A stretch of 64,000 nt of DNA from a virus: IMG/VR virus record IMGVR_UViG_3300022187_000025, positions 1 to 64,000 of that record; one strand, given 5' to 3'. The notes beneath the pieces are model-generated. The model had not been told where the DNA came from and did not search any database. It worked only from the letters and a program-made list of their open reading frames with translations. Positions 1 to 64,000 of this stretch are shown one piece after another. Made by a program: the position numbers and the translations under genes. The number at the start of each line of letters is the position of its first letter. The first letter of the stretch is position 1.

Positions 1-1428
1 CGCTGTGAAGTCTTCAACTGTTACCGCTGCTGAATCCTCACTTGCGCTGCCTATTGCATTTGTAGCTGTCTCTCTGTAGAAGATAAAGCTATCGTCATCT
101 GCTGCTGTGACAGTGTACGTGCTGCCTATCTCTCCTGTTGCAACGTTATTGCGATACCACTCGCCTGCAAGGGTAGGTGTAGGATTGCCTGACCAAGTGC
201 CTTCTACCCGCGTCAGTACATCGTCAATCGTTGCAGGGTCATTACCTGTGATGCTAGGTGCGACTGTGTTGACTGGTGCTGTAAAGTCAGCAATTTGTAC
301 TGCATCAGATGTGGCAGTATTACTTCCTACAGCGTTTGAAGCTGTCTCAACATAAGTAATTTCAGCGTTATCGTCTGCCAGTGTAATTAAATATGTAGTA
401 CCTGTTTCTCCAGTAAATACTCCATTTCTAAACCACTGACCTCCAGTAACAGTTGGAGTAGGATTACCTACCCATGTACCTTCTGCTACAGTTAATGTGT
501 CACCTAATTGAACTGTTCCACTAATAACAGGTAACTGGCTATTTGTAGGTGCTGTAAATGTCTGAGCTGTAATATCGTTAGAGTCAGAAGTTGTGCTTCC
601 TTCTACGTTAACAGCAGTCTCAAGATAATCTATATCTGCACCAGAATCAGCCAGAGTAATATCGTAAGTTGTACCAGTAGCTCCCGGTATTGGTGTGCCA
701 TTTCTTCTCCACTGTCCACCTGTAATTGTAGCTGCTGGGACAGCATCGTAAACACCTTGGCTGGTACGTGTAAGCGTGCTTCCAAGGCTGGTGCTGCCAG
801 AAATAACTGGTGCTGTATCTACTGTAGGTGCGAGGCCAGCAATAGCGGCTGTCTGTGGAGCAGTAGCTGGTGTAGAACCTAAGCTATTTGTTGCAGTTAC
901 AATACAATCAATATTGCTGTCGTAATCAGCATCAAGTAATGTATATGTGCTGTTTGTTGCGCCAGATATGTTTACGCCATCTTTTCTCCATTGATATGTA
1001 AAGGTAATTGTAGCAACGCCTTGCCATGTGCCATTGCTTACAGTAAGTGTTTCCCTTACCGTGGTTGTACCAGTAATAGAAGGCAGAGTAAGGTTTAATG
1101 GATCGCCAAGGACTGGCCCAACTACATTTGAGCTTCTTGATCTGGAGCCTTCGTTGTCTGTTGCAGTAACTACGCAGTTGATATCTGCATCATCATCTGC
1201 TGCTACAAGTGTATAAGTAGATGATGTAGCTCCTGTAATATTGGCTCCGTTTCTTCTCCACTTATATGCATAAGTTATTGTGCCTACACCTGTCCAAGTA
1301 CCAGTAGTACAAGACAGTACTTCACCTCTTTCCGTTACTCCTGTTACAACTGGAGCTACGGTATTGACTGGCCCTGCACCTCCTACAGTGCGGAGCTTTG
1401 TTAATCCTATGCCAAGTCCTAGTGCCAT
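1..1428 (-). CDS. Multi-Ig-like repeat surface/tail adhesin, partial (C-terminus outside window)
   Basis: An uninterrupted reading frame runs from the ATG at 1428 off the left edge (about 475 codons seen). After a short MALGLGIGLTKLR leader it is built of about five imperfect repeats of 85-90 residues. Each has a GTW-x-G motif, a central W-[RY]-R-[ND]-G and a later D-[DS]-[DNS]-A-x-I-x-Y/C-x-x-T-A-x-N. This is the pattern of bacterial Ig-like domains found in phage fibres and adhesins. The start overlaps the stop of the upstream gene (TGATG). It is last in the virion operon, so a host-binding or virion-decorating role is inferred. No catalytic domain is visible in the part seen. Confidence 0.75.
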   Translation of the reverse strand, partial: MALGLGIGLTKLRTVGGAGPVNTVAPVVTGVTERGEVLSCTTGTWTGVGTITYAYKWRRNGANITGATSSTYTLVAADDDADINCVVTATDNEGSRSRSSNVVGPVLGDPLNLTLPSITGTTTVRETLTVSNGTWQGVATITFTYQWRKDGVNISGATNSTYTLLDADYDSNIDCIVTATNSLGSTPATAPQTAAIAGLAPTVDTAPVISGSTSLGSTLTRTSQGVYDAVPAATITGGQWRRNGTPIPGATGTTYDITLADSGADIDYLETAVNVEGSTTSDSNDITAQTFTAPTNSQLPVISGTVQLGDTLTVAEGTWVGNPTPTVTGGQWFRNGVFTGETGTTYLITLADDNAEITYVETASNAVGSNTATSDAVQIADFTAPVNTVAPSITGNDPATIDDVLTRVEGTWSGNPTPTLAGEWYRNNVATGEIGSTYTVTAADDDSFIFYRETATNAIGSASEDSAAVTVEDFTA

Positions 1429-2390
1429 CAGTTGTAATTGTTTATTAAGATTTGCTCAATACCAGACCGAGATGATGATTTATCTTCATTGTATACCAAG
1501 AAGCATTCAAATTTCATATCAGCATGATTAGAGTTTACATTACTTGCGCCTAAAACTAATCTTTCCCAATTATTATTACCAGAAGTCGTAACTCTTAAAA
1601 GGGTGTTAATATAAGCTTCTACTGTTTCTGGACTACCATATCTAAGAAGTGAAAAAACAATATCAGGTACGCCCGGACTAACACCAGTAGAAGCAAAAGT
1701 ATTTCCTGTAAAAACGCTATATTGTTGAGAACCAGTTGATAGTTTTACTAAAGTTATTCTGTCAGGAGTTCTTCCATCAAACACGCTATTTGTTTGACCA
1801 TTTTCAAACTGAAGCTTAAAGATGGTAAACAATGCCATATCTCCTGTGATACCCATTTCAAATGCGCCGCCTAAGCTTTCCATATAGTCATCTACACCAT
1901 CAAACTTTGCATATATTTTAAAATCCGTATCACTGTCTTTTAAAACTAATCCATCAGCATCAGTAAAAGCAGGTTGCCTTGAAGAATTAGTTTGTTCCAA
2001 ATGAGAGCCATTTCCTGACTGATCCCATATTCTGTATACAAAAGAATTTTTAGCAGCAGCACTTGCATTAGCCCAAGTCTCTACAACTGTTTCTTCCAGT
2101 ACTTCATCATAAGTAAAAGACCTCAAAACACCATCGCCTCTTCTTAATGTGACAGTCCAAGGACGTGCTGTTATCCCATCATTGGTAGTAGATGAAGGCA
2201 CGTTGTCAGTAGGTGGGCTATCCGCGTAAGAATCAAAAAAGAGTTCGTCTAATGCATAGGCAGCAGTTATACCTGTTTCATGCGCATTTAGGATAGCGTC
2301 TGTTTCATTCAACGCCGAGCGCAAAAACATCCCTAGCTGACTATAAGCAGCCAGCGGAAGGAAAAGTAATATGTAGATTAAGTGCCTCAT
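1428..2390 (-). CDS. Secreted/virion concanavalin-like (LamG-type) fibre protein
   Basis: 320 residues from the ATG at 2390, which overlaps the stop of the upstream fibre gene (TAATG); a TTG start nine bases earlier is possible but less likely. The N-terminus MRHLIYILLFLPLAAYSQ looks like a signal peptide. Around residues 115-165 the motif R-I-W-D-Q-S-G-N-G, then FDGVDDY, is typical of concanavalin A-like/arabinofuranosidase-type lectin modules seen in phage tail proteins. It sits between two fibre-like genes, so I infer a carbohydrate-binding tail component. A signal peptide on a virion gene is unusual and is shared with the neighbour at 2390-6577. Confidence 0.6.
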   Translation of the reverse strand: MRHLIYILLFLPLAAYSQLGMFLRSALNETDAILNAHETGITAAYALDELFFDSYADSPPTDNVPSSTTNDGITARPWTVTLRRGDGVLRSFTYDEVLEETVVETWANASAAAKNSFVYRIWDQSGNGSHLEQTNSSRQPAFTDADGLVLKDSDTDFKIYAKFDGVDDYMESLGGAFEMGITGDMALFTIFKLQFENGQTNSVFDGRTPDRITLVKLSTGSQQYSVFTGNTFASTGVSPGVPDIVFSLLRYGSPETVEAYINTLLRVTTSGNNNWERLVLGASNVNSNHADMKFECFLVYNEDKSSSRSGIEQILINNYN

Positions 2391-5300
2391 TATTTGCAAT
2401 AGAATCTAGAGTTCGTAGATGAGTAGTAGCAAGTAAAAAAATCAGAAGCTGTAAGTGACATTGGACTGGCAGCTTGTGGCATCTGTGTCTCATTTGCATA
2501 ATAAAAATTGCTGGGCCATCCAATCTCTTCCCCGTCTGCACCGATAAAGTGGAAAGTGTACACACCTCCGTTCTTTGGGTTCGTTACAGTTAAGTCTATT
2601 TGATCGTTTGTATCAGTAGAAGTTAGGCTTATTAGTTCAATGTGGTTTTGCTTGTTGCCTAAATTTACAGAATGCGTAGTTGCAGTTGGGCTTAATGTAG
2701 TGTCGTTAGGAGTTACAGCAATATCGTCTATAGCGTCTTGAACAGTAGTACTTGAAAGGCCACTGCTTGTTGTACTATAAGAGCTTTCTGCTGCTGTTAC
2801 AGTGCCGTCTGATAAATCAGATGGGATGTTTAATAAATCATCCCAATCATTAACTACTCTGGTTGTACCATTAGCTTGATACTGCAATTGGTTGTTATCA
2901 TAAAAAACCTCTCCATTAGAAGAAGGGCTATAAGTACCTGTAGCTTCAGGAAGGACTAATGCACCTCCGTCTGTCATACTTATGCCGGGAGTAGTCAATC
3001 CGTTTTTAATAATCTGGTCGTTAAGTATTAAAGGCTGAGTAAGTGTACTGGTTAAGAATTGATTGAAAGCTGCAATATTAGCTATGTTAGATATGTCAAT
3101 ACTAAAATCAGCAGCCCCATTTACTGTAATGTCAATCTCTTCATTTCCAGTATCTAACGTACCTGCTGTAGCTACACCATCTGGGTTACTTGAGCTAATA
3201 AAACGATCAAGCTTAACAGGAGCAACTTCATCAGTAGATGAATCAAAGCCTATTAAATAATCATACTCAGCTTGTGTTAAGCTATCGGCTACTTCAAAAT
3301 CCATAAAAATCAAATCTCCTTCAATTTCTAAAGAATCAGTTGTATTGCCAATTTTAATCATATCAGTTTCATTCCAAGTAAGTAAGGAACTACCTATAGC
3401 TGGAAGTCTTAAATCAGGGACAATCATATAACCGCTCCTATTCCCATCATCCAAACCAAAGCCATACACTTGGCCACTGCCATCAATCCAACGAAATATC
3501 AAACTATCCCCCGGAGCATTCGTACCATCTATTTCAAAAACGTGGTCAGTTAAATCCAATGTTGTTCTTTGAGTTAGTGTCCCTCCGAGATCAAAACTAC
3601 TGGAATTGTTTGTAATACCATTACCCGCTGTTATTGAATTTGCTGTTACATCGGAGTCAAGCTCATCAAGTGCATCTTTTACATTAGTTGCTGAAAGACC
3701 AGAATCTGCGTTGTCGTAGCTTACTTCTGCTGCTGTCTGATCGTCTGTACCAGTACCATCACCAAGACCTGCAAGGCTGATTGTATTTCCACTTGAAATA
3801 GATAAATTAGTTCCAGCAAGGCTTAAAGTCTGTAATTCATTTGAAGCATCTGCATCTGCATCATTGACTGCATCTGTAAAACTACCACCTCCATTAGATA
3901 GAGTTACAGTAGAACCTACCTTGCTAATAGTTTGTAATTCATTAGTTTCACTTTGGTCTACATTTGATAAATTTACAGTAAGCTCATTTATAGCACTACC
4001 TACATTAGTAGCAGATAAGCCTGATATGGAATTATCATAACTCACTTCAGATGCAGTTTGATCGTCTGTCCCCTCATTATCTATACCATCAGATAGACCA
4101 GTTGTACCTGTGAAATCTAAGCTTGTATAATTTCCATCAAAATCATCGCTTACATCAGTATCCCATCCTGAGAAACTAGGCATTAAATCTATGGAAGATA
4201 AATCAACATTAAAAGAACTTCCAGGAGAAGCTACATTTATTGTTAACAATTCAGTTCCTGAAGTAAAAGTACCTGACTCTGCTACTCCGTCAGAAGCACC
4301 TGATGCAATAGCTTGTAAATCAACTACTACCTCGTCAAGAGCTGTTTTTACATTTGTGGCATCTAGCCCTGATGCAGTATTATCGTAAGTTATATCAGCA
4401 GCAGTTTGACTTTCAATAATATCTAAAGTTATAATGTTTCCTGACTCATTTATTGTCATGTTAGAACCAACCTGAAGTGTTACATCAGTTGATCCAGAAG
4501 TGTTTGACCTAATAACTGATGTGTTCGATGCTCCCACGAGCACAGATAAACTTCCTTCATTGCTGATAGAGCCATCTACCTCAGATGTCAAATATGTAGA
4601 AGGGTCTGTCCCATTTATCGTGTTGACATTTGAAATGTCCTGAGTGTTGTTGATTTGAACACCTCCTATTGTAATATTATCAGTAAGAGTTACTACAGTA
4701 TTACTCGGTGTTGTTCCATTCCCATCGTAGATGCCATCTCCATCTGATCCTCCTTCTACGAGAGATTGCATATCAGAACCTATTTCCTGAAGTGCGCCTT
4801 CTATATTCCCACTTGTATAATAGCCAGATGCATCTTCTACTGGAATAATCCCTGCTTCAAGAAGTACGTTCTCCCATAAGCTATTTTGGTATCTTAGGAA
4901 TTGGCCTACTTCAAGGTTAGCTGTATCTATGTTTACGCCTGATACATCTTCAATCGCCGCAAACAAAGTAGGCCTTACAAACATAGTACCATTGTTTCCA
5001 GCAGATATAATAGCTGCAAATGGTATCTTTTGATTAGCTCCGGTAGGTTTAACCTTAGTATAACAGCCGGGGGTTGAAGCGTCCAGATATAAGATAATAG
5101 AGTCTCCCCATACTTCCGAATTACAGTTTAAGTCTGTATTATCATCGTCAAGCTCAATCCCTCTTACCTTGCCAAAAGGAGTGGCATATCCAACTTCATC
5201 ATTTAGTATCTCCTGAGTAGCTGCGCCAAAGTTGTAATACGAAGAATAGCTCCCGTCTGCAATTGCCGGAGCTACAAGTATTCTTCCTGAGTTACCTTCA

Positions 5301-6577
5301 GTGCCAACAAACCTAAGAGGTGTTCCATCTGGTATAGTAGAGCCTGTTTTGTTCTTAACAAGCACTGGCTGCTCTTGGCCAATTTGTAATACAGAGCCAT
5401 TAAGTAAGCCTAAGTCAAGTGTGCCTTCTTGGTCATTCCACGCTACTTCGCCTGGATTCTGTACTTCCTCTGTAGTGGAAGTATTAAAATATGCAATGTC
5501 TATGTCTGGAGTTAAGTCAATTTGTAGTTTCTGTAAGTAACTATTTGCATTTACAAACCAATAATCTCCTGTAGAATTATCCAATATAAGTCTTGAAACG
5601 TTTTTAACTAAAGAGTTTGAATCAGCAATAGTTGTTATGGTATCTATGGTATTTTCTTTAACCCATAATTTATGGGGTATATTTAAATCTCCAAAACCTG
5701 TTCTGGATGTGTAGTCATCTATATACTGAATACCACCGCCAAGTTGGTCAAAAAGTACCCCTTCTCTTGGGCTGGAGACTCCTACAGGTCCATACAGAGT
5801 TATTCCAAGAATATCATCTATAATAAACAAGCCTTGATCTGTAGTACTTTGTATCGCAAATCTATCAAAACCTGTAAGTGCCAACTGATTATCATTTGCA
5901 TTTATAAGTTTATTACCAGCGTTTACTTGTTGCTCAAAGTTCCTCATACCTGAAAAATAGTTGGTATTAGAAATTCTGATAAACAAACTATCATTGCTTA
6001 GTACAGTAGAAGGGCTAATACCTGATGCAGTATTAATACCTGTAAAGAACTCCATACCGTCTGCTAAAACAATAAACACACTGTCATTTCTAATAACATT
6101 AGAAGCGACTCCTGTAAGTGATAAACTGTCTAGTTGAAGCATATTGTGAGTTACAATGCACGCTTGTAAATCTTCAGGTAATTGATTAATATAAGGTATA
6201 AGCTTTAAAGTATCTGTTAAATCTACAAATGCAGCAACTCCTGTTGGTATAGTAGATAACTCTCCTGATAAATCTACTGCTGTACCCTGAATAACTGTAT
6301 TTCTTGCAAGTGGTTGCTGTATTTCTGTAATATTAGTAACAGGTAATTGATAGCATTTACCATCTGTAGCTACTATAATATTCAAGTTAGTATTTGTAGT
6401 ATCAAAGCCTGTACCAATAGTGTTGTTTCTAAAGATACCCTTAAAGTTAAAGTTAGGGCTTGAGCCACCAGTACGTGTAATAGGGCTTAGATAACCATTA
6501 AGTATGGTATCTAGCTGTTGAGCTTCAATAGATGTAAAACTCAATAATGCAATCAGTATGTATAAATATCTTTTCAT
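2390..6577 (-). CDS. Giant tail fibre / tail spike-like protein with repeats
   Basis: 1395 residues, the longest gene seen without an insertion. It opens with a signal-like segment MKRYLYILIALLSFTSIEA. From about residue 730 to 1290 there are four copies of a module with the core A-[AS]-[ED]-[VI]-[ST]-Y-D-N, S-G-L-[SD]-[AS]-T-[NT]-V and A-[IL]-D-[ED]; such GLxATNVqxAiDeL repeats are common in trimeric phage fibres. Composition is rich in Ser, Thr, Asn and Asp with few charged helices, as expected for beta-structured fibre. The start abuts the stop of the gene at 6578. Host receptor binding is inferred from family resemblance and from its place in the virion operon. Confidence 0.7.
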   Translation of the reverse strand: MKRYLYILIALLSFTSIEAQQLDTILNGYLSPITRTGGSSPNFNFKGIFRNNTIGTGFDTTNTNLNIIVATDGKCYQLPVTNITEIQQPLARNTVIQGTAVDLSGELSTIPTGVAAFVDLTDTLKLIPYINQLPEDLQACIVTHNMLQLDSLSLTGVASNVIRNDSVFIVLADGMEFFTGINTASGISPSTVLSNDSLFIRISNTNYFSGMRNFEQQVNAGNKLINANDNQLALTGFDRFAIQSTTDQGLFIIDDILGITLYGPVGVSSPREGVLFDQLGGGIQYIDDYTSRTGFGDLNIPHKLWVKENTIDTITTIADSNSLVKNVSRLILDNSTGDYWFVNANSYLQKLQIDLTPDIDIAYFNTSTTEEVQNPGEVAWNDQEGTLDLGLLNGSVLQIGQEQPVLVKNKTGSTIPDGTPLRFVGTEGNSGRILVAPAIADGSYSSYYNFGAATQEILNDEVGYATPFGKVRGIELDDDNTDLNCNSEVWGDSIILYLDASTPGCYTKVKPTGANQKIPFAAIISAGNNGTMFVRPTLFAAIEDVSGVNIDTANLEVGQFLRYQNSLWENVLLEAGIIPVEDASGYYTSGNIEGALQEIGSDMQSLVEGGSDGDGIYDGNGTTPSNTVVTLTDNITIGGVQINNTQDISNVNTINGTDPSTYLTSEVDGSISNEGSLSVLVGASNTSVIRSNTSGSTDVTLQVGSNMTINESGNIITLDIIESQTAADITYDNTASGLDATNVKTALDEVVVDLQAIASGASDGVAESGTFTSGTELLTINVASPGSSFNVDLSSIDLMPSFSGWDTDVSDDFDGNYTSLDFTGTTGLSDGIDNEGTDDQTASEVSYDNSISGLSATNVGSAINELTVNLSNVDQSETNELQTISKVGSTVTLSNGGGSFTDAVNDADADASNELQTLSLAGTNLSISSGNTISLAGLGDGTGTDDQTAAEVSYDNADSGLSATNVKDALDELDSDVTANSITAGNGITNNSSSFDLGGTLTQRTTLDLTDHVFEIDGTNAPGDSLIFRWIDGSGQVYGFGLDDGNRSGYMIVPDLRLPAIGSSLLTWNETDMIKIGNTTDSLEIEGDLIFMDFEVADSLTQAEYDYLIGFDSSTDEVAPVKLDRFISSSNPDGVATAGTLDTGNEEIDITVNGAADFSIDISNIANIAAFNQFLTSTLTQPLILNDQIIKNGLTTPGISMTDGGALVLPEATGTYSPSSNGEVFYDNNQLQYQANGTTRVVNDWDDLLNIPSDLSDGTVTAAESSYSTTSSGLSSTTVQDAIDDIAVTPNDTTLSPTATTHSVNLGNKQNHIELISLTSTDTNDQIDLTVTNPKNGGVYTFHFIGADGEEIGWPSNFYYANETQMPQAASPMSLTASDFFTCYYSSTNSRFYCK

Positions 6578-7159
6578 CTACTTCCAATCAAATTGAAGAA
6601 TATGGTTTGAAAAGTTCAAATTACCAAATCTAAGTGATATACTAGGGTTTGTACTATTACCTATACCTACGATGTCTACAGATGGGTTATTATCCTGATC
6701 TACTGAATAAGGATTACTAATACTTGGATTACCAAAATCTGCTAGTGTAGAACTAATCTTAGTTATAACCGGAGTAACAATATGTGAACTGGATGTATTA
6801 CCTGGAATACCTGCTCCTCTAAAAGTAATAGTTCTATATCCATCTACTACATTACTGTCAGTACCATGTACAATAAAACTCAAAGGCCTTTGTAAACAAG
6901 TAATAGTAACTTGTTCGTCACTGGCTCCACTCAGGTTTATAGTAGGTTTTTTATCAAAGTACTTAACATAAACTTTTGTAGTGCCTTCTGTAAGCAATAA
7001 CTCATAATCTGTTTCCTGATAAGTAATAATGTCGCTCTGGTCAATTCCATCCTGTACCATAGAGTATAGGCTTTTTACAGGTGGGTTAGGGCCAGCTATA
7101 GCTTCATTATTATTTTCTTCAAGAATAACAAACTTCTTTATGTAATATTGCTTACTCAT
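6578..7159 (-). CDS. Unrecognised virion-operon protein
   Basis: 193 residues, no recognised family. It is beta-rich in appearance, with many short hydrophobic stretches broken by Ser/Thr/Asn and one Cys near residue 88. It ends next to the fibre gene start without a gap, so the two are probably co-translated. A hairpin terminator lies just upstream (7165-7206), suggesting that this fibre unit has its own promoter or is reached by read-through. A tail or fibre-attachment role is a guess from position only. Confidence 0.6.
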   Translation of the reverse strand: MSKQYYIKKFVILEENNNEAIAGPNPPVKSLYSMVQDGIDQSDIITYQETDYELLLTEGTTKVYVKYFDKKPTINLSGASDEQVTITCLQRPLSFIVHGTDSNVVDGYRTITFRGAGIPGNTSSSHIVTPVITKISSTLADFGNPSISNPYSVDQDNNPSVDIVGIGNSTNPSISLRFGNLNFSNHILQFDWK

Positions 7160-7164
7160 TGTTT

Positions 7165-7206
7165 CCTTTAAAGTAGAAAGGAGAGGTTTTATACCTCCCC
7201 TCTCTT
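7165..7206 (-). terminator. Hairpin terminator after the 598-residue virion gene
   Basis: On the minus strand, 28 bases past the stop at 7234, a GAGAGG/CCTCTC stem with inner AGGT/ACCT pairing is followed by a T-rich run. It separates the capsid/connector unit from the fibre unit. Confidence 0.55.
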
Positions 7207-7233
7207 TTATTAAAACAGTTGCTTATGAAACTC

Positions 7234-9030
7234 TTATGCAAAGTAAGTAGAGCTGGTAGCATCACCGAGCAATTCTACACCTACATTTGAGCTTAACCAA
7301 GGTTTCAGGATTGCTTCAAGATCAGTAGTAGTGTTAGAAGCATTAGTAGATGCTGTAATACCAGATGCTACAGTAGCAGTTGCACTGTCATCTGTAGCTG
7401 GTACAAGAATCCATACTCTCTTCTGAACCTCCTGATCTACAGTCAATGTACGCTCATCATCAGTGTAATCAATGACGTATGCAGTGTAATTAGTAGCTGC
7501 ATTAATATAATTTGGTGCAGTAATTACTTCATCTGCATGACCAGTCTGCTGGAGTGTACCAGTAAATCCGAATGCCCGTCTGTCATATCTAACCTTAAGC
7601 AGTGTGCCTTGTCCATAGCCTTCAAAGCTATTAGAACCAGTAGTCAGTGTAGGCTTAGGGCTAATTTGGAACTGCTCTCCAAACTGTACATCTACACGCA
7701 TCAGTGTTTCAGCAATACCGTCGAATCCAACAGCACGTCTTTGTGGAAGACCTACAATTACAAAAGCATCCTTGTTGGTGTTAGTAGCACCTGCGAGTGT
7801 ACCAGAGGCTGGAGCTAGTTCAAATTCGCCTCCAGCATCAGTATCTTCAGTAAATACAATAGAGTTACCAGCAGTACCTGCATTAGCTTGCTTAGCAGTA
7901 ACTACAACAGTAGTAGCAGTAGCTACAGCAGTAACGTCAGCATTAGCAACAGTATTTGTACCATAAGTAGTACCAGGAGTGCCAGTACCATTAATAGCAG
8001 CAGCAAGATTGCTAAGACTTGTAGCAAGGTCTACACCAAGATCTACATTGTTTGCAGTAGTGCCTGGAGCTGCTACAAAAGTATAAGTTTCATCACCAAT
8101 AGTTACTGCATCGTTAGCAGTAAAGTTACCAGTAGCAGTAAGTGTACCAGTAGCAAGTGTACCGTCTCCAGCTGTGTCCAGATCAACTACTTCAAGAGTA
8201 GATGTAGCTGTAACAGTAGAGTTAGCAATCAGCTGATTAAATGCTTCAAGCATTGCCTTAGTAACAGTTGCAGAGTAAGTAGTACCACCTACTTTCAGGA
8301 ATGGAACTGTGTCTCCTACCTCAATAGTACCAAGAGTAACACCACCTGTATTGCTACCTGTAGTATTAATGGCAAAGCTAACGAAGTCTTTGTTACCTCT
8401 GCGCTCAGCATTATTGAAGAGTTTAGAGTTCAAATTCAGGCTTTGTACCATATTGGTAATCAGCCAGTCCAGCTTAGAGTCTACAGTAGTTACTGTAAAG
8501 TCAGGAGTAGTAATTACTACAGGAAGCTGTTCTACATTAGAACCATAGTCTCTGTCATTACGACGGCTACGGAACTCAAGGAATGCAGCATAGTCTTTGG
8601 AGCTAAGTACACCAGCATCAGTCATTCCAGAAAACAACTTAGAGCTAAGTACAGGAGTAGCTGCTACCTGTGCAGTAAAGCTCTTAACTGTATTTCTACG
8701 AATAATACCAGACTTTACATAGGAAGGGTCTTCATTGAACCAACCATAAAGCTCAGAAGTATCAGCAGAACTGGGAGTTCCCTGTACAATACGAATAGCA
8801 GGTACATCAGAGCTATCGTTAGCAGCTGAGCCAGCAGGATCATTAGTAGAGCTTAGGAAGTCACCTGGGTTCAAGTGTGGTTGAGCAGCAGTGGCTGCAA
8901 TTACTCCAAGCTGACCATTAGCAATATTTACTGATTGTCCTGCGCTTGAAATATTACCAGATTTAGCAAGAGCCTGATCGCCAGAAGCTACCAAAAACAC
9001 TTCACTAAATTTTTGATTAGTACGTTTCAT
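7234..9030 (-). CDS. Abundant-type virion protein with inserted beta-rich domain
   Basis: 598 residues. The protein falls into three parts: residues 1-290, an Ala/Thr/Gly-rich insert at about 294-416, and 417-598. The insert has the pattern D-A-V-T-I-G-x-x-T-Y-T-F-V followed by N-L-A-A-A-I-N-G and a G-T-x-Y-G-T block. This module recurs in many phage capsid, tube and tail proteins as an Ig-like or decoration domain. It is followed by a terminator and preceded, with only 12 bases between, by a connector-like gene. A tail-barrel, decoration or second major structural protein are all possible. Confidence 0.6.
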   Translation of the reverse strand: MKRTNQKFSEVFLVASGDQALAKSGNISSAGQSVNIANGQLGVIAATAAQPHLNPGDFLSSTNDPAGSAANDSSDVPAIRIVQGTPSSADTSELYGWFNEDPSYVKSGIIRRNTVKSFTAQVAATPVLSSKLFSGMTDAGVLSSKDYAAFLEFRSRRNDRDYGSNVEQLPVVITTPDFTVTTVDSKLDWLITNMVQSLNLNSKLFNNAERRGNKDFVSFAINTTGSNTGGVTLGTIEVGDTVPFLKVGGTTYSATVTKAMLEAFNQLIANSTVTATSTLEVVDLDTAGDGTLATGTLTATGNFTANDAVTIGDETYTFVAAPGTTANNVDLGVDLATSLSNLAAAINGTGTPGTTYGTNTVANADVTAVATATTVVVTAKQANAGTAGNSIVFTEDTDAGGEFELAPASGTLAGATNTNKDAFVIVGLPQRRAVGFDGIAETLMRVDVQFGEQFQISPKPTLTTGSNSFEGYGQGTLLKVRYDRRAFGFTGTLQQTGHADEVITAPNYINAATNYTAYVIDYTDDERTLTVDQEVQKRVWILVPATDDSATATVASGITASTNASNTTTDLEAILKPWLSSNVGVELLGDATSSTYFA

Positions 9031-9042
9031 TTAATTTGAAAT

Positions 9043-9762
9043 TTAAGTTATGTCATTAAGTTTATCCTTTCCAAGTTGGTATCTATTTGTATTTAGATAA
9101 ATCCGACTTGTTTCCTGTACTGCAATATCTACAAGAATATCGTGATAATCTACAGGTAGGTCACATTCTTGTTTAGGCTTTGTTGGTGGATTAGGATTTT
9201 CTGCTGTAGGAATTTCCGTATACGTACCAATACAAATCTTAGCTGGGTCTTTAATATAAGTCAGTTTGACTGACTGAATATCGAAGACTCCATTATGATA
9301 CATATAGAGTTTATTAGCTCTAATAGTACCAGGAATGTTTCTAAACTTTCTATTAGCTTTTCTATGGAAGTTCTTAAGTACAGATGATAAATCACCATGC
9401 TGCTCTATAGTAATACCTACATCTCCACAGATAGGGTCTACTGCAAAAGCTGATACAAAATATCTATAGTCATTAGGTAGATTAGCATAATCAATATTGC
9501 TATCTACATCTATACTATTTATTGTACCAGTTTCAGGATAGCTAACAACCAGAGTCTGAAGCATATCAATCATCTGTTGATTTACTTCAAACCCTACATC
9601 GTAGTTCTTAGGATTTCTTCCTGTGCCAAATATGTACATATACTCATTGACAGCAGAATTTAGTGTCTGATCTATTTCTACATCAGTAAATCCTTTACGA
9701 TGGTTGTTAGCTTGTTTATCCCAACGTCTTTTAAATTCAAAGTGCAGTTCTTCAACCTTCAA
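9043..9762 (-). CDS. Head-tail connector/ring-like protein (putative)
   Basis: 239 residues. The only usable start is a TTG at 9762, because the frame is closed just upstream and the next Met is at residue 42; it overlaps the preceding gene by 11 bases. The N-terminus has helical, charged character (FKRRWDKQAN, then F-T-D-V-E-I-D-Q-T-L-N-S-A). The middle, around DYANLPNDYRYF, resembles connector proteins of the P22 gp4 / T7 gp11 type by general layout and by position after the capsid. There is no motif that proves this. Confidence 0.45.
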   Translation of the reverse strand: MKVEELHFEFKRRWDKQANNHRKGFTDVEIDQTLNSAVNEYMYIFGTGRNPKNYDVGFEVNQQMIDMLQTLVVSYPETGTINSIDVDSNIDYANLPNDYRYFVSAFAVDPICGDVGITIEQHGDLSSVLKNFHRKANRKFRNIPGTIRANKLYMYHNGVFDIQSVKLTYIKDPAKICIGTYTEIPTAENPNPPTKPKQECDLPVDYHDILVDIAVQETSRIYLNTNRYQLGKDKLNDIT

Positions 9763-10831
9763 CTTTAATGTCTTTTATTCTAAGTTCGTTAATCAACTTA
9801 CCATAAATATTGTCATCATCAATCTCAGGATTATACTTAATGTATTCCTGTGAAAGCATATTCCAGATCATTTCTTCTTTACGTCCAAGATTATACAAGT
9901 TTGGAATATTCTTCTGTGAGTGCCAGATAAAGCTGCCACCACTAATAGTAATAGTGTGTGTATTCATAGCCTGCTTGACAAGATAACGCATATTCAATTC
10001 TCTGATACCTGTGTCATCATCAAGTAAGCTTGCAATACTCATAAATCTATCCAGCTTATCTGTAAAGTCTTTGGATTGAGTCCAGATATAATCTTCAAGA
10101 CGATCAATAACTACACGTTCACTAATACGAGTACCTTTTACAATACCAAGTACAATAGCTACTTTATACAGTGCAAAGCCATCGTAGTTTTCTTTCAGAT
10201 GCTGAAGCTTAGCTACTGCTCTACCTGCTTTTTCACGCTTATTAGATTTTTCAATCAAAGCCTGATGTTCTTGCCCAATATAGAAATCATGCAAACTTGA
10301 GTTGCATGTATCTTTACTATTAGCAATCTTTGGATTTTGATACATAAGCATCATAGCTAATGCACCTTCTGGATCATCTGAAGTAAAGATGTTTGTATCA
10401 TCTACAAGACTGACAGAGAAACGCTCAAAGAAATTATTCTCTTTGGCTTCAATATCAAATGCTTCTTTGACCTTTTTTTCATCTGTATAAGTACCAGCAG
10501 GACGATTGTGTACTACTTCAAGGAAAGTCTGTTTACTAATATAATCTTTTGATTGTAGCTCTTCAGCTTTGTCTGTCCATTGATTACCAATATACTTATC
10601 AGCAAACTCTTTATTCTTAAATGGATTTTCAATTTGTTCTGACAGACCTGTAGAAATCTTAGTATTATCTGGTGTACTTGGAAACATGTAGCTTTTAGTA
10701 GCTTTCTTAGCAAATGTACGACCAGCAGGAATTTGTGTACCATCTGTAGTTACGTAGCTGTAATTACCTCTGCCCTGTGCTGATTGACGAGGAGCTGGAT
10801 ACACAAACATTCTTTTAGGTAAAAAAATCAT
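9752..10831 (-). CDS. Unrecognised virion-operon protein
   Basis: 359 residues, no family recognised. The first 75 residues are basic and low in secondary-structure signals (repeated Pro, Ser, Thr, Lys). From residue 110 on it is mostly helical and mixed in charge. It lies between capsid and the putative connector in the same operon, 17 bases after the homing endonuclease gene. A head-completion, ring or cargo protein is plausible. The start ATG at 10831 has an A-rich upstream region. Confidence 0.55.
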   Translation of the reverse strand: MIFLPKRMFVYPAPRQSAQGRGNYSYVTTDGTQIPAGRTFAKKATKSYMFPSTPDNTKISTGLSEQIENPFKNKEFADKYIGNQWTDKAEELQSKDYISKQTFLEVVHNRPAGTYTDEKKVKEAFDIEAKENNFFERFSVSLVDDTNIFTSDDPEGALAMMLMYQNPKIANSKDTCNSSLHDFYIGQEHQALIEKSNKREKAGRAVAKLQHLKENYDGFALYKVAIVLGIVKGTRISERVVIDRLEDYIWTQSKDFTDKLDRFMSIASLLDDDTGIRELNMRYLVKQAMNTHTITISGGSFIWHSQKNIPNLYNLGRKEEMIWNMLSQEYIKYNPEIDDDNIYGKLINELRIKDIKVEG

Positions 10832-10848
10832 AAGTTTCTTATTATAGT

Positions 10849-11919
10849 TTAGTTAAATAAAATTTGTTCAAATTTAGTCTTTTTTCTTGACATATATACT
10901 GTAGCGTCTTTGTAAAGATAATTGTAGATTTTTTCTACATTAGCAAACCCACCATATCTTATATCTCCAGAGTTTTTCTTTCTGGTAGTAATTTTAGTAA
11001 AATTAAGGCCTATTTGCTCTACCATTATCTTTTGAATATTAGCCAAAAAAGGTCTATGACCAGATATAGATGTATGTGGTCTATTGGTAGAAAACCATAT
11101 AGAACCATTACCATCAAAATAACCTCTAATAAAATGAGACATGTATTTATCTTCTATATTAGGAAGTTCTTCTAATTGCGCTGTCTTATTAGGAATACAT
11201 CCCCACTCTATTAAATCACTATGTAGCTGCTTACTAAATATACGTAACGTGTATAAATTTTTATGACCTTTGGTTTTACGATTAGTAACAGCAATCTTTT
11301 TAGTATGTGCTTCAATAGCATTCCTAAAATCTTCAATTACATCTTCATCTGCCAGACTCAAAGTAATTGAATTATCTGTGCTACTAACATTACCATCGGC
11401 AAACATCATTCCTAACCAATAAGCTTTCTCATTAGTATCTATGCTACTAAAATAGTAGCCGTTATGAGGAGTAGCAACTACTTTACTAGCTCTTGGGTTT
11501 TCAATATATCTTAATACTGTATCCTTTGATACACCTACTCTTTCTGCTACTTCTCTGGAACTATAGCCTTTACTATACAATTCTTGAATTAGCTCTTCTT
11601 GCTCCTCACTTATAGTTTTTCTTGCACCTGGTCTATAAATACCAGCTTCTTTAATAACCTGATAAACTGTTTTATAAGAAATACCAGTCCTTTCATCAAT
11701 GTGCCTTACAGGTACATGTTCTTGATACAGTTTGATAATTTCTTGTTTTTGCTCATCAGTAATACCCATACCAGTACTTTTAATACCAGCATCGTTGAGA
11801 ACTGTTTTTACTAGCTCTTTGGGTAAATTTAATTTTCTTGAAACATGAGCATAAGTCTTTTTTTTGCTTGTTTCAAAAGCTTCAATGATGTCTTTAACTA
11901 AATCCTGTGGAAGTTGCAT
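10849..11919 (-). CDS. Free-standing LAGLIDADG homing endonuclease with HTH array
   Basis: 356 residues. Three helix-turn-helix units at about 4-46, 51-94 and 103-142 (for example D-E-R-T-G-I-S-Y-K-T-V and A-E-R-V-G-V-S-K-D-T-V) precede two LAGLIDADG motifs: YWLGMMFADG at 167-176 and FIRGYFDGNG at 263-272. This is the layout of a mobile endonuclease that cuts a specific phage site and is copied by repair. It lies between the capsid gene and the next virion gene and has its own host-type promoter (11957-11987). It is not in frame with a neighbour and no intron or intein splice blocks surround it. Confidence 0.85.
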   Translation of the reverse strand: MQLPQDLVKDIIEAFETSKKKTYAHVSRKLNLPKELVKTVLNDAGIKSTGMGITDEQKQEIIKLYQEHVPVRHIDERTGISYKTVYQVIKEAGIYRPGARKTISEEQEELIQELYSKGYSSREVAERVGVSKDTVLRYIENPRASKVVATPHNGYYFSSIDTNEKAYWLGMMFADGNVSSTDNSITLSLADEDVIEDFRNAIEAHTKKIAVTNRKTKGHKNLYTLRIFSKQLHSDLIEWGCIPNKTAQLEELPNIEDKYMSHFIRGYFDGNGSIWFSTNRPHTSISGHRPFLANIQKIMVEQIGLNFTKITTRKKNSGDIRYGGFANVEKIYNYLYKDATVYMSRKKTKFEQILFN

Positions 11920-11956
11920 ATTTACTGTTTTTAATTAATGAATAACTTCAACAGCA

Positions 11957-11987
11957 CAAATATACAACTTCCGTTTGGATTTAGCAA
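11957..11987 (-). promoter_or_regulatory. Bacteroidetes-type promoter of the HTH-LAGLIDADG gene
   Basis: On the minus strand TTG (11985-11987), a 20-base spacer and TATATTTG (11957-11964) match the Bacteroidetes -33/-7 consensus. The -7 element lies 38 bases before the start codon. Confidence 0.55.
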
Positions 11988-12000
11988 GTATTGTGGCGTA

Positions 12001-13596
12001 TTAATTTACAACCCATTCCACTCTTCCCACTCTCGAAACGTCCCAAATGCACAATGCACCAGCACAAGTACGGTAGATACCTACTTTCTTAGAGTTAGTA
12101 GGTCTGACAGAACCATCAGTTGGAGCACCAGTACGAATATCGTAAACACCACCTACCTGATAGTATTCTTCAACACCATCCTGCATTACCATAGTAATGT
12201 TTTCAACAGGAGCACCTTCTGGTCTGTTTTCTGTATGTCCAAAGTCAAAGATATCCATCTGGAAGCTTTCCAGTGGCAGATTGCTACCAGGAGCTTTAGT
12301 TTTAAACAACTGATCGTTGTCTTTAATTGGATCATACATGATTTCCACTTCAATTCCCATTGGGAATTTGATCTTAGTGAACTGAGCACCATACTCAAAT
12401 TCATTAGAGTGGTAACCTTTAGGATCATTACGCTTGTTAATGAATACACCTGGTTCCAGTGTCTGGAATTGGCTGGCTTCCTGCTTAATCAATTCAGACA
12501 GGAATGCAATACCACCTTCACCAGAATAAATCATAATCTTACGATTCTTGAAGTTATGGCGGCGGAAGTAAATGCTACGTACATACTCATACAGTTGCTT
12601 GAGTGTTAGTGAGCCATTGTGGGTAAAGTAGTTACCATCTTTTACAATCTCTCTCCAACCTGGAGCAATCTTAATAGGTCTGTCTGTATCACGGTCTTTA
12701 GTAATCTGTAGACGACCAAATTCCATCATAAGCTCTCTGTCCATTTCACAACGCTCAAGCAATCGTGCTTCAGCTTTGCTAATAAAGACACCTTTCTCAA
12801 TAATATCATTCTTGCCAGACTGCTTCAGTTTAGCCTGATAGATATATTGGTCAGTGAAAGCATCAGAATACTTTTTGCCAGCAAAGTCATAGCTCTCTTT
12901 GTTCTGAGAACCACGCTTAGCTGCGGCAATTTCCATACGTACAAACTTATCAGTGAACTCAATCTTGTTACTAAACTGTCCTGTTACAGAACGCAGTTTC
13001 ATCATTGAGCTATACTGATCTGGGCCATACTTCTGGTTCAATTCATCTGCTGTAGCAGTAGATGTACGTACAAGAATACGACCTGGTTGCAGATAATCTA
13101 CAGGAATCCAGCTGTTAGGATTACCATCCTGTACTTCTACGGTATAAGCCCAAGACTGATTACCAAGAGGACGTGGTTGTCCAATAATACGAAGCTGTGG
13201 AAGATTAGGATTTTCAGTCAACAGAATAGCAGGCTCATGTAGCCAGTCTTTGTCAAGAGCAATTTCAAATTCTTGTCCATCCTTACCTGGCTGGCTGTCT
13301 GCTGCCACAAGGAGTTCTGTAATACGAAAATCAACATCAGCATCGCCAATAACAGACCACTGATATTCATCTTTACCACCTGGAATCACATAGTAATTAC
13401 CAGAAGCATAAGTGTGATATGTGAACTTCTTGTTCACAATGTCAGAATCCAACTCTGCTGAATACAGCATAGAGGTTTTTACGCCAAAGTCATATGGCTG
13501 TTCATCACGAAACATAGCTGCATGAGCAACGGAGTCGTGAAAACTACCACCAAAACCTTTACGAGACGTAACGGGGATTGCAGTTTTACGAATCAT
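12001..13596 (-). CDS. Major capsid protein (putative, HK97-fold candidate)
   Basis: 531 residues, a normal length for crAss-like capsid proteins. It is third after the portal and a scaffold-like gene, the usual place of the major capsid gene. The sequence is evenly mixed in charge with many aromatic residues and no signal peptide. Alternating helical and beta stretches, including RSVTGQFSNKIEFTDKFVRM in the middle, fit a HK97-type shell protein. Identification rests on gene order, size and composition, not on a diagnostic motif. Scaffold and capsid are 15 bases apart; downstream a homing endonuclease has entered the gap. Confidence 0.65.
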   Translation of the reverse strand: MIRKTAIPVTSRKGFGGSFHDSVAHAAMFRDEQPYDFGVKTSMLYSAELDSDIVNKKFTYHTYASGNYYVIPGGKDEYQWSVIGDADVDFRITELLVAADSQPGKDGQEFEIALDKDWLHEPAILLTENPNLPQLRIIGQPRPLGNQSWAYTVEVQDGNPNSWIPVDYLQPGRILVRTSTATADELNQKYGPDQYSSMMKLRSVTGQFSNKIEFTDKFVRMEIAAAKRGSQNKESYDFAGKKYSDAFTDQYIYQAKLKQSGKNDIIEKGVFISKAEARLLERCEMDRELMMEFGRLQITKDRDTDRPIKIAPGWREIVKDGNYFTHNGSLTLKQLYEYVRSIYFRRHNFKNRKIMIYSGEGGIAFLSELIKQEASQFQTLEPGVFINKRNDPKGYHSNEFEYGAQFTKIKFPMGIEVEIMYDPIKDNDQLFKTKAPGSNLPLESFQMDIFDFGHTENRPEGAPVENITMVMQDGVEEYYQVGGVYDIRTGAPTDGSVRPTNSKKVGIYRTCAGALCIWDVSRVGRVEWVVN

Positions 13597-13611
13597 TATT
13601 TATTATAAATT

Positions 13612-14652
13612 TTAGTCAACAAATTCAAATTTTGCATTTTTATCTGATCTGGTCTTAGTACTAGACTTACCTGATCTGTGTGCGTCACTCTTTCTAAAAT
13701 GACGTTCTATACTACTTTTAACTTTAGCAGCAGCTTTACTAAAAGTACTGTTTGCAAATGCCTGCTCATCAATCTCTCCTTTTTCAGGATCATAATACTG
13801 CATATAGTTTGCAAACTGTATCAAAGCTTTAGGATGTTGTACAATAGCTTGTGTCTTAGCTCTAAGATTACCAGAGAATACTTCATTAAATACTCTCTTA
13901 CGTATACTATCATCCCACTCTGTACCTTTAAGCTGTTCAGCAACTGTCTGTTGAAACTCTTGCTGCTTCTGCTTTCTAAGTTCTTTATTCTTTTTAGCTT
14001 CCTCAATCTTCTGCTTTTCAAGTTCAGATTGCTGTTGCTTAAGTTGTTCAGTAATATCTTTAGCTGAATCTACAAGTTTACCATCATCTTCCAGCGTATC
14101 TACAAAGCGTTCTGCATTAGCTTTATTTCCAAGTTTATCTGTATAATGATTAATTAGAAAGCTACGTGCAGAATCTTCATTAAACTCTGTAGGTACTACT
14201 GTATCTCTGTTAGATAGAAACTCATTCAATTTATCTACTGAAAACCCATCTCCTTCTGACAAGATATATTCCATTACAGATTTACCTTCATCTGGTACAG
14301 CATCAATTAGCTCTTGCTCTACCTGATTATAATAGGACGCAATGTTCTCTTGCAGAATATTCTCAAACTCTTCAGCAGTACCATTAAAGTCACCTTCATG
14401 GTTAAGTAAGCCCTTATCTTTATAGAAACTATACAAGCTCTTAAGATACTCAGAATCTTCTGACTCTGGTTCTGCGCCATCTTCAGTTTCTACTTCAAAA
14501 GGATCACCTTGTTGTATAACAGGTTCTTCTGTAATCTGCTCAGGTTCTTCAATAGTTTCTTTAATCTCCTCTTTTGGAGTTTCTTGAGTGTCTTGTCCTG
14601 GAATTACTTCTTCCATGCCAAATTCAAATTCTGGCAGTTTGTTCTCTTCCAT
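13612..14652 (-). CDS. Scaffold-like protein (putative)
   Basis: 346 residues. The first 70 residues are strongly acidic with repeated Glu/Pro. A coiled-coil rich in Gln, Lys and Glu runs from about 205 to 250, and the C-terminus is basic (R-H-F-R-K-S-D-A-H-R-S-G-K). Acidic N-terminus, coiled coil, basic C-terminus and a position between portal and capsid are the classic marks of a scaffolding protein. No protease domain is seen in it or nearby, so it may leave the head intact or be cut by a host or unrecognised enzyme. Confidence 0.55.
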   Translation of the reverse strand: MEENKLPEFEFGMEEVIPGQDTQETPKEEIKETIEEPEQITEEPVIQQGDPFEVETEDGAEPESEDSEYLKSLYSFYKDKGLLNHEGDFNGTAEEFENILQENIASYYNQVEQELIDAVPDEGKSVMEYILSEGDGFSVDKLNEFLSNRDTVVPTEFNEDSARSFLINHYTDKLGNKANAERFVDTLEDDGKLVDSAKDITEQLKQQQSELEKQKIEEAKKNKELRKQKQQEFQQTVAEQLKGTEWDDSIRKRVFNEVFSGNLRAKTQAIVQHPKALIQFANYMQYYDPEKGEIDEQAFANSTFSKAAAKVKSSIERHFRKSDAHRSGKSSTKTRSDKNAKFEFVD

Positions 14653-14718
14653 TATTTTAGTTTAGTTTAATCAAAAGTATGTGAATAAATATTATTAAAG
14701 TCATTAATAGCTCTTATT

Positions 14719-17208
14719 TTAATCTGTACTACTTTTAGATTCAGATACAGCTTGTTGCTCTATATCTAACTTTCTATCCTTTTGAGCTAATTCTCTAAGT
14801 ACCTTAGTTGCTTCAAGCTCTTTAGGTATTTCATCAGCATCAGTTTTAAGCTGATTCTGAAGAATAATTTTATCAATCTCATGTGATTGCTCATCCTCAA
14901 CCTGCTGTCTTTTAGCTTGCTGTAATCTAGCAGCATTTTCTCCTCTCATTTTTTCCATCTGCTGTCTACGCTGCTCTTGTTCCCGTGCAGCTATCATAAT
15001 CATCTTATGTACTTCAGATGGAGCTTTCTTACTGGTAATAGCTCTAATCAATGTACTGAGTGTTTCTACACCTTCACCAGCATTTTGAGCAATAGCTTGT
15101 GCTTGTCCAAGCATAATTTGTCTGTAATCATCATCAGACTGATTACTAGTCAAGAACAATCCTATATCACCATACCCAAGATATTCAGGCATTACTCTGA
15201 GTACCTGCTTGGTATTGTCTGGAGTAACATAGTGCAGCATAGTAAACTCAGTATCATCATTTTCTTCAAAGAAATTCTGATAATACATTCTAAATTGAGC
15301 AAGATATTCAGCTGAAATAGATCTCCATAGTTCTGAGTGTTCTATCATATACCACTCAATCATAGTAAAACCTTGCTGAAGAGCACGTTGATTATCAGAT
15401 GCATTTGAGTTAGCACTAAATTGACCTTCTGCCTGTAATGGTACAAGCATAGAGAAACCAATCTCTCTATCAATCAGGTCAAGCAGTTGTTGCATATTAA
15501 TAATCTCACCCATAGCTCCAGCTACTTCTGGTCTTACAGCAGCAGTACGTTGTGGATTGGGTAAACCCATAGAGTTCTGTGAGCCAGAATAATAACTGTC
15601 TCCAAGCACTCGTCTGTAATATCTCCAAATAGCAAGCTTATCTACACCAATACTTTCTCCATTCTCATCCAGTTCAAGATAATCTGGTATTTGATCTATG
15701 TCAATATTCTTAATGTAACCTTCATACTTAGCTATCTCTTTGCTTTGTAGGTTCTTAATCAGATTGTACTGAAACTGAGCAGGAATAGCTCTACCTACAA
15801 GACTAATAGACTCAGAGTTAACATTAGTATATATTCTACCTTTATAACTTAGCTCAAAGCTACCGTAAGGATCATCTAAATTGATAGGCTGATTAGGTAC
15901 TTCACGATAGTTTAAATATACATCTTGTCCAAGACGAGTAATTTCATACCTTCTTGGTATCCATATTTGTTCAGCCACATATGGTACACTATTCTCTACC
16001 CATTCAAACTTAGTAGCTTTTCTACCATATCTGTTTGTGTATTTAACTTTTGTAGCTTCTTCTGGTATTTCATAGCCTTTAGGATGTACTTCAGTTTGTA
16101 GCTCTCCATACTCATTAGGATAGCTCAGGAATATAAGTTCTCTAAATGCCTTGAACTCAAAATGAGTCTTGAATACAAGACGCTCATTATTATACCTTCT
16201 ATTTGTACCAGAACCCTGTGCTTGCCCAACTGTTTTATGCTGAGTATCTTGCAGATGCAAGCCAAGCTCAAAACTGGTTGGGTCATAAGTAACCTTTGGA
16301 TTGCTTCCTCCAATAACATTATGCCTGTCATTAACAGCCAGGCTTGAACTATATGTGTACGTGCCAAGACGTTCTATCTGTTCTTGCGTAAGCTCATCAC
16401 CATAGAGATTCATAATCTCAGCCATAGTCAAAGCTACTCTAGTCCAGGCATAATCTCCTTTCTCTATTCTGTATTCATCCGGGCTTTTATGAAAGCCAAA
16501 ATGTAAAGGATTGATAACAGTAATACCGGGTTTTCCATAGTGCTCTCCTACATAACATATTTCTCTGTCAGAAGTAATTGCATGTTTCCAGCCTAAGCTC
16601 ATTTTACGTACAACTTCCTCTGAGTAGTTAAAATACTCTAATACCTGATTAGCAAATATCTCAAGGCTGGATTTAAAATCTTGTGCTATTTCAGCTGGGT
16701 CAGGTGTAGACTGCATTTCCTGCACATAATCATTAGCTTCTATCTGACTTGCACCAGCCATAGCCATATCTGTCTGTTCAAACTTCAGCAGCATTCTTTC
16801 AATGACAGCCTTTCTGATTTCTTTAGATAGTTCTTCATTAAACTTTCTAACTGCTTCCTGACTGATAAAACTTGCATGGTAGTTGTCTCTACGCTTAAGC
16901 ATTTCACCATTCAAGTAACTATATTTAGAGAATATTCTATTATAGTGTATAATCTCTTCGTCAATATCTATTTCCTGGCTAAGCTCATTTGGTATATTGA
17001 CTCTACAGAACTCTTTGAGAGCTTCTCTAAAACCGTCGATGCGATCATTGATGACATCATACCATAGCTTCATCTGTTTGTAGTTATGCACTACAGTAGT
17101 ATCATAAGGCACAATATAGTCCAGATAATCTCTGAACCACTCACCATCTTTTTTGTATTTCTCAATCTCAGATACTCTAAGTCTGTATATAGGTTCAAAA
17201 TAACTCAT
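14719..17208 (-). CDS. Portal protein
   Basis: 829 residues, the large size typical of crAss-like portals. It directly follows the large terminase with a 4-base overlap (17205-17208). The central region (about 190-480) is mixed alpha/beta, and the C-terminal 130 residues form a long Gln/Glu/Lys/Arg-rich helix with EQEQRRQQMEKM and similar heptads, as in the barrel/crown of portal rings. It would form the dodecameric DNA channel that docks the terminase. The identification is from order, length and architecture; I see no short diagnostic motif. Confidence 0.75.
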   Translation of the reverse strand: MSYFEPIYRLRVSEIEKYKKDGEWFRDYLDYIVPYDTTVVHNYKQMKLWYDVINDRIDGFREALKEFCRVNIPNELSQEIDIDEEIIHYNRIFSKYSYLNGEMLKRRDNYHASFISQEAVRKFNEELSKEIRKAVIERMLLKFEQTDMAMAGASQIEANDYVQEMQSTPDPAEIAQDFKSSLEIFANQVLEYFNYSEEVVRKMSLGWKHAITSDREICYVGEHYGKPGITVINPLHFGFHKSPDEYRIEKGDYAWTRVALTMAEIMNLYGDELTQEQIERLGTYTYSSSLAVNDRHNVIGGSNPKVTYDPTSFELGLHLQDTQHKTVGQAQGSGTNRRYNNERLVFKTHFEFKAFRELIFLSYPNEYGELQTEVHPKGYEIPEEATKVKYTNRYGRKATKFEWVENSVPYVAEQIWIPRRYEITRLGQDVYLNYREVPNQPINLDDPYGSFELSYKGRIYTNVNSESISLVGRAIPAQFQYNLIKNLQSKEIAKYEGYIKNIDIDQIPDYLELDENGESIGVDKLAIWRYYRRVLGDSYYSGSQNSMGLPNPQRTAAVRPEVAGAMGEIINMQQLLDLIDREIGFSMLVPLQAEGQFSANSNASDNQRALQQGFTMIEWYMIEHSELWRSISAEYLAQFRMYYQNFFEENDDTEFTMLHYVTPDNTKQVLRVMPEYLGYGDIGLFLTSNQSDDDYRQIMLGQAQAIAQNAGEGVETLSTLIRAITSKKAPSEVHKMIMIAAREQEQRRQQMEKMRGENAARLQQAKRQQVEDEQSHEIDKIILQNQLKTDADEIPKELEATKVLRELAQKDRKLDIEQQAVSESKSSTD

Positions 17209-20200
17209 TGTCCTATTCGTTGTTTAAGGAATTTTGACATTTTACTGAAAGGATTATTCTGTCTGGATAAGCCCTCTTTGATATTGTGCTCAATCTCTCC
17301 AAGTGCCAGTGGTAACCCCATCATACTAGATACTGCGTCATAGTTCCCTTTAAGTGTATAATCTCTTATTTGACGTATTGTAAATATACAAGGTATCCTA
17401 AATATATTTTTTTCAACCTCGTCATTAATATCTGTCTCTTCAAGCAACCAATCATTAAGCCTGTCAAGCATTGATATCTTACTGACTTGGCTACCTACAA
17501 CAAATCCAGTCTTTGTTGTATTCTTCAGATATATATGCTGTCCTTGTTCAAACTGAGGCTGAAGACATAACAGATATGCTTTATTCTTTTTAATAAAGTG
17601 TGATCTAAGCCTATCCCCTCTGTTTGATTCATACCATAATTGCCTCATAGGATTACCATAAAAAGCAAGCATTTTTTCAAGTACCTGATTATAACCATCA
17701 AGACCATTTTTATTCTTGCCTATATAGGTAGCTGCAAGGCAATTACCCTTAGCACCGTAAGGTATATATTTAGGATTAATCCATACGTGAGTTACACCAA
17801 GAGATCCACCTTCGTCAAAAGCATCAGATACATAAGGGTCATGTGTAAAGATATGAGCATCAATAGGTATCTTACCATTTATCCTAAAAGGCTGCTCATA
17901 CATCATTACAGCTCCTTCAAGAGATTCCTTATCTTGTAAGTTATCGTCATAGATTGGATAAGCTGTAGGGTCAACCTCATAATTAACTCCGTCTGGATGA
18001 TTGTTATCCCAAAATAGACTAATAGGCGTACCTATAGACTCATACAAGTTGTTTTTTAATAGTTGTTTTTCTCGTAGTTCAGCTTCTTTACCAGGAAGTA
18101 GTTGGCCTTCTGAAGCTATCCACATATGCTCTATCTCTGTAGGATAGTTCATTTTCCAGTTATTAATAATAGCTGGATCGTTAGTGCGTAGCTTCTCTTC
18201 CAGTTTGTCATCGTAATACTTCTTAGCTTTAGCCAGATTAGTATTACCATTCTTGTCTTTAAATCTTTTATCTACTATATATGCAGGCAAAAAGAAACAA
18301 TGCTTTTCACCATCTTTACCTTTATATCCTATACAGTTATAGTCATCAGGATGAGTAAATATCTTTTGTGCAGCTTTAATAGTGTGTATATTACCAGATG
18401 TACCTACACCTATTCTGGGAGCAAACTGTACACCATCTACACTTACAACAGCTTCGTCAGAACCCCATGCATTTAATAAATCTTCAAACAGACCTATCTC
18501 CTCATACATTATTAAAGAACGTCTACCACCTGCACCTGATTCAGCACCTGTACGTTTGTTAGCAGAATAACTTACATGGTATACTGTACTGCCTGTACCT
18601 CTTTCTTCCCATGCACTACCTACTTTAACAGAAAATTTATTAGTCCATCCTCTTTCATCATCTGTATCAAAGCTTCCCGTCATCTCCTTATAGAAAGGAC
18701 AAGGTTCCCAATCATCATCTCCAATCTTACCCCATGTACCTGCTTCTGGGCTAGTTTTAAGGAAGTTAGAACTAATCTTCATAAAAGCCAGCGTCTTTGC
18801 AGATTTACCTTTAATACCTGCACCTACATTTATAAGTATCTGGTTTGGGTTACGTATAATTTGCTCATTGTAAACTTTAGCTCCATCAAATGTTATATCG
18901 TAGAATACTTCTGCCAGTATATGGTACAGCGATTTCCCGCCACCTCTGCAATTATGTACTACAGTATAGTCTTTTAGCAAATATAAATTATCTTGATCTA
19001 CTTCTATTCCATAATATGTATCATAAGAATACTTTTCTATATTTATAACATTTTTATTAGAACCTTTACTGTTTTTGTAAACTCTAACAGGAGCTTTCTT
19101 TCTTTTTATCTTACAAGGTATTCTACCTATTTCTCCATAAATTCTAAGATTGTAATTAGCATTATTTTTAATACTTACTCTTCTGGAATTTATAGTAGTT
19201 CTGTAACCTAATGACCAGCAAAGTTCTTCAACCTGCTTAATTAGATTAAAATCAGAATTACAAAAAGTATACCTATGCATCTTTTTAGAATAATTCCCGT
19301 CAGAGTCTAGTAATCCTGCTAATAGTTCTAATCTTTGGTCTATAGAAGACTGTAGATATTCTATTGGAATATGTTTGTTATTCCTAAAAGTTTTTGACCA
19401 ATAATTATTTTTATAGAGCATAGTTTTGTCTATAAGCCTAAACCTATAGACATTCATATCCCCAAAAGAACCTTGATTAGAAGCTAGCTTTATGTTATAA
19501 GAAAACCTTTCAGGATCAGACTTAGCATATCCAATTAGCCATCTTTTTATTTCTATTTCGTTTTCTGCAAAGCATATTAATTTTTCTCTTTTAAAACCAT
19601 CTCCTAACCAAAGGCCTATAAAATAAGGATGAAGTTTTAAATCTTTTTTATCATACTCTATCGGTACTGCTGTTACTCCTCTATATTTAGCGTTACAATT
19701 TTTATAGCTCGTTTTAAATTTATTATATAGTTTTTCTGTTTCTATATTTATTCTTTTTAAACTACCTTTTCTTCTAACAGTGGAAACTTTATCTAAATGA
19801 AGTAAATGCTTAGAGTTTACAATATAAGGTTCTCTTTTTGCTTGAGTTACTTTATAAAGTTGATCTTCTCCTGTAAATAAGTTTTTAACTATTCTAGGAG
19901 TAGAATCAGGCCCCATTAATCTGTCTCCTATTTCTACATCCTCTATATTTTTAAGACTTCCGTCATACATACGTACCTGTGTGCCTTTACCGTGGCAACC
20001 CAAAATTGTTACGTTCTTAGCATCATTATTATACAATGGAATACCTACAGGATTATCATGTCTTTTAGCTATATTCTCTAGAGGCTCTATAAATTCTTTG
20101 AATGTTCCATCAGACTTATACAGGCATAACTCATTATCTTCAGGAAACTTAGTCTTATTTATATTAAATACTCTAAAATCTGATGTGTATTTATCATCTT

Positions 20201-20519
20201 CACTAAATCCAGAGAAACCTCTGGCTACTCCTACATTATAACTATAGTGCCACTCCAAGTCTCTAATAAGAGGCTTAATCAGCTTACCATGTGTCTTATT
20301 AACTTTATCTACATCAGGTATTCTACAATAATGATGATAGAATCCAAGGTTACCTCTGCCATATCTCCATCCTCCAAAGTCTTCAAACCATGTACCTTCA
20401 ATACATCTGCGTTTCATTTCACGCCAAAACTTTAACCAGCGTGGGTCATCTGGATGTATAAGTTGTGGTTTAAACTGATCTGTAAACCTAGATAAATCCT
20501 CTGTTTTAATCCAATTCAC
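17205..20519 (-). CDS. terL: Terminase large subunit interrupted by an intein
   Basis: 1104 residues as translated; 755 after removal of a 349-residue intein (175-523). The joined extein gives the Walker A loop G-C-R-G-G-G-K-S. Walker B with the catalytic Glu is in RSLIMYEEIGLF. Downstream, THDPYVSDAFDEGG supplies the first acidic residue expected in the RNase H-like nuclease. The enzyme packages DNA and cuts concatemers. The start is GTG, overlapping the stop of the upstream gene. The P-loop is split by the intein, so ATPase activity should depend on splicing. Confidence 0.9.
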   Translation of the reverse strand: MNWIKTEDLSRFTDQFKPQLIHPDDPRWLKFWREMKRRCIEGTWFEDFGGWRYGRGNLGFYHHYCRIPDVDKVNKTHGKLIKPLIRDLEWHYSYNVGVARGFSGFSEDDKYTSDFRVFNINKTKFPEDNELCLYKSDGTFKEFIEPLENIAKRHDNPVGIPLYNNDAKNVTILGCHGKGTQVRMYDGSLKNIEDVEIGDRLMGPDSTPRIVKNLFTGEDQLYKVTQAKREPYIVNSKHLLHLDKVSTVRRKGSLKRINIETEKLYNKFKTSYKNCNAKYRGVTAVPIEYDKKDLKLHPYFIGLWLGDGFKREKLICFAENEIEIKRWLIGYAKSDPERFSYNIKLASNQGSFGDMNVYRFRLIDKTMLYKNNYWSKTFRNNKHIPIEYLQSSIDQRLELLAGLLDSDGNYSKKMHRYTFCNSDFNLIKQVEELCWSLGYRTTINSRRVSIKNNANYNLRIYGEIGRIPCKIKRKKAPVRVYKNSKGSNKNVINIEKYSYDTYYGIEVDQDNLYLLKDYTVVHNCRGGGKSLYHILAEVFYDITFDGAKVYNEQIIRNPNQILINVGAGIKGKSAKTLAFMKISSNFLKTSPEAGTWGKIGDDDWEPCPFYKEMTGSFDTDDERGWTNKFSVKVGSAWEERGTGSTVYHVSYSANKRTGAESGAGGRRSLIMYEEIGLFEDLLNAWGSDEAVVSVDGVQFAPRIGVGTSGNIHTIKAAQKIFTHPDDYNCIGYKGKDGEKHCFFLPAYIVDKRFKDKNGNTNLAKAKKYYDDKLEEKLRTNDPAIINNWKMNYPTEIEHMWIASEGQLLPGKEAELREKQLLKNNLYESIGTPISLFWDNNHPDGVNYEVDPTAYPIYDDNLQDKESLEGAVMMYEQPFRINGKIPIDAHIFTHDPYVSDAFDEGGSLGVTHVWINPKYIPYGAKGNCLAATYIGKNKNGLDGYNQVLEKMLAFYGNPMRQLWYESNRGDRLRSHFIKKNKAYLLCLQPQFEQGQHIYLKNTTKTGFVVGSQVSKISMLDRLNDWLLEETDINDEVEKNIFRIPCIFTIRQIRDYTLKGNYDAVSSMMGLPLALGEIEHNIKEGLSRQNNPFSKMSKFLKQRIGQ
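18951..19997 (-). mobile_element. LAGLIDADG intein inserted in the terminase P-loop
   Basis: Begins with Cys (CHGKGTQVRMYDGSLKNIED is block A) and ends in VVHN, followed by Cys of the C-extein. Block B appears as VNSKHLLHL with Asn where Thr is usual before the His. The endonuclease part has LHPYFIGLWLGDG and LELLAGLLDSDG. Block F is DNLYLLKDYTVVHN. All residues needed for Cys/Asn/Cys splicing (C1, penultimate His, terminal Asn, C+1) are present. Removing the region restores an intact Walker A motif. Confidence 0.92.
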
Positions 20520-21109
20520 AGTTCCCTCTTTTCAGATTTAGTAAGTCGTCTACCACCTCTGGCTGTAGCTGAAGATTTGCCTTTGATAAACTTATCTTCT
20601 ATCTTTTCATATTGCTTATATATACTATCTGTATTCTTGCGCATTTGCTCTAACTGACTGGCTGTGCCTTTAATATTTATAGCATATTTCTTACCTGTAC
20701 TAGCATCTGTTTCTACTTCAGTCCTATCCAGTGTAATAGCTGTATCTTTAAGAAACCTAGCCCTCTGTTTGAGTTGCTCTTTTTCTTCTTTGAATGCTCT
20801 CTCTATAGAGTCCATACAATCAAATGGATAGCTTTCAAGGCATTCTTTAATCAAAGTATCATTCCAGTCTATCTCTACATACTCATTTTCAATAACTGAT
20901 TTTCTATACTCTTCATCCATTCTAAAGAAAGGGTTCATTTCTTCATCTGGGTCACACATTAAAAAAATAGCCAGCATGTACTTAGATGATAACTCATTTC
21001 CATATTCAGTAAGCAGTTTACTGTATGGTGGATGAATCTTTAACCAGGGATTAAGTTCCCAAAAGTTATCATCAGGATTTACTGGCTTATTTATTTTAGC
21101 GAATGCCAT
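20516..21109 (-). CDS. Small terminase subunit candidate
   Basis: 197 residues directly upstream of the large terminase, overlapping its GTG start. It is helical with a charged middle (R-A-F-K-E-E-K-E-Q-L-K-Q-R-A) and a very basic tail ending in R-G-G-R-R-L-T-K-S-E-K-R-E-L. No helix-turn-helix stands out. The position and basic C-terminus suit a DNA-recognising partner of the motor. Alternatively it is an unrelated conserved packaging protein. Confidence 0.4.
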   Translation of the reverse strand: MAFAKINKPVNPDDNFWELNPWLKIHPPYSKLLTEYGNELSSKYMLAIFLMCDPDEEMNPFFRMDEEYRKSVIENEYVEIDWNDTLIKECLESYPFDCMDSIERAFKEEKEQLKQRARFLKDTAITLDRTEVETDASTGKKYAINIKGTASQLEQMRKNTDSIYKQYEKIEDKFIKGKSSATARGGRRLTKSEKREL

Positions 21110-21469
21110 CTATTTTAGTTCAAGTAAATAAAGAGTAGTATTAATCAAATTCTTTATATCAATCATTAAATCCTGACAGTCTGGACTAGCTTGTTGAATA
21201 TATACATCCATGTAGTCACCAAGCTCTTTCAGATAAGTTTTTGCATCAGGCTTGTCCAGCATAATTATCTTAGGTATTTCTGGTTTAGTACCATACTTAC
21301 CAATAAGTGCTTCAGCCAGGCTATCTATCATATCCACAAGCTCTTCATAAAACTTATTAAGTGCTTTATGTTCTGCATAACTACTAGTCCTTAGATGCCA
21401 GTAATGCGTAAGCACTTGTGCCTGAAAGAGTTTTCCTAATATATCTGTTACCATTTTCCTAATGGGCAT
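21110..21469 (-). CDS. Small helical protein upstream of terminase
   Basis: 119 residues, no family recognised. It is almost wholly helical with Leu/Lys/Glu heptads and ends in IDIKNLINTTLYLLELK. A second in-frame ATG at 21454 would shorten the overlap with the upstream gene from 22 to 7 bases and is equally credible. It is adjacent to the small-terminase candidate with no gap, so a packaging role is possible. Ferritin-like four-helix proteins (DUF-type phage proteins, Dps-like) look similar, but metal ligands are not convincing. Confidence 0.5.
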   Translation of the reverse strand: MPIRKMVTDILGKLFQAQVLTHYWHLRTSSYAEHKALNKFYEELVDMIDSLAEALIGKYGTKPEIPKIIMLDKPDAKTYLKELGDYMDVYIQQASPDCQDLMIDIKNLINTTLYLLELK

Positions 21470-21702
21470 TTTGAACTCATGCTCAAGGTTTTTGCAGACA
21501 ACTTACATCCACATCCTTTTTTGCTTTCGAGTGTTTTAACATTAATTCCTTTTTTGCTTCTTGCGCAAGTATTACCTTCTCTCATACTACAAGTAGTACA
21601 ATGAGCAAGCCTATACTCTGCTATTTCCTTAGTTTCCTGGTCAAGCTTACCTAGTCTATCCAGTGTCAGGTTAGCCCAACCTTCAATTATTTCTTTTACC
21701 AT
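21448..21702 (-). CDS. Small Cys-rich zinc-binding protein
   Basis: 84 residues. Seven Cys are arranged as C-x2-C-x6-C and later C-x-C, then C-P-L-G-K-W at the C-terminus. This arrangement suggests a Zn-ribbon or knuckle. Proteins ending in CPLGKW are, to my knowledge, common near terminase genes in Bacteroidetes phages, but the function is unknown. It overlaps both neighbours by a few bases. Confidence 0.6.
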   Translation of the reverse strand: MVKEIIEGWANLTLDRLGKLDQETKEIAEYRLAHCTTCSMREGNTCARSKKGINVKTLESKKGCGCKLSAKTLSMSSKCPLGKW

Positions 21703-22283
21703 GCTACGGGTATTTTAATATCTAATGACCATCTATCGAGTGTAGTCAAGTCTTTACCTACTGTATAAAGCCTATGCCTGTTATCAGCAACAGCTACACT
21801 AATACCAGCTTGCTGTGGAATATATGTATCAAAAGTACTGTATAAACCTACGTATACTCTAGGCATGTCTGCATTTCTGACTACAATATTGTCTCTGGTA
21901 TGAAAGACAGTTTTTGTTTTTGGAATAAATTGAATCTGCTCTTTGTTCTGTACAAACATCTGATCGTGACGTACTATAGTACCTTCATAAAATATATTAC
22001 CATATACACTATAGCTACTATCTACATAATGTTCTTCGTAGGTCATAAGAGACTCATCGACAGTCTGACTTGTATCTATATAAACTACACGTTCTACTGT
22101 ATCTTTAATATGCTTAATCTTGACAACATTAAAAGTATCTACTATACTGACAGTATCTACTGTACATTCTACAATAGTCTCAGTCTGCCTGATAACTTCT
22201 GTATTACTACAACCTCTAACGAATAAAAGAGTAGCCACTACAGCGACAGCAGCTACTCCTATATGACTCAAAATATTCTTCAT
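21696..22283 (-). CDS. Membrane-anchored envelope protein
   Basis: 195 residues from the ATG at 22283, which overlaps the upstream stop (TAATG); a start nine codons earlier is less likely. Residues 1-25 (MKNILSHIGVAAVAVVATLL) form one transmembrane or signal-anchor segment. The rest is beta-rich with repeated V-x-x-V-D-T and W-S-L-D-I-K-I-P-V-A-W at the end, consistent with a periplasmic stalk and outer-membrane contact. Spanin-like function is possible because the layout fits, but there is no coiled coil. Otherwise it is unrecognised. Confidence 0.55.
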   Translation of the reverse strand: MKNILSHIGVAAVAVVATLLFVRGCSNTEVIRQTETIVECTVDTVSIVDTFNVVKIKHIKDTVERVVYIDTSQTVDESLMTYEEHYVDSSYSVYGNIFYEGTIVRHDQMFVQNKEQIQFIPKTKTVFHTRDNIVVRNADMPRVYVGLYSTFDTYIPQQAGISVAVADNRHRLYTVGKDLTTLDRWSLDIKIPVAW

Positions 22284-22621
22284 TAGTTTCCCACTCTTAG
22301 TCCAAGCCATCCAAGAAGAAGCTTAACTACTTCACTCTTAGCATCTGGTACAATATCTGTATCAAAGCATTTCTCAGCAATATCTTGTGCTCTCTGAAGT
22401 ACATATCGTACAATAGGCAGCCATTTATCTACCTCAGCAATTTTGATATTCTGGAAAGTACCATCTGCATCTACGTAGTTCTCATTGGCATATCGTAGAG
22501 TTTGTGCAAGTTCTTCAAGAAAGCAAGCACCACTTTCAAGAAAGTCATCAGCTTTACCAGGAGTAGTTTTATTGTAACTCTCAAGTACAGCCATTGCTTC
22601 TTCCATTTTTCTTTTGTTCAT
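22283..22621 (-). CDS. Small helical protein, unrecognised
   Basis: 112 residues, predicted all-helical, with an acidic middle (Y-A-N-E-N-Y-V-D-A-D-G) and a hydrophobic end (KLLLGWLGLRVGN). It starts 2 bases after the GroES-like gene and its stop overlaps the next start, so it belongs to a tight translational unit. No motif or family recognised. Confidence 0.5.
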   Translation of the reverse strand: MNKRKMEEAMAVLESYNKTTPGKADDFLESGACFLEELAQTLRYANENYVDADGTFQNIKIAEVDKWLPIVRYVLQRAQDIAEKCFDTDIVPDAKSEVVKLLLGWLGLRVGN

Positions 22622-22623
22622 TT

Positions 22624-23229
22624 CTAGTTTGATTTAATTTGTCCAAGAATATCATGGTCATTCAATAGCAAATAACCATAATGTTTGTTATTCATATTAG
22701 TAGGTGGTTCAAGACCCTTCCATTCAGGCAACATAAAACTGTTAGGCATATGGAAAGGTACTTCAGTATTCTCTTTAGTAGCTATTGTATTACGTTTAGG
22801 AATAATTACATTATTACCTTTAGCATATTTATCATAGCCTTCAGGTACAGAAATAACTACAGCTTCTACTGAATAAGGATAAGGATTTTCTTCCAAACCT
22901 TTAATACCATATCCATTCTGAGTTCTTACAGCTACAAGATTATCAGGTTTAGTAACAATACCTGTCTTAGATACATGATACTCAAGTACTTTACATCTAA
23001 CAAGAATCTTACGATTGTTAGGAATAAATCTGGCATAGTCTTCATCAATATTAACTATAGCTTTATTATAGTTCTCTCTTGTAAGCTTGTCTTTATCAAA
23101 ATTACTATCTGTCTTAACATCTACAAGTTTTGGTTCCTCTGGCATAAATAGTCCTGATTTACGTTTAGTTGATTTGTAATCCCCAGCAAATTCTTCAAGG
23201 CTGGTTCTGTTCTTTGGTTTGTCCTTCAT
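22624..23229 (-). CDS. GroES-like co-chaperonin candidate
   Basis: 201 residues. From about residue 70 the sequence follows the GroES beta-barrel: NRKILVRCKVLE (GroES: DRVLVK), S-K-T-G-I-V-T-K-P (SxGGIVLP), Y-S-V-E-A-V-V-I-S-V-P-E-G (G-x-V-x-A-V-G), Y-A-K-G-N-N-V-I-I-P (VxxGDxVxF) and YLLLNDHDILGQIK near the end (YLIxxExDILAxI). The first 65 residues are an extension. T4 gp31 is the known precedent for a phage co-chaperonin that helps the host GroEL fold the capsid, and this gene is in the virion operon. This is my own pattern match, not a search result. Confidence 0.5.
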   Translation of the reverse strand: MKDKPKNRTSLEEFAGDYKSTKRKSGLFMPEEPKLVDVKTDSNFDKDKLTRENYNKAIVNIDEDYARFIPNNRKILVRCKVLEYHVSKTGIVTKPDNLVAVRTQNGYGIKGLEENPYPYSVEAVVISVPEGYDKYAKGNNVIIPKRNTIATKENTEVPFHMPNSFMLPEWKGLEPPTNMNNKHYGYLLLNDHDILGQIKSN

Positions 23230-23560
23230 GTCTTTTAAAGAAATATTTGTAATAATTAAACTGTTTTAGTTGTTCCCATACCATCTCAAGATATGCTATT
23301 CTGGTCTTCTTTTGCTCAATATACTTTTCATTCTTAGAATATCCAAGCCTCCATTTGCTATCCTTTATATCTTTATCTATCCTATTAGGCATAAACCTAA
23401 CTGTAAAACTATTAGTAATCTGTATTTTCTCTCCTACCATTAAAGGATTGCGTAGATAATAAATAAGCGTACTGTACATGTTCTCTATAACAAATTTAAC
23501 ATGATTTACTGGCATGTCCAATTCCTCTGCTGTACGTTTATATATATCTTCCTGCGTCAT
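23195..23560 (-). CDS. HU/IHF-like DNA-binding protein
   Basis: 121 residues. The first 60 follow HU: D-I-Y-K-R-T-A-E-E-L-D-M-P, then V-K-F-V-I-E-N-M-Y-S-T-L, then GEKIQITNSFTVRFMPNR, which matches the G-x-x-V-x-I-x-x-F-G-x-F strand pair. The C-terminal part is a basic helix with no clear HU arm. crAss-like phages are known to carry IHF-like genes in this operon. It overlaps both the GroES-like gene downstream and the gene upstream. Probable role: DNA bending in packaging or nucleoid organisation. Confidence 0.6.
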   Translation of the reverse strand: MTQEDIYKRTAEELDMPVNHVKFVIENMYSTLIYYLRNPLMVGEKIQITNSFTVRFMPNRIDKDIKDSKWRLGYSKNEKYIEQKKTRIAYLEMVWEQLKQFNYYKYFFKRHEGQTKEQNQP

Positions 23561-23943
23561 ACTCCAATAGTCAAAGGAAATGTAAACTCTACTTTACCTT
23601 TAGTCTTAATAAACTTTTGCAAGTTTACAAGTGACCTTGTAGGTACATTAGTATCTCTTTCAATTAAGCCTTTAGACTTTAAACTCTGTTTGAGCCTTGT
23701 AACTTCTGAGTTAGATATTTTTACAGTCTGCTTAAGATGTTTACTATTAGGGCTTGAGAAATAATCAATCTCAGGTACTCCTGCAAGTATAAAACTAAGC
23801 ACATCTTCCTCTCTTGGATTAAGTTTAACTCCTACTGCATATATCAGTCTAAGATATATTCTCCAGAAATCTCTTTCTGTTTCCAGGTTATACGGCTCTT
23901 TAGCAGCATTTCCTGTTTTACTAGTCATTATGTTTAAGACCAT
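23557..23943 (-). CDS. Winged-helix-like protein, unrecognised
   Basis: 128 residues. The segment L-N-P-R-E-E-D-V-L-S-F-I-L-A-G followed by L-K-Q-T-V-K-I-S-N-S-E-V-T-R-L-K-Q-S-L-K-S-K-G-L-I looks like a winged helix-turn-helix with a recognition helix near 80-95. A second ATG at residue 6 is an alternative start. A host-type promoter lies about 90 bases upstream and a 9-bp hairpin lies in the leader, so this may head the packaging operon. Regulator or second IHF-like partner are both possible. Confidence 0.5.
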   Translation of the reverse strand: MVLNIMTSKTGNAAKEPYNLETERDFWRIYLRLIYAVGVKLNPREEDVLSFILAGVPEIDYFSSPNSKHLKQTVKISNSEVTRLKQSLKSKGLIERDTNVPTRSLVNLQKFIKTKGKVEFTFPLTIGV

Positions 23944-23965
23944 AGTTTAAATTGATTTATAAATT

Positions 23966-24011
23966 AGAGGCAGGTTATAAATTAGATTCGTAAAACTTCA
24001 TCCTGCCTCTG
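23966..24011 (-). promoter_or_regulatory. Leader hairpin before the virion/packaging operon
   Basis: A perfect 9-bp inverted repeat, AGAGGCAGG and CCTGCCTCT with a 27-base loop, sits in the 5' untranslated leader between the promoter at 24032-24061 and the start at 23943. It is not followed by a T-run on the minus strand. A regulatory leader or protein-binding hairpin is likely. Confidence 0.35.
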
Positions 24012-24031
24012 ACATAACTTATACATGTTTA

Positions 24032-24061
24032 CAAATATACAGACTATTAAATAAAATACAA
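24032..24061 (-). promoter_or_regulatory. Bacteroidetes-type promoter for the packaging operon
   Basis: On the minus strand TTG (24059-24061), a 19-base spacer and TATATTTG (24032-24039) match the host consensus. It sits between the terminator at 24071-24102 and the gene starting at 23943. Confidence 0.55.
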
Positions 24062-24070
24062 GTACGCACA

Positions 24071-24102
24071 ATAAAAAAGAGAGACAGTATGTGCCTCTCT
24101 TA
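24071..24102 (-). terminator. Rho-independent terminator after the ATP-grasp-like gene
   Basis: Read on the minus strand, an AAGAGAG/CTCTCTT stem with an 11-base loop is followed by TTTTTT. It lies 27 bases past the stop at 24129. Confidence 0.7.
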
Positions 24103-24128
24103 TAATAATTACAGCTAGTTTCAGATAG

Positions 24129-24716
24129 TTATAAAACATTAAAACCTAATCTTCGTTTTGCATAACCATCTGCGTCATCTTCATCTAATACAAAACTATC
24201 TTTAATCTGCTCTGGTGTATAAACCACTTCGATTTTCTTATAGTTCTTATTGTAAAAATCAGGATTATATCTAAGATGTATTTCTATAATCTTATCGCCA
24301 ATATATTCCACATTAACATAATACTTCTTCTTAACAAAGTAATCTACTATAGGATGTCTTTCTGGTTCAAAATTATCTCTCTCCCATAGTTTAAACTCAC
24401 CATCCTTCTTGAAAGCCTTAACTGTAAAAGCATACTTATGGGCCATATAATCTACTGACCTATGTGTACCTTCAAAGAACTCTGTCCAAAATGTACCAGG
24501 TGGTATGTTAGATTTAGCTGGAGTTAAGAACATTCTTTTGCTACCAGCACCAAGCCCTCTCAAGTTAGTAATAGGCTTAACCATATACCAACCAGCTTTA
24601 TTTACAGGTACACCAGCTGGATTACAATTATAACCTAGTTTCTTAGATAATATAAGTTTATCATAAACCCATAAATCTTCCACATCTAGTTTACTGTAGA
24701 TATCTATATCAGTCAT
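24129..24716 (-). CDS. ATP-grasp-like protein candidate
   Basis: 195 residues from the ATG at 24716, two bases after the upstream stop. Motifs in order resemble an ATP-grasp ligase: G-W-Y-M-V-K-P-I-T-N-L-R-G-L-G-A-G (Lys and Gly-rich loop), T-F-W-T-E-F-F-E-G-T-H-R-S-V-D-Y, then NVEYIGDKIIEIHLRYNPDF, where Glu and Asn could bind Mg. The protein is short for the family (usually 300 or more), so the N-terminal subdomain is reduced. The substrate is unknown. The gene is in the leftward operon before a terminator. The call is a pattern match that needs a profile search. Confidence 0.4.
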   Translation of the reverse strand: MTDIDIYSKLDVEDLWVYDKLILSKKLGYNCNPAGVPVNKAGWYMVKPITNLRGLGAGSKRMFLTPAKSNIPPGTFWTEFFEGTHRSVDYMAHKYAFTVKAFKKDGEFKLWERDNFEPERHPIVDYFVKKKYYVNVEYIGDKIIEIHLRYNPDFYNKNYKKIEVVYTPEQIKDSFVLDEDDADGYAKRRLGFNVL

Positions 24717-24717
24717 T

Positions 24718-25242
24718 TTAATTATTATATATTTTAGCAAATAGCGTATTTTGAAATAATCTAGCCAAATCAGATAAAATTACATTACCATTAAAAGACA
24801 AATAAGGATTGAATATCCAATACTCCTTTATCTCAGTTAAACTTTTATGCTCGACTAATTCTCCAACAGAAAACATACCAATAACTCCCAACTCATGTAA
24901 AACATCAATATCTTTTTTAATTAAACTTTTATTTACACTTAATATTTCTTCAAGTTCTCTAGTAGATGAATTAGGATTAAGAGGTCTAAGACTATTTGTA
25001 AAAGCATGTGCCATTTGAGCCAATTCAAAAGCAACCATATACTGTCTCTTAGTAGTCATCTTTTTTAGTAAAGCCCATGACTTAGGATATATCTTTTTAA
25101 AAGTCATGTTTTTATCATGCTTCACCATATGCCCAGCCGGACGACTTTTTATTTCTTTGAACTCACCTGTTTCTTTATTAAGGACGCCTGCTGTTTCTTT
25201 GTGAGTAAGCTTCAAAGTAGCTTCGTAATCGTATGATTTCAT
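24718..25242 (-). CDS. RepL-like winged-helix protein (putative autoregulated regulator or initiator)
   Basis: 174 residues. K-K-M-T-T-K-R-Q-Y-M-V-A-F-E-L-A, then S-S-T-R-E-L-E-E-I-L-S-V-N-K-S-L-I-K-K-D-I-D-V-L-H-E-L-G-V-I-G form a winged helix like that of RepL-type plasmid replication proteins. The following W-I-F-N-P-Y-L-S-F-N-G also fits that group. Two 15-bp palindromes lie 42-77 bases upstream over the promoter, so it may control its own transcription or, if it is an initiator, recognise these sites as iterons. Confidence 0.5.
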   Translation of the reverse strand: MKSYDYEATLKLTHKETAGVLNKETGEFKEIKSRPAGHMVKHDKNMTFKKIYPKSWALLKKMTTKRQYMVAFELAQMAHAFTNSLRPLNPNSSTRELEEILSVNKSLIKKDIDVLHELGVIGMFSVGELVEHKSLTEIKEYWIFNPYLSFNGNVILSDLARLFQNTLFAKIYNN

Positions 25243-25266
25243 AGTGGTTTTTACTTTGGTTTAATG

Positions 25267-25274
25267 CAAATATA
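25267..25274 (-). promoter_or_regulatory. Probable -7 element of the RepL-like gene
   Basis: TATATTTG on the minus strand, 25 bases before the start at 25242. No TTTG is found at the expected -33 distance; that place is occupied by the palindromic operator, so the promoter may need an activator or be blocked by a repressor. Confidence 0.4.
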
Positions 25275-25283
25275 AGCTTTACT

Positions 25284-25319
25284 GTCCACTTTATGGACGA
25301 TATTGTCCACTTTCTGGAC
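25284..25319. promoter_or_regulatory. Twin palindromic operator GTCCA-N5-TGGAC
   Basis: Two near-identical palindromes, GTCCACTTTATGGAC at 25284-25298 and GTCCACTTTCTGGAC at 25305-25319, have centres exactly 21 bp apart (two helical turns). They overlap the -33 region of the RepL-like gene promoter. This is the geometry of cooperative dimer binding by a repressor, or of replication iterons. Confidence 0.65.
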
Positions 25320-25454
25320 AGTAAATGTAGGATTTATAGGGGTTACAGAGTTGTGCTTCTTATTTCTTTATAGACAGTTATTCTCTATTTTAAAATAAAA
25401 AAATGACAACTACTATTTTTAGTAGAAATAATTTGAAATTTTGATTACCCCTCC

Positions 25455-26435
25455 CTATGCTATTTTAGCTATACTCATGCCCTTATGAGACTGTCTGGAA
25501 CCATACAAACACTTATTGACACCGGTTAAAGAAAACTCATTGTAAGTGTCTAGCATTTCAGGTATAGTAAAAAACAGAGTACACTTATTTTCCTCTTCTA
25601 CAAAGTATTTGAACTTTGTAGTCTTTTTAGCTCTGGTACGAGATTTAATCTTTTGTTCAAGTTCTTCTTTAGTATAAGCTAGAACATATCCATATACACG
25701 CTTACCATTTACAAGAGTATCTGTAGAACGAGGGTTTTTCTTATTAACTGAAGAAAGGAACTCCCTCTTACTTGAAAAATATTTGATAGCCCCCGTCTTT
25801 TTATTGTAGCCATAAAACCCCTTGGTCTTGTTTTCTACGTAAAAACCAGAGTTAACTTTTAGAGTATGCAAATAAACTTTAAAGGGCTTCTTTCCTTCAT
25901 GTACAAATATGATATCATTATGAGCTATTCTATTAAGCTTACTTTCTATAGTAGACCTATCAAGCTCTAATGCGTTAGCAGCTTCTTGTATAGAGTCAAA
26001 TTTATACATCTTTCTAGAACCTATCTTATAAACGTCTATAGCTCTTAGATGAGGAGCGCCTTTAGTCTTGAGTGTTTGTCTGAGGCTTCTGGAGATTTTC
26101 TTTTTAATAGCATCTGTATAGACATATGAGCCATTCTCATTTACTTCTACAATATTATATCCGTATTTGTCATTATACGACTCGAATATACTTTGCCAAT
26201 ATTTCTCTCTTGTAAATAAATCTTCTACATTTTCTACGTACTCTAATTTTTCAAATATAAAAGCTTCTTTCTTATACTTATTGTATGCATTTTGTAAATG
26301 ATAAGAATGATGCTTGTTGTTTTTTAAAGCGTTAAAGTGCTGGTATTTTCTTTTACGAATAACTTTAGAACTGCCAATGTACACTTTGTTATTGACGGTG
26401 TTTTTAATCATGTAAATACCTTGATCTTTGTTCAT
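25455..26435 (-). CDS. GIY-YIG homing endonuclease
   Basis: 326 residues from the ATG at 26435 (a longer TTG-started frame reaches into the promoter). The nuclease is at the N-terminus: GIYMIKNTVNNKVYIGSS gives GIY and YIG, K-R-K-Y-Q-H-F-N-A gives the basic/His region, and the E of FTREKYWQ the metal ligand. C-terminal parts include modular DNA-binding segments (Y-K-F-D-S-I-Q-E-A-A-N-A-L-E-L-D-R-S-T-I and a second of the type YGYNKKTGAI). It is free-standing at the left edge of the divergent region, with its own promoter. Confidence 0.88.
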   Translation of the reverse strand: MNKDQGIYMIKNTVNNKVYIGSSKVIRKRKYQHFNALKNNKHHSYHLQNAYNKYKKEAFIFEKLEYVENVEDLFTREKYWQSIFESYNDKYGYNIVEVNENGSYVYTDAIKKKISRSLRQTLKTKGAPHLRAIDVYKIGSRKMYKFDSIQEAANALELDRSTIESKLNRIAHNDIIFVHEGKKPFKVYLHTLKVNSGFYVENKTKGFYGYNKKTGAIKYFSSKREFLSSVNKKNPRSTDTLVNGKRVYGYVLAYTKEELEQKIKSRTRAKKTTKFKYFVEEENKCTLFFTIPEMLDTYNEFSLTGVNKCLYGSRQSHKGMSIAKIA

Positions 26436-26457
26436 GTCTAGTTGATTTTGATGTATA

Positions 26458-26488
26458 CAAAAATACAACTAATTATCTGAAAAACAAA
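26458..26488 (-). promoter_or_regulatory. Bacteroidetes-type promoter of the GIY-YIG gene
   Basis: TTTG (26485-26488), 19-base spacer and TATTTTTG (26458-26465) on the minus strand form a full consensus match. The -7 element is 23 bases before the ATG. Confidence 0.7.
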
Positions 26489-26572
26489 GAAATATGTAGA
26501 AAATGTCCCGATCTATTCCACAACCCCTACTATAACTTGGCGCAGCGAATACCCCCCGTTGCGTATTTTTTC

Positions 26573-26582
26573 ACTCTTAAAC
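26573..26582 (+). promoter_or_regulatory. ACTCTWAAA leader element
   Basis: ACTCTTAAAC, 18 bases before the ATG at 26591, preceded by a T-run. It is one of eight copies placed 11-20 bases before start codons. The others begin at 27217, 29476, 30368, 30652, 30878, 31466 and 49229. Confidence 0.45.
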
Positions 26583-26590
26583 TTAATGTT

Positions 26591-26842
26591 ATGGAAAACG
26601 CACAAGCAACAGCGTTATTTAGAGGTCGTACCTTCCATCCTGATACAGGTGCTGAGGTCATTGCTATTTGGGCACGTAACAGTGCTGGCGCACCTCTTAA
26701 GGTAATCAACTCTGAGCAAGAGTTGAAAGCTTATGGTAGCCCTGCTGATGTACTCAAGGCACTCAAGCCTGTGAAAACTCAGTACGGCAACTGGATGTTC
26801 CGTCTGCCTAACGTGGAAGCAGTAGAGGAGCTGACCTGGTAA
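26591..26842 (+). CDS. Small conserved-type protein, unrecognised
   Basis: 83 residues from the ATG at 26591. Sequence is neutral, with F-R-G-R-T-F-H-P-D-T-G-A-E-V near the start and Y-G-N-W-M-F-R-L-P near the end, possibly a small beta-barrel (Sm/OB-like). The ACTCTTAAA leader element is 18 bases upstream and a strong hairpin terminator follows directly. It is the first rightward gene of the divergent region, so early expression is likely. Confidence 0.6.
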   Translation: MENAQATALFRGRTFHPDTGAEVIAIWARNSAGAPLKVINSEQELKAYGSPADVLKALKPVKTQYGNWMFRLPNVEAVEELTW

Positions 26843-26849
26843 ACCTCAA

Positions 26850-26884
26850 GCCCTGCACAGCCTTCGGGTTGTGTGGGGTTTCTA
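26850..26884 (+). terminator. Hairpin terminator with TTCG loop
   Basis: CCCTGCACAGCC, loop TTCG, GGTTGTGTGGGG, then TTTCT. It follows the stop at 26842 within 8 bases. Confidence 0.75.
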
Positions 26885-26944
26885 AAGGGTGAGACTCAAA
26901 TACGATAGAGTTTTCACCTAATTGTTAAGACTTAAATACGAACA

Positions 26945-27118
26945 ATGGAAAAGTATAAATTCACAATTGCTATCATTATAGTATGTCTGTTCGCAGCCAT
27001 ACTGGTGCTATTTCCAGTAGGTTACATTACGCAGGACAGTATTATGCTGGCTGCAGGAGCTGTTTTGGCTCTTATTACAGTACTATCTTGTATCGCATTG
27101 ATAGCAATAACTAATTGA
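26945..27118 (+). CDS. Small membrane protein with two transmembrane segments
   Basis: 57 residues. Two hydrophobic helices at about 6-24 (FTIAIIIVCLFAAILVLF) and 34-54 (MLAAGAVLALITVLSCIALI) are joined by a short polar turn. The size and topology suit a holin or a membrane-acting host-takeover peptide, but nothing proves either. It starts in an A-rich context (AATACGAACA before the ATG) and lacks the ACTCTWAAA leader of its neighbours. Confidence 0.55.
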   Translation: MEKYKFTIAIIIVCLFAAILVLFPVGYITQDSIMLAAGAVLALITVLSCIALIAITN

Positions 27119-27216
27119 TTAACAAACAGGCTGTGAGGTAAAGTGGAGTAAACCACATTTAAAATCTATAGTTTTATACTATAAAAGTAGTAAACTCCAG
27201 CTTGTTTTTTACTTAT

Positions 27217-27226
27217 ACTCTAAAAC
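27217..27226 (+). promoter_or_regulatory. ACTCTWAAA leader element
   Basis: ACTCTAAAAC, 19 bases before the ATG at 27236, preceded by TTTTTTACTTAT. Confidence 0.45.
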
Positions 27227-27235
27227 AATAAGACT

Positions 27236-27574
27236 ATGAATATCTTATCCAACAGAAACCTAGATCTAGCCAGAACAGGGTTTGAAAATCCTCAAGGGAT
27301 TTACTCCGCAGAAGAAGTAAGTGCAGTTCTCACTTTCTTGGCAGATGAAGATAATGGGGCTGAAGCTCAGTTTCCTATTGCCTTGGACGTCCGTCACTCA
27401 GACGGAAAGACTAAGGATTGGTTCAAGTCCTACTATTTGACAAAGGATCAAATGCTGAACTTAAACTTCCCACATTTCCCTACATGGGCAACGTATGCAG
27501 TTAGTCCAGGATCAGCTACTGTAGCTGCTAAAGCACAGGCTGTAGCTGCCATTGTAAGAGAGCTAATGAGTTGA
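27236..27574 (+). CDS. Unrecognised early-region protein
   Basis: 112 residues, soluble, mixed alpha/beta, no recognised motif. Notable are an N-terminal amphipathic stretch, D-V-R-H-S-D-G-K-T-K-D-W-F-K in the middle and an Ala/Val-rich helical C-terminus (A-A-K-A-Q-A-V-A-A-I-V-R-E-L). The ACTCTAAAA leader precedes it. A branched RNA structure that doubles as a terminator starts 8 bases after its stop. Confidence 0.6.
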   Translation: MNILSNRNLDLARTGFENPQGIYSAEEVSAVLTFLADEDNGAEAQFPIALDVRHSDGKTKDWFKSYYLTKDQMLNLNFPHFPTWATYAVSPGSATVAAKAQAVAAIVRELMS

Positions 27575-27582
27575 TAATCAAG

Positions 27583-27663
27583 AGGTTAGGATTACTTGCA
27601 AAATGCAAGTGATAGGGTTAGTGTGGTTTCTACAACCACTTTCCCCAAATCCTAACCTTTTCT
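27583..27663 (+). ncRNA. Three-way-junction RNA element/terminator
   Basis: A perfect 11-bp closing stem (AGGTTAGGATT at 27583-27593 with AATCCTAACCT at 27648-27658) encloses two further perfect hairpins, ACTTGCA/TGCAAGT and GTGGTT/AACCAC. It is followed by TTTTC. It probably ends transcription of the gene at 27236-27574. The branched form is more elaborate than a terminator needs. Confidence 0.55.
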
Positions 27664-28003
27664 CCACTTCAATTTTAACCTATACAATCTAAGCCATACA
27701 TAAAGGCATTGGATTGTTAAACTATAAAAACAATCTTACAAGTATGTGTAGTGAGCATACTTCCTTAACAGGTAAATAAAACTCTATGGGTTTGAGCATA
27801 TTAAGTTATGCAACCTCGATGGAGAGTTAATACACTAACTTAATAGTCTAGTAGGGAGACTCGGCACTGCTGCATGATTGCACCCGAGTAATAGGAGACT
27901 GAAATTAGCATAGTGATATGCAATGCTCTGATGAGATTTAGCTAGTCAAATCAAAGTAGTCTTAAGACCATCAGTAATCATGCCTACTAGACTTCTTTTT
28001 TTA
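27664..28003 (+). ncRNA. Structured noncoding RNA with pseudoknot
   Basis: No gene is seen in 27575-28023. The 3' half is closed by AGTCTAGTAGG (27845-27855) with CCTACTAGACT (27983-27993), then a T-tract. Inside, ACTCGG/CCGAGT (27859-27864 with 27884-27889) forms a hairpin whose loop GCATGATT (27872-27879) pairs with AATCATGC (27976-27983), a pseudoknot. GCATA/TATGC is another hairpin. The 5' half has ACAATC/GATTGT, AAGTATG/CATACTT and AAGTTA/TAACTT stems. Function unknown; a regulatory or structural RNA is inferred from the dense complementarity. Confidence 0.5.
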
Positions 28004-28023
28004 ATCTATTAAACTAGAATAAA

Positions 28024-28167
28024 ATGACAAACGGAAATATGTGGCTTGAATTCCACGAAGAAAATGAAATTCCTGAAGAAGAGGCTGTAACCTGTCAGTG
28101 TGAAGGTGGGCCTAATCTTCCTGATGAAAACACCACATTTTGCGAAAACTGTGGATGTCCAGCATAA
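28024..28167 (+). CDS. Small zinc-ribbon-like protein
   Basis: 47 residues, acidic. Five Cys fall in two groups, C-Q-C at 25-27 and C-E-N-C-G-C near the C-terminus, consistent with one Zn knuckle. It begins 21 bases after the T-tract of the upstream structured RNA and is followed by another long structured stretch. Function unknown. Confidence 0.55.
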   Translation: MTNGNMWLEFHEENEIPEEEAVTCQCEGGPNLPDENTTFCENCGCPA

Positions 28168-28184
28168 TAAACTTTTAAACTAAA

Positions 28185-28772
28185 ACACAGCCCCTGCGAT
28201 AACATCAAAGGGGCTTACTGCTATTCCTAACAGCAGTATAATAGAGACACTCATACATATATGAGGGTTAGGATATGGTACACTAATAGCTGAAGGTGTA
28301 CCTGAATAAGGAGACTTTATCTTTTTATACTTGCTTAATTGTAGGTAATAATGACAAGTGCTCGTTAAAGATAAAGGTTGCCGATACAGACAGAAGGATG
28401 AAACTTCCCTGTTCGCTCCGAGTAACTAGGTTAGTCACCTAGGGTTTAGACATTAAGTGTCTAAACAAAAATAATATCAGCTTTTTTATCATCAACATCC
28501 TGAACGTAGTAGGGATGATTGTGAAAGCCCATTCAATTGGGATAAGTATAGAGATGTACTGAGGAGTACTCTATATGATGGCAGCTTACCAGCTCCTTTG
28601 ACCAAAGGTAAGCGTTCTACAGTAGGAAATGACTGTAGTCCTAAGAGAATATCTACCACTATTCTCTATTGTGCAGACTAACCATGTGGTAGTGGTTAGT
28701 ATCATTTATTAACAATTGTTAGAGTTACAGGCTGGCTCTTTCAATTCCTAACCCACAGTCCGTATAGGTGAA
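28185..28772 (+). ncRNA. Large ornate noncoding RNA candidate (about 590 nt)
   Basis: There is no gene between 28168 and 28772. At least twelve perfect or near-perfect stems follow one another on the plus strand. Among them: AGCCCCT/AGGGGCT (28189/28209), ACTGCT/AGCAGT (28217-28237), GGTACAC/GTGTACC (28277/28296), CTTTATCTTT/AAAGATAAAG (28315/28367, long range), GTTTAGACA/TGTCTAAAC (28444-28466), GCTTACC/GGTAAGC, CTACAGT/ACTGTAG, AGAGAAT/ATTCTCT and ACTAACCA/TGGTTAGT. Loop CCTAAC (28226) can also pair with GTTAGG (28267). Size and nearby tRNA-like genes recall GOLLD/ROOL-type RNAs, but identity is untested. Confidence 0.5.
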
Positions 28773-29258
28773 ATGCCTAGTAAAATTATGCGTACTACTA
28801 GTATAGAATCCAAGAATCTTGATGTGATCTTTAACGTGCTAAAAGAAGAAGCTTCCAAGCTTCGTTGCGAAGGCTATCACTATGGCAGTCTCGTGTACAC
28901 AACTCCATTAAAACCTTGCGTAATTCCATTTACACAGTGGGAAGACGCAGAAGAAGGTGATTTTGGCACTTACCGAGACACCAATTCACTTGTAGTATGG
29001 TTTGAAAAAGCCATACAGTGGCTGATCGGTGGATTTTCCATCAAGGTAGCCGAATTAAATGAAGATGGTGGTGGAAACTACCACTTCGCAAGTGAAGAAC
29101 TATGGATTTCCAGTACTCAGACAACAGCAGGTAACATGCTGTTGGAGATTTGGAAATTTGCATTTGACCCTAACGAAGAGGGTCAAGCGTTCCAGACACC
29201 TTCTAAAAAGGTAGCGTTGAAAACTTATTTGTTGGAGTTTGAGCCAACATTTAAGTAA
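28773..29258 (+). CDS. Unrecognised soluble protein
   Basis: 161 residues. The middle contains aromatic and acidic patches (P-F-T-Q-W-E-D-A-E-E-G-D-F-G-T-Y), and the C-terminal third is helical. No family is recognised and no signal peptide is present. It is flanked on both sides by structured RNA stretches and lacks the ACTCTWAAA leader; the start follows GGTGAA. Confidence 0.55.
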   Translation: MPSKIMRTTSIESKNLDVIFNVLKEEASKLRCEGYHYGSLVYTTPLKPCVIPFTQWEDAEEGDFGTYRDTNSLVVWFEKAIQWLIGGFSIKVAELNEDGGGNYHFASEELWISSTQTTAGNMLLEIWKFAFDPNEEGQAFQTPSKKVALKTYLLEFEPTFK

Positions 29259-29292
29259 AGACCAAACCACAGCCTACTTGTGGATTACTAAC

Positions 29293-29346
29293 ATACTATC
29301 TACAATAGTAGGTCACAGCCTAAACAGCATGTGATGTAGATAGTAT
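29293..29346 (+). ncRNA. Long hairpin 5' of the tRNA-Leu-like gene
   Basis: A perfect 12-bp stem, ATACTATCTACA (29293-29304) with TGTAGATAGTAT (29335-29346), has inner TCACA/TGTGA pairing. It ends six bases before the tRNA-like gene. It could be a processing signal or a terminator-like element; no T-tract follows. Confidence 0.45.
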
Positions 29347-29351
29347 AACTT

Positions 29352-29455
29352 AAAGAAGTGGCGGAATTGGTAGACGCACGGTAGGAAACGGGCTAAGTAC
29401 TTGAGAGGTAAGTGATAATCTTAGCCAATTGCAGGTTCAAGTCCTGCCTTCTTTA
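29352..29455 (+). tRNA. tRNA-Leu-like gene (anticodon probably GAG), atypical anticodon region
   Basis: Acceptor AAAGAAG pairs with CTTCTTT. The D-arm GCG-GAATTGGTAGA-CGC is that of class II tRNA-Leu. The T-arm is GCAGG-TTCAAGT-CCTGC, with no encoded CCA. The 53-base centre is longer than usual by about 20. TTGAGAG gives a GAG anticodon with U33, but only a 3-bp TAC/GTA stem directly around it. Farther out GGCTAAG pairs with CTTAGCC over 7 bp, so the anticodon stem would be extended with a 3' bulge. It may be a functional variant, an interrupted tRNA or a decaying one. Confidence 0.55.
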
Positions 29456-29487
29456 CTATTATTTTAATTACTAAAACTCTAAATACA

Positions 29488-29772
29488 ATGAAGGAATATA
29501 TGGAATACGTAAGAACAGAATTGCATATAAATGGTAAATGCACAGACATTTTATCGCCCTCAGACACAATCCCTGAAGTAGGTGATGAGTTTGTCTACAA
29601 TTACACCCAGCAAGGTGTGTTGTACACAGATACCGTAAAGGTAGACTATGCCCACACAACCAGTACAGTAAGCCCTGCCTCCAAGTTTCTCCCTGAGATT
29701 AGGACAAGCGTTAGACGGCTACACTGTGTAGTACTAAAACGGCACTACAAGCAAAGATTTTCAAGCTACTAA
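29488..29772 (+). CDS. Unrecognised small protein
   Basis: 94 residues. The N-terminal half has beta character (GDEFVYNYTQQGVLYTDTVKVDY), and the C-terminus is basic (R-T-S-V-R-R-L-H-C-V-V-L-K-R-H-Y-K-Q-R). An ACTCTAAA element lies 12 bases before the ATG. It is the only gene between the tRNA-like gene and the next structured stretch. Confidence 0.5.
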   Translation: MKEYMEYVRTELHINGKCTDILSPSDTIPEVGDEFVYNYTQQGVLYTDTVKVDYAHTTSTVSPASKFLPEIRTSVRRLHCVVLKRHYKQRFSSY

Positions 29773-30365
29773 TTGAACTACTACTGTAGTACAGCATAAT
29801 AAATAACAAGTGATAACAATGCTACAATACCGCAGAGTTATCTTAATATCTTGCTATTTCTATTGATTGAAAGTATATGGTAGGACGTAAGAGCCTTTAC
29901 AATATGGGTAAAGCCATACATATACAAGTAATGTGAAATAGTGCTGGTAGATCACAGTAGTAGTTTTTAACATCTGACATCGTAACTATCCTGGAGTAAC
30001 GGTGTACAATGTAAATCCTATAAGACTGAGCGTCAGTTCTTTTAGGAGGCGGCAGCAATAACAAAGTATAAGAGTTAACCAAGTATGATACTAATACTGT
30101 ATCAAGTTAGCAAGGGTTAAACTTACCTGTTAGCCAGAGACTGTTATTGCCTCAAGTAAAACCTTAATGCAAAATCCTCAACATGCAGGTGAGCAGATGT
30201 ATTCTTTTAGACTATGGTTACTTCCATAACTTAGGAAGTAGGAATACATTATGGTGGTTAATAGCCACTTGAGTAAGGTTATATCACATTTGATGATAAA
30301 CCTATTGTGCGAGCTATTCTTGGTTAAGCTAGTAGAAATACTATGCGTAGGATAGCGACATTACT
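29773..30365 (+). ncRNA. Second large structured noncoding RNA candidate (about 590 nt)
   Basis: No gene lies between 29773 and 30387. Plus-strand stems include GATAAC/GTTATC, CCTTTAC/GTAAAGG-type pairing near 29897-29925, a hairpin TCCTA..ACTGA with TCAGT..TAGGA near 30015-30045, a long-range GCAATAAC/GTTATTGC, GATAC/GTATC, ATGTATTC/GAATACAT enclosing TACTTCC/GGAAGTA, and CTCAAGT/ACTTGAG. AACCTTA/TAAGGTT would compete with the last. Its length nearly equals that of the element at 28185-28772. No function is known; it ends just before a leader element and gene. Confidence 0.45.
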
Positions 30366-30367
30366 TC

Positions 30368-30377
30368 ACTCTTAAAC
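30368..30377 (+). promoter_or_regulatory. ACTCTWAAA leader element
   Basis: ACTCTTAAAC inside ATTACTTCACTCTTAAAC, 20 bases before the ATG at 30388. The copy at 30652 has the same ATTACTTC extension. Confidence 0.45.
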
Positions 30378-30387
30378 AACAAGAAAA

Positions 30388-30639
30388 ATGGAATATCCAA
30401 CAGAAGCTTATGCTTGGCGTATTCTTCGTCAAGATAATAACGAAGAACTGATGTCTGGTATTGTAGCAGAACTAGATGACAACATTTACCCTGCTCAGGA
30501 AGAGTACTATCTGACTGAAGAATTTCCATCTTTGCCTTATGAAGTAGAGATGTGCAAGTTCAAAGTGGAAGGTCTTAAACTTGAAAGCTTTGAGTTTCAA
30601 ATGACTTGGAGCCAACTTTTACAGTTTAAGGTTAAATGA
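30388..30639 (+). CDS. Unrecognised acidic small protein
   Basis: 83 residues, acidic and Tyr/Glu-rich (P-A-Q-E-E-Y-Y-L-T-E-E-F-P-S-L-P-Y-E-V-E). Acidic small early proteins of phages often mimic DNA or bind host enzymes, but no such role is shown here. The leader element precedes it. Its stop is 12 bases before the next leader element, so each gene seems to have its own. Confidence 0.5.
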   Translation: MEYPTEAYAWRILRQDNNEELMSGIVAELDDNIYPAQEEYYLTEEFPSLPYEVEMCKFKVEGLKLESFEFQMTWSQLLQFKVK

Positions 30640-30651
30640 CAAAATTACTTC

Positions 30652-30661
30652 ACTCTAAAAC
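30652..30661 (+). promoter_or_regulatory. ACTCTWAAA leader element
   Basis: ACTCTAAAAC, 18 bases before the ATG at 30670, in the context ATTACTTCACTCTAAAAC. Confidence 0.45.
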
Positions 30662-30669
30662 TTTAAGGT

Positions 30670-30813
30670 ATGATTGAGATTAATGAATCAACGTTAGAAG
30701 AAACTCTTGAAAGAGTAAATTTCTGGCTCACTAAAAAGCCAGAGAAAAAAGCGTTGAACATCAACATTACTGAGACAGCAAGTGGCTACAAAGCCATTAT
30801 CTTGTGGAAGTAG
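30670..30813 (+). CDS. Unrecognised microprotein
   Basis: 47 residues: an N-terminal acidic helix (S-T-L-E-E-T-L-E-R-V-N-F-W-L) followed by a short beta hairpin (A-L-N-I-N-I-T-E-T-A-S-G-Y-K-A-I-I-L-W-K). The fold suggests a tiny alpha-beta domain. It has its own leader element at 30652. No family recognised. Confidence 0.5.
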   Translation: MIEINESTLEETLERVNFWLTKKPEKKALNINITETASGYKAIILWK

Positions 30814-30877
30814 TAAACTGAAAGCCAGAGTAGATTAAACCCTGCTCTGGCACATTACTTAACAGAATAAGATTTAC

Positions 30878-30887
30878 ACTCTAAAAC
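30878..30887 (+). promoter_or_regulatory. ACTCTWAAA leader element
   Basis: ACTCTAAAAC, 20 bases before the ATG at 30898. Confidence 0.45.
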
Positions 30888-30897
30888 ATTAACAATT

Positions 30898-31290
30898 ATG
30901 CGTCCATTTATCATTATCGTTTTTGTACTGATTACTATATCAGTACAAGGACAAGTTGGTTTACAACTGACCAACCAAGATGTCAAACTCTTGGTAGGAT
31001 GGGACGAGCCTGCTGAAGTAGGTGTACAAGCTGTGGCTACTTTAAGCTACAACTTGAACAATCAAGTCCATGTAGGATTTAAGACAGGTTTGTACATTCA
31101 GTATGACCATTTGATAAGCTTAGATTTGAAGTTCTTTGGTCAACATGTTAGAGGCCAGATGGCCACGTTGGAATACCACTACAACATAGTGGATAACCTT
31201 CTCATAGGTGTTCAGTTGAATACACAGAGAGTGGGTGTGTCTGCTATCTATATGCTACCTACGGGTAGTGTAGGTAGTGGTTGCTATTAA
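30898..31290 (+). CDS. Secreted outer-membrane beta-barrel-like protein
   Basis: 130 residues. Residues 1-18 (MRPFIIIVFVLITISVQG) form a signal peptide. The mature part alternates polar and hydrophobic residues in strands typical of Bacteroidetes outer-membrane barrels (V-G-V-Q-A-V-A-T-L-S-Y-N-L, V-H-V-G-F-K-T-G-L-Y-I-Q-Y, L-L-I-G-V-Q-L-N-T-Q). Such phage genes may alter the host surface, for instance to block superinfection; that is inference. A similar but unrelated protein is at 58970-59452. Confidence 0.6.
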   Translation: MRPFIIIVFVLITISVQGQVGLQLTNQDVKLLVGWDEPAEVGVQAVATLSYNLNNQVHVGFKTGLYIQYDHLISLDLKFFGQHVRGQMATLEYHYNIVDNLLIGVQLNTQRVGVSAIYMLPTGSVGSGCY

Positions 31291-31309
31291 GAATTAAGGT
31301 TGAAATTCC

Positions 31310-31437
31310 TGTAAGACACATACGAACCATCTAGCTGTACCAGAGTAAACTGGGGAATGCAAATCAATTCTGGTTCTTTTACTGATGTGTCTTACAAAAT
31401 CTCCTATATAGTACAAGCCTTTACGTGGCATAGGAGA
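31310..31437 (+). ncRNA. Two-hairpin structured leader/noncoding RNA
   Basis: TGTAAGACACAT (31310-31321) pairs perfectly with ATGTGTCTTACA (31385-31396), enclosing an ACCAGA/TCTGGT stem. TCTCCTAT (31400-31407) pairs perfectly with ATAGGAGA (31430-31437). They fill the gap before the gene at 31485. There is no T-tract, so a regulatory leader or a processed RNA is more likely than a terminator. Confidence 0.45.
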
Positions 31438-31465
31438 CTTAATACTAATATGTACTAATTAACTA

Positions 31466-31475
31466 ACTCTTAAAA
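31466..31475 (+). promoter_or_regulatory. ACTCTWAAA leader element
   Basis: ACTCTTAAAA, 19 bases before the ATG at 31485. Confidence 0.4.
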
Positions 31476-31484
31476 GCTAAAACC

Positions 31485-32198
31485 ATGCTTAAAAGACACA
31501 AAGTAGCTATGCTTGCTACTAATCAAAAAGCAAATGTTGGTGATTATATTATTATTAGATATAATAATGTAATTCATCTTGTCAGCTATTCTAAAGGACT
31601 AGCAACTAACAATCAACAACATCTCTACATTCTATCTGATGATCCAATCCAAGATGGAGATTGGTTTGTTAAGATGAGAAGTTTTAACAATAAACCTTCT
31701 TTATACAAAGAAGACAAAAAAGCGTTTATGAACTCAGAATGGCTTAATTCTGGAGATGTAAATGACTGTTTTAAAGTCATTGCCTCTACTGATACACAGC
31801 TAGGTTTACCACAACCTAGTAAAGCATTTATCCAGAAGTATGTTGAACTTTATAATAAAGGCCAGCAGATTACTGAAATAGATGTAGAATATGAGTATGT
31901 CGAGCAAGAGTGTAACAGTAGTACCAATTGGATAGATTGTGACAGCAACGGAACTGACTTTTATAAATGTACAGTTTGTGGTAATGTTGGAGCTTCTGAC
32001 ATTTGTATAGAAACTGTAAGAGAAGGGTATTTACCTAAAGTAGACAACAACAATACTATAACTATTCGTAAAGTAAAAGATAGCTATAGTAGAGAAGAAG
32101 TTGTAAACTTTGCAATTAAAGCTTTCTACGCAGGCTATAATCACCATTTAGGTGCTCAATACTTGGAGGGCAAAGAATGGGTTAACGAGAATCTTTAA
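31485..32198 (+). CDS. Unrecognised protein with central zinc ribbon
   Basis: 237 residues. Residues 1-60 are basic with a beta appearance (G-D-Y-I-I-I-R-Y-N-N-V-I-H-L-V-S-Y). Around 143-175 four Cys (V-E-Q-E-C, I-D-C, Y-K-C-T-V-C-G-N) form a Zn-ribbon-like site. The C-terminus has a helical segment S-R-E-E-V-V-N-F-A-I-K-A-F-Y-A-G-Y-N similar to a short motif common in Bacteroidetes phage proteins of unknown role. No enzymatic motif is seen. It has the ACTCTTAAA leader. Confidence 0.55.
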   Translation: MLKRHKVAMLATNQKANVGDYIIIRYNNVIHLVSYSKGLATNNQQHLYILSDDPIQDGDWFVKMRSFNNKPSLYKEDKKAFMNSEWLNSGDVNDCFKVIASTDTQLGLPQPSKAFIQKYVELYNKGQQITEIDVEYEYVEQECNSSTNWIDCDSNGTDFYKCTVCGNVGASDICIETVREGYLPKVDNNNTITIRKVKDSYSREEVVNFAIKAFYAGYNHHLGAQYLEGKEWVNENL

Positions 32199-32219
32199 AC
32201 TTTTCAAAAATATATTATT

Positions 32220-32426
32220 ATGAGTAAAATTATTGGTGCTATTGGAGCAATTATCGCAGTAGTTGTATTGTTAACTCTTTTACTACAGTATCTGTGGGCA
32301 TGGCTTATTCCAGAGCTATTTCCTATGGTAGTAGAAAAAAATTACATTACATCAGAGATTGAATTTTGGGAAGCTTTTTGGATTGCAACTTTAGTAAGTT
32401 TACTAGGATTTAATAAATCTTCTTAA
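32220..32426 (+). CDS. Small membrane protein
   Basis: 68 residues. A strong hydrophobic helix covers 4-30 (IIGAIGAIIAVVVLLTLLLQ and following) and a weaker one 47-63 (FWEAFWIATLVSLLGF). It begins 22 bases after the zinc-ribbon gene. Holin-like topology is possible, but the lysis genes are not adjacent. Confidence 0.5.
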   Translation: MSKIIGAIGAIIAVVVLLTLLLQYLWAWLIPELFPMVVEKNYITSEIEFWEAFWIATLVSLLGFNKSS

Positions 32427-32480
32427 ACTTTTAACGGACTATCAATTTATTAATCATTTGGCAAATTGGGAATATTCGTC

Positions 32481-32516
32481 AGGCAGTGTTTGTCCGTGCT
32501 GCTTTTTCTAATCTTT
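32481..32516 (+). terminator. Weak hairpin with T-run
   Basis: GGCAG and CTGC-type pairing around TTTGTCC, followed by TTTTTC, in the 104-base gap before the gene at 32531. Confidence 0.35.
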
Positions 32517-32530
32517 TTAAAAATTAACAA

Positions 32531-32797
32531 ATGAAGAAAATACTAGACTTAAGTCATATTGACCCACGCAAACCATATCAAAGAGCAATTGATGATATGG
32601 CAGTTACAGACATTCTTGATGAGTATATCTTAATTCAGGATAAAAACTCTCAGATGTCTAGAATGCAGCGTGACTATATCATAACTGTATTTAAAAAGAT
32701 ACAGTATGATTACAATAATCCAGAACAGCAAACAGAGAAGGGTAAAGCCTTCTTTGAAGAACTGGATAAAAAATACATCAATTTGTTAACACAATAA
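32531..32797 (+). CDS. Unrecognised small helical protein
   Basis: 88 residues, predicted all-helical with a charged profile; D-I-L-D-E-Y-I-L-I-Q-D-K-N-S-Q-M-S-R-M-Q-R-D-Y is the longest amphipathic stretch. It is first of four closely spaced small genes (to 33667), probably one transcript ended by the hairpin at 33691-33728. Confidence 0.5.
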   Translation: MKKILDLSHIDPRKPYQRAIDDMAVTDILDEYILIQDKNSQMSRMQRDYIITVFKKIQYDYNNPEQQTEKGKAFFEELDKKYINLLTQ

Positions 32798-32808
32798 AAT
32801 AATTAACT

Positions 32809-33036
32809 ATGAAGCTTACAAGTGGAGTTAAGCATAAAATTCGTCAAGAGCAAGCTCTGGCTCGACGTAAACAAAATATTGAGCAGTACACAGATTTTAT
32901 TGGTAACTTTGGAAAACAGACTACAAAGTTCTGTACATTTCTAAATGAACACTTGACTATCAAGCAAGCTAAGCACAAGCTCAATCTTGCTGAACGTGAA
33001 GTAGCTATCTTAAAACAAAAACTGGGAGCATGGTAA
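32809..33036 (+). CDS. Unrecognised basic helical protein
   Basis: 75 residues, basic, coiled-coil-like at both ends (H-K-I-R-Q-E-Q-A-L-A-R-R-K-Q-N-I-E-Q and L-N-L-A-E-R-E-V-A-I-L-K-Q-K-L). A nucleic-acid-binding or oligomerisation role is a guess. Its last codons overlap the next start. Confidence 0.5.
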   Translation: MKLTSGVKHKIRQEQALARRKQNIEQYTDFIGNFGKQTTKFCTFLNEHLTIKQAKHKLNLAEREVAILKQKLGAW

Positions 33037-33254
33037 ACATACCAGATAATGAGGGACTATTTATGAATGTAGTCCTACCTGGTAAGTGGAGGCTTGAAAA
33101 AATAGCTAACAGTCAAGGGCATCCTTTTAGACTGTATGCTAATAGTGTTTTGACTGAGCTTTACCAGATGCAGAATCTTTATGTTAATCAGCCAGAGGAT
33201 GAGTTTAAGCTCAGACTAGAGGCTGGATTGTTAATTGCTAAATTAGAGAACTAA
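33030..33254 (+). CDS. Unrecognised small protein
   Basis: 74 residues. The ATG at 33030 overlaps the preceding stop, and its own stop overlaps the next ATG (TAATGG). The C-terminal half is an acidic amphipathic helix (E-D-E-F-K-L-R-L-E-A-G-L-L-I-A-K-L-E-N). No family recognised. Confidence 0.5.
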   Translation: MVNIPDNEGLFMNVVLPGKWRLEKIANSQGHPFRLYANSVLTELYQMQNLYVNQPEDEFKLRLEAGLLIAKLEN

Positions 33255-33667
33255 TGGAGATCAATTTTAAGCGTGTATTTCAGACGCTGACTCAGGTTCT
33301 GGATGGTACACTGGTACTTAGCCCAGAAGATAAAGCAGAACGCCTTAAAGAAGTAGCTCAGGCTGCTCAGGGTTTTGCTAATCCAAAGTCTGACAGCTTT
33401 GGTATGGCATTTCTTAAGACTTGTCAAGACCAAGTTACACGTATCAGACTGAGCAAGTTCAACGCAATGAAGGCTCACGTTGATATGCTTATCAACGAAG
33501 GTCTGGACGCAACTTCTGCATGGCTTGATGTTTATGCACAGTATTATCCTTATAAGAGCGTTCAGTTTATGAACAAATGTGAGGATAACTGTAATGAGCT
33601 TGAAGAGTTGTTTGATTTTGCTTGCTACCCAGATGTGGCGTTTATTGCAAAGTCACTCTATTGCTAA
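33254..33667 (+). CDS. Unrecognised helical protein
   Basis: 137 residues, mostly helical, with three Cys near the C-terminus (C-E-D-N-C, F-A-C-Y-P). Translationally coupled to the gene at 33030 and followed after 23 bases by a terminator. Function unknown. Confidence 0.5.
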   Translation: MEINFKRVFQTLTQVLDGTLVLSPEDKAERLKEVAQAAQGFANPKSDSFGMAFLKTCQDQVTRIRLSKFNAMKAHVDMLINEGLDATSAWLDVYAQYYPYKSVQFMNKCEDNCNELEELFDFACYPDVAFIAKSLYC

Positions 33668-33690
33668 GATATGACGACTGTTAAGATTGG

Positions 33691-33728
33691 CAAGAGTAGG
33701 TACTTAATCGTACTTGCTCTTGTTTTTT
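33691..33728 (+). terminator. Rho-independent terminator
   Basis: CAAGAG..GTAC pairs with GTAC..CTCTTG around TTAATC, followed by TTTTTTC. A 21-codon frame at 33671 runs through the stem and is not credible as a gene. Confidence 0.75.
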
Positions 33729-33749
33729 CTTTATAGTTATGTATATTTG
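33720..33749 (+). promoter_or_regulatory. Bacteroidetes-type promoter of the HNH gene
   Basis: TTG (33720-33722), 19-base spacer, TATATTTG (33742-33749). A second TATATTTG lies at 33770-33777 and could use the TTTG of the first with a 20-base spacer. The start codon is at 33782. Confidence 0.55.
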
Positions 33750-33781
33750 TACGGTTCAATTATTTTCTTTATATTTGAACT

Positions 33782-34264
33782 ATGAAAAGAATAGAAAAAA
33801 TTGCGATCGAAAGAGGTTATTTTGTAACAGAAGAAGGGTTATGTTACAGCAAAAGAGGCAATCAAGTGGGTTATATAAACAATGGATATTACAAAGTTGC
33901 TATAAAAATTAAAGGTCGTAATAAAAAATTTAGTATTCACAGAATACAAGCTTATCAAAAATACGGTGATAAAATCTTTGAAGCAGGTATTCAAGTTAGA
34001 CATCTAAATGGAAACCCTTTAGATAATTCTTGGGAAAATATTGCTATAGGTAATCAGTCTGAAAATCAAATGGATATCCCTGAGCAAATAAGAATAAAAA
34101 GAGCATTAATTGCTACATCTAAAGTACGTAAACACAAACACAAAGAGATTATAGACTATTATAATAAAGTAAAAAGTTATAATAAAACCATGAAAAAATT
34201 TAATATTTCTAGTAAAGGAACTTTGCATTTTATTATTAATAAGTCTTACTCATTAAAAAACTAG
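33782..34264 (+). CDS. HNH homing endonuclease
   Basis: 160 residues. The HNH core is at about 57-95: S-I-H-R-I-Q-A-Y, then V-R-H-L-N-G-N-P-L-D-N-S-W-E-N-I, then G-N-Q-S-E-N-Q, the standard HNH_3 order with His-Leu-Asn-Gly. A NUMOD4-like part precedes it (Y-F-V-T-E-E-G-L-C-Y-S). The C-terminal basic part ends in a helix-turn-helix-like segment (Y-N-K-T-M-K-K-F-N-I-S-S-K-G-T-L). It has its own host-type promoter, ends a few bases before a tRNA-like gene and is more A-rich than its neighbours, fitting a mobile insertion. Confidence 0.85.
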   Translation: MKRIEKIAIERGYFVTEEGLCYSKRGNQVGYINNGYYKVAIKIKGRNKKFSIHRIQAYQKYGDKIFEAGIQVRHLNGNPLDNSWENIAIGNQSENQMDIPEQIRIKRALIATSKVRKHKHKEIIDYYNKVKSYNKTMKKFNISSKGTLHFIINKSYSLKN

Positions 34265-34273
34265 CTTAAATAA

Positions 34274-34360
34274 GGGGTATGAGACTCTACGTGGTCTTCT
34301 AAGCCATTGACGTTAAACTAAGGGTCGGATGTCTAGTGGTTCAAATCCACCATACCTCTC
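34274..34360 (+). tRNA. tRNA-Arg-like gene (anticodon probably UCU), atypical arms
   Basis: AGGGGTAT pairs with ATACCTCT, giving an 8-bp acceptor with one wobble. The T-arm is AGTGG-TTCAAAT-CCACC with one mismatch. GTGGT-CTTCTAA-GCCAT is a good anticodon arm with the loop of tRNA-Arg(UCU); AGA is the main Arg codon of these genes. However, the D region is too short (about 8 bases left) and 27 bases separate the anticodon arm from the T-arm. An alternative fold has a normal AGAC/GTCT D-arm but then no good anticodon arm. It lies 9 bases after an HNH homing endonuclease gene. Confidence 0.45.
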
Positions 34361-34388
34361 TATTGTTTTTAGAGTGAATTTGTGCCTC

Positions 34389-34424
34389 AGCTACAGAATA
34401 TATTGTAGTTGGGGCTTTTTTATT
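34389..34424 (+). terminator. Terminator after the tRNA-like gene
   Basis: GCCTCAGCTACA and TGTAGTTGGGGC pair (with wobbles) around a short loop, followed by TTTTTT. Confidence 0.75.
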
Positions 34425-34449
34425 TAGTAACAAATTAAAGTCAACAATT

Positions 34450-34602
34450 ATGAAGATCATCAGAACCAAAAAAGACAAGACTGTCTACATGAATAAGACA
34501 GCATTTGAGATTAAGAAAAAAGAAGCCAAGCAAGATAATTTGCTTGGTCATGTGCTTGATCTCAAAAGAGGAGAAAACGCAAAAATTAGGTCACGATTTT
34601 AA
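34450..34602 (+). CDS. Unrecognised small basic protein
   Basis: 50 residues, strongly basic (18 Lys/Arg), with an amphipathic middle (N-K-T-A-F-E-I-K-K-K-E-A-K-Q). It stands alone between two terminators, which supports it as a separate gene. A DNA/RNA-binding peptide is possible. No family recognised. Confidence 0.5.
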   Translation: MKIIRTKKDKTVYMNKTAFEIKKKEAKQDNLLGHVLDLKRGENAKIRSRF

Positions 34603-34611
34603 TTTAAATGA

Positions 34612-34643
34612 GACTATGGGTATTATACCTGTAGTCTCCTTTT
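34612..34643 (+). terminator. Rho-independent terminator
   Basis: GAGACTA and TAGTCTC form a 7-bp stem with an inner GGG/CCT part, followed by CTTTT. Confidence 0.7.
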
Positions 34644-34688
34644 CATTCAATTATTTTTAATCATTAATTTACATTAAATCATTTAATT

Positions 34689-35069
34689 ATGAACAATTTT
34701 CAGAAAGTTTGGAACGACCACACTAAGCAGTATGATCTTCAAAGCCAGGTAGAACTGGTATCAGTAGCAGAAGCTCCCATGCCTAACAGTAATGGTAAGC
34801 TTTACTACCCATGTACTGTGAAGTATACTGACCCTAATGGGCAAGTCGTAAATTCACAAGCTATTATTCATGCTAAGAACTACGATAAAGGCATGACAGT
34901 AGGTACATCCTATCTGGCTACTTTTATCCAGACAGACCAAGGTGTACTGATTACAGTAAGTGCTTTGACTCAGGCAGCACGTCCTGATGCAAATGCATTT
35001 AAGTCACTGTTTGCTCAGGCAAATGCAAAGACTGAAGCAGAAGCTCGTCAAGCAGGTGCTGTAATCTAA
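34689..35069 (+). CDS. OB-fold-like DNA-binding protein (tentative)
   Basis: 126 residues. Strands Q-V-E-L-V-S-V, Y-P-C-T-V-K-Y, Q-A-I-I-H-A, S-Y-L-A-T-F and G-V-L-I-T-V-S are spaced like a small OB barrel, with an acidic/Ala-rich C-terminal tail. Single-strand binding is a guess; the protein at 48574 is another candidate. It is flanked by terminators on both sides and has a long A/T leader. Confidence 0.4.
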   Translation: MNNFQKVWNDHTKQYDLQSQVELVSVAEAPMPNSNGKLYYPCTVKYTDPNGQVVNSQAIIHAKNYDKGMTVGTSYLATFIQTDQGVLITVSALTQAARPDANAFKSLFAQANAKTEAEARQAGAVI

Positions 35070-35095
35070 GAGTTCTCATAGGGTGTTTGTAAAGA

Positions 35096-35130
35096 CTGCC
35101 TCATGGAATTATCTGTGGGGCAGTTCTTTT
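35096..35130 (+). terminator. Rho-independent terminator
   Basis: GACTGCCTCA and TGTGGGGCAGTT pair around GGAATTATC, followed by CTTTTTC. Confidence 0.7.
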
Positions 35131-35150
35131 TCTTTAAACTGAAATAAATT

Positions 35151-35558
35151 ATGTTAGTAACATCGCGTCCAGAAAATCATTATAAACGTTGGACTTCTAA
35201 AGAAGAACAGGCTGTAGTGAATGCTTATATAGCTAAAGAAGAAACTGCTAAAATAGCAAGACTTGTTAAGCGTACTGAACACGCAGTAGTTGGTAAGATT
35301 GTACAAATCAGGTGTGAGCCTGATGAAAACCAACTTGAACTACACAATCTTCTTGTCAATACAGAAGAGCCTCAAGAAGAAAATGAAACACATCCTCTTC
35401 TTGGTCAACATGCTATTTATGGCATGAGGCTTAGAAAGATTACAAAAGTGTACACCACACTCAATGGTACTACTTATGTACTGTTTGAAGGTGGTTCACT
35501 CTTGAGTAACATTGAAGAGATAAGAGGTAGTATTGTAGACAAAGTTTATTCTTTGTAA
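35151..35558 (+). CDS. Myb/HTH-like DNA-binding protein
   Basis: 135 residues. The segment K-R-W-T-S-K-E-E-Q-A-V-V-N-A-Y-I followed by T-A-K-I-A-R-L-V-K-R-T-E-H-A-V-V-G-K-I is a Myb/SANT-like helix-turn-helix at about residues 10-50. The C-terminal half is beta-like (I-T-K-V-Y-T-T-L-N-G-T-T-Y-V-L-F-E-G-G). A transcription factor acting on phage or host genes is inferred. It is a single-gene unit between terminators. Confidence 0.55.
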   Translation: MLVTSRPENHYKRWTSKEEQAVVNAYIAKEETAKIARLVKRTEHAVVGKIVQIRCEPDENQLELHNLLVNTEEPQEENETHPLLGQHAIYGMRLRKITKVYTTLNGTTYVLFEGGSLLSNIEEIRGSIVDKVYSL

Positions 35559-35573
35559 CTTTACCCAAGAATA

Positions 35574-35606
35574 AAAGGTGAATGGGAAACTGTTCACCTT
35601 ATTTTT
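35574..35606 (+). terminator. Rho-independent terminator
   Basis: AAGGTGAA and TTCACCTT with a 10-base loop, followed by ATTTTTT. Confidence 0.8.
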
Positions 35607-35624
35607 TCACAATACCAATTGAAC

Positions 35625-36134
35625 ATGTATGCTAGATTTATTGTATTTCTACTGATATTTATACCATTAACCATTCAGTCAGCTCATACTTATGAGCATA
35701 TTCTTATTCCTACCATAACGCTCCCTGAAATCACAGTGAGACCAGTCAATCAGACTGATAAAGAACTTATTGCAAGACTTATCAGATCGGAAGATTGCAA
35801 CCAAGGTCTATTGTCCAATATGATAATAGCTCAGACTGTGTTACACAAAACCAAAAAATATAATACGGATGTGTATGGAGCCATTTTTAAGACCTACAGC
35901 AGAGGCAAGGCTTATTATGGAGCGTATACAGACAACTTCAATAAAAAGCCCCTAGAAGTCCACTATGAGGCTGCAGAGATGGTTCTTAAGGGTTACAGGC
36001 CAGCACCTGAAGGAATTGCATACTTTATAGGTGCAAATGACAATCCTAATACAAGTTGGTATAAATACATTGAAAAATACGCATGGAAGCAGGTAGGCTA
36101 CCATGTATATTGCTTCGATCCAAAATACAAATAA
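35625..36134 (+). CDS. SleB-like cell wall hydrolase (endolysin/transglycosylase)
   Basis: 169 residues from the ATG at 35625 (a TTG two codons earlier is unlikely). A hydrophobic signal or anchor covers 1-20 (FIVFLLIFIPLTIQS). The domain follows the Hydrolase_2/SleB plan: L-I-A-R-L-I-R-S-E-D with the catalytic Glu, I-I-A-Q-T-V-L-H-K, D-V-Y-G-A-I-F, A-A-E-M-V-L-K-G, and A-Y-F-I-G-A-N near W-K-Q-V-G-Y-H-V-Y. It probably cuts peptidoglycan glycan strands during lysis or entry. A second lytic enzyme, an amidase, is at 58230-58973. Confidence 0.75.
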   Translation: MYARFIVFLLIFIPLTIQSAHTYEHILIPTITLPEITVRPVNQTDKELIARLIRSEDCNQGLLSNMIIAQTVLHKTKKYNTDVYGAIFKTYSRGKAYYGAYTDNFNKKPLEVHYEAAEMVLKGYRPAPEGIAYFIGANDNPNTSWYKYIEKYAWKQVGYHVYCFDPKYK

Positions 36135-36139
36135 ACAAA

Positions 36140-36170
36140 AGAGCAATTCTTAATTGAGTTGCTCTTTTTT
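36140..36170 (+). terminator. Rho-independent terminator before microprotein array 1
   Basis: AGAGCAA and TTGCTCT with a 12-base loop and TTTTTT. Array 1 starts 14 bases later, so it needs its own promoter or read-through. Confidence 0.8.
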
Positions 36171-36183
36171 AATCTAACAGCCT

Positions 36184-36336
36184 ATGATGAATGTAAAAAC
36201 ATTAATTGTTTTAGGTAATTATTCAAACAGGGATAAACATTATTATCCTCATGCTATAAAGGCATGGAATTTATTAGTTCACTGGCCTGTAAACACAGGA
36301 GATACTGAATCAATTAGAATAATATGCATGCTGTAA
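36184..36336 (+). CDS. RIIC-tail microprotein A1
   Basis: 50 residues, first of array 1, starting ATGATG 14 bases after a terminator. A central tryptophan pair lies in K-A-W-N-L-L-V-H-W-P, and the C-terminus is SIRIICML. Its tail overlaps the start of A2 by 13 bases. Function unknown. Confidence 0.65.
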   Translation: MMNVKTLIVLGNYSNRDKHYYPHAIKAWNLLVHWPVNTGDTESIRIICML

Positions 36337-36482
36337 TAGGATTGATAAGAACATTAGGCACATGTTCATGGAAATATGAACATGAAAGAGATGATATAGA
36401 GCTTAGAGCTTGGTTTATAATAAGTACATCTTCTTTACGTACAGATGATGTAGAAACAATAAGATCGATATGCGTAATATAA
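36324..36482 (+). CDS. RIIC-tail microprotein A2
   Basis: 52 residues; W at S-W-K-Y and A-W-F-I-I, acidic centre (E-H-E-R-D-D-I-E-L). The tail is TIRSICVI, the only copy with Ser in the third tail position. Overlaps A1 and A3 by 13 bases each. Confidence 0.65.
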   Translation: MHAVIGLIRTLGTCSWKYEHERDDIELRAWFIISTSSLRTDDVETIRSICVI

Positions 36483-36628
36483 CATTAATGTATAAGCTTA
36501 CTTCAGGTTTTTCATGGTTTTCAAATTCTATAGAAATTGATGCTTTGGAGTTTGGCCTTAGTGGAGATTCTAGCCCGCTTGATATCATGCTTAACGATGA
36601 AACAATCAGAATAATATGCAACTTATAG
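36470..36628 (+). CDS. RIIC-tail microprotein A3
   Basis: 52 residues; G-F-S-W-F-S core shared in part with A5 (G-F-S-W-F-F), tail TIRIICNL. Confidence 0.65.
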   Translation: MRNITLMYKLTSGFSWFSNSIEIDALEFGLSGDSSPLDIMLNDETIRIICNL

Positions 36629-36759
36629 TATATATAGGTGTCGAAGGAAGATTTACTTATGGGCGTGTAGGAGACAGACCTTTACAATGGATACTTGAAA
36701 ATGATAATAATATATTTTTTGATAGAGTAGAAACAATTAGAATACTATGTTACGTATAA
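36616..36759 (+). CDS. RIIC-tail microprotein A4
   Basis: 47 residues; P-L-Q-W-I-L core, tail TIRILCYV. The final TAC-GTA-TAA supplies L-R-I of the next gene in the other frame. Confidence 0.65.
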   Translation: MQLIVYIGVEGRFTYGRVGDRPLQWILENDNNIFFDRVETIRILCYV

Positions 36760-36890
36760 ATAGAATATGCAGAAAAGAAAATTATAGCTATAATTCAGGA
36801 GATATAGATTTCAATGGCTTTTCTTGGTTTTTTGAGCCTAATTGGCCTATTACTATGTCAATGACAACTAGAATAATATGCTACGTATAA
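36747..36890 (+). CDS. RIIC-tail microprotein A5
   Basis: 47 residues; begins MLRINRIC, core G-F-S-W-F-F-E-P-N-W-P, tail TTRIICYV. The internal RIC near the N-terminus echoes the tail. Confidence 0.65.
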   Translation: MLRINRICRKENYSYNSGDIDFNGFSWFFEPNWPITMSMTTRIICYV

Positions 36891-37021
36891 AACATTATAG
36901 ACTATTAGAGAATATTACTTACATGTCAACATTTGATAAACCTTGGAATAATTTTGATTGGTCTATTTTACGAATGAATCTTCCCTCAACAGTTGAAAAT
37001 AGAATAGTATGCGTTATGTAG
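36878..37021 (+). CDS. RIIC-tail microprotein A6
   Basis: 47 residues; begins MLRIKHYR, core N-F-D-W-S-I-L, tail ENRIVCVM. Confidence 0.65.
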   Translation: MLRIKHYRLLENITYMSTFDKPWNNFDWSILRMNLPSTVENRIVCVM

Positions 37022-37152
37022 ATAATTTAGTTTTAATAGGTTCAGAGAGATATGTAGAAAGGTTGTTTAAGCATAAGTCTACGTTTCATTGGAATTTAAT
37101 AGATATGGTCTTTCCAAGAGGTACTACAATTAGAATAATATGTTATATATAG
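37009..37152 (+). CDS. RIIC-tail microprotein A7
   Basis: 47 residues; core F-H-W-N-L-I-D-M, tail TIRIICYI. Confidence 0.65.
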   Translation: MRYVDNLVLIGSERYVERLFKHKSTFHWNLIDMVFPRGTTIRIICYI

Positions 37153-37277
37153 ATAAATATAGACTTTCTGGTTTTTCTTATTTCTTTAGAGATGAAAGTG
37201 TATTTCTTTTTAAGTGGTTTCTAATGGGTTGGATACTCCCTGAATCTTATACAATAAGAATAATATGCTACATATAA
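37140..37277 (+). CDS. RIIC-tail microprotein A8
   Basis: 45 residues, very aromatic; core F-K-W-F-L-M-G-W-I-L-P, tail TIRIICYI. Confidence 0.65.
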   Translation: MLYIDKYRLSGFSYFFRDESVFLFKWFLMGWILPESYTIRIICYI

Positions 37278-37381
37278 AATACTTTAAAGATGTTGGTAAA
37301 ACAGCGTATACAGACTTTTGGGTTTGGTCATGGCAATCTAGACCTGACTACTTTACAATAAGAATAATATGTAAATTATGA
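37265..37381 (+). CDS. RIIC-tail microprotein A9
   Basis: 38 residues, the shortest copy; core F-W-V-W-S-W-Q, tail TIRIICKL. The ATG inside its Cys codon meets a stop at once (ATGTAA). The polymerase instead starts at ATGATG overlapping the TGA of this gene. The Cys is kept although its overlapping ATG is useless here. Confidence 0.65.
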   Translation: MLHIKYFKDVGKTAYTDFWVWSWQSRPDYFTIRIICKL

Positions 37382-39237
37382 TGTATGGACATGACATAGA
37401 AGTATATCCTAACTTTTTTTGTACTACTATAGAAAACTATAATACAGGTGAGAAAGAAATACTAGAAATTAGTGAGTGGCAAGATGATTTAGATAAAATA
37501 GTATGGACATATAATACTGCCTTGCATAATGCAGAACTAGTTAGTTTTAATGGTATACACTATGATAGTCCTGTTATCAAATTTATAATAGTACAATACG
37601 ATAGTCTCAAACAATTACCTGTACATGAAATATGTGCAGAGATTGATAAATTTAGTCAGTATATTATACGTACTGATATGTGGTGGAGACAACAGAATCT
37701 TAAAAAGTACAAATACAATCATCCCTGGATTGATATAGATGTATATCTACACTGGTCTAGAATGCTCAGACTGAGTAAAAAGATTAGTTTGAAATCTTTA
37801 GGTATACAACTTGGATATCCTATAGTGCAAGAGCTGCCATATCCACCTGGTATGCATTTAAGTCGTAGTCAGGCTGAAGAAGTCAAACACTACAATTATG
37901 AGCATGATATGGGTATTATGCGTAAAATACTGTTTGATACCATCAGATGGCAAGGTAAACCTACTACAGTAGCAGAACAGATAGAACTTAGACGCAATAT
38001 TCAAAGAACATATAACCTTGATTGCTTGTCTTGGGATGCTCCTAAGATTGCATCTGAGATTATGCTTGATGAATATTGTAAACAAACAGGTGCAGACAAA
38101 TACGAAACTCGTAAAAGCACATACAATAGCAATGAATGTCTTGAACTACATAATCCAGAGTTTAAGCTTCATATTTTCAAGACATTATACACATCTATGC
38201 AATGTGCAGGTAGAGAATTTCATACAGAATTAAACTTTATACATAGAAATACTGCTATTAAATTGAGCTATGGTGTAGGTGGTATACATTCAGTAAACAA
38301 TAATGAAATATATACATCTGATAAGCACAATATTGTGTATACATCAGACGTAGGTTCACTATATCCAAATCTTATCATTAACTATGGTTTGATTAGACAG
38401 TCTGAAGTACTTAATAGTTACATACGTATCAAAGATGAACGTATGGAAGCTAAGCGTACAGGTGATGGAGCAAAGAATGTTACTCTAAAGCTTGTACTTA
38501 ATAGTCTGTCGGGTTTACTTGATAGTCCTTACTCATGGTTGTATTATCCAGAAGGAGCTATGAAGATGAGACTGCAAGGACAACTTGTACTCACTAAAAC
38601 TCTTGAAGATTTAGCTATTGCTGGTTTTCAGGTAGTCAGCTTGAATACAGACGGTCTTGAGTGTATAGTACCTGTCGATAGAGAACAAGAATACCTATCT
38701 ATAGTAGATAATGTAGGAAAAACATTTAATCTTGAATTTGAGCATGAGCAATATTCTAAAATATGCTATGCTAATGTAAATAACTATATTGCCATTAAAC
38801 CTAATGGTAAATACAAGACTAAAGGTTCAAGCTTTATAGAAAATCCTAATCTTGGTGATAGCTGTAATATGCTAATTGTACCAAAAGCTATAGTAAACTA
38901 TTTTAGAACAGGACAATCTGTAGACAGCTACATTAAAGGTGACCATCATATATTCAATTACTGTTTGTCTAAAAAAGTAGATAAAAGCTTTAAAGTTGTA
39001 TATGGAGATGAGGTTCTTCCTCAAAGATTAAATAGGTACTATGTAAGTAAGAAAGGAAAATACTTGTACAAGCTAAAGAACAATAAAAAGACCCATATGC
39101 TAAAAGGCTATGGTGTTAAACTGTATAACACTCATACTGATGAAGCTATATCTGACATAGATTACAGCTTTTATATTCATCAGGCTAACAGTATTATACA
39201 AACAATTGAAAGAAATAATCAACTAACAATCTTCTAA
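37378..39237 (+). CDS. Family B DNA polymerase
   Basis: 619 residues. Exonuclease motifs: Y-G-H-D-I-E-V-Y (Asp6, Glu8), the F-N-G-I-H-Y-D-S-P region (56-65) and Y-N-Y-E-H-D (173-177). Polymerase motif A is DVGSLYPNL (324-332), motif B K-L-V-L-N-S-L-S-G (371-379), motif C S-L-N-T-D-G-L-E (421-428) with Asn in place of the first Asp of DTD, as in several phage enzymes. It is shorter than cellular PolB (about 800) and like crAss-like PolB. It replicates the genome. Its start overlaps the last gene of microprotein array 1, so translation is probably coupled. Confidence 0.9.
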   Translation: MMYGHDIEVYPNFFCTTIENYNTGEKEILEISEWQDDLDKIVWTYNTALHNAELVSFNGIHYDSPVIKFIIVQYDSLKQLPVHEICAEIDKFSQYIIRTDMWWRQQNLKKYKYNHPWIDIDVYLHWSRMLRLSKKISLKSLGIQLGYPIVQELPYPPGMHLSRSQAEEVKHYNYEHDMGIMRKILFDTIRWQGKPTTVAEQIELRRNIQRTYNLDCLSWDAPKIASEIMLDEYCKQTGADKYETRKSTYNSNECLELHNPEFKLHIFKTLYTSMQCAGREFHTELNFIHRNTAIKLSYGVGGIHSVNNNEIYTSDKHNIVYTSDVGSLYPNLIINYGLIRQSEVLNSYIRIKDERMEAKRTGDGAKNVTLKLVLNSLSGLLDSPYSWLYYPEGAMKMRLQGQLVLTKTLEDLAIAGFQVVSLNTDGLECIVPVDREQEYLSIVDNVGKTFNLEFEHEQYSKICYANVNNYIAIKPNGKYKTKGSSFIENPNLGDSCNMLIVPKAIVNYFRTGQSVDSYIKGDHHIFNYCLSKKVDKSFKVVYGDEVLPQRLNRYYVSKKGKYLYKLKNNKKTHMLKGYGVKLYNTHTDEAISDIDYSFYIHQANSIIQTIERNNQLTIF

Positions 39238-39248
39238 ACAATCAAGTT

Positions 39249-39890
39249 ATGGAATTTACATTTGGAGCACAGCCTGTTGTCACACAGACTGACCATGAGT
39301 TGCCACCATTTGTGGAACTTACTAATGAGTATATTGAAGTACTTAAGCCAGAGAACTTTAACAGTAGGTTCTTTGCTGCAATCTATCCTACTAGCCATAA
39401 TCAATGGGCTAAGTTCTGTATTGCTACAGGACGTACACTCCCGTCAGATTCAGGCTTTGGTAGGGGAAATCTACCAGTAGCTAATATCAGAGATATTGAC
39501 GTGTGTCACTATCTAAACTGGCTTACTGAAGTTACTAAAGTAGGTGAGATGGATGCTAATCACGAACATGCAGACAAAACATTTGCTGAATATAATGTTT
39601 TTCTTGGATTACCTGAATTACCATATGTCATTAATGATGATGGGGTATTTCTATCAGATATTAATGTGAAAGGCTTTAGACTTCCCTCAGTAGATGAGTG
39701 GGAGTTCCTTAAAGCAGATGCAGAAGACCAGATTAAAGAGCATGGTCTTGATGCAGTAGCTGTCCATCCTGGTAATAGTGGGCAAAAACCTGCACTGCCT
39801 GGAACCAAGATGCCAAATAAATATGGTCTGTATGACATGATTGGTAACTTTCTTGAAGTATGTGTAGAGTATGTAACTAAAAAAGATTAA
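39249..39890 (+). CDS. FGE-sulfatase/C-type-lectin-like fold protein
   Basis: 213 residues. The C-terminal half carries GFRLPSVDEWEFLKAD and later N-K-Y-G-L-Y-D-M-I-G-N-F-L-E-V, which match the G-x-R-L-P-T-E-x-E-W-E and N-x-x-G-L-Y-D-M-x-G-N-V-x-E-W signature of formylglycine-generating-enzyme-like domains. An active-site Cys pair is not evident (C at 57, 87, 205), so a binding role is more likely than catalysis. The same fold is used by retroelement-diversified proteins, but no reverse transcriptase or template repeat is seen here. It follows the polymerase by 11 bases. Confidence 0.65.
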   Translation: MEFTFGAQPVVTQTDHELPPFVELTNEYIEVLKPENFNSRFFAAIYPTSHNQWAKFCIATGRTLPSDSGFGRGNLPVANIRDIDVCHYLNWLTEVTKVGEMDANHEHADKTFAEYNVFLGLPELPYVINDDGVFLSDINVKGFRLPSVDEWEFLKADAEDQIKEHGLDAVAVHPGNSGQKPALPGTKMPNKYGLYDMIGNFLEVCVEYVTKKD

Positions 39891-39894
39891 GTCT

Positions 39895-40635
39895 ATGAAT
39901 CCTAGCAAACTGAGTTTTACAATCGACAATGTGCCTATCAAGTTTGATATGTTCTGTAGCATTATGAAAGCCAGATATGATACTACAGCTGAAATGTACA
40001 GAGAAGAAACAGACATCTTTGAGCCTAAGAAGATCAAAGGTACGAATCTTAACATGGAGCATATTAATGCTTACAATAAGGCACTGGAGGAGCTAAAGAG
40101 CTTCTTAGATGATATTTGGGCTTCAGTAGAAGCTATTGACTTTAAGGCAGCCAGTCATATTGAGAATATAGACCTGCGCCGTATTGCTTTCTTCTATATT
40201 GGGCCTGCTCAAATGTTCAATAATATAGAGAACAAAAAGAAAGTAGATACTTTCAACTTTGAGCCTGATAACAGGGAGTCTAACATAGGTGATACATATC
40301 ATTTATGGTCTATCAGCCCAAAAGAACTAGGCTTTGAAGACAGGCGTAGAGATGTGTTTGCTATTCAGTTCTGGTGTCCTTCTACTCACAGAGAGTATTG
40401 GGCAACTGTAGATGACAGAGAAAACTTTTGCCAGCAGGGTAGCTATTCTGTCAAAGACGCAGTAGCTTGGCTGTGTGAAATCACACACGACAAAAAGCAG
40501 ATTAAAGAGATCAATCGTCAAGGTGAGGTCTATACAGTTACTTACGATGTTAAAGATAGTTCTGAGCTAAAACCTGTCACACCTTACTATTTGTCTGGAG
40601 ATGAGTTCTTTAAGCTCATTAATCAGCAGACTTAA
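39895..40635 (+). CDS. Unrecognised protein
   Basis: 246 residues, soluble, mixed alpha/beta, no recognised family. It includes R-R-I-A-F-F-Y-I-G-P-A-Q-M-F, D-T-Y-H-L-W-S-I-S-P-K-E-L-G-F and a C-terminal T-P-Y-Y-L-S-G-D-E-F. It follows the FGE-like gene by four bases, so the two are probably co-expressed. Function unknown. Confidence 0.55.
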   Translation: MNPSKLSFTIDNVPIKFDMFCSIMKARYDTTAEMYREETDIFEPKKIKGTNLNMEHINAYNKALEELKSFLDDIWASVEAIDFKAASHIENIDLRRIAFFYIGPAQMFNNIENKKKVDTFNFEPDNRESNIGDTYHLWSISPKELGFEDRRRDVFAIQFWCPSTHREYWATVDDRENFCQQGSYSVKDAVAWLCEITHDKKQIKEINRQGEVYTVTYDVKDSSELKPVTPYYLSGDEFFKLINQQT

Positions 40636-40646
40636 GATTATTTTAT

Positions 40647-40654
40647 TATATTTG
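40647..40654 (+). promoter_or_regulatory. Possible -7 promoter element
   Basis: TATATTTG, 25 bases before the ATG at 40679. No TTTG at the -33 distance, so support is partial. Confidence 0.35.
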
Positions 40655-40678
40655 TAAATCATTAAAACTAGTTTAACA

Positions 40679-40963
40679 ATGAATCACAAATTAGTTCTTG
40701 CTGAAGGTACACATGCGCACGTACTGAAATCAGCACAGCCAGTAGTGAAGAAGAAAATCACTATCAAAGGCGATGCTCCATTGAGCAATTTCTTGTATCA
40801 GACTACTGTAGACAGCGTAATCAACCATGAAGTACCTGTAAAAGGTCACTCTCAAGTACGTGAACCTCATGGAGCTGTACAAGTTCCAGCAGGTGTACAT
40901 GAGAATATCATTGCACGGGAATACAACCCATTTACTGAGCGTAACATGGAGATGTACGACTAA
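40679..40963 (+). CDS. Unrecognised small protein
   Basis: 94 residues, His-rich and low in helix signal (H-A-H-V-L-K-S-A-Q, V-N-H-E-V-P-V-K-G-H-S-Q-V-R-E-P-H-G). A possible promoter element precedes it and a hairpin terminator follows. It separates the FGE-like pair from microprotein array 2. Function unknown. Confidence 0.5.
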   Translation: MNHKLVLAEGTHAHVLKSAQPVVKKKITIKGDAPLSNFLYQTTVDSVINHEVPVKGHSQVREPHGAVQVPAGVHENIIAREYNPFTERNMEMYD

Positions 40964-41007
40964 TTATTTTTTTAACCAAGCTGGTTATTGGTAAACAAGA
41001 CCCTGAT

Positions 41008-41037
41008 GTCCTTAATTGGATGTCAGGGTTCTTTAAT
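41008..41037 (+). terminator. Hairpin terminator before microprotein array 2
   Basis: CCCTGA..TCC and GGA..TCAGGG pair around TTAATT, followed by TTCTTTAATTT. Array 2 starts 13 bases later; array 1 also starts shortly after a terminator. Confidence 0.6.
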
Positions 41038-41049
41038 TTATGCTGAACT

Positions 41050-41187
41050 ATGTTAAGAATTATTTTTTATGAGTCATTTATAAACAAACAGTTGATTAGC
41101 TTTAATGCACGTTTCTTTACCAATATAGATAAGAACAAGTATGTAAGCTTTCTTAGCAGCACAAATAGAGTTATATGCTACATATAA
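41050..41187 (+). CDS. RIIC-tail microprotein B1
   Basis: 45 residues; begins MLRIIFYE even though no upstream member overlaps it, so the MLRI start is kept for its own sake or is inherited. Tail TNRVICYI. No Trp. Confidence 0.6.
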   Translation: MLRIIFYESFINKQLISFNARFFTNIDKNKYVSFLSSTNRVICYI

Positions 41188-41315
41188 AGACTTTTTTAAC
41201 CTATACAAGACTTTGGATAACATACTCTCATAAAGAGATTTTATTAGATCAAAAGTTTGGTGTATTTCTTCACTTTAGTTTAGATGAATCATTAAGAATA
41301 TGCTGTCATTTATAG
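41175..41315 (+). CDS. RIIC-tail microprotein B2
   Basis: 46 residues; core T-R-L-W-I-T-Y, tail SLRICCHL with a double Cys and one residue less between Arg and the conserved Cys-x-x end than strict RIxC. Confidence 0.6.
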   Translation: MLHIKTFLTYTRLWITYSHKEILLDQKFGVFLHFSLDESLRICCHL

Positions 41316-41419
41316 CAAAAGGTACTCGTCATTACTTACTCAATTTTAAATTCCAGTCTTTTGCACTTAAATACTTGAGACAAAGATACACAAACTATAG
41401 AATAATATGTCAACTATAA
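41300..41419 (+). CDS. RIIC-tail microprotein B3
   Basis: 39 residues, basic, no Trp, tail NYRIICQL. Confidence 0.6.
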   Translation: MLSFIAKGTRHYLLNFKFQSFALKYLRQRYTNYRIICQL

Positions 41420-41538
41420 TAAAATGTATAACAAAAGTATATGACTCATACAGTTATAAATGGTATGAAGATAATGTTTTTATAAATACTTCTTTAGAAA
41501 TACGAGACAAATCAAACAGAATATTATGCTATGTATAA
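41407..41538 (+). CDS. RIIC-tail microprotein B4
   Basis: 43 residues; core Y-S-Y-K-W-Y-E-D, tail SNRILCYV. Confidence 0.6.
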   Translation: MSTIIKCITKVYDSYSYKWYEDNVFINTSLEIRDKSNRILCYV

Positions 41539-41654
41539 AACGGCTTATAAGCTATCCAAAATTTCCATCTTATAATTTTGAATACAGCAATAATCATTGG
41601 GTAATGGCAATGAGAATAGATGACCAATCAATAAGAATATTATGTCACTTATAA
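41526..41654 (+). CDS. RIIC-tail microprotein B5
   Basis: 42 residues; core N-N-H-W-V-M-A-M-R-I, tail SIRILCHL. The ATG in its Cys codon opens only a 12-codon dead frame (41642). Confidence 0.6.
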   Translation: MLCIKRLISYPKFPSYNFEYSNNHWVMAMRIDDQSIRILCHL

Positions 41655-41664
41655 TAGTAAACAA

Positions 41665-41832
41665 ATGCTGGAAGACTTGAATGGTGCATATATTGCAGTT
41701 ATACCTGCATATATGCTTGAGATTGAATTAGAAAGATTAGTTACAGATATGAAAGGTTACTATATAGTAGCTAAGAATGATGGATTCTATCACATACTAG
41801 TGTATGTGTGGAATAAAACGTTTGAAGTATGA
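41665..41832 (+). CDS. Unrelated small gene inside array 2
   Basis: 55 residues, acidic N-terminal half, then beta-like (G-Y-Y-I-V-A-K-N-D-G-F-Y-H-I-L-V-Y-V-W-N-K). It lacks the RIxC tail. Its start is 10 bases after the stop of B5 and its TGA overlaps the ATG of B7 (41829). It seems to replace one array unit. Confidence 0.55.
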   Translation: MLEDLNGAYIAVIPAYMLEIELERLVTDMKGYYIVAKNDGFYHILVYVWNKTFEV

Positions 41833-41963
41833 TAAAACTACTCAATTGTATTAAAGCATACACATGCTATTTGTCAATGGGTAATTTATTTAAATACTCT
41901 TTTGTTTATGGTGGAAACTTTGGATATACAGACACTACAATACGTACTATATGCATACTATAA
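41829..41963 (+). CDS. RIIC-tail microprotein B7
   Basis: 44 residues; tail TIRTICIL. Arg is encoded by CGT instead of the AGA of most copies, a synonymous change that points to selection on the residue. Confidence 0.6.
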   Translation: MIKLLNCIKAYTCYLSMGNLFKYSFVYGGNFGYTDTTIRTICIL

Positions 41964-42097
41964 ATTGTTTTAGATTTATTCTGTTTGAAACTTTTGATAA
42001 TTTGTTTGAGGGAATAGATGCAATACTAGAAAGTCGTAAGATTATACATGCTGTGCTTAACAGCAATACTACAATGAGAATGATATGTTACATGTAA
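41951..42097 (+). CDS. RIIC-tail microprotein B8
   Basis: 48 residues, no Trp, helical appearance, tail TMRMICYM. Confidence 0.6.
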   Translation: MHTINCFRFILFETFDNLFEGIDAILESRKIIHAVLNSNTTMRMICYM

Positions 42098-42231
42098 ATG
42101 AATGTTTATTTCTTTACTACAACCATGAAGATTTTGAAGCTGAATTAGCTGATTGGAACAAATGGCCTTACCATGATAATTTCTTAGAAAGGTCTTATTG
42201 GTTAACAAATAGAATAATCTGCATTACATAG
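42085..42231 (+). CDS. RIIC-tail microprotein B9
   Basis: 48 residues; cores A-D-W-N-K-W-P and S-Y-W-L, tail TNRIICIT. The Ile codon before Cys is ATC, so the overlapping ATG has been lost; no array member follows. The retained R-I-I-C indicates constraint on protein, not only on the junction DNA. Confidence 0.6.
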   Translation: MLHVNECLFLYYNHEDFEAELADWNKWPYHDNFLERSYWLTNRIICIT

Positions 42232-43039
42232 ACTCAAACTTAATATCTACATCTTTTTCTGTAGGTGTAAGCTTGAGTAGCCATGAACCTATATTCTTAG
42301 GTACAGCTATTCTTTCTACTCCAAAACCTTTAGTAGTCAAAAACTCATCTTTATAAGTACCACACTTAATGTGATGCTGTTTAGTAATACTTACTTCACC
42401 ATTTTGTCGCAGATTTAATCTAGGTACAGGTACATAAAATTCAGAATGTGTGTGACCTGAGACAATAATATCTGCTTGTGGTACAGAAAGTCCATGTTTA
42501 TTAACTGAACTGGTTATACTGCCCCATTTACCATGATGGAAATAGAGAAGACATGACCTTACTTTAGAACCATTGTTGTGAAAGATAAACTTTATAAATC
42601 CATGATAACCCATAGTATTTAGTCCTTTGAGACGTAATGCTAAGTTATGCAATGGATCAATTTCATTTCTTTCAATAACGCGGCTTTCGTGATTACCTAA
42701 GCTAATCATACCCAAAGTCTTTTTGTAAGGTTTGAGTTTATCCGCCGTATCGTCAAGTACAGCATCAAGATAATTGCTCTTGTTATGCTCTGGTCTGATC
42801 TTAGATTTATCACTACGCAGGTCGTATTTTCCCTGCATTAAACAGAGGAAATCACCAAAGATTAAGCTTTTACCATTAAGGCTTTTAATCTTGTCCAGAT
42901 GGCTAAAGAAGAGCTTTTGGTCTGAGTCTGGATTATCGAAGTGAACATCTGAGCATAAATGAAAATAGGAAGAAGTCCTCATTGATCTGTATGGAATACG
43001 TATTTCCATGTATAGATCATTAATCTTATTGATCTGCAT
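42224..43039 (-). CDS. Calcineurin-like metallophosphatase
   Basis: 271 residues. Metal ligand motifs in order: S-D-V-H-F-D (D-x-H), I-F-G-D-F-L (GD), S-L-G-N-H-E-S-R (GNHE), Y-F-H-H-G-K and S-G-H-T-H-S-E. These define a two-metal phosphoesterase; the substrate (nucleic acid end, nucleotide or protein) cannot be read from sequence. It is the only leftward gene in the right 38 kb and lies between microprotein arrays 2 and 3, overlapping the last gene of array 2 by 8 bases. With its own promoter it has the look of a moron gene. Confidence 0.85.
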   Translation of the reverse strand: MQINKINDLYMEIRIPYRSMRTSSYFHLCSDVHFDNPDSDQKLFFSHLDKIKSLNGKSLIFGDFLCLMQGKYDLRSDKSKIRPEHNKSNYLDAVLDDTADKLKPYKKTLGMISLGNHESRVIERNEIDPLHNLALRLKGLNTMGYHGFIKFIFHNNGSKVRSCLLYFHHGKWGSITSSVNKHGLSVPQADIIVSGHTHSEFYVPVPRLNLRQNGEVSITKQHHIKCGTYKDEFLTTKGFGVERIAVPKNIGSWLLKLTPTEKDVDIKFESM

Positions 43040-43057
43040 AAGTTATTCTGTTTACAA

Positions 43058-43088
43058 CAAACATAGGTATTCAGAATAATATAAACAA
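43058..43088 (-). promoter_or_regulatory. Bacteroidetes-type promoter of the metallophosphatase gene
   Basis: TTG (43086-43088), 20-base spacer, TATGTTTG (43058-43065) on the minus strand; 19 bases before the ATG at 43039. Confidence 0.6.
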
Positions 43089-43097
43089 TATACGCAC

Positions 43098-43220
43098 ATG
43101 CGAAAACTAGGATTTAAACAATGCTTGAACTATAACTTTGAGTGTTCTTTTTCTAATAGATGGTTTCCAATTACTTTATTTATAAGAATAGACACAATTA
43201 GGCCAGTATGCTACGTATAA
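43098..43220 (+). CDS. RIIC-tail microprotein C1
   Basis: 40 residues; core N-R-W-F-P-I-T, tail TIRPVCYV with Arg encoded by AGG. Confidence 0.6.
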   Translation: MRKLGFKQCLNYNFECSFSNRWFPITLFIRIDTIRPVCYV

Positions 43221-43348
43221 TGATAGTTAGTCCTAAAGGAGTTAACTATATACATAAAACAAGGTTTTCTTTTAAATATAGGCTGATTCTTTGGTTTATT
43301 AGAAGATTAAACAGAGTACAAACATTCAAAACAGTATGCTACATATAA
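43208..43348 (+). CDS. RIIC-tail microprotein C2
   Basis: 46 residues, very basic; core L-I-L-W-F-I-R-R, tail TFKTVCYI, the only copy with Lys in place of Arg. Confidence 0.6.
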   Translation: MLRIMIVSPKGVNYIHKTRFSFKYRLILWFIRRLNRVQTFKTVCYI

Positions 43349-43476
43349 GTTACACAACATATGGATTTATAGTATTAGATCATTATTACTGGACTACGTA
43401 TAGGTATGTAGCAATATTAAGTATAATGGAATATCACGATAACGGATTTACAAATAGAATAATATGTATATTTTAA
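43336..43476 (+). CDS. RIIC-tail microprotein C3
   Basis: 46 residues; core H-Y-Y-W-T-T-Y-R-Y, tail TNRIICIF. Confidence 0.6.
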   Translation: MLHISYTTYGFIVLDHYYWTTYRYVAILSIMEYHDNGFTNRIICIF

Positions 43477-43601
43477 ATCACTCTGCTTTATATGGTGAGC
43501 ACGTATATGACTGGTCATTTGAACCAGGATGGGATTTCCATGATTTTTATAGCCATGCAGGAGCTTGGTTTATTACAAATAGAATATTATGTGTAATATA
43601 G
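43464..43601 (+). CDS. RIIC-tail microprotein C4
   Basis: 45 residues; cores Y-D-W-S-F-E-P-G-W and G-A-W-F, tail TNRILCVI. W-S-F-E-P recalls W-F-F-E-P of A5. Confidence 0.6.
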   Translation: MYILNHSALYGEHVYDWSFEPGWDFHDFYSHAGAWFITNRILCVI

Positions 43602-43738
43602 AAATAGTTACAGCAATAACTTTTTACTGTCATAGTAACTACAGATCTGTGTTTTACCATGAAGAACGGGAAGACCCTTACTACAGTAGATTCATACCAC
43701 CTTCAGACAACACAATAAGAATAGTATGTTACTGTTAA
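43589..43738 (+). CDS. RIIC-tail microprotein C5
   Basis: 49 residues; no Trp, acidic centre (H-E-E-R-E-D-P-Y-Y), tail TIRIVCYC with a final Cys. Confidence 0.6.
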   Translation: MCNIEIVTAITFYCHSNYRSVFYHEEREDPYYSRFIPPSDNTIRIVCYC

Positions 43739-43866
43739 ATAAACTTTATGATAGTTATAATTTTAGATGGTCATCAGTTTATCTAGACCACACAATTACT
43801 TGTGTCAAACATTGGAGCCAAGTAAACTATCAGTTTGCATCAAATAGAATAGTATGTTTTGTATAA
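43726..43866 (+). CDS. RIIC-tail microprotein C6
   Basis: 46 residues; cores F-R-W-S-S-V-Y and K-H-W-S-Q, tail SNRIVCFV. Confidence 0.6.
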   Translation: MLLLNKLYDSYNFRWSSVYLDHTITCVKHWSQVNYQFASNRIVCFV

Positions 43867-43997
43867 ATATGATTTATGGTACTAGGTTAGTATGGGCTAA
43901 CCGTTATAGGGAAGAACCAGAAGATTGGGTTAAAGTTTATGAGTGGGATATATCAGGTCTTGATGCTTTATCAAATAGAATACTATGCTACTTATAA
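43854..43997 (+). CDS. RIIC-tail microprotein C7
   Basis: 47 residues, acidic, three Trp (L-V-W-A, D-W-V-K, E-W-D-I), tail SNRILCYL. Confidence 0.6.
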   Translation: MFCINMIYGTRLVWANRYREEPEDWVKVYEWDISGLDALSNRILCYL

Positions 43998-44116
43998 AGA
44001 CTAAACTTTACAAAAAAGCAAGCTATATAGATTTATTTCATTTTAATGCTGCTGGGTGGACAAGAGCTGGCTTTCGAGCCAGAAGAATTTCAAACAGAAT
44101 ACTATGTTATATCTAA
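43985..44116 (+). CDS. RIIC-tail microprotein C8
   Basis: 43 residues, basic; core A-G-W-T-R-A-G-F-R-A-R, tail SNRILCYI. Confidence 0.6.
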   Translation: MLLIKTKLYKKASYIDLFHFNAAGWTRAGFRARRISNRILCYI

Positions 44117-44241
44117 AATATTACTGTTTCTTTTATCCTTTATTTAGATATGAATACAAGTATTACAATAGAACAGCATACTCTATTCCAGATAGAGCAA
44201 TTGATTTAACTTTAAGCAACAGAATAATATGCAGACTATGA
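44104..44241 (+). CDS. RIIC-tail microprotein C9
   Basis: 45 residues, Tyr-rich, no Trp, tail SNRIICRL. An in-frame ATG at 44056 exists, but the junction geometry supports 44104. Its TGA overlaps ATG 44238 of the helicase frame. Confidence 0.6.
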   Translation: MLYLKYYCFFYPLFRYEYKYYNRTAYSIPDRAIDLTLSNRIICRL

Positions 44242-45518
44242 AAAGAAATATAGAAAGACTGAATTACCATCAAGACCAAGCTGTAGAAGCTTGGGTACAA
44301 AATAACTATGTAGGTACATGGATGCTGTTTCCTGGTGCTGGTAAAACTATAGCTTCCCTGAAGGCTGCATATAGATTGCTGGAAGATGGAAAGATCAATA
44401 AAGGAGATACTATTGTATTTCTGGCAGAGACTATAGTACGTGAAAAGACATTGTTTGAAGATGAAATACCTAAGTTTAAAAGCCTGTTTGATAAAGACCC
44501 TGTAGCTGATTTTAACATTCAGTTCAGATGCTATCAAGCTATGCCTGTGGAAGAGTTTAATAACTTTGAAAACATAGGTTTACTGGTAGCAGATGAAATT
44601 CAAGATGGCTTGTCAGCTAAGTATAGTGAGAATATAATAAACAACAAGTGTAAGCATGTTGTTGCATTGACTGGAGCTATGTCTTTAGACCAGCACGTAT
44701 ATCCTCAAGACATACAGGATAATGCTGACCTTCTTACAATTTATCAGACAGATGCAGAAACTAAAAGAGGAGAGATTACAGAGTTTATTAGTAAGGGGCA
44801 ATTGCTATCTATGTATATTCCTGTAGTATACAAAGTAGAGACTAAACAGGCTATTGAAGAAGGTATGATTGCTAAGTATCAAACTTGGATAATCAATCAC
44901 CATCTGGATACTCAAGACAGATCAATCAAGATATGGAAGAGCTATGATACATTAGGTACAGAGCAAGAGTATTATCTAAAGAAAGATAACTTCAGAAAGG
45001 ATTTTCGTAAACCAAAGTATCTTAAGATGGCTATTGGTAGAGAATTAACTACCTTTCTGTACAATCTGAAGTCCAAAGTAGCTACAACAAAAGCTTTACT
45101 GAGTACACTATCTGGTAAGACACTCATATTTGGTGAACGTCTTGATATACTAGAGAATATATGCCCTGTAGTCAGATCAGATAATGCGCTAGAGTTGATT
45201 GAAAAATTCAATAGTGGAGAAGAACCTGTTATTGCTTCCAGTAAAATGCTTAAACAAGGTATTACATTGGAAGGAGTGCAGAATATTATCTTCTTCAGCT
45301 ATAGCTCTAAGTGGCATAATATGGAACAACGTAGAGCTAGAATCAGATGGGTTGAAGGTGTAGCTAATCTGTACTTTATAGTCACCCAAGGTACTCTTGA
45401 AGAAAAATGGTTTGATAAGTTAAAGAAAGAAAAAGGCATGCGTGGAGAATTAATCCAAGAGCATGACTTGAATATTGTTGGACATTACGATAGCAGAGTA
45501 TTGCTGTCTCAAAATTAG
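44229..45518 (+). CDS. SF2 (DEAD-like) helicase
   Basis: 429 residues from 44229, or 426 from the ATG at 44238. Motif Q-like N-Y-H-Q-D-Q-A-V (12-19), Walker A F-P-G-A-G-K-T (34-40), motif II L-V-A-D-E-I-Q-D (DEIQ), motif III A-L-T-G-A-M, and in the second domain ASSKMLKQGITLEGVQNIIF and M-E-Q-R-R-A-R-I-R-W (motif VI). This is a UvsW/RecG-neighbour type of SF2 enzyme as found in crAss-like phages. Likely roles are remodelling of replication or recombination intermediates. Translation is linked to microprotein array 3. Confidence 0.85.
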   Translation: MQTMKRNIERLNYHQDQAVEAWVQNNYVGTWMLFPGAGKTIASLKAAYRLLEDGKINKGDTIVFLAETIVREKTLFEDEIPKFKSLFDKDPVADFNIQFRCYQAMPVEEFNNFENIGLLVADEIQDGLSAKYSENIINNKCKHVVALTGAMSLDQHVYPQDIQDNADLLTIYQTDAETKRGEITEFISKGQLLSMYIPVVYKVETKQAIEEGMIAKYQTWIINHHLDTQDRSIKIWKSYDTLGTEQEYYLKKDNFRKDFRKPKYLKMAIGRELTTFLYNLKSKVATTKALLSTLSGKTLIFGERLDILENICPVVRSDNALELIEKFNSGEEPVIASSKMLKQGITLEGVQNIIFFSYSSKWHNMEQRRARIRWVEGVANLYFIVTQGTLEEKWFDKLKKEKGMRGELIQEHDLNIVGHYDSRVLLSQN

Positions 45519-45522
45519 AATT

Positions 45523-45642
45523 ATGAAATCTGAAAGAGGGTGTCTATTGTTTATCTTACCTGCACTAATACCAATATTTTTCATTATATCATTTATACAA
45601 GCATTGTTTACATATGGAAGCAAAGACAGAAAAGAAGAATGA
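45523..45642 (+). CDS. Single-span membrane microprotein
   Basis: 39 residues. Residues 8-30 (LLFILPALIPIFFIISFIQA) form one transmembrane helix, with a basic/acidic tail G-S-K-D-R-K-E-E. It starts 4 bases after the helicase stop and overlaps the next gene by 29 bases. Function unknown. Confidence 0.5.
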   Translation: MKSERGCLLFILPALIPIFFIISFIQALFTYGSKDRKEE

Positions 45643-45829
45643 CATGTACTATGGAGTAGTTGAGAATGATGGAGAAATTATCCATAAAACAGCTACTCCA
45701 TTCTATTTTCCAGAGTTTGCACTGAAAAGAGCAAAACAATGGATAGAACAGCTCAGAGAAGAAAAGAAACAAAAGAAAATCAAATCATCCAGAAGGGTGC
45801 TTAATCACTATTACAAAAACAAAGAATAA
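45614..45829 (+). CDS. Unrecognised small basic protein
   Basis: 71 residues. A beta-like N-terminus (Y-Y-G-V-V-E-N-D-G-E-I-I-H-K-T-A-T-P-F-Y) is followed by a Lys-rich helix (E-E-K-K-Q-K-K-I-K-S-S-R-R). No family recognised; possibly nucleic-acid binding. Confidence 0.5.
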   Translation: MEAKTEKKNDMYYGVVENDGEIIHKTATPFYFPEFALKRAKQWIEQLREEKKQKKIKSSRRVLNHYYKNKE

Positions 45830-45867
45830 TGTACATTGGTGCAGCAATCATTGAAATTGAATAAACT

Positions 45868-46332
45868 ATGAATGATGAACAGAAATTTGTTATTGCATTG
45901 GTTGAATACGATTTGGATTACAAGACATGGGCACATCCAGATAAACATGAACTTATTCAAAGAGTAAGTTCTGAATTGTATGGAGAAGGATTATTAGTTC
46001 TTGACTATGATAAACAGTGCAGATTGAGATATGTGCCTGAAGGAGATATTATAGATATAGATAAGTTTAGAAAGTATTGGATGAAAGCTTATTCAGGTAG
46101 AACTGGGTATGCTTCAACTAAAGATGTAGTAGAAAAGTTACTTAGAGCTGTTATGAAAAGGTATAACATTACATTTGAGCAGTGTTGTCTAGCAGCAAAA
46201 GAATACGTAGATTCAACAGACAAACAATACCTTTTAAAGTGTGATAATTTCATTCTGGATAAGAATGATAAATCACATTTAGCAGCTATTGTAGAGGACA
46301 GTAGTGAACGTTCTAGTGTAAAATGGTTATGA
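45868..46332 (+). CDS. Helicase-loader-like candidate
   Basis: 154 residues, helical, no P-loop. It overlaps the start of the DnaB-like gene by 10 bases. Gene order suggests a helicase accessory or loader without ATPase, as in phages with DnaB-type helicases, but no motif confirms it. Residues Y-D-K-Q-C-R-L-R-Y and F-E-Q-C-C-L-A-A-K-E-Y are notable. Confidence 0.35.
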   Translation: MNDEQKFVIALVEYDLDYKTWAHPDKHELIQRVSSELYGEGLLVLDYDKQCRLRYVPEGDIIDIDKFRKYWMKAYSGRTGYASTKDVVEKLLRAVMKRYNITFEQCCLAAKEYVDSTDKQYLLKCDNFILDKNDKSHLAAIVEDSSERSSVKWL

Positions 46333-47375
46333 GTATATACAAATCTTTTTATCAGCAGTCACTGGCTAATAAGCAGTCTATAGACTCAGGTAAACCAGTT
46401 ATTATACCTTGGACATTTAGTAATAAACTATCTCAGTACATACCAGGTATAGTTAGAGGTGAACAAGTATTAGTTACTGCCAGTTCAGGTGTAGGTAAGT
46501 CCAGATTTACAAGAAAAGTATTTGTAAAAGATGTACTTAAATACGCTAATGAGCATAATATGCCTGTAAAGATTATACTAAATAGTTTAGAAGAACCAGC
46601 AGAGAAAGTAGCAAGTACACTTATTGCAGAGATATACTATAGAAAGTACAATACAAGTTTGGACTATTACACTCTCAATAATTACAGAGAAAAGTCTCTT
46701 GATGACTTAACAATGAAGAGAGTGTCAGAATGTGTAGAAATAGCTGAGTCTAAATACAGTGATTTAGAAGTAGTACAAATACCATCAGCTACAGGTTTCT
46801 ATAAACATTGCAGAGATTATCTAGCTACAGTAGGCAAGTTTGTGCACGAAGGTAAAGAAGTAGATAGAGGAGAAATGTGGTCTACATATATACCTGATGA
46901 TCCTACACGACTGGTTATATGTATTAGTGACACTATAGACAAATATCCAGGTGAACATATACAGGGACAAAGTATGTCTCAATATGAGACACTTAAAATG
47001 TTTAGCAATGTATATATGAGATCACGCCTTGGTCTTAAGTGTGGTACTATTAATGTACTTGTGCAGCAACAAGTTTCAGACAAAGAAAAAGTAGAGACTA
47101 CTTATAAAGGCAGTACGATACTTGAAAAGATGAAGCCTAGTTTAGCCACTCTTGCTAAGTGTAAACTAACGCAAGAAGATGCTACTTTAGCATTTGGCTT
47201 ATTTGATCCAAAACGTGTAGGTGAGAAAGAATATGGAGGTTTAATTCTTGATGAATTAGGCTTTAGTTTCAGATCACTGAGCGTACTTAAAACACGCGAA
47301 GGTGCAGTAGAGGATAGAGAGATACCTTTAGCTTGCAACTTCGTAATTGATGAATTTAAAGAAATTGAACTTTAA
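46323..47375 (+). CDS. DnaB-like replicative helicase (RecA-fold ATPase domain)
   Basis: 350 residues; ATG 46329, overlapping the upstream TGA, is an alternative start. Walker A is T-A-S-S-G-V-G-K-S at about 52-60, after P-G-I-V-R-G-E-Q-V-L-V, which is typical of SF4/DnaB. L-E-E-P follows strand 2 as the catalytic Glu region, Walker B is R-L-V-I-C-I-S-D-T-I-D, and V-L-V-Q-Q-Q is motif H4. The DnaB N-terminal primase-binding domain is absent, as in several small phage helicases. It probably unwinds the fork with the primase at 49240. Confidence 0.75.
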   Translation: MVMSIYKSFYQQSLANKQSIDSGKPVIIPWTFSNKLSQYIPGIVRGEQVLVTASSGVGKSRFTRKVFVKDVLKYANEHNMPVKIILNSLEEPAEKVASTLIAEIYYRKYNTSLDYYTLNNYREKSLDDLTMKRVSECVEIAESKYSDLEVVQIPSATGFYKHCRDYLATVGKFVHEGKEVDRGEMWSTYIPDDPTRLVICISDTIDKYPGEHIQGQSMSQYETLKMFSNVYMRSRLGLKCGTINVLVQQQVSDKEKVETTYKGSTILEKMKPSLATLAKCKLTQEDATLAFGLFDPKRVGEKEYGGLILDELGFSFRSLSVLKTREGAVEDREIPLACNFVIDEFKEIEL

Positions 47376-47376
47376 C

Positions 47377-48045
47377 ATGCCTTACAAAGCAATTGTAGTG
47401 GATACTCTAAACGGTATTCAAGACGCACAATACAGTGCAGAAAGCTCTAAACCTAATTTCGACAAATGGCGTAACTACGGGGTAGAGTTGTATAATTTTA
47501 TTAAAAGCTTACAGAAACTTGGATTTACTGAGATAGCAGTTCTTGGTGATTTTGGTTCTGGTAAAAGTTTTGGTATTTCTACTCTAAAAGAAGGAGAATG
47601 TATGTGGTATAACTCAGATGCAAAAAATCCTACTTGGCGTGGAGGTAAACAAATATTTGGTACTAAGACTAAGCCAACTGCACACCAAATGATCCCTTCA
47701 AGTTATCAGCAAATACTAAACGACATTCAGTCTAAAGGTAGAGCAGCTTTTAGTGAAAATCCAGTAGCTTTTGTTATCGGTCATACAGAAGAGTATAAAG
47801 CTCCTAATGGTGAAGTAAGATATCGTCTGAAGATACTCGGTAACTTAGCACGTAATCTATCAGTAGAAGGCTTATTCGAGAATACTCTTTATACTCATGT
47901 GGTAAAAGATAAAACAGAAACCAAGTATTATTTTAGAACAAAGAACTCAGGTTCTGATACTTGTCGTACTATGGAAGGCTTATTTGAAGACGAGCTTATT
48001 CCTAATGATTTCAGCTTTATTTTGAAGAAGTTAGACGAGTATTAA
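47377..48045 (+). CDS. RecA-like recombination ATPase of Sak4 type (motif order unusual)
   Basis: 222 residues from the ATG at 47377, two bases after the helicase stop. A Walker A motif, L-G-D-F-G-S-G-K-S, is at about 56-64. However, a Walker-B-like strand, Y-K-A-I-V-V-D-T-L-N-G-I-Q, comes before it at 3-15, followed by the W-R-N-Y-G helix that in Sak4 proteins follows Walker B. Later, A-F-V-I-G-H-T-E-E-Y is the usual histidine strand. Sak4 proteins are single-strand annealing recombinases of phages, present in crAss-like genomes. An exonuclease partner is at 55526. Confidence 0.65.
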   Translation: MPYKAIVVDTLNGIQDAQYSAESSKPNFDKWRNYGVELYNFIKSLQKLGFTEIAVLGDFGSGKSFGISTLKEGECMWYNSDAKNPTWRGGKQIFGTKTKPTAHQMIPSSYQQILNDIQSKGRAAFSENPVAFVIGHTEEYKAPNGEVRYRLKILGNLARNLSVEGLFENTLYTHVVKDKTETKYYFRTKNSGSDTCRTMEGLFEDELIPNDFSFILKKLDEY

Positions 48046-48094
48046 CTATCTTTGTAACCCACGGTTTTTAATCAACTAAATATATATTTAAACT

Positions 48095-48574
48095 ATGGAT
48101 TTGAATTTCTTTCCAGAGAAAGGACGAACTAGCTCAGTTCGGGAAAAGTACACTCAGCCTGCACTACGTGTACCTGAAGTACAAGGTTCAAGAGCAACCT
48201 TTGAATTTAATCAAGCACTTATTGACATTCTACAGCTTACTCCAGAGAACTATCTGGTATTTGCTATTGAGGATGACAGGCTGTTTGCTACAGTAGTACC
48301 TGAACTACCAGAAGGCACTAAGCCACGCGCACTGTCTATTGGTAAAACAGATCAGACTACAGAACTAGGTAGAGTACGTAAGGCTGCTTCCAAGCCAGTA
48401 GCTACATGGATTCACAATAGTCTGTCATGGCTCAATGGAGAGCAGGATTTATTCTTTACTGAGTATCAAGAAAATGTCTATGAGCTTGTCAATGCTCTTG
48501 AAGCAGAACGCTATGAAGCTCAGGCATATGACGCAGCAGAAGAAATTATTAACGAACAAAATGTATTTGCATAA
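48095..48574 (+). CDS. Unrecognised recombination-cluster protein
   Basis: 159 residues. The centre has beta-like Y-L-V-F-A-I-E-D-D-R-L-F-A-T-V-V-P, and the C-terminal third is an acidic helix. It sits between the Sak4-like gene and a single-strand-binding candidate and overlaps the latter's ATG by one base. A possible TATCTTTG promoter element lies at 48047-48054. Confidence 0.5.
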   Translation: MDLNFFPEKGRTSSVREKYTQPALRVPEVQGSRATFEFNQALIDILQLTPENYLVFAIEDDRLFATVVPELPEGTKPRALSIGKTDQTTELGRVRKAASKPVATWIHNSLSWLNGEQDLFFTEYQENVYELVNALEAERYEAQAYDAAEEIINEQNVFA

Positions 48575-49164
48575 TGTACGGAAAAGTATTCACAGACAAC
48601 ACACCAGTATGGAAACCAGGTATCAATGATTTTGATAATGTCAAAACACTTGGCTTGGTAAATGTAGACTCTCCAAACTACACAGGTCAAGTTCTTGACT
48701 TGGTTATTGTAAAGAATGGTCAAGAGTATAGAGATCGTATGTTTCCTGTCAATCCTAACAGTATTCGTCCACGTAGCTTGCGTGATCGTAATACAGGAGA
48801 AACTCGTGAAGAGTCTATACAGGAAGCTACAGAGCGTACCTATGGTGAATTTAACAGCAGAGTAAAGCACATCTTTACTAACTTTATGTCAGAGGAAGAG
48901 TTTGAGTCTGTTACAGCAGATAGCTTTGAGGCATACATTAATGCTTTGACAGACAAGCTTCCTGAAGACTTTGACAGCAAGCCTGGACAAGTTATTCTTG
49001 GCTACAATAATGGAGGTTATCTTGAAATGCCACGCTATATGTGGATTACAGGACACTTCTTCTCCATTAATGGACAGAAAGACTTGACAGTTTCTGATAA
49101 AGTTAAAGTACACAAGGTTAATTCAGAAGCAACAGAAAAACCTACTAAGCCTGTAGAATGGTAG
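48574..49164 (+). CDS. Single-stranded DNA-binding protein candidate
   Basis: 196 residues. The first 75 residues give alternating strands (V-K-T-L-G-L-V-N-V-D, V-L-D-L-V-I-V-K-N-G-Q-E-Y-R-D-R-M-F-P) that could form an OB fold. A charged helical part follows and the tail reads K-V-N-S-E-A-T-E-K-P-T-K-P-V-E-W. It is coupled to the gene at 48095 and precedes a terminator. In this cluster an SSB is expected; the identification is positional. Confidence 0.35.
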   Translation: MYGKVFTDNTPVWKPGINDFDNVKTLGLVNVDSPNYTGQVLDLVIVKNGQEYRDRMFPVNPNSIRPRSLRDRNTGETREESIQEATERTYGEFNSRVKHIFTNFMSEEEFESVTADSFEAYINALTDKLPEDFDSKPGQVILGYNNGGYLEMPRYMWITGHFFSINGQKDLTVSDKVKVHKVNSEATEKPTKPVEW

Positions 49165-49186
49165 ATTAGAGCTATTGTTTATTTAA

Positions 49187-49220
49187 AGGGAGTTACTATA
49201 TTAGTAGCTCCCTTTTTTTT
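49187..49220 (+). terminator. Rho-independent terminator
   Basis: GGGAGTTACTA and TAGTAGCTCCC with a three-base loop, followed by TTTTTTTT. Strong. Confidence 0.85.
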
Positions 49221-49228
49221 ATATTCAG

Positions 49229-49236
49229 ACTCTAAA
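49229..49236 (+). promoter_or_regulatory. ACTCTWAAA leader element
   Basis: ACTCTAAA, 11 bases before the ATG at 49240, just after a terminator. This is the only copy found far from the early region. Confidence 0.4.
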
Positions 49237-49239
49237 TCT

Positions 49240-50244
49240 ATGTATGGTAAAATATTTGATAAGAAACGCAGGCATGTTGATTATAAGCAGATTATTCAGT
49301 ATACAGACCAGTTTGATTTATGGAGTTGGTTTCTTGGTTTTAGGGTTAGTAGTGGACAACGCTTTTGTAATCCACTTCGGACTGATTCTCATCCTAATGT
49401 ATGGTGTGATTTCAAGTGGTCGAATGACAACTTAGTTGTTCTTTATGACTTTGGAGATAGATTCTTTCATGGTATGTCTATATTTGATGCAATCATGTAC
49501 AGAGAGTCTATAGAGTTCTATGATGCTTGTTTATATATACTAGATAACTTTCATAAAGGCGAGTTACCTAATGTTCGTATTGAACAAAGTAAAAAGCCAA
49601 AGTTTAACTTCTATCTGGATTATATACCTTGGACTGTAGGGAATAGAATAGCATATATTAAAGAAGACAAACTCTTTTGGTCACCATATGGTATATCTGA
49701 GCAAAATCTACGTGAAGACAGAGTAGCCAGTTGTAAAAGCATACTCTATAATACAAAGAACAATCCAGATGTCCTTAGCAGTTTACAGACTAGCCCAAGC
49801 TATGCTATACATGTAAACAATCATGTCAAAGTTTATAACCCTTACCATAAACTAAAATGGCTGTCTACCTGTACAGAAGAAGATATTGGTGGTATAGATG
49901 ACCTTGGTTCGGATGACCAATTGCTTATTACTAAAAGCTACAAAGATTGGAGAGTACTCAAGAATGCTGGATATAATACTATATGGTTACAGAATGAAGG
50001 TTGCAGAATACCTTTTGACAGACTGATACAACTCCAACAATACAGAACAAAGTTCATCTTATTTGACAATGATGAAGCAGGTATTAAAGCCAGTAACAAT
50101 CTGGCTGAATATGCTAATGGTTTTGACAATGGATACATACCTATATGGTATGATGATAAAAGCATCAAAGATTCAGCAGATGTAGTTAAAAATTATAGCT
50201 ACAGTCATATGGTTAATGAATTACAAAACATGGGAGTAAAATGA
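49240..50244 (+). CDS. DnaG-type primase
   Basis: 334 residues. The N-terminal part has G-Q-R-F-C-N-P-L-R-T-D-S-H-P-N-V-W, the C-N-P-x-R-x-D-x-x-P pattern of a reduced primase zinc domain. The TOPRIM part gives Q-L-L-I-T-K-S-Y-K-D-W (Lys/Ser in place of the usual E-G) and K-F-I-L-F-D-N-D-E-A-G (D-x-D). Phage primases with the same changes are known. It makes RNA primers for the polymerase at 37378. It follows a terminator and has an ACTCTAAA element, so it heads a new unit. Confidence 0.75.
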   Translation: MYGKIFDKKRRHVDYKQIIQYTDQFDLWSWFLGFRVSSGQRFCNPLRTDSHPNVWCDFKWSNDNLVVLYDFGDRFFHGMSIFDAIMYRESIEFYDACLYILDNFHKGELPNVRIEQSKKPKFNFYLDYIPWTVGNRIAYIKEDKLFWSPYGISEQNLREDRVASCKSILYNTKNNPDVLSSLQTSPSYAIHVNNHVKVYNPYHKLKWLSTCTEEDIGGIDDLGSDDQLLITKSYKDWRVLKNAGYNTIWLQNEGCRIPFDRLIQLQQYRTKFILFDNDEAGIKASNNLAEYANGFDNGYIPIWYDDKSIKDSADVVKNYSYSHMVNELQNMGVK

Positions 50245-50678
50245 CAAGAGAAACTTATAATAAATACAAAGATGTAATTGAAGCTTGGGCTAATGGAGCT
50301 GAAGTTCAATACTTTGAAAATGACAGATGGTATACTATAAAAGACAACAATAAACTATGGCTGGATCACTATATTTACAGAGTAAAGCCTGAATATTTTA
50401 AAGGAGACTTACGTAAAGACAGACTGTATAAACTTGATTTTGGTAGTGGATCTTTTTGTCATATAGCTACTACTGTAGAAGAAGTAAGAAGAAGTTATTT
50501 AAAAGATAAGCTTTTTTGGTTTGTAGGACGTATTATAACAGAGCCTGGAGAAAGAAATATTTTTTATACTAAAGACTGTTCTTGCTACGTAATGTTTGAC
50601 AGTAAGGTAAAAGAGTACATTAAGGTAGAATATACTTTAGACAAAAAACTAATCAAAGGGTATGAAATTCAAAATTAG
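50241..50678 (+). CDS. Unrecognised protein with W-x-Y/R-V-K-P start module
   Basis: 145 residues. The N-terminal 50 residues (I-E-A-W-A-N-G-A-E-V-Q-Y-F-E-N-D-R-W-Y, then Y-I-Y-R-V-K-P) match a small beta module common in Bacteroidetes phages. The rest is unrecognised. It overlaps the primase stop (ATGA). Confidence 0.5.
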   Translation: MTRETYNKYKDVIEAWANGAEVQYFENDRWYTIKDNNKLWLDHYIYRVKPEYFKGDLRKDRLYKLDFGSGSFCHIATTVEEVRRSYLKDKLFWFVGRIITEPGERNIFYTKDCSCYVMFDSKVKEYIKVEYTLDKKLIKGYEIQN

Positions 50679-50829
50679 TGGTAAGTGCAGAGCACATAAG
50701 CTTCTTAACTGTCCTACCTGCAATCCAGATAATGGAGCTAACAAGATTATTCGAGATACAGAGTCTAAATTCAAAAGGCTTAAGCTCAAACGTATAAAGA
50801 AACCAGATGAGTCTACCAAAGATAGTTAA
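50662..50829 (+). CDS. Small zinc-binding-like basic protein
   Basis: 55 residues. C-R-A-H, then C-P-T-C, is a possible CHCC zinc site; the second half is very basic (S-K-F-K-R-L-K-L-K-R-I-K-K). It overlaps both neighbours by 17-23 bases. Confidence 0.5.
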   Translation: MKFKISGKCRAHKLLNCPTCNPDNGANKIIRDTESKFKRLKLKRIKKPDESTKDS

Positions 50830-51487
50830 CAAGGATTGGCATGAGTTAAATATATGGTCTGATATAGATAATATACGAGAGAAGCTAAGTACAGTTTCTT
50901 TTGTTCCAGAAGCCTCTGATATATTTAGGGGCTTTTCTATTAGTCCAAAGTCTATACGTGTAGTTATAGTAGGTCTGGCTCCATACAATACAGTGCTTGC
51001 AGATGGTAGAGCATTAGCTACAGGTATACCATTTGATGTACCTAAAGGCTACGATAGACCTAGTTTAGAGATAATCAGAGAATGTTTATGGAATGACTAC
51101 AATGATATTAGATCAGAGTGTACCAGAATATCTGATTGGTTAGACCAAGGTGTATTCTTATTAAACAAGTCATTGACTTGTACTCCATTTGGAGAAGCCA
51201 GGTCACACATGCATATATGGAATACATTTACAGAGTCAGTTATAGTTGAATTAGATAGGTTGTTTAACAGTATAGTGTTTGTATTCTTAGGTAAAGATGC
51301 CCAAGAATTAAACAAGCATGTATCAGCTAGAAATTACATACTGAATTACTGCCATCCAGCAGCTACTGTATATGCTAAACAAAGAGGTAATGTACCTGCT
51401 CATTTAGATTTCACTAAGAGTGAGATGTTTAAGAGCATAGATGAGATTACCTATAACATAGATCAGACCACTATCAAGTGGTTTTAA
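50807..51487 (+). CDS. Uracil-DNA glycosylase-like protein
   Basis: 226 residues. The fold motifs are V-V-I-V-G-L-A-P-Y-N-T (motif 1), D-W-L-D-Q-G-V-F-L-L-N-K-S-L-T, V-F-V-F-L-G-K-D-A-Q, and Y-C-H-P-A-A-T-V-Y-A-K-Q-R-G (motif 2 His). In family 1 enzymes motif 1 is G-Q-D-P-Y-H; here the catalytic Asp is Ala and His is Asn, while family 5 enzymes have G-L-A-P. crAss-like phages usually carry a UDG next to the primase. It may be a catalytically different glycosylase or an inactive DNA-binding relative. Confidence 0.75.
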   Translation: MSLPKIVNKDWHELNIWSDIDNIREKLSTVSFVPEASDIFRGFSISPKSIRVVIVGLAPYNTVLADGRALATGIPFDVPKGYDRPSLEIIRECLWNDYNDIRSECTRISDWLDQGVFLLNKSLTCTPFGEARSHMHIWNTFTESVIVELDRLFNSIVFVFLGKDAQELNKHVSARNYILNYCHPAATVYAKQRGNVPAHLDFTKSEMFKSIDEITYNIDQTTIKWF

Positions 51488-51514
51488 TATTTAATTAATT
51501 AAATTATTTACACA

Positions 51515-52057
51515 ATGCGTACTATTAAAGTATTTTCCACTCGCAATGGATCAACTACTCCTATCCAGACAGATGTAACCACATTTGGAGAGTTGAAAGA
51601 AGTTCTGGATGCTAATGACATTGAGTTCAACAGCTCTCTGAAAGCTATTGAGTCTGTCAACAATACAAGCCTTGAGCTTAACAACTCAGCTCTACCTGAA
51701 GGAGATTTTATCTTGGGCTTGTTTCCAAAGAAAACTAAAGCAGGCAGCTTGCGTACAGATTTGTATACTCGTATTAAAGAGTTTATTCAGCGTGATGGAA
51801 AAGAGGCTGTCAATAACTTCTTTAATGAGCAGGCAGGGCGTCACTACACTAACATTAGTACTGAAGATTTGGAAAGCTATGTTGACCAGTATGATACTGA
51901 GCAAACAACTCCAGCTACTCTTGAAGAGAAACTTCGTGCATGTGGAGTAGATCCTACTATTATTGAGAAAGTTATTGGCATGTCTACAGATGAGCGTACA
52001 GAGGAAGAAGCTTGGGCAGAAGAGATTTGTTCAGCACATGATGAGCTTTCTTGCTAA
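51515..52057 (+). CDS. Ubiquitin-like beta-grasp protein with C-terminal extension
   Basis: 180 residues. Residues 1-77 follow the beta-grasp plan: hairpin R-T-I-K-V-F-S-T with P-I-Q-T-D-V, helix F-G-E-L-K-E-V-L-D-A-N, strand A-I-E-S-V-N, last strand G-D-F-I-L-G-L-F followed by P-K-K-T-K-A-G. PRTRC-C-like ubiquitin homologues have a similar fold and T-K-G ending. After Gly77 comes a 103-residue acidic helical extension. A JAMM peptidase encoded two genes on could cut after Gly to expose a conjugable end; that is inference. Confidence 0.6.
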   Translation: MRTIKVFSTRNGSTTPIQTDVTTFGELKEVLDANDIEFNSSLKAIESVNNTSLELNNSALPEGDFILGLFPKKTKAGSLRTDLYTRIKEFIQRDGKEAVNNFFNEQAGRHYTNISTEDLESYVDQYDTEQTTPATLEEKLRACGVDPTIIEKVIGMSTDERTEEEAWAEEICSAHDELSC

Positions 52058-52078
52058 GAATTTCTTATAAAATATTAG

Positions 52079-52107
52079 GCAGAGGTGTAACAGCCTCTGC
52101 TTATTTT
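52079..52107 (+). terminator. Hairpin terminator after the ubiquitin-like gene
   Basis: GCAGAGG and CCTCTGC with a short loop, followed by TTATTTT. Partial termination would give more modifier than enzymes. Confidence 0.65.
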
Positions 52108-52121
52108 AAATAAGTGAAAAC

Positions 52122-53036
52122 ATGATTGAAGAATTTTTTGGAGAAGATAATGTAGATGAAAATGGTAGTGAGTATACAATAGAACTGGATGATTTTTATG
52201 TACATAATAAAAGAGGAGATAAACATCTTATTAAAGGTATGTACTTACGGCTTAATTATTATACTCAAGAGGATAAGCATTATTTGAGAAATCTTCAAGG
52301 CATTAGGACTATTCAGTCTAATATAGAATGGTATACAAGTTTTACTCATCCACATTTACCTACTCGTAGAATTAATGCTATAGAGTTTGAAGATTTTTGT
52401 AAAGGCGATGGGGCATTTAGTATGCAGTACGCTCAGGTAAATTCAGGAGTTACAGAAGATGAAATGTATGCTTTTCTAATGCACTTGCGTTACTTTCTGA
52501 CTTATCAGGATGACAGTAACCCATATACCAGAATAGAGAATGTTTTTCCTATTACTACTCCTCCTGAGTATTCTTATTTTCCACAGCTTAGAGACACTCT
52601 ATACGACTATCCTCAAATACAAAAACTTATATTTGACAAGGATTATCAACTGGTAGATAATAAACATAACCATGATTTACTACTTGAAATCTATGAAGGT
52701 TCAGCCCCTACATGCCATTATATTAATGGAGAGTATGTAGCATTTAATTATGCTACTTCTAAAGTAGTACTTGACCCATTTGTAGTATTATGGTTTAAAG
52801 GAAAACCTGTACAAGGACAAATATATCAGCAGGAAACAAGTGTTAAGCCAGAGGAAGGCAGCCTACGTATTAATCCATCTATATTTAAAATAATCAGTAA
52901 TGAACTCAGTAAAAAGCTTCGAGAGCAAATCTCAGAAGAAAGCATTAAAGCAAGTCAGCAAGAAGCAACGCTTTTCATTGACAGTATCAGACAAATGTCT
53001 GAACCAGATCAAGTATTTATGCTCAAGAATTTCTAA
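52122..53036 (+). CDS. E2-like (UBC/RWD-fold) protein candidate
   Basis: 304 residues. At 73-99 the segment S-F-T-H-P-H-L-P, then F-E-D-F-C-K-G-D-G, recalls the H-P-H-[VIL] and C-x-G stretch of prokaryotic E2-like proteins in ubiquitin-like and PRTRC operons; Cys93 would be the thiol-accepting residue. N-terminal strands (E-Y-T-I-E-L-D-D-F-Y-V, Y-L-R-L-N-Y) fit the UBC sheet. The C-terminal 130 residues are an extra domain. It lies between the modifier and the JAMM gene, as E2 genes do in such cassettes. Confidence 0.5.
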   Translation: MIEEFFGEDNVDENGSEYTIELDDFYVHNKRGDKHLIKGMYLRLNYYTQEDKHYLRNLQGIRTIQSNIEWYTSFTHPHLPTRRINAIEFEDFCKGDGAFSMQYAQVNSGVTEDEMYAFLMHLRYFLTYQDDSNPYTRIENVFPITTPPEYSYFPQLRDTLYDYPQIQKLIFDKDYQLVDNKHNHDLLLEIYEGSAPTCHYINGEYVAFNYATSKVVLDPFVVLWFKGKPVQGQIYQQETSVKPEEGSLRINPSIFKIISNELSKKLREQISEESIKASQQEATLFIDSIRQMSEPDQVFMLKNF

Positions 53037-53955
53037 AGTAGAATGGTCTGGTATTTTATTCTATACAGTAGATAAAGGAGACATAGAATCAGAGAATCTG
53101 GAAATGACAGCTGAGTTTGTTTATCCTATGTCTAAAGATACTACAGCTGCTACAGGTTTTGAATACAACGAAGATGTTATGCAATTTATGATGCAACATC
53201 CAGAGTGTATGAACATGCGACAGGGTATGATACACAGCCATCACAGTATGAATTCCTATTTCAGTCAGACTGATATGTCAGAGCTTGCAGATAATTGCGA
53301 AAATCATCAATTTTATTTAAGCATGGTAGTTAACAATGCTACTGATATAGTAGCTAAAGTAGGTATACATGTAGAGCAAGAGTATAAAATTCATGGTAGT
53401 AGAAATTTAATGGGTATGAAAGGTAAATTAAGATTGCCTTTTACACAAACTATCAAAGAGACTGTACTGGAACATTATGATTGTGATATTTATACTTATG
53501 AACCTGAAGTAGAGAAATGGTTTAAAGATAGAACAGATAAGATTATAGAAGATGCTAAGCCTAAGAAGGTCGTTGGTTTTAATAGTCCAAAAGAGTTTGT
53601 TAGTTCAGCATGGACTTGGGATAACGTAGCATCTGACTTACGCCCTTACAATACTTCTAATGAAGCTATCTTTATTGCCAAATATCTTAAGGGTGATTTA
53701 GATTATGATGGTACTATTTATAAAGCACTTGAAGAAATTAATAAGTCTACTCAAGAAAAAGATAAGTTCATTCAGGCTATGGTAGAAGGCTTTGATTATT
53801 TCTATGATGAGTTTTTTGAGACTGATGGGCATCAACTGGATGTACTATCTAAACTAAGCTACTATCTGGATCAATGGCAACAGAAATTCAGAAAAGCACA
53901 TGACATTATGTATTCAGTAATTACAGAATTAACAACAGGATATGAACCACGATAG
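52900..53955 (+). CDS. JAMM/MPN+ metallopeptidase (deubiquitinase-like)
   Basis: 351 residues from ATG 52900, which overlaps the previous gene by 137 bases; a TTG at 52978 (325 residues) would cut this to 59. The JAMM signature is complete: Glu48 in V-E-W-S-G, then I-H-S-H-H-S-M-N-S-Y-F-S-Q-T-D with His112, His114, Ser122 and Asp125. Such zinc peptidases cut ubiquitin-like proteins after the terminal Gly. The C-terminal 180 residues are unrecognised and acidic. Placement between E2-like and E1-like genes supports the modifier-processing role. Confidence 0.8.
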   Translation: MNSVKSFESKSQKKALKQVSKKQRFSLTVSDKCLNQIKYLCSRISKVEWSGILFYTVDKGDIESENLEMTAEFVYPMSKDTTAATGFEYNEDVMQFMMQHPECMNMRQGMIHSHHSMNSYFSQTDMSELADNCENHQFYLSMVVNNATDIVAKVGIHVEQEYKIHGSRNLMGMKGKLRLPFTQTIKETVLEHYDCDIYTYEPEVEKWFKDRTDKIIEDAKPKKVVGFNSPKEFVSSAWTWDNVASDLRPYNTSNEAIFIAKYLKGDLDYDGTIYKALEEINKSTQEKDKFIQAMVEGFDYFYDEFFETDGHQLDVLSKLSYYLDQWQQKFRKAHDIMYSVITELTTGYEPR

Positions 53956-54580
53956 TTTTAAAGGAGCAAGCTGGTACGATGATATTCGTAAACAACAAGT
54001 ACTTGTAATAGGTGCAGGTGGAACAGGCTCATGGCTAACTCTATTATTAGCCAGAGCTGGAGTTACAAACCTGGCTGTATATGACGATGATTTGATAGAG
54101 TCCAGAAATAATAGTGGGCAATTTTTTAAACTTAATCAGGTTGGACAACCCAAAGTTGAAGCTTTGAAAACCAACGTGAAAGAGTTTACAGATGTAGAGA
54201 TAATCACATTGCAAGAGAAGTATACAGCTAATTCTATGGTAGCACCTATTATGTGTAGTATGGTAGACAATATGGCTACACGAAAGATTGCATTTGATAA
54301 ATGGAAGAGATATGAGAATAAGAGTTTGTTTATAGATGTCAGACTAGACTTTGAACAGTCAGATATATTTATTGTAGATGAATCGAGTATAGAAAAGTAT
54401 GAGAGTACACTGTTTGATGATTCAGAAGTAACTGATCCAGTCTGTACTATGAAGCAGACTACTCATATTGCATTCCATGTAGCGCATGCTGTAGAAGGAT
54501 TAATTAACTATGTAGCTGGCAGACCGTATAAATTTAGAACTACTAATGTAACATCGATGAGTTATGTGGAGTTTGAATGA
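53942..54580 (+). CDS. E1-like (ThiF/MoeB family) activating enzyme
   Basis: 212 residues. The Rossmann nucleotide site is V-L-V-I-G-A-G-G-T-G-S (20-30), then Y-D-D-D-L-I-E-S-R-N-N with Asp and Arg for ATP, Q-V-G-Q-P-K-V-E-A-L, and C-S-M-V-D-N-M-A-T-R with the conserved D-N. Cys168 in D-P-V-C-T-M-K could form the thioester. It is shorter than most ThiF proteins (about 240). It overlaps both neighbours, so the cassette is tightly coupled. Adenylation of the modifier at 51515 is the expected reaction. Confidence 0.8.
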   Translation: MNHDSFKGASWYDDIRKQQVLVIGAGGTGSWLTLLLARAGVTNLAVYDDDLIESRNNSGQFFKLNQVGQPKVEALKTNVKEFTDVEIITLQEKYTANSMVAPIMCSMVDNMATRKIAFDKWKRYENKSLFIDVRLDFEQSDIFIVDESSIEKYESTLFDDSEVTDPVCTMKQTTHIAFHVAHAVEGLINYVAGRPYKFRTTNVTSMSYVEFE

Positions 54581-55139
54581 AGTATATTATCGTAGAAGAA
54601 GCTATGATTACGAAAAAGCAGTAGCAGATTATTGTAATGTTACATCCAGATTATGGCATCCTGTATGGTTTGAGGCACTTGCTGACGCTAGTGTTTATAA
54701 GTTTCCTAATAGAGACATGATTTCAGACAGAATTGGATATAGTTATAATAATATTCAAGGAGTCTTTATTAGTAAATATAATAAGTTGTACAGAACTATA
54801 GACAGATTAGATAACAGGTTTTATATAGGTCGTGGATATATAGCTAATAACAATGGTACAGGTTTGCTTGTATGCAGGAATGCTATAAATAAATCTATAC
54901 GTATCTATGTCAGTTATGAGTTTGTTAGTAAAGACTCAATGTATAAGAACTTATACAAGAGAGTTAATGATGAGTTTATCCTGCCACATGTAGCTCAGGG
55001 AGCACAGTTTCTTGTTGTAAAAAGTATAGAGGATATATTTATAGACAAAATACCATCTCCTGAGTTTAAAGACTTTGCAGAGATGCAGAACTATTATAGT
55101 AGTCTTGGTAAATTAATTTACAATGGCGAGCCGCAATAA
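54564..55139 (+). CDS. Unrecognised protein of the ubiquitin-like cassette
   Basis: 191 residues, Tyr-rich and beta-like, overlapping the E1-like gene by 17 bases. No family recognised; R-L-W-H-P-V-W-F-E-A-L and F-L-V-V-K-S-I-E-D-I-F-I are notable. Being coupled to the E1 it may be a specificity factor or target, or belong with the nuclease that follows. Confidence 0.5.
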   Translation: MWSLNEVYYRRRSYDYEKAVADYCNVTSRLWHPVWFEALADASVYKFPNRDMISDRIGYSYNNIQGVFISKYNKLYRTIDRLDNRFYIGRGYIANNNGTGLLVCRNAINKSIRIYVSYEFVSKDSMYKNLYKRVNDEFILPHVAQGAQFLVVKSIEDIFIDKIPSPEFKDFAEMQNYYSSLGKLIYNGEPQ

Positions 55140-55554
55140 AGCATATGGGAGGAGAGTAGAGTCTAAATTCATTAAATGGTTAGCTGATATATTTGGTCTT
55201 GTAATATACAGAAAGAACCGTGATGGTACTAGTAATGTACATGACTTTGACATAGCCAGATCAGAATTAATTAATCAACACCTGGATAATCTGGGTGTTG
55301 ATATTTATTTCAATCCACGAACTGGTATTACAGATAAGTATCAGTGTAAAGGTACAACTACTTCAAGCACAAAGACTAAGCCAATAGATGTACAGCCACT
55401 ATTTGATCTGGATATAGACTATCTACTTACAGAGATAAGAGTCAAGAAGAAACGCAATAAGATGTACTATGGAGATGTAGTGACTATGCGTCTTGACGCA
55501 TTTGAGAACTTGATAAAACATAAATATGAATTACAGAGAAAGACCAGAGATTAG
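55123..55554 (+). CDS. PD-(D/E)XK-type nuclease, Holliday-resolvase-like
   Basis: 143 residues. G-R-R-V-E-S-K-F-I-K-W-L (Glu of the first helix), then L-G-V-D-I-Y-F and D-K-Y-Q-C-K-G-T-T form the D-x(n)-Q-x-K active site of restriction-endonuclease-fold resolvases. T-S-N-V-H-D-F-D-I-A-R precedes. It probably trims branched DNA before packaging. Confidence 0.65.
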   Translation: MASRNKAYGRRVESKFIKWLADIFGLVIYRKNRDGTSNVHDFDIARSELINQHLDNLGVDIYFNPRTGITDKYQCKGTTTSSTKTKPIDVQPLFDLDIDYLLTEIRVKKKRNKMYYGDVVTMRLDAFENLIKHKYELQRKTRD

Positions 55555-56617
55555 TCAATCAGAGTTGAAAAGATTGATTTCTGGCAGATTTGCTGAGCCA
55601 AAGGAAAGTTCAGCCATGCAGTTTGGAAGCTTGGTAGATTGTTTACTTACTACGCCTGATTTAGTAGATGAGCAATATGCTATTATAGATGATAAAATTG
55701 GAGACAAACCAAGAACTATTGTGGATGACATTATTGACAACTACTATAGCTCAGGAGTAGACAAGGTTGGTTTTAAAGAACTGGATAAAGATTATCTACA
55801 GCATTTGATGGATAAAAATGAATACAGGTCTACATACAAAGACCCAGCTGATGACAGACGTTTTGATTACCTGTATAGAGAATGTGTAACTTATTACAAC
55901 AATCGTCTTGAACATATTGACAAGACTATTATAGACCAAGAGACATTTGATAATGCTATCAAAGTCAGAGATAGTATACTGCATGGTACATTTACATCTG
56001 CATTCCATGATCTACCAGATGGATGTGAAACTAAATTTCAATTAGAGATTTATTTTACAGCAGATGGATTTGATTTGAAAGGTATGCTGGACTATGTTAT
56101 TATCAATCATAATGACAGTCCTATAATGGTCAATGATGGCTATATTATACCTGCTAAGTCTATTGTACCCATTGACTATAAAGTAATTACTACAAGTACC
56201 AGGTATTTTAATTTGCTTAAGTTCAGATATGATATTCAGGGAAGCTTTTACAGATATGGCTTGAAACAATGGATGCTCAATAACGCATTACATGAGTATG
56301 AACTATGCAACTTCCACTTTATAGTAGGAGGTATAGGACAAACTCCATATGTACATGTACTGAGTAACTACGACGAACAAGTTGGTGAATGGGGAGGTAG
56401 GCGTATTCCTACTGATAAAGGTTATGAAGTTATGCCTGCAACTACATTCAATGTAGATTTGAATACTCTGTCTTCCAGGCTTGATTTGGATGTACTTGGT
56501 TGGAGACAAGCTTTGTATCTGTACAGATGGTATCAGGAGTATCATGCAGAAATGCAATATGATAAAGAGGTTATTGAGAATGGTGGTATATTCCACACAA
56601 ACGCATGGGCATTATGA
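55526..56617 (+). CDS. PD-(D/E)XK exonuclease (RecE/Exo VIII-like)
   Basis: 363 residues. The N-terminus I-S-Q-S-E-L-K-R-L-I-S, then M-Q-F-G-S-L-V-D-C-L-L, is the usual opening of PDDEXK-like phage exonucleases. The active site is L-K-G-M-L-D-Y-V (Asp), then I-V-P-I-D-Y-K-V (Asp-x-Lys), followed by Y-D-I-Q-G-S-F-Y-R-Y-G (Gln helix). It would resect DNA ends for the Sak4-like annealing protein. Overlaps the resolvase-like gene by 29 bases. Confidence 0.75.
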   Translation: MNYRERPEISQSELKRLISGRFAEPKESSAMQFGSLVDCLLTTPDLVDEQYAIIDDKIGDKPRTIVDDIIDNYYSSGVDKVGFKELDKDYLQHLMDKNEYRSTYKDPADDRRFDYLYRECVTYYNNRLEHIDKTIIDQETFDNAIKVRDSILHGTFTSAFHDLPDGCETKFQLEIYFTADGFDLKGMLDYVIINHNDSPIMVNDGYIIPAKSIVPIDYKVITTSTRYFNLLKFRYDIQGSFYRYGLKQWMLNNALHEYELCNFHFIVGGIGQTPYVHVLSNYDEQVGEWGGRRIPTDKGYEVMPATTFNVDLNTLSSRLDLDVLGWRQALYLYRWYQEYHAEMQYDKEVIENGGIFHTNAWAL

Positions 56618-57240
56618 CATTAGAGAGTATCAGTAAAGATATAGAACTTGGTGTACGTGAGTACAATAATAAGACCAGAAAGTATCTTCTAGCTCCTGTC
56701 ATTCTGTACTATGGTGAATTGTTTGTAGAACGCCTTAAGCATATGTATGTATATGCAGTAGGTATTAATGACTATGATAATCCACATGATTACAGTTTAT
56801 TCTTGCTTGTAGATGTAGCTAAGAGCAATGACTTTGCAAGAGTACTTCCGCTATTACAGAGCAACAGTTATGTATCAGACTATCCATTTGGAGAACTTTT
56901 AGGTGGAAGACTGCACATGATTGTTATCAATGTGCCATCTGAATTTAGACAAGCCTATGATATGTTCATGCAGTCTAAGTATAGTAAGATGTTCAGTAAA
57001 GAGCAAGTGTATGAATATATTATTAAGCATATAGGTAATACACAAGCTACTGCAACTATGCTGCAAACTGAAGAAAGACGTATTGCATTTGAGGAAGAGC
57101 TAAATCACTATAGAAAGTATTATAATACAGAAGATGCTATAGAGAGAAAGGTCAATGACACTACATGGATTACACTGTTTGAAGACAGTGAATTAGACTA
57201 CATGATTAGAGAGGTAGAAGAAATATTTAATTATAAATAA
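56605..57240 (+). CDS. Unrecognised protein
   Basis: 211 residues; ATG 56614 overlaps the exonuclease TGA and may be the true start. Mixed alpha/beta with an acidic C-terminal helix (E-D-S-E-L-D-Y-M-I-R-E-V-E-E). No family recognised. It ends the recombination unit before a terminator. Confidence 0.5.
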   Translation: MGIMTLESISKDIELGVREYNNKTRKYLLAPVILYYGELFVERLKHMYVYAVGINDYDNPHDYSLFLLVDVAKSNDFARVLPLLQSNSYVSDYPFGELLGGRLHMIVINVPSEFRQAYDMFMQSKYSKMFSKEQVYEYIIKHIGNTQATATMLQTEERRIAFEEELNHYRKYYNTEDAIERKVNDTTWITLFEDSELDYMIREVEEIFNYK

Positions 57241-57248
57241 CTATATTT

Positions 57249-57286
57249 GTAGGGGAGACATTGATCTCCTCTACATTTTTAAAAAG
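57249..57286 (+). terminator. Rho-independent terminator
   Basis: GTAGGGGAGA and TCTCCTCTAC pair around CATTGA, followed by ATTTTT. TATATTTG at 57242-57249 directly before it could be a -7 element. Confidence 0.75.
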
Positions 57287-57307
57287 ATTTTGAAAAACTA
57301 ATACTAA

Positions 57308-57733
57308 ATGATACACGAATTTGTTAAACTTACATTCAAGAAGTTTAAGCAAGAACCAGATGCTGAGCTATACAGAAACTTGATACAAGAAGAAGTAGAT
57401 GAGTTCTTTGAAGCTAAAACTTTACCTGAACAAGTTAAAGAAGCAGTAGATATATTGTGGGTAGTTATTGGATGGTTGATAGCCAGTATAGGATATAACA
57501 ATACTCTAAAAGCTTACAGAGAAGTATATCTATCCAATATGTCTAAAGTTTGTCTGACTCAGAAACAAGCTGAAGACTCTATTGAGAAGTATAAAGAAAA
57601 GAATGTAGACTGTATGTACGAAAAACATACTGATGAAGATGGAGAGTACTATGTTATCTATGACTCTAAATCTGGTAAGTACAAGAAAGGCATTAACTAT
57701 ACTAAAGCAGATATGTCATGGTTATTGGATTAA
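57308..57733 (+). CDS. MazG-like nucleotide pyrophosphohydrolase
   Basis: 141 residues. N-L-I-Q-E-E-V-D-E-F-F-E-A (E-E-x-x-E) and E-A-V-D-I-L-W-V-V-I-G-W (E-x-x-D) are the metal-binding helices of the all-alpha NTP pyrophosphatase family. The C-terminal 55 residues contain a small beta part (D-G-E-Y-Y-V-I-Y-D) as in several phage MazG proteins. Likely roles are nucleotide pool control or lowering host (p)ppGpp. Confidence 0.8.
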   Translation: MIHEFVKLTFKKFKQEPDAELYRNLIQEEVDEFFEAKTLPEQVKEAVDILWVVIGWLIASIGYNNTLKAYREVYLSNMSKVCLTQKQAEDSIEKYKEKNVDCMYEKHTDEDGEYYVIYDSKSGKYKKGINYTKADMSWLLD

Positions 57734-57772
57734 TGGTACTTTTTATACTTGCAGTAAGTAAAAGAAAAGATT

Positions 57773-58021
57773 ATGGTTTATAGAACTTTAAAGCTCATAT
57801 CTGTTAACAGACAACAGTTTAGAAGATTTGTAAAAAATATAGCTAAGAAACTCAAGACTAGCAAAACTGTTACTTACGAAGGGCACGATAGAGCAAGTAG
57901 AGAATTATATTTGTCTTTTCCTGACGATGAAGTAGCTGATAAAATTATTGGTGATGTAGAACAAATTATAAAGCAGCATGGATACGACTCCTATAAAAGA
58001 AAAGCTCAAGAAAGTAATTGA
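57773..58021 (+). CDS. Unrecognised small basic protein
   Basis: 82 residues, basic N-terminus (R-R-F-V-K-N-I-A-K-K-L-K-T-S-K) and alpha/beta pattern. No family recognised. The stop overlaps a TTG of the next frame. Confidence 0.45.
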   Translation: MVYRTLKLISVNRQQFRRFVKNIAKKLKTSKTVTYEGHDRASRELYLSFPDDEVADKIIGDVEQIIKQHGYDSYKRKAQESN

Positions 58022-58029
58022 CAAAATCA

Positions 58030-58233
58030 ATGCAGAAAATGACAGAATCAAAAAGCAAATTCAAAATAAGCCTGGAAGTACACGGCAAAAAGATAACAAT
58101 AGAAAAAGACCATGATGATTTAACTATCTGGGAAATGGCTGAAATATTTAAGTCTCTGTTATTAAGTGCCAGTTGGAGCCAAGAGCTTATTGAGAGAATA
58201 CTTCCTTTAGACGATGAAATAGACCAGACATGA
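58030..58233 (+). CDS. Unrecognised small protein
   Basis: 67 residues from ATG 58030; ATG 58039 is also possible. It has F-K-I-S-L-E-V-H-G-K-K-I-T-I-E-K, then a helix with W-E-M-A-E-I-F-K-S-L. Coupled to the amidase gene by a 4-base overlap (ATGA). Confidence 0.45.
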   Translation: MQKMTESKSKFKISLEVHGKKITIEKDHDDLTIWEMAEIFKSLLLSASWSQELIERILPLDDEIDQT

Positions 58234-58973
58234 TAACTCGTATACTTAGGTGGTTGATAAATCTGTTTACTCCTACCAGAGATATAGTAGATGCGTCAGA
58301 GATAATACTTGCAACTGATACTATTACAGTAAAAGTTAATAAACCAGTTATAGAAGTTAAGCCGAAAACTGTACAAAAGATATTTCCTATTCTATTCTAT
58401 GGGCATGGGCCAATGACTAAGGGTAAAAGATCACCTAAGTATAATGGGTTTCAGTTTATAGAGTATGAGTACAACAAACGTACTGTAGAAATTATTAAAA
58501 ATAAACTTGATAATCTTGGATGGAAATATGCTATTGGTAATGATTACTTAGTGGAATGCTATGGTAACTGCATACCTGAAAGGGTGCAAATTATTAAGTA
58601 CTTAATTTCTGTACCAGCAGGTCTTGAACCTATTATTATAGATCAACACGCAAATGCTCATACAGACTCTTGGAACAACGTCACAGGCTCTGAAACATGG
58701 ATTGCTGATGTACTAGCCAATAGAGCAAAAAGATTGCTGTATGCTCAGATATTTCAGGATAACATGGTCAAACGTCATCAATCCAGAGACAGAGGTATTA
58801 AGATGAATAACAACAGACGTTTTCCTATGCTCTATGATACACCTTATCTGAGTTTTATACTTGAGCCTGAGTTCTATACAAACATAGAGAAAGCTAAGTA
58901 CTTAGCTAATTCTGGTGATGAAATGCAGGCTGGAGCAGTTATTGATAGCTTGAGACAAATTAATGAACTATGA
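58230..58973 (+). CDS. N-acetylmuramoyl-L-alanine amidase (Amidase_3-like endolysin)
   Basis: 247 residues. Zinc ligands and catalytic residues fit Amidase_3: Y-G-H-G-P-M-T-K-G (His), I-E-Y-E-Y-N (Glu), I-I-D-Q-H-A-N-A-H (His) and F-I-L-E-P-E-F-Y-T-N (catalytic Glu), with R-G-I-K and the L-Y-D-T-P block between. The first 45 residues contain a short hydrophobic segment (I-L-R-W-L-I-N-L-F). It cuts peptidoglycan cross-links at lysis. Coupled on both sides by 4-base overlaps. Confidence 0.8.
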   Translation: MITRILRWLINLFTPTRDIVDASEIILATDTITVKVNKPVIEVKPKTVQKIFPILFYGHGPMTKGKRSPKYNGFQFIEYEYNKRTVEIIKNKLDNLGWKYAIGNDYLVECYGNCIPERVQIIKYLISVPAGLEPIIIDQHANAHTDSWNNVTGSETWIADVLANRAKRLLYAQIFQDNMVKRHQSRDRGIKMNNNRRFPMLYDTPYLSFILEPEFYTNIEKAKYLANSGDEMQAGAVIDSLRQINEL

Positions 58974-59452
58974 AATATATACTATTATTTTTACCATTTA
59001 GCCTGTTTGGACAATTGAGTAGTAGTATTAATGGTGGCGTGATGATCTACAATAATGGAGACAATACTGTTAATGTTGGATCATGGTCTAACAAAGAAGT
59101 TGTTTATCAATTTAATAAAATACCTAATGAAATAGCTACATACGTAGGTGCAAGAATAGGCTACCTGGAAGAGTATAATGAACAGGTTCTCAACAGAGCT
59201 AATACTATAGGTGTAAAGGCAGGTGTATCAGATGAGGTAGATTACTATGCTGGATTCTTTATGGATTATGCATGGCAAAGAAAGCATTTGATGTACGGTC
59301 TTGAGCTTCAGGCAGATTTAATTACTATTGTAAAGAAGCTGGATTTCAACATGGGTTGGAAACTAGGTATGATTGATAACACTGGATTTTTTAACTTTAA
59401 TATTGGATTCAAATGGCAAATGGAAAAAAGAACGAAATCAAAGAACTACTAA
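58970..59452 (+). CDS. Secreted outer-membrane beta-barrel-like protein
   Basis: 160 residues. Signal peptide MKYILLFLPFSLFGQ, then amphipathic strands (I-N-G-G-V-M-I-Y-N, Y-V-G-A-R-I-G-Y-L, Y-Y-A-G-F-F-M-D-Y-A, F-N-M-G-W-K-L-G-M) ending in F-N-I-G-F-K-W-Q-M. Coupled to the amidase, so a lysis role at the outer membrane is plausible. Confidence 0.6.
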   Translation: MKYILLFLPFSLFGQLSSSINGGVMIYNNGDNTVNVGSWSNKEVVYQFNKIPNEIATYVGARIGYLEEYNEQVLNRANTIGVKAGVSDEVDYYAGFFMDYAWQRKHLMYGLELQADLITIVKKLDFNMGWKLGMIDNTGFFNFNIGFKWQMEKRTKSKNY

Positions 59453-59565
59453 AACCAGGCAGTTCTAAGAGAAAGACTAATAGAGATAATCGTAAACAAG
59501 CAAAAGAAAAACGTAAGCTCATTCGTAAGAAGAAGCAAGATGAATGGGAGAAAGGTCTTAACTGA
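59413..59565 (+). CDS. Small highly basic protein
   Basis: 50 residues, of which about 19 are Lys or Arg, overlapping the barrel gene by 40 bases in another frame. Likely disordered or coiled (K-Q-A-K-E-K-R-K-L-I-R-K-K-K-Q). It could bind nucleic acid. Confidence 0.45.
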   Translation: MANGKKNEIKELLKPGSSKRKTNRDNRKQAKEKRKLIRKKKQDEWEKGLN

Positions 59566-59598
59566 TGTTTTTCATAATTGATTGGTTTAGTGGCTGGT

Positions 59599-59630
59599 CT
59601 GGATTACAATCTGGATCAGCCTTTTTTAAT
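59599..59630 (+). terminator. Rho-independent terminator
   Basis: GGCTGGTCTGGATT and CTGGATCAGCC pair with wobbles, followed by TTTTTT. It ends the lysis unit. Confidence 0.75.
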
Positions 59631-59704
59631 GATTGCTTAATATAAAAGGTATAGCATAATAGCTTTATTATACCTATATTGGCAACTCATCAAATAAAAA
59701 TATT

Positions 59705-59947
59705 ATGACTGTTACAGAATTTTTGGCTCAAGACCCCGCACTGCTTGGTTTATTTGCAGAGGGAACCATTCGTCTTCAAGTAGAAGACAGTGATCTTCCG
59801 TATGCAGAAAAGCAAATCACTAAAGTGGAACTACGTACAGATGATCTGTCTTTCACTGAAGATGTCACTGCTCCTATGAAAGAAGCAGGTTTTACTGTTG
59901 AATCAGTAGACTCAGATGGTATTACACTGGAGGTAGTCTTTGGTTAA
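59705..59947 (+). CDS. Unrecognised small acidic protein
   Basis: 80 residues, acidic, beta-alpha-beta in appearance (T-I-R-L-Q-V-E-D-S, T-K-V-E-L-R-T-D, G-I-T-L-E-V-V-F). Single-gene unit between terminators. Function unknown. Confidence 0.5.
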   Translation: MTVTEFLAQDPALLGLFAEGTIRLQVEDSDLPYAEKQITKVELRTDDLSFTEDVTAPMKEAGFTVESVDSDGITLEVVFG

Positions 59948-59967
59948 AATTAACTCCAAACTTATTT

Positions 59968-60003
59968 GAACCAGTTTATCTGTAATGGGTAAGCTGGTTT
60001 TTT
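59968..60003 (+). terminator. Rho-independent terminator
   Basis: AACCAG..TTA and GTAA..CTGGTT stem followed by TTTTTT. Confidence 0.75.
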
Positions 60004-60017
60004 AATTTAATAAACTT

Positions 60018-60335
60018 ATGAATGAAGAAAAGAGAGATAGACTCAAAAAGTTTTATAAGCTAAATGACGTAGAACTTTCTAACAGAATAGGTTGGATTGA
60101 GAGTATTCTGAAAGACCAGGCTTATGATAAAACTGGCAAGTTACCATTTATTCCTGTAGGCTTAATAGATGAAATTATTAAAGATGCAGGTTTTGAACTT
60201 ATAGAATCAGATATTAATGGTTTCCAAGTAGACTTTTGGAATACTTATAAAAAGAACAATCAAGTATTTGTATTATCAGGTTCTTTATACTATGGTGATT
60301 TTAAATTAACAAAGAAAGAAGATGAAATGTCCTAA
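60018..60335 (+). CDS. Unrecognised protein
   Basis: 105 residues, first of a run of overlapping small genes up to 61745. Helical N-terminus, beta-like C-terminus (V-F-V-L-S-G-S-L-Y-Y-G-D-F). No family recognised. Confidence 0.5.
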   Translation: MNEEKRDRLKKFYKLNDVELSNRIGWIESILKDQAYDKTGKLPFIPVGLIDEIIKDAGFELIESDINGFQVDFWNTYKKNNQVFVLSGSLYYGDFKLTKKEDEMS

Positions 60336-60537
60336 TTGTAATAAAGAAATAGATATAGACTTTGTAGTGTACAGGAATGCAGAAAGATATCACAATACAA
60401 ACTTAGCTGTTTCTAATTGTTGTGGTACAGCTTTTATAGTCAAACCTGTTCTTACGCTTAAAGTTACTCCTTATACAGGAGATAAAACAGAAGATGATTG
60501 GGGTAATCCTATTAAAAAAACACAATGCCAACAATAA
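60322..60537 (+). CDS. Zinc-ribbon protein
   Basis: 71 residues. M-K-C-P-N-C-N-K and later S-N-C-C-G-T supply a C-x2-C...C-C zinc ribbon; the remainder is beta-like. It overlaps both neighbours by 13-14 bases. Possibly a nucleic-acid-binding accessory. Confidence 0.6.
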   Translation: MKCPNCNKEIDIDFVVYRNAERYHNTNLAVSNCCGTAFIVKPVLTLKVTPYTGDKTEDDWGNPIKKTQCQQ

Positions 60538-60797
60538 CAACTCATAGCTACTGTGTAGTTAAAGACAATGACTTTGCAGTAGGTGATAAAATGGATGTAG
60601 TCAGTCATTTTGTAAGTTGGAGAATAGATGCAGATAGACAATTATGGTATAAAATAAAAGGTCGTATAGAAGTTAAAGGGTTTTTTTATGGAGAAGATTG
60701 GACTCACACTGATATGATAAAAGATGCTATAGACTTTTTGTTTAATAAGTTAAAAAAGACTCCAGGTTATAAAGTATTTAGAAACATTGGACTTTAA
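60525..60797 (+). CDS. Unrecognised small protein
   Basis: 90 residues, aromatic-rich and mixed in charge (V-S-W-R-I-D-A-D-R-Q-L-W-Y-K-I-K-G-R-I-E-V-K). No motif recognised. Confidence 0.5.
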   Translation: MPTITTHSYCVVKDNDFAVGDKMDVVSHFVSWRIDADRQLWYKIKGRIEVKGFFYGEDWTHTDMIKDAIDFLFNKLKKTPGYKVFRNIGL

Positions 60798-60808
60798 AAT
60801 GTAATATA

Positions 60809-61243
60809 ATGAATGAACAATTGATATCTTTTGATGTAGCTAAGTTAGCTAAAAAGATAGGGTTTAATTGGCTATGTCTTTATCACTATCATAAAGAAAA
60901 ACTATATCCAAATTGGACAGAAAATGGTAGTAGTACTGATGTAGAATTTGAAGCTGATGTAGAAGATTTGTTAGAAGACTACAATGACAAAAACTTAATA
61001 GGAAACTATTGTTCTGTACCTACTCAGTCTATGTTACAAAAATGGCTCAGAGATAAGCATGGTATAGCAGTACATATTAGTACAGATATTACACTTAGTT
61101 GGGTTTACACCATTCAATCATTACATCCACAAGCTACATATACAGGCTCTACAATAGCTTCTGTAGAAGTCTTTAGTACTTATGAGGAAGCACTTGAGAA
61201 AGGTCTTTACAGAGCTTTAAAATTAATCAAAGATGAAAATTAA
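60809..61243 (+). CDS. Unrecognised small protein
   Basis: 144 residues. F-D-V-A-K-L-A-K-K-I-G-F-N, then Y-C-S-V-P-T-Q-S-M-L-Q-K-W-L-R-D-K-H-G-I, then Y-E-E-A-L-E-K-G-L-Y-R-A-L, is a layout common in small Bacteroidetes phage proteins of unknown function. No catalytic motif. Confidence 0.55.
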   Translation: MNEQLISFDVAKLAKKIGFNWLCLYHYHKEKLYPNWTENGSSTDVEFEADVEDLLEDYNDKNLIGNYCSVPTQSMLQKWLRDKHGIAVHISTDITLSWVYTIQSLHPQATYTGSTIASVEVFSTYEEALEKGLYRALKLIKDEN

Positions 61244-61745
61244 AACAACAGATCTTATAGGTAGATATAATCTATTTAATAGTGACTTGCAACGTCAACT
61301 CTATGTACGTATAGAAGATGGAGAGGACTTGTATACTTTTAGAGTGTATGTTGATCCTGAAATAGTCAATTACGATGATATTGAAGAAAGCTTAGATGAT
61401 ATTCTATATGACCATGTAAGCAGTATGAGTGCAGAGTTTGCACAGTATTTTATCAAGAATAGAAATAGAATATCTGAAACTCTTCAGACTAAAAAGATTG
61501 AAAGAATTGAACGTCAAATAGAAAGATTACAGAAAGAACTTGAAGATACTAAGAAAGTTCCTATGAACTTTGACATAGTTAAAGATCAATATAGAGATTA
61601 TATTAAAGGTCAAACTGAGTACCACGAAAGACAGTATACAAAGTACAAAGAAACAGTTGAAGAATACTCTTACCACAAAGAGAAGTTTGATACATATACT
61701 TCTATCTTAAAGAGCATCAATGATAATCAAGAAACAGAGGACTAA
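61233..61745 (+). CDS. Coiled-coil protein, unrecognised
   Basis: 170 residues. A coiled coil covers about 85-115 (I-E-R-I-E-R-Q-I-E-R-L-Q-K-E-L-E-D), preceded by a small beta domain. It overlaps the preceding stop by 11 bases. Function unknown. Confidence 0.5.
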   Translation: MKIKTTDLIGRYNLFNSDLQRQLYVRIEDGEDLYTFRVYVDPEIVNYDDIEESLDDILYDHVSSMSAEFAQYFIKNRNRISETLQTKKIERIERQIERLQKELEDTKKVPMNFDIVKDQYRDYIKGQTEYHERQYTKYKETVEEYSYHKEKFDTYTSILKSINDNQETED

Positions 61746-61755
61746 AACATTAGCT

Positions 61756-62571
61756 ATGAAGGCTAATAAACGTAGTGCAGATATTACTAGTCCTAACTTT
61801 CTGTATTTTTGTGGTGCATCGTGCAGATATTGTTATTGTAAGCGTAATCCAAGATTTAGGACACATGGTTACATTAATGAAAACATGCTGGATATTCTGG
61901 CTGTAATAGACAAGTGGGCTAATGAGCAACCATATCCTAAAATACCCAATCAAGTACATGAGACTATGTATGGTGTAGATATAGCTAATGCTACAGATAT
62001 TAGTAGACACTATGCTGACTACAATTGGTCTTATGTATTTGATTGGTTCAAGGATAGACCTAAGATATTTCCTACTTTTGCAACAAAGTTTGTCAATAAC
62101 AAACTACTCAAGCATACAGGTAGGATTAGATTTAGTTTAATGCCACAAGAGTATAGTTCTATATTAGAGCCTGGGACTACTCCCATACATATTAGAATAA
62201 AAGCTATAGATAGATTTATTGAGCATGGTTGGGACGTAAATATTAATCTAAGCCCTGTTATATATAGAGCCAGTGAGTCACATTTATACAGAGATTTGTT
62301 TGAACAAATAGCTAAGTCTAAGTACTTAGATAGAATACAGTCAGAAGTTATTTTCTTAACACATGACAAAGGTCTACACGAATACAATCTAGTAAACTAC
62401 CCTGAAGCTGAAGAACTACTGTGGCAACCAGATATACAAGAGATTAAGAACAGTCAGCATAGACAATGCACACTAAGGTATGAGCATCGTATGAAAGCTC
62501 AATTAATTAATCAGTTTACTCAAATGTATAATGAGTATATACCTGAAGTAAACATTAGATACATATTCTAA
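61756..62571 (+). CDS. Radical SAM enzyme of the spore photoproduct lyase type
   Basis: 271 residues from ATG 61756; an earlier in-frame ATG at 61720 overlaps the upstream gene. The cluster motif is F-C-G-A-S-C-R-Y-C-Y-C-K-R-N (C-x3-C-x2-C). Later S-L-M-P-Q-E-Y, E-P-G-T-T-P-I-H-I-R-I-K-A-I-D-R-F and V-N-I-N-L-S-P-V-I-Y match the S-L-N-P, P-x-x-x-R-I-x-A and F-x-P-I segments of SplB. SplB reverses UV thymine photoproducts with a 4Fe-4S cluster and SAM. A phage DNA-repair or DNA-modification role is inferred. Confidence 0.75.
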   Translation: MKANKRSADITSPNFLYFCGASCRYCYCKRNPRFRTHGYINENMLDILAVIDKWANEQPYPKIPNQVHETMYGVDIANATDISRHYADYNWSYVFDWFKDRPKIFPTFATKFVNNKLLKHTGRIRFSLMPQEYSSILEPGTTPIHIRIKAIDRFIEHGWDVNINLSPVIYRASESHLYRDLFEQIAKSKYLDRIQSEVIFLTHDKGLHEYNLVNYPEAEELLWQPDIQEIKNSQHRQCTLRYEHRMKAQLINQFTQMYNEYIPEVNIRYIF

Positions 62572-62574
62572 ACT

Positions 62575-62853
62575 ATGATACTACAGTATTCAATTATTAT
62601 TTTTATTACACAGCTTGTATTTATAGGTTGTAGGACATGGAATGTTAAAGCTATAGCAAAACAAGATATTCCACAAGTTCTTATTTCAGGTACATTTGTG
62701 CACTTGTCATGGCTTGTATCAATTTCTATTGGAGCAGTAAGTATGCATGAGATTATATCTAATTTTGAATTGCAATACATACCTATTGTTTTATGTTCAC
62801 TATCTGGTGGATTAATAGGTAGTTACTTATCTATGAAAAGTAAAAGGTTTTAA
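62575..62853 (+). CDS. Small membrane protein
   Basis: 92 residues with three hydrophobic spans (about 3-18, 34-55, 68-85). The first span contains C19-R-T-W. Spacing of three bases to the SplB-like gene and one to the kinase suggests co-transcription. A holin (class I has three spans) is possible. Confidence 0.5.
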   Translation: MILQYSIIIFITQLVFIGCRTWNVKAIAKQDIPQVLISGTFVHLSWLVSISIGAVSMHEIISNFELQYIPIVLCSLSGGLIGSYLSMKSKRF

Positions 62854-62854
62854 T

Positions 62855-63631
62855 ATGAATAACTTAATTGGTGTCACAGGTCTTAAAGGTTCGGGCAAAG
62901 ATACAGTAGCTAAGATTATAAATACTCTTCATCAAAAACAGTATAAGACTAAAAGATTTGCTAATCCACTTAAAAGATTTGTAGCAGATATACTAGGTGT
63001 ACCTGTAGAACTACTAGAAGATAGAGCTTATAAAGAGACTGTTTTAAGTAAAGAGTGGGATAGGTGGTTTATTAAAAAAGGACAAAGATACTTCGTTCTT
63101 GCTGGTACTGCTAAAGTATTTACTTCTAAAAAGGAAGCTAATGACTTTATTATTAATAAGCTGCCTTTTATGGGTCGTACTGATGAGAGAGATTTTCATG
63201 TAGAAAAGGAATCTATAACACCGCGTTTACTTATGCAATTAATAGGTACAGAGGTAGGTAGACAAATACATAAAAATATCTGGGTTAATGCTTTGTTTGC
63301 TAATTATAATGAGAAAGTAATTGAAGATGAGAGTCATTATAAGAATTGTAAACATGGTCCTTACGGTGGTTGTGAAAGGTGTGTCGAAATAAAAGATTTT
63401 GACTTTAAGAAACAACGCTGGATTATACCAGATGTTAGGTATAATAACGAGGCTAAAGCTATTAAAGACAGAGGTGGAATAATTATCAAAGTGGAAAGAG
63501 ATGTAGGTATTACAGATACTCATGCTTCAGAGAAAGGTATATCAGATGAATATATAGATATAGTTATTGATAATAATGGGAGCATGGAAGATTTAGTTGA
63601 AGAAGTAAAAACAATCTTATATGCCAGCTAA
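62855..63631 (+). CDS. Deoxynucleoside monophosphate kinase
   Basis: 258 residues. Walker A is G-V-T-G-L-K-G-S-G-K-D-T (6-17). F-A-N-P-L-K-R-F, L-L-M-Q-L-I-G-T-E-V-G-R, N-I-W-V-N-A-L and I-I-P-D-V-R-Y-N-N-E-A are the substrate and lid motifs of T4 gp1-like dNMP kinases, ending in H-A-S-E. An insert with four Cys/His (about 165-182: C-K-H-G-P-Y-G-G-C-E-R-C) looks like an extra zinc knuckle. It feeds dNTP synthesis during replication. Confidence 0.8.
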   Translation: MNNLIGVTGLKGSGKDTVAKIINTLHQKQYKTKRFANPLKRFVADILGVPVELLEDRAYKETVLSKEWDRWFIKKGQRYFVLAGTAKVFTSKKEANDFIINKLPFMGRTDERDFHVEKESITPRLLMQLIGTEVGRQIHKNIWVNALFANYNEKVIEDESHYKNCKHGPYGGCERCVEIKDFDFKKQRWIIPDVRYNNEAKAIKDRGGIIIKVERDVGITDTHASEKGISDEYIDIVIDNNGSMEDLVEEVKTILYAS

Positions 63632-63797
63632 GATTAAGATTAAAGTACAATATCCTGATGGCAGCTTTACTATATATGAAAGTATTAGAGAGGCTGCTGA
63701 AGGAGAGGATATAAGCTACTTAACATTAAGAACCTTATTAGCAGCATCAAGTAAAATATGGTATAAGAAAAAACTATATATTTCAAAACTACAATGA
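63621..63797 (+). CDS. Small NUMOD1-like/HTH protein
   Basis: 58 residues. Y-P-D-G-S-F-T-I-Y-E-S-I-R-E-A-A-E-G and L-T-L-R-T-L-L-A-A match the modular helix-turn-helix found at the ends of homing endonucleases. It overlaps the kinase by 11 bases. It may be a remnant or a small regulator. Confidence 0.5.
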   Translation: MPAKIKIKVQYPDGSFTIYESIREAAEGEDISYLTLRTLLAASSKIWYKKKLYISKLQ

Positions 63798-63833
63798 ACA
63801 GCTTTTTTAATTAATTATTAAACAATTAGGAAT

Positions 63834-64000
63834 ATGAAAAAGATAGATTGGTGGGAATTTATGTCTATGCTAGTATATTTTTTACTAGCTGTCATCTGTA
63901 TTTTAGATGAATGTAGAGAATTATTTGCTTATTTTGTAGCTATCATTTTACTTTATCATGGGGTAAAAAAATCCACAATAACATTTCAAAATTTACTATG
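63834..64000 (+). CDS. Membrane protein, partial (C-terminus outside window)
   Basis: 55 codons seen. Two hydrophobic spans at about 8-23 (FMSMLVYFLLAVICIL) and 31-43 (FAYFVAIILLYH). The frame is open at the window edge. Confidence 0.5.
   Translation, partial: MKKIDWWEFMSMLVYFLLAVICILDECRELFAYFVAIILLYHGVKKSTITFQNLL

Follow-up and report, generated by a model that had tools for sequence, protein, structure and literature searches.

What kind of phage locus is built from tandem microgenes that overlap at their ends and encode proteins alike only in their last residues? We addressed this question in a 64,000-nt stretch of the virus record IMGVR_UViG_3300022187_000025 (the window), which holds three arrays with 26 tandem ORFs in all, each encoding 38-52 aa. 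The source is an uncultured crAss-like phage, whose major capsid protein matches PF23898 (Crass_capsid, E 2.2e-49) and whose portal, polymerase and primase match phage families. The best matches for the polymerase and the major capsid protein are crAss-like records at identities of only 20-31%, indicating that the phage belongs to a distant crAss-like lineage. A 103-kb record, IMGVR_UViG_3300034374_005666 (L008), represents the same phage, and the shared 22 kb are 100% identical except for one 121-bp stretch. This stretch (29350-29470), absent from L008, contains a tRNA at 29352-29455 (104 nt; Rfam RF00005) that was missed by ARAGORN.

All 26 copies are encoded on the plus strand. Array 1, which the initial annotation had described as nine genes of 38-52 residues joined by 13-base overlaps, was re-found at exactly 36184-37381, with nine ATG-initiated ORFs of 38-52 aa and eight junctions of 13 nt. 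Its copies, all ending in R-[IS]-[ILV]-C-x-x-stop, are 36184-36336 (50 aa, tail SIRIICML), 36324-36482 (52 aa, TIRSICVI), 36470-36628 (52 aa, TIRIICNL), 36616-36759 (47 aa, TIRILCYV), 36747-36890 (47 aa, TTRIICYV), 36878-37021 (47 aa, ENRIVCVM), 37009-37152 (47 aa, TIRIICYI), 37140-37277 (45 aa, TIRIICYI) and 37265-37381 (38 aa, TIRIICKL). Array 2 (41050-42231) has eight copies, namely 41050-41187 (45 aa, TNRVICYI), 41175-41315 (46 aa, SLRICCHL), 41300-41419 (39 aa, NYRIICQL), 41407-41538 (43 aa, SNRILCYV), 41526-41654 (42 aa, SIRILCHL), 41829-41963 (44 aa, TIRTICIL), 41951-42097 (48 aa, TMRMICYM) and 42085-42231 (48 aa, TNRIICIT), and is split by a 55-aa plus-strand ORF unrelated to the copies (41665-41832). 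Array 3 (43098-44241) comprises nine copies: 43098-43220 (40 aa, TIRPVCYV), 43208-43348 (46 aa, TFKTVCYI), 43336-43476 (46 aa, TNRIICIF), 43464-43601 (45 aa, TNRILCVI), 43589-43738 (49 aa, TIRIVCYC), 43726-43866 (46 aa, SNRIVCFV), 43854-43997 (47 aa, SNRILCYL), 43985-44116 (43 aa, SNRILCYI) and 44104-44241 (45 aa, SNRIICRL). In the three arrays taken together, 21 pairs of neighbouring copies overlap by 13 nt and one pair (41175/41300) by 16 nt. The counts given previously for the tail were recovered, with Cys third from the end in 26/26 copies and Arg at position -6 in 25/26, the exception being the Lys of 43208-43348; the last tail residue is hydrophobic in nearly all 26 copies.

Two of the arrays run directly into replication genes. 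The DNA polymerase gene (PHROG 1252; 37378-39237, plus strand) translationally adjoins array 1, its start overlapping the last copy by 4 nt (ATGA), and a DEAD/ResIII-type helicase gene (44229-45518, plus strand) translationally adjoins array 3, the last copy of which stops at the helicase start, either the embedded ATG at 44229 or the ATGA at 44238. Downstream of the polymerase, on the same strand, lie genes for an FGE-sulfatase-like protein (PF03781; 39249-39890) and a 246-aa protein (39895-40635), and an antisense calcineurin-like phosphoesterase gene (42224-43039, minus strand) lies between arrays 2 and 3 and shares 8 nt with the last copy of array 2. Strong terminator-like hairpins on the plus strand, with the same TTAATT loop, lie immediately 5' of the first ATG of array 1 (36137-36168, z -4.5) and of array 2 (40999-41030, z -5.3). 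A sigma-70 promoter scan gave background level only.

The array bodies contain no in-frame stop codon in ~900 codons, as compared with 194/1750 (11%) in the other two frames, which at the local stop density has a probability of ~1e-36, and the annotated frame scores best by codon usage in 20/26 copies. These data indicate that the window arrays encode real microproteins, as the initial annotation had proposed. Stop-codon recoding was considered and rejected, TAA, TGA and TAG each terminating large genes within the window. The bodies of the 26 copies are rich in aromatic residues; Trp makes up 3.8% of body residues versus 1.4% in the other genes of the phage, and at least one Trp was counted in 20/26 copies, in line with the earlier remark that most copies carry it. 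Within the window the bodies have only a faint common pattern (leave-one-out p 0.005; 2/26 above threshold).

Searches of the window copies against PHROG, Pfam, NCBIfam, PADLOC and PDB were empty or at noise level; PHROG and Pfam gave no homology of the units to known phage takeover proteins, and the units resembled no known inhibitor or defence protein. AlphaFold2 with paralogue alignments yielded pLDDT values of 51 and 49 and no usable fold. A profile of the 26 copies found no other array in the 103-kb L008. A DNA pattern of three tails matched, in IMG/VR, the same phage and chance matches only, the latter resembling T4-type cyanophage structural genes, and among 85k bacterial and archaeal genomes it gave 20 matches, none with an array on ORF inspection. 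Neither the family libraries nor the profile and pattern searches yielded the window family outside this phage, which agrees with the earlier view that no described family has this layout. No description of such arrays was found in the literature covered, which excludes most subscription papers. As for a RiPP context, no maturation enzyme matched PF04055 over threshold; the window phage has a spore photoproduct lyase (SPL)-like gene 17 kb away, and its FGE-like protein, which co-occurs with the arrays, stops short of the C-terminal portion of the domain. The SPL-like gene is a radical-SAM gene at 61720-62571 (PF20903, E 4e-12).

The shared tail is explained to a large extent by the geometry of the overlap. 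The ATG of the next gene takes its A from the last position of the [ILV] codon and its TG from the start of the Cys codon (nTA|TGY), and Cys (or Trp) is therefore obligatory wherever the next gene starts in the tail; the same geometry mostly forces residue 4 of the next copy to I, L or V. When the genes were aligned on their stops, the conserved DNA formed a sharply bounded block that covers nothing but the terminal 26 nt. Given the amino acids, and with the codon usage of the bodies as expectation, the codons at T/S (ACA/TCA), Arg (AGA) and Ile (ATA) are more uniform than predicted (p 0.0002-0.0004); such uniformity beyond amino-acid needs was absent at the N/I codon (codon 7) and at the Cys codon. 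Relative to the next start, A occupies position -3 in 81%, -6 in 90%, -12 in 95% and -9 in 19% of the window junctions, and A at -11 and -3 also occurs in other array lineages. Ribosome profiling of Flavobacterium johnsoniae, whose phylum initiates without Shine-Dalgarno sequences, has shown that initiation is favoured by A at -3, -6, -12 and -13 (PMC6847099). Since the invariant synonymous A positions match the Kozak-like positions of Flavobacterium johnsoniae, we conclude that the tail carries a translation-initiation context. A generic start context was rejected as the whole explanation, because elsewhere in the phage the start context of genes is merely loosely A-rich and lacks the G and C that are fixed in the block. 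We also considered a -1 frameshift polyprotein, since the next gene is always in the -1 frame and the tails in a related array (L107, below) read TTA AAA; this was rejected, as conservation is lacking at the first slippery base and the tail in the window has no slippery sequence.

Nevertheless, geometry does not account for every tail residue. Arg is kept through three codons (AGA; CGT in 41829-41963; AGG in 43098-43220), with Lys as the single exception, and Cys is kept in three copies without a usable embedded start, namely 37265-37381, where the embedded ATG is dead (ATG TAA), 41526-41654, where it leads into nothing but a short dead frame, and 42085-42231, where ATC TGC supplies no ATG. 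From this handful of cases, the Arg codons and the Cys at array ends, we conclude with moderate confidence that a peptide-level constraint on the tail persists. Taken together, the tail is at least partly, and in our reading largely, an embedded translation-initiation junction with some protein-level constraint remaining. The fixed tail of the initial annotation is thus present in the copies, and its fixity is partly forced by the next ATG in nTA|TGY.

An ORF-chain search of polymerase relatives revealed comparable arrays of ~18-53 units, with different tails, in four other crAss-like genomes, which is new here. L107 (3300036770_003758) has ~53 units in 6.3 kb, L108 (also L061; IMGVR_UViG_3300037502_002220) ~46 units and L110 (also L077 and L063; 3300002835_000319) ~30 units, all with the tail LK[HYQ][IV]P, and L109 (3300037502_001422) has ~18-20 units in two blocks with the tail SITIL/YFITLL. 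The overlaps in these arrays are mostly 4 nt (ATGA), also 1, 7, 10 and 19 nt, and most preserve the same relative frame for the next gene. The base after ATG-TG determines the fate of the upstream gene, A giving its stop (TGA), C or T giving Cys and G giving Trp; the Cys is therefore positional, the slot being stop, Cys or Trp by that base. All five array genomes hold arrays of at least nine linked units, and ~45 other polymerase loci had no such array and no chain of more than five linked units; neither four array-less relatives nor Cellulophaga phage phi14:2 had a chain above five. The whole or nearly whole genomes of the array-bearing phages contained no further array, and alignment scans with the 246-aa gene and the helicase found no additional array phage.

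In the window phage and in L107, L108 and L110 the FGE-like gene sits next to the array; it is found in 4/5 array records and 0/23 other records, and a homologue of the 246-aa gene flanks the array in L110 (33% identity). These two neighbours link the array loci to one another. Profile similarity between the L107 and L110 arrays is significant (p 1e-8 to 1e-14) via the tail, and homology of the window units to those of other lineages is not (best p 0.03); convergence could be responsible for the architecture and synteny that the window has in common with the other arrays. The polymerase of the window phage is ~33% identical to that of the array clade and up to 50% identical to those of array-less relatives, and relatives at 40-50% identity had no array; polymerase exchange or repeated loss must therefore be assumed.

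Several further genes were recorded in these genomes. The array-linked FGE-like genes (39249-39890 in the window; L107:226-1056; L110:1828-2673) are without the C-terminal part of the domain, and the L107 and L108 records carry a second, full-length FGE gene. A possible ubiquitin-like/PRTRC-type module at 51515-54580 of the window includes a protein that looks beta-grasp by eye (51515-52057), a weak JAB-domain match (52900-53955) and ThiF/E1 (53942-54580, E 1e-21); similar genes apparently also occur in relatives such as L010, and L109 has a RadC-like JAB gene within its array region. An intein-like insertion in a terminase-like gene and several homing-endonuclease-like genes were noted by eye (17205-20519, 10849-11919, 25455-26468, 33782-34264).

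Selection on the units was estimated in the sister phages L107 and L108, whose flanks are ~87% identical and which share 39 collinear microgene pairs. For the 35 pairs with at least 50% identity, with the first three and the last codons omitted because of the overlap, the body dN/dS was 0.34 (bootstrap 0.28-0.42), compared with 0.10 for the flanking AAA gene and 0.05 for the polymerase, indicating that these microgenes are constrained yet fast-evolving. No positive selection of the arms-race kind was seen, dN/dS exceeding 1 in 3/35 microgenes. The tail dN/dS in the same pairs of this related lineage was 0.39 (CI 0.24-0.67), away from the value near 1 that had been named as refuting the proposed family. 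The collections contain no diverged orthologue of the window's own copies, the one relative being 100% identical, and dN/dS is therefore borrowed from a related lineage; constraint on the window's own copies is presumed by analogy with a sister pair whose tail differs.

The same sisters reveal unit turnover. Fourteen units are private to L107 and seven to L108, and the clear whole-unit indels end at both sides exactly on AAAAYACAnACCATGA junctions. Adjacent duplicates at 40-60% body identity, for instance in L107 (5283/5402, 59%) and L109 (1804/1962, 52%), point clearly to tandem duplication with later divergence; dN/dS between paralogues is too noisy at microgene length, except for adjacent duplicates. 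Both unit gain/loss and duplicates, the hallmarks of birth-and-death evolution, were thus found in the L107/L108/L109 lineages; the earlier description of tandem growth with divergent bodies is supported.

We propose, giving it somewhat better than an even chance, that the locus is a birth-and-death array of real, fast-evolving microproteins, most likely host-directed accessory proteins, in a group of crAss-like phages. Each unit is an ORF of 30-60 aa whose last codons include the next start codon and an A-rich Kozak-like context. A ribosome would end one unit 0-10 nt past the next start and re-initiate there, as the A-rich context lies just upstream. Because relative frame and context are alike at almost all junctions, units would be interchangeable and could be swapped, duplicated or deleted without breaking the chain or altering the expression of their neighbours. 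Selection would retain each peptide and permit fast change, the bodies diverging because the units probably do different jobs. With replication genes adjoining the arrays, the units would be made alongside replication proteins and might act on host or defence targets, a job suggested as the most likely one by position, size, turnover rate and the lack of homologues. The hosts of the array phages are probably Bacteroidota. The model joins features computed here (coding, junction geometry, start context, constraint, unit gain/loss and recurrence in relatives) to a translational coupling in vivo, a host target and a function that we infer. In crAss001, the genes of the replication module belong to the middle class of transcripts and not to the earliest one (review PMC10136315), a timing that counts against the host-directed model because the arrays sit in the replication module.

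Other readings assign the tail or the units a different role. The initial annotation regarded the bodies as variable recognition parts and the tail as a common element for docking or targeting; on this reading R-[IV]-[ILV]-C-x-[ILV]-COOH would be selected as protein and bind one shared partner. This accords with the retention of Arg through AGA, CGT and AGG with one Lys, of Cys at 37265, 41526 and 42085 despite a missing or dead embedded start, and of a hydrophobic last residue in nearly all copies, as well as with a sister-phage tail dN/dS below 1. However, Cys is forced by geometry in most copies and thus mostly a by-product of the embedded start, the tails are lineage-specific (LKxIP, SITIL) and some lack Cys or a basic residue, the tail dN/dS is not below that of the body, and the synonymous homogeneity coincides with the initiation positions. 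A universal docking tail is therefore rather unlikely. Still less likely, in our estimate, are subunits of one large assembly, such as a replisome accessory, a DNA-binding coat or a compartment, with the tail strand as common contact: the copy number varies by tens of units among relatives and turns over between sisters, and close polymerase relatives replicate without any array, even though the arrays are co-directional with and adjoin polymerase and helicase genes and their products share a tail and aromatic-rich bodies.

The uniform junctions, and the arrays running into the polymerase and helicase starts by ATGA or an embedded ATG, would also suit a translational timer or leader, in which coupled re-initiation through many short frames controls how much polymerase and helicase is made, the peptides themselves being of little importance. 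We consider this improbable, because the bodies in the sister pair are under purifying selection (dN/dS 0.34) and in L107 the next gene starts ~100 nt past the array. A cassette system served by its own recombinase, in which the junction would be an integron-like recombination site and not an initiation signal, is more improbable again. The clear whole-unit indels do end at the repeated junction, but ordinary homologous recombination or slippage over 13-26 nt repeats suffices for this; the junction is short and A-patterned, and neither a tyrosine recombinase/integrase (PF00589) nor a reverse transcriptase of a diversity-generating retroelement (PF00078) was present in the five array records. 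Finally, the array bodies are unlike one another, which with little else would favour a non-coding repeat or chance ORFs, a reading contradicted by stop-codon depletion, codon usage and dN/dS and to be given almost no weight.

Beyond the birth-and-death array proposed above, we suggest tentatively, at somewhat less than an even chance, that the arrays form an undescribed type of phage locus, in which the C-terminal codons are the initiation module of the next gene and a phage could keep, enlarge and reshuffle dozens of independent, interchangeable 30-60 aa inhibitors in one co-translated chain. Gene callers easily overlook arrays such as these, with up to ~53 overlapping genes of ~37 codons, which represent a large, testable reservoir of constrained microproteins in a widespread phage order. 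They are also a natural case of dual coding, for a protein tail and a ribosome start context, by which genes can become modular. Should the function prove to be host-directed, every unit would be a candidate inhibitor, acting on a bacterial process or defence.

Among known systems, the host-takeover module of Bacillus phage SPO1 (genes 37-60), with ~26 mostly small early genes of which several are host-toxic (PMC6873191), is similar in clustering many small phage genes without housekeeping homologues (26 units here), and the small size, lack of homologues, turnover and patchy presence among related phages resemble takeover or counter-defence genes. In contrast to the several operons with own promoters in SPO1, the arrays form one long chain of 30-60 aa units, in which start and stop are embedded at a repeated junction; both the bodies and the number of copies are subject to turnover, the arrays are located in the replication module, and their host-directed role is putative. 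Tandem birth-and-death families likewise have duplicates at graded divergence and unit gain and loss between sister phages, whereas the bodies here diverge past sequence recognition and only the gene junction is fixed. Integron cassette arrays also consist of short interchangeable units with a repeated junction between them, but the array records have no integrase or attC-like long element, and the junction lies within coding sequence and carries a start codon. The Crassvirales isolate Cellulophaga phage phi14:2 shares the order-level genes (polymerase, helicase, primase and crAss-type portal and capsid) and differs in having scattered small ORFs and no linked array above the detector threshold. 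The junction itself is paralleled by Kozak-like initiation in Bacteroidetes (Flavobacterium johnsoniae), in which A precedes the start at positions -3, -6 and -12 and there is no Shine-Dalgarno sequence (PMC6847099); in the arrays, by contrast, the context is written into the C-terminal codons of the preceding gene and recurs at 21 junctions.

Follow-up and report, generated by a model that had tools for sequence, protein, structure and literature searches.

The complete ubiquitin-like (Ubl) conjugation pathways known from prokaryotes are encoded by operons of bacteria or plasmids, and several of these operons are antiphage defences. The Bil/type I and related Bub operons bring the four activities Ubl, E2, JAB and E1 together in one operon of the defending bacterium, and type II CBASS carries Cap2, a fused E1-E2, with Cap3. 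The PRTRC system (row 6d of Iyer et al. 2006, PMC1779556; NCBIfam TIGR03735-TIGR03738) is plasmid-borne and has the gene order Ubl, E2-like, JAB, ThiF, along with ParB, E and helical F genes. In phages, the TAPI and TAPK JAB of lambda/T1 pair a Ubl bearing a C-terminal Gly with an adjoining JAB enzyme among the tail genes, without E1 or E2 (PMC1779556). Here, we find that a phage lineage which includes abundant human-gut viruses owns a complete Ubl conjugation gene set, and no earlier report of such a phage cassette was found in the literature searched.

The window, i.e., the whole stretch of 64,000 nucleotides of viral DNA that was analysed, belongs to a member of the Crassvirales, with a crAss-type major capsid protein and terminase/portal present. 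Inspection of the sequence and its open reading frames locates a cassette of four genes at 51515-54580 and a linked fifth gene at 54564-55139, all on the (+) strand, in the order modifier, E2-like, JAMM, ThiF/E1 and g5:

51515-52057, (+): ubiquitin-like modifier precursor, 180 aa (AlphaFold2, Foldseek, Gly77 conservation)
51515-51745, (+): beta-grasp domain of the modifier, residues 1-77
51743-51745, (+): codon of the invariant modifier Gly77
Residues 78-180 of the modifier (103 residues), (+): helical extension
52058-52121, (+): intergenic gap with a terminator-like hairpin (about 52076-52103), then a T-rich tract (folding energy, conservation)
52122-53036, (+): E2-like protein, 304 aa (conserved motif, AlphaFold2 pLDDT 86.7)
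52347-52355, (+): H76-P-H78 of the E2-like protein
52398-52400, (+): candidate catalytic Cys93 of the E2-like protein, in C-x-G
52900-53955, (+): JAMM/JAB metallopeptidase, 351 aa, with E48, H112-S-H114 (53233-53241), S122 and D125
53942-54580, (+): ThiF/E1-like activating enzyme, 212 aa, with GAGGTGS at residues 24-30 (Pfam ThiF 1.2e-21)
54443-54445, (+): candidate E1 catalytic cysteine, C168, in PVCTMKQTT
54564-55139, (+): g5, fifth cassette gene, 191 aa, overlapping the end of the ThiF gene (synteny)

Upon rechecking of the reading frames and residues, all the features named by the first-pass annotation are present where it had placed them, and its assignments of modifier, E2-like protein, JAMM and E1 survive every test made, the E2 fold being the least secure. 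Its description of four adjacent, partly overlapping genes holds for the E2-like/JAMM and JAMM/ThiF pairs but not for the modifier and E2-like genes, which are separated by a 64-bp gap. Its end point, 55139, takes in the fifth gene (54564-55139), which it did not describe; g5 lies 3' of ThiF in 63 loci and has no Pfam match and no credible PDB match.

The AlphaFold2 model of the modifier (pLDDT 90) matches ubiquitin, SUMO and NEDD8 structures of the PDB with a Foldseek probability of 1.00, in agreement with the beta-grasp fold proposed for it from sequence, while a Pfam scan of 62 members gave scattered matches only. Gly77 is followed by the 103-residue extension, as had been claimed, and is conserved in 73/73 aligned relatives. 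In the model this Gly sits in a low-confidence linker that joins two domains, the confidence dipping at residues 71-80. Most copies bear this extension, folded and partly conserved, and we predict that translation yields a precursor form of the modifier, in which the Gly becomes free only upon cleavage. In one distant relative (L087), the modifier is 71 residues long and ends exactly at the conserved Gly (...TKTKLG-stop), and that of L058 also ends at the Gly region (...KQTKSGE-stop). Two other loci were considered in this context and set aside, viz., L039, whose 82-aa modifier (...KSGNEKKH) could have been a natural mature form had its downstream gap not resembled displaced coding sequence, and cr106, where an HNH gene lies directly 3' of the Gly codon but no Rfam signal of an intron is found. 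The architecture of a single beta-grasp domain with a helical extension sets the phage modifier apart from the Bil/Bub operons and also from PRTRC, whose PRTRC_C is a small stand-alone Ubl with no detectable similarity to it (hhalign 0.087).

The activating enzyme is confirmed as a ThiF/E1 protein by its Pfam match and by its GAGGTGS motif and Cys168, the latter conserved in 77/77 aligned copies. Its PDB profile matches include MccB, UBA5, Cap2 and BubCD (1.6e-4 for BubCD), with MccB and UBA5 ahead of ThiF/MoeB. UBA5 is a small E1. The phage E1 is homologous to the PRTRC ThiF with the cysteines aligned (hhalign 4.5e-15), but scores 40.7 bits against TIGR03736, for which the cut-off is 144.75, and none of the PRTRC member families reaches its cut-off. 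All 77 phage copies have Gly59 where the 'xRQ' loop of E1/MoeB has its Arg, a residue also present in the PRTRC ThiF proteins that we fetched; the adenylation chemistry may therefore differ.

The JAMM peptidase is complete, as first described, and its residues are conserved in nearly every copy (E48 70/70, H112 71/72, H114 70/70, S122 72/72, D125 72/72). The window protein matches Pfam Prok-JAB at 0.0021, below the family cut-off. PRTRC_A (TIGR03735) is the family that most often matches the JAMM members (28/60); the profile-profile comparison gives 2.3e-5 (hhalign), and the window protein scores 13.4 bits against a cut-off of 101.8. Weak matches were also found to CSN5 (profile E 0.24) and to the CBASS JAB models of PADLOC.

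The E2-like protein has the H76-P-H78 motif and Cys93 expected of it. Cys93, on whose conservation the first-pass annotation had made its reading depend, is present in 72/72 copies, as is His78, and Gly95 in 72/73; an alignment of 57 rows has four invariant columns. The AlphaFold2 model finds no significant PDB match with Foldseek (best CENP-O with E 0.17, then UFC1 with 0.39), none of the 57 members has a Pfam E2 family, their Pfam matches being scattered, and the significant Foldseek matches among viral structures are crAss-like relatives only. A direct search of GenBank phages with the protein found none, relatives emerging only via synteny and profiles, and the E2-like region of Xanthomonas gave no match against the PDB. 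Distant relatives are more canonical (HPH...LCLG). Thus, the conserved Cys, the HxH/HPH motif, the gene order and these canonical relatives support an E2-like protein, while its UBC fold, which rests on motif and context, is the weakest of our claims. The likeness to eukaryotic UFM1 conjugation (UBA5-UFC1), with UBA5 among the best E1 profile hits and UFC1 the second, non-significant Foldseek target of the E2-like protein, is an analogy at most, with no evidence of descent.

Comparison with PRTRC also separates the two at the E2-like protein. The phage protein has the invariant His78 before Cys93, whereas row-6d E2s lack the upstream H-x-H and PRTRC_B has no His before its Cys and a conserved His after it; their profile comparison is not significant (hhalign 0.046), yet aligns the Cys-x-Gly. 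No TIGR03737 (PRTRC_B) match is present in the phage genome record, and the phage-borne cassette is without the ParB, E and F genes of the plasmid-borne operons. The relation to PRTRC suggested earlier is borne out by gene order and by the homology of E1 and JAMM, but membership of the system is rejected on the modifier, the E2-like protein, the ParB/E/F features and the family cut-offs. The Bil and Bub operons, also named as relatives, share the four activities in one operon, E2 and Ubl being likened by activity. CBASS is approached through the Cap2 match of the E1 and the weak JAB matches of the JAMM; the cassette differs in having separate E1 and E2-like genes and a dedicated beta-grasp modifier, and none of its genes matches a CBASS cGAS-like protein.

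The cassette is found in the same order at about 85 phage loci, with cultured carriers in crAss001 (gp79-gp75), DAC15 and Flavobacterium phage Fpv2, and is a shared trait of a crAss-like phage lineage beyond one phage. The named residues are invariant or nearly so among about 70 non-identical relatives whose family mean identity is 23-41%. In 18 complete phage records, the E1, JAMM and E2 profiles are either all present (8) or all absent (10), and distances correlate among the four genes at 0.62-0.78. Reference genomes annotate the genes as 'thiamine biosynthesis protein', 'metalloprotease' or 'hypothetical', of which the first is ruled out by the presence of the E2-like gene. A related alternative is a sulfur carrier, in which a ThiS/MoaD/Urm1-like modifier would be adenylated by ThiF and thiocarboxylated by a sulfurtransferase, supplying sulfur for phage nucleotide or tRNA modification, with JAMM freeing the Gly as in ThiS/MoaD-JAB fusions. 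The single Gly rather than Gly-Gly, the nucleotide-metabolism genes nearby and the occurrence of a ThiF-family enzyme, Ubl and JAB in sulfur-assimilation clusters (PMC1779556) agree with it, but sulfur carriers need no E2, whereas the phage cassettes never lack an E2-like protein, whose Cys is invariant, and this protein comes and goes together with the other members. None of the annotated neighbouring genes was recognised as a sulfurtransferase or rhodanese, and the ThiF-family enzyme, as noted above, ranks MccB and UBA5 first; we regard a sulfur carrier as decidedly improbable.

Bacterial genomes yielded only two relatives, L101 and L102, among 84,980 species genomes; L101 is a 3.7-kb contig and L102 is itself phage DNA, with primase and uracil-DNA glycosylase (UDG) genes adjoining the cassette. 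A bacterial defence island acquired by phage was rejected on these grounds. The cassette might instead oppose Ubl-type immunity such as CBASS Cap2/Cap3 or Bil, for example via a decoy modifier or by JAMM cutting host conjugates, since bacterial defences with the same enzyme classes exist (PMC10097602) and ThiF and JAMM weakly match Cap2/E1-E2 and CBASS JAB models, respectively. A decoy or protease alone, however, needs no complete E1-E2 relay with all catalytic residues kept, and the cassette genes descend together with the replication genes as one unit and are nearly absent from bacteria, unlike typical variable anti-defence genes, which makes counter-defence unlikely.

We hypothesize instead, as the probable reading, that the cassette encodes a self-contained ubiquitin-like conjugation pathway, reversible and native to the phage, which acts inside the infected cell. 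Cleavage of the modifier precursor behind Gly77 would come first, the JAMM enzyme being the simplest candidate for it. The small ThiF, judging from its family and invariant residues, would then activate this Gly by adenylation and accept the modifier at its own Cys168, from which the modifier would pass to Cys93 of the E2-like protein. The latter may link the modifier to amines on its target proteins with no dedicated E3 taking part, no E3 candidate having been found, and the JAMM enzyme would also remove the modifier. Points that weigh against this reading are the missing E3, Gly59 of the E1, the extension that covers the modifier Gly in most copies, and the lack of a significant UBC structure match or Pfam E2 family for the E2-like protein. 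The terminator-like feature proposed 3' of the modifier gene was upheld: the hairpin has an MFE of -19.5 (z = -4.55) and is kept in 47/58 loci, as against 0.85 expected from shuffles and 21/200 other gaps. Read-through at this site may give a high modifier-to-enzyme ratio.

The cassette lies within the replication block, and the structural genes are on the opposite strand. Because its neighbours are primase, helicase, nuclease and UDG genes, the setting favours, only by inference, action during replication, with replication/repair or host-takeover targets, over modification of virion proteins. That the pathway modifies the virion or assembly proteins of the phage itself has a parallel in the Ubl-JAB pairs of lambdoid tail-assembly genes (PMC1779556); this strand and block arrangement tells against it, the main texts on crAss001 virions do not report gp76-79, and we consider it very unlikely. 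More tentatively, and as a possibility rather than an expectation, a complete conjugation system, in which modifier, E1, E2 and deconjugase all belong to the phage, may be core to replication in the lineage, evolving as a unit with the phage and not host-derived, and may serve during infection to switch replication proteins of the phage or the host. If the proposed pathway is correct, viruses would deploy their own protein tags against bacteria, and the cassette would offer an unusually small natural E1-E2 system. Since the relatives crAss001, DAC15 and Flavobacterium phage Fpv2 are cultured, the prediction is directly testable.

Group I introns interrupt the cassette in some relatives. They split the JAMM gene before or within HSH in Fpv2 and at four other loci (L019, L061, L066 and L075), and the E2-like gene at H/SH, within its H-x-H codons, in L040. 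That the introns sit at these motif codons we count in favour of the pathway reading. An intron-split JAMM, as in Fpv2 and some others, must be spliced to work, and we count this against the pathway reading.

The four adjacent open reading frames that the first-pass annotation had read as a ubiquitin-like (Ubl) conjugation cassette, together with their motifs, are all borne out exactly as placed, and a fifth gene is conserved alongside them. The cassette is flanked by a uracil-DNA glycosylase (UDG) gene on one side and recombination nuclease genes on the other:

50807-51487, uracil-DNA glycosylase, one flank
51515-52057 (+), modifier
52122-53036 (+), E2-like protein
52900-53955 (+), JAMM peptidase
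53942-54580 (+), ThiF/E1
54564-55139 (+), fifth gene, 191 residues, overlapping the end of the ThiF gene
55123 and 55526, recombination nuclease genes, other flank

The ThiF assignment is certain (Pfam 1.2e-21). The JAMM enzyme has a complete E / HxH / S..D site, yet scores under the family cut-offs. No curated family is matched by the modifier or the E2-like protein, and the evidence for both was therefore drawn from relatives and structure.

The 51515 product had been proposed to be a beta-grasp protein, and this is upheld by its AlphaFold2 model (pLDDT 90; strand, strand, helix, strand, strand), which Foldseek matched to ubiquitin, SUMO1, NEDD8 and a Bacteroides fragilis ubiquitin-like protein, each with probability 1.00. 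Past the beta-grasp, the model has low confidence over residues 71-80, including Gly77, and continues into a confident helical extension. Relatives differ greatly in how long this extension is and what it contains, with a short helical motif common to most. The modifier of L087 (an 86-kb relative) has 71 residues and ends in ...TKTKLG followed by the stop codon, and that of the relative locus L058 ends in ...KQTKSGE. Since these two modifiers stop at the Gly77 position or one residue past it, the extension is dispensable and the working domain naturally ends at Gly77; elsewhere, the JAMM enzyme would cut a modifier precursor. We also note a ribosomal L7/L12 C-terminal domain (3.1e-10) in the extension of the L053 modifier (3307-4242), and an HNH endonuclease gene directly after the modifier Ser-Gly codons in cr106 (L006 3749-4282 / L048), at which no intron signal was found.

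The AlphaFold2 model of the E2-like protein (pLDDT 86.7) runs from a helix through a strand meander and the HxH-Cys loop into helices, a predicted arrangement compatible with a UBC-like fold. Foldseek searches of this model against the PDB returned nothing significant, the first two distinct targets being the RWD protein CENP-O (E 0.17) and the UBC protein UFC1 (E 0.39). The family alignment has the pattern Y/F-x-H-x-H, a variable loop and C-x-G (FTHPHL...FCKG in the window, YMHSHV...PCTG in crAss001). L087 encodes two E2-like homologues (family E-values 1.2e-10 and 3.1e-10) with FIHPH...LCLG and FLHPH...LCLG, followed by FLKTEN.EDCY and FLETENVGDTY. Known E2 enzymes carry HPN...ICL and LL..PN..DP elements, to which the L087 motifs are similar. 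An E2-like function of the 52122 product is likely. The second L087 paralogue (8296-9279) lies downstream of the fifth gene. In four other loci (L072, L076, L079, L084) the E2-like proteins have ~690 residues, nearly twice the usual length, and the extra part had no Pfam match in the two scanned.

The following residue counts are for non-identical relatives. Gly77 of the modifier is present in 73/73, preceded by Ser or Ala, and the candidate Cys93 of the E2-like protein is indeed conserved (72/72), as are His78 (72/72) and Gly95 (72/73). In the JAMM enzyme, E48 (70/70), H112 (71/72), H114 (70/70), S122 (72/72) and D125 (72/72) are retained, and the ThiF GxGG, D48, D50, K71, D109 and C168 are invariant or nearly so. 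With mean identity within families of 23-41%, the only invariant columns are His78, Cys93, Gly95 and Pro134 in the 57-row E2 alignment and Leu60 and Gly77 in the 62-row modifier alignment. Two points raise doubt: no E3 candidate was found, and every phage ThiF copy has Gly59 where the loop 'GRQ' of ThiF from PRTRC, a bacterial/plasmid Ubl operon, has Arg; the equivalent Arg of MoeB touches ATP.

Five relatives have a JAMM gene interrupted within the HSH codons or immediately upstream of them (...GLIH / SH), with a group I intron model matching there, above threshold in L019, L061 and L075 and below the gathering score in Flavobacterium phage Fpv2 (1.8e-9) and L066 (9e-9). A group I intron likewise splits the E2-like gene of L040 at ...YMH / SH. 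Phage introns tend toward the most conserved, functionally essential codons, and the splits thus independently point to the same JAMM and E2-like residues. Because the JAMM introns occupy one common site and could be derived from each other, they do not count as five separate events.

The terminator suggested after the modifier gene is present in the window (-19.5 kcal/mol, z -4.55), and in 47 of 58 loci, with unrelated sequences, a T-tailed hairpin separates the modifier gene from the E2-like gene. Shuffled sequences would give 0.85, and of 200 other gaps in these loci 21 have one. Partial termination would yield modifier in excess over the enzymes, a need of any Ubl pathway.

The phage cassette shares its gene order with PRTRC, and its E1 (4.5e-15) and JAMM (2.3e-5) are homologous to those of PRTRC, whereas its E2 and Ubl have no detectable homology and the ParB, E and F genes of PRTRC are absent. 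Row 6d of Iyer et al. 2006 (PMC1779556) is an operon of Ubl, JAB, E1-like, E2-like and helical proteins, but its E2s lack the upstream His of the phage E2s. We conclude that the cassette is a related yet distinct phage branch of the bacterial Ubl systems. Xanthomonas phage PhiXhv-12 (L010, a 227-kb phage) has a separate Ubl-like set, in which no JAMM was seen:

2751-3173, 140-residue protein ending in KASGG
3253-5931, 892-residue protein with IHPHM...GSLCLG
5944-6627, ThiF enzyme

A tblastn search with ThiF matched 83 GenBank phage records, including 29 Flavobacterium phages, Bacteroides phages (crAss001, DAC15, PhiCrAssBcn and others) and a few distant ones. The order modifier, E2-like, JAMM, ThiF, fifth gene holds in all GenBank records inspected, with the UDG after the cassette in gut phages and before it in Fpv2, like the window. 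Scanning 2.9 million viral contigs yielded 80 loci, drawn from a variety of samples, and by profiles the modifier, E2-like and JAMM genes are present in nearly all loci with full-length flanks. The same search of 84,980 bacterial and archaeal species genomes gave only two small contigs, one of them (L102) clearly phage DNA that carries primase and UDG genes beside the cassette; to judge from these collections, the cassette is thus phage-restricted, with a search pattern that can miss divergent copies. We found no report of it in the open-access papers searched, which is no proof of novelty.

Among 18 complete crAss-like records, ThiF, JAMM and E2-like profiles all matched in 8 (Steigviridae, Fipvunavirus and bajarodcaudo virus 1) and none in 10 (including Cellulophaga phage phi14:2 and cr108_1, also Steigviridae, as well as Suoliviridae and Intestiviridae), with zero partial sets. 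Over 69 loci, pairwise distances for the four genes are correlated with one another (0.62-0.78), as would be expected under co-inheritance. A crAss-type capsid match is missing in 2 of 12 cassette records checked, both short contigs.

A 69,182-base virus record contains the window (35% GC), and its ThiF and capsid genes are identical in a 103,255-base contig (IMGVR_UViG_3300034374_005666). For the capsid, portal and terminase of the window, the matches are to crAss-type phage families; structural genes occupy the minus strand, replication genes the plus strand. A 104-base tRNA-like Rfam match at 29352-29455 (38.8 bits) was not called by ARAGORN. In the terminase large subunit (17205-20519; 1104 residues), each half matches a different terminase family, and the protein possibly contains an insertion such as an intein.
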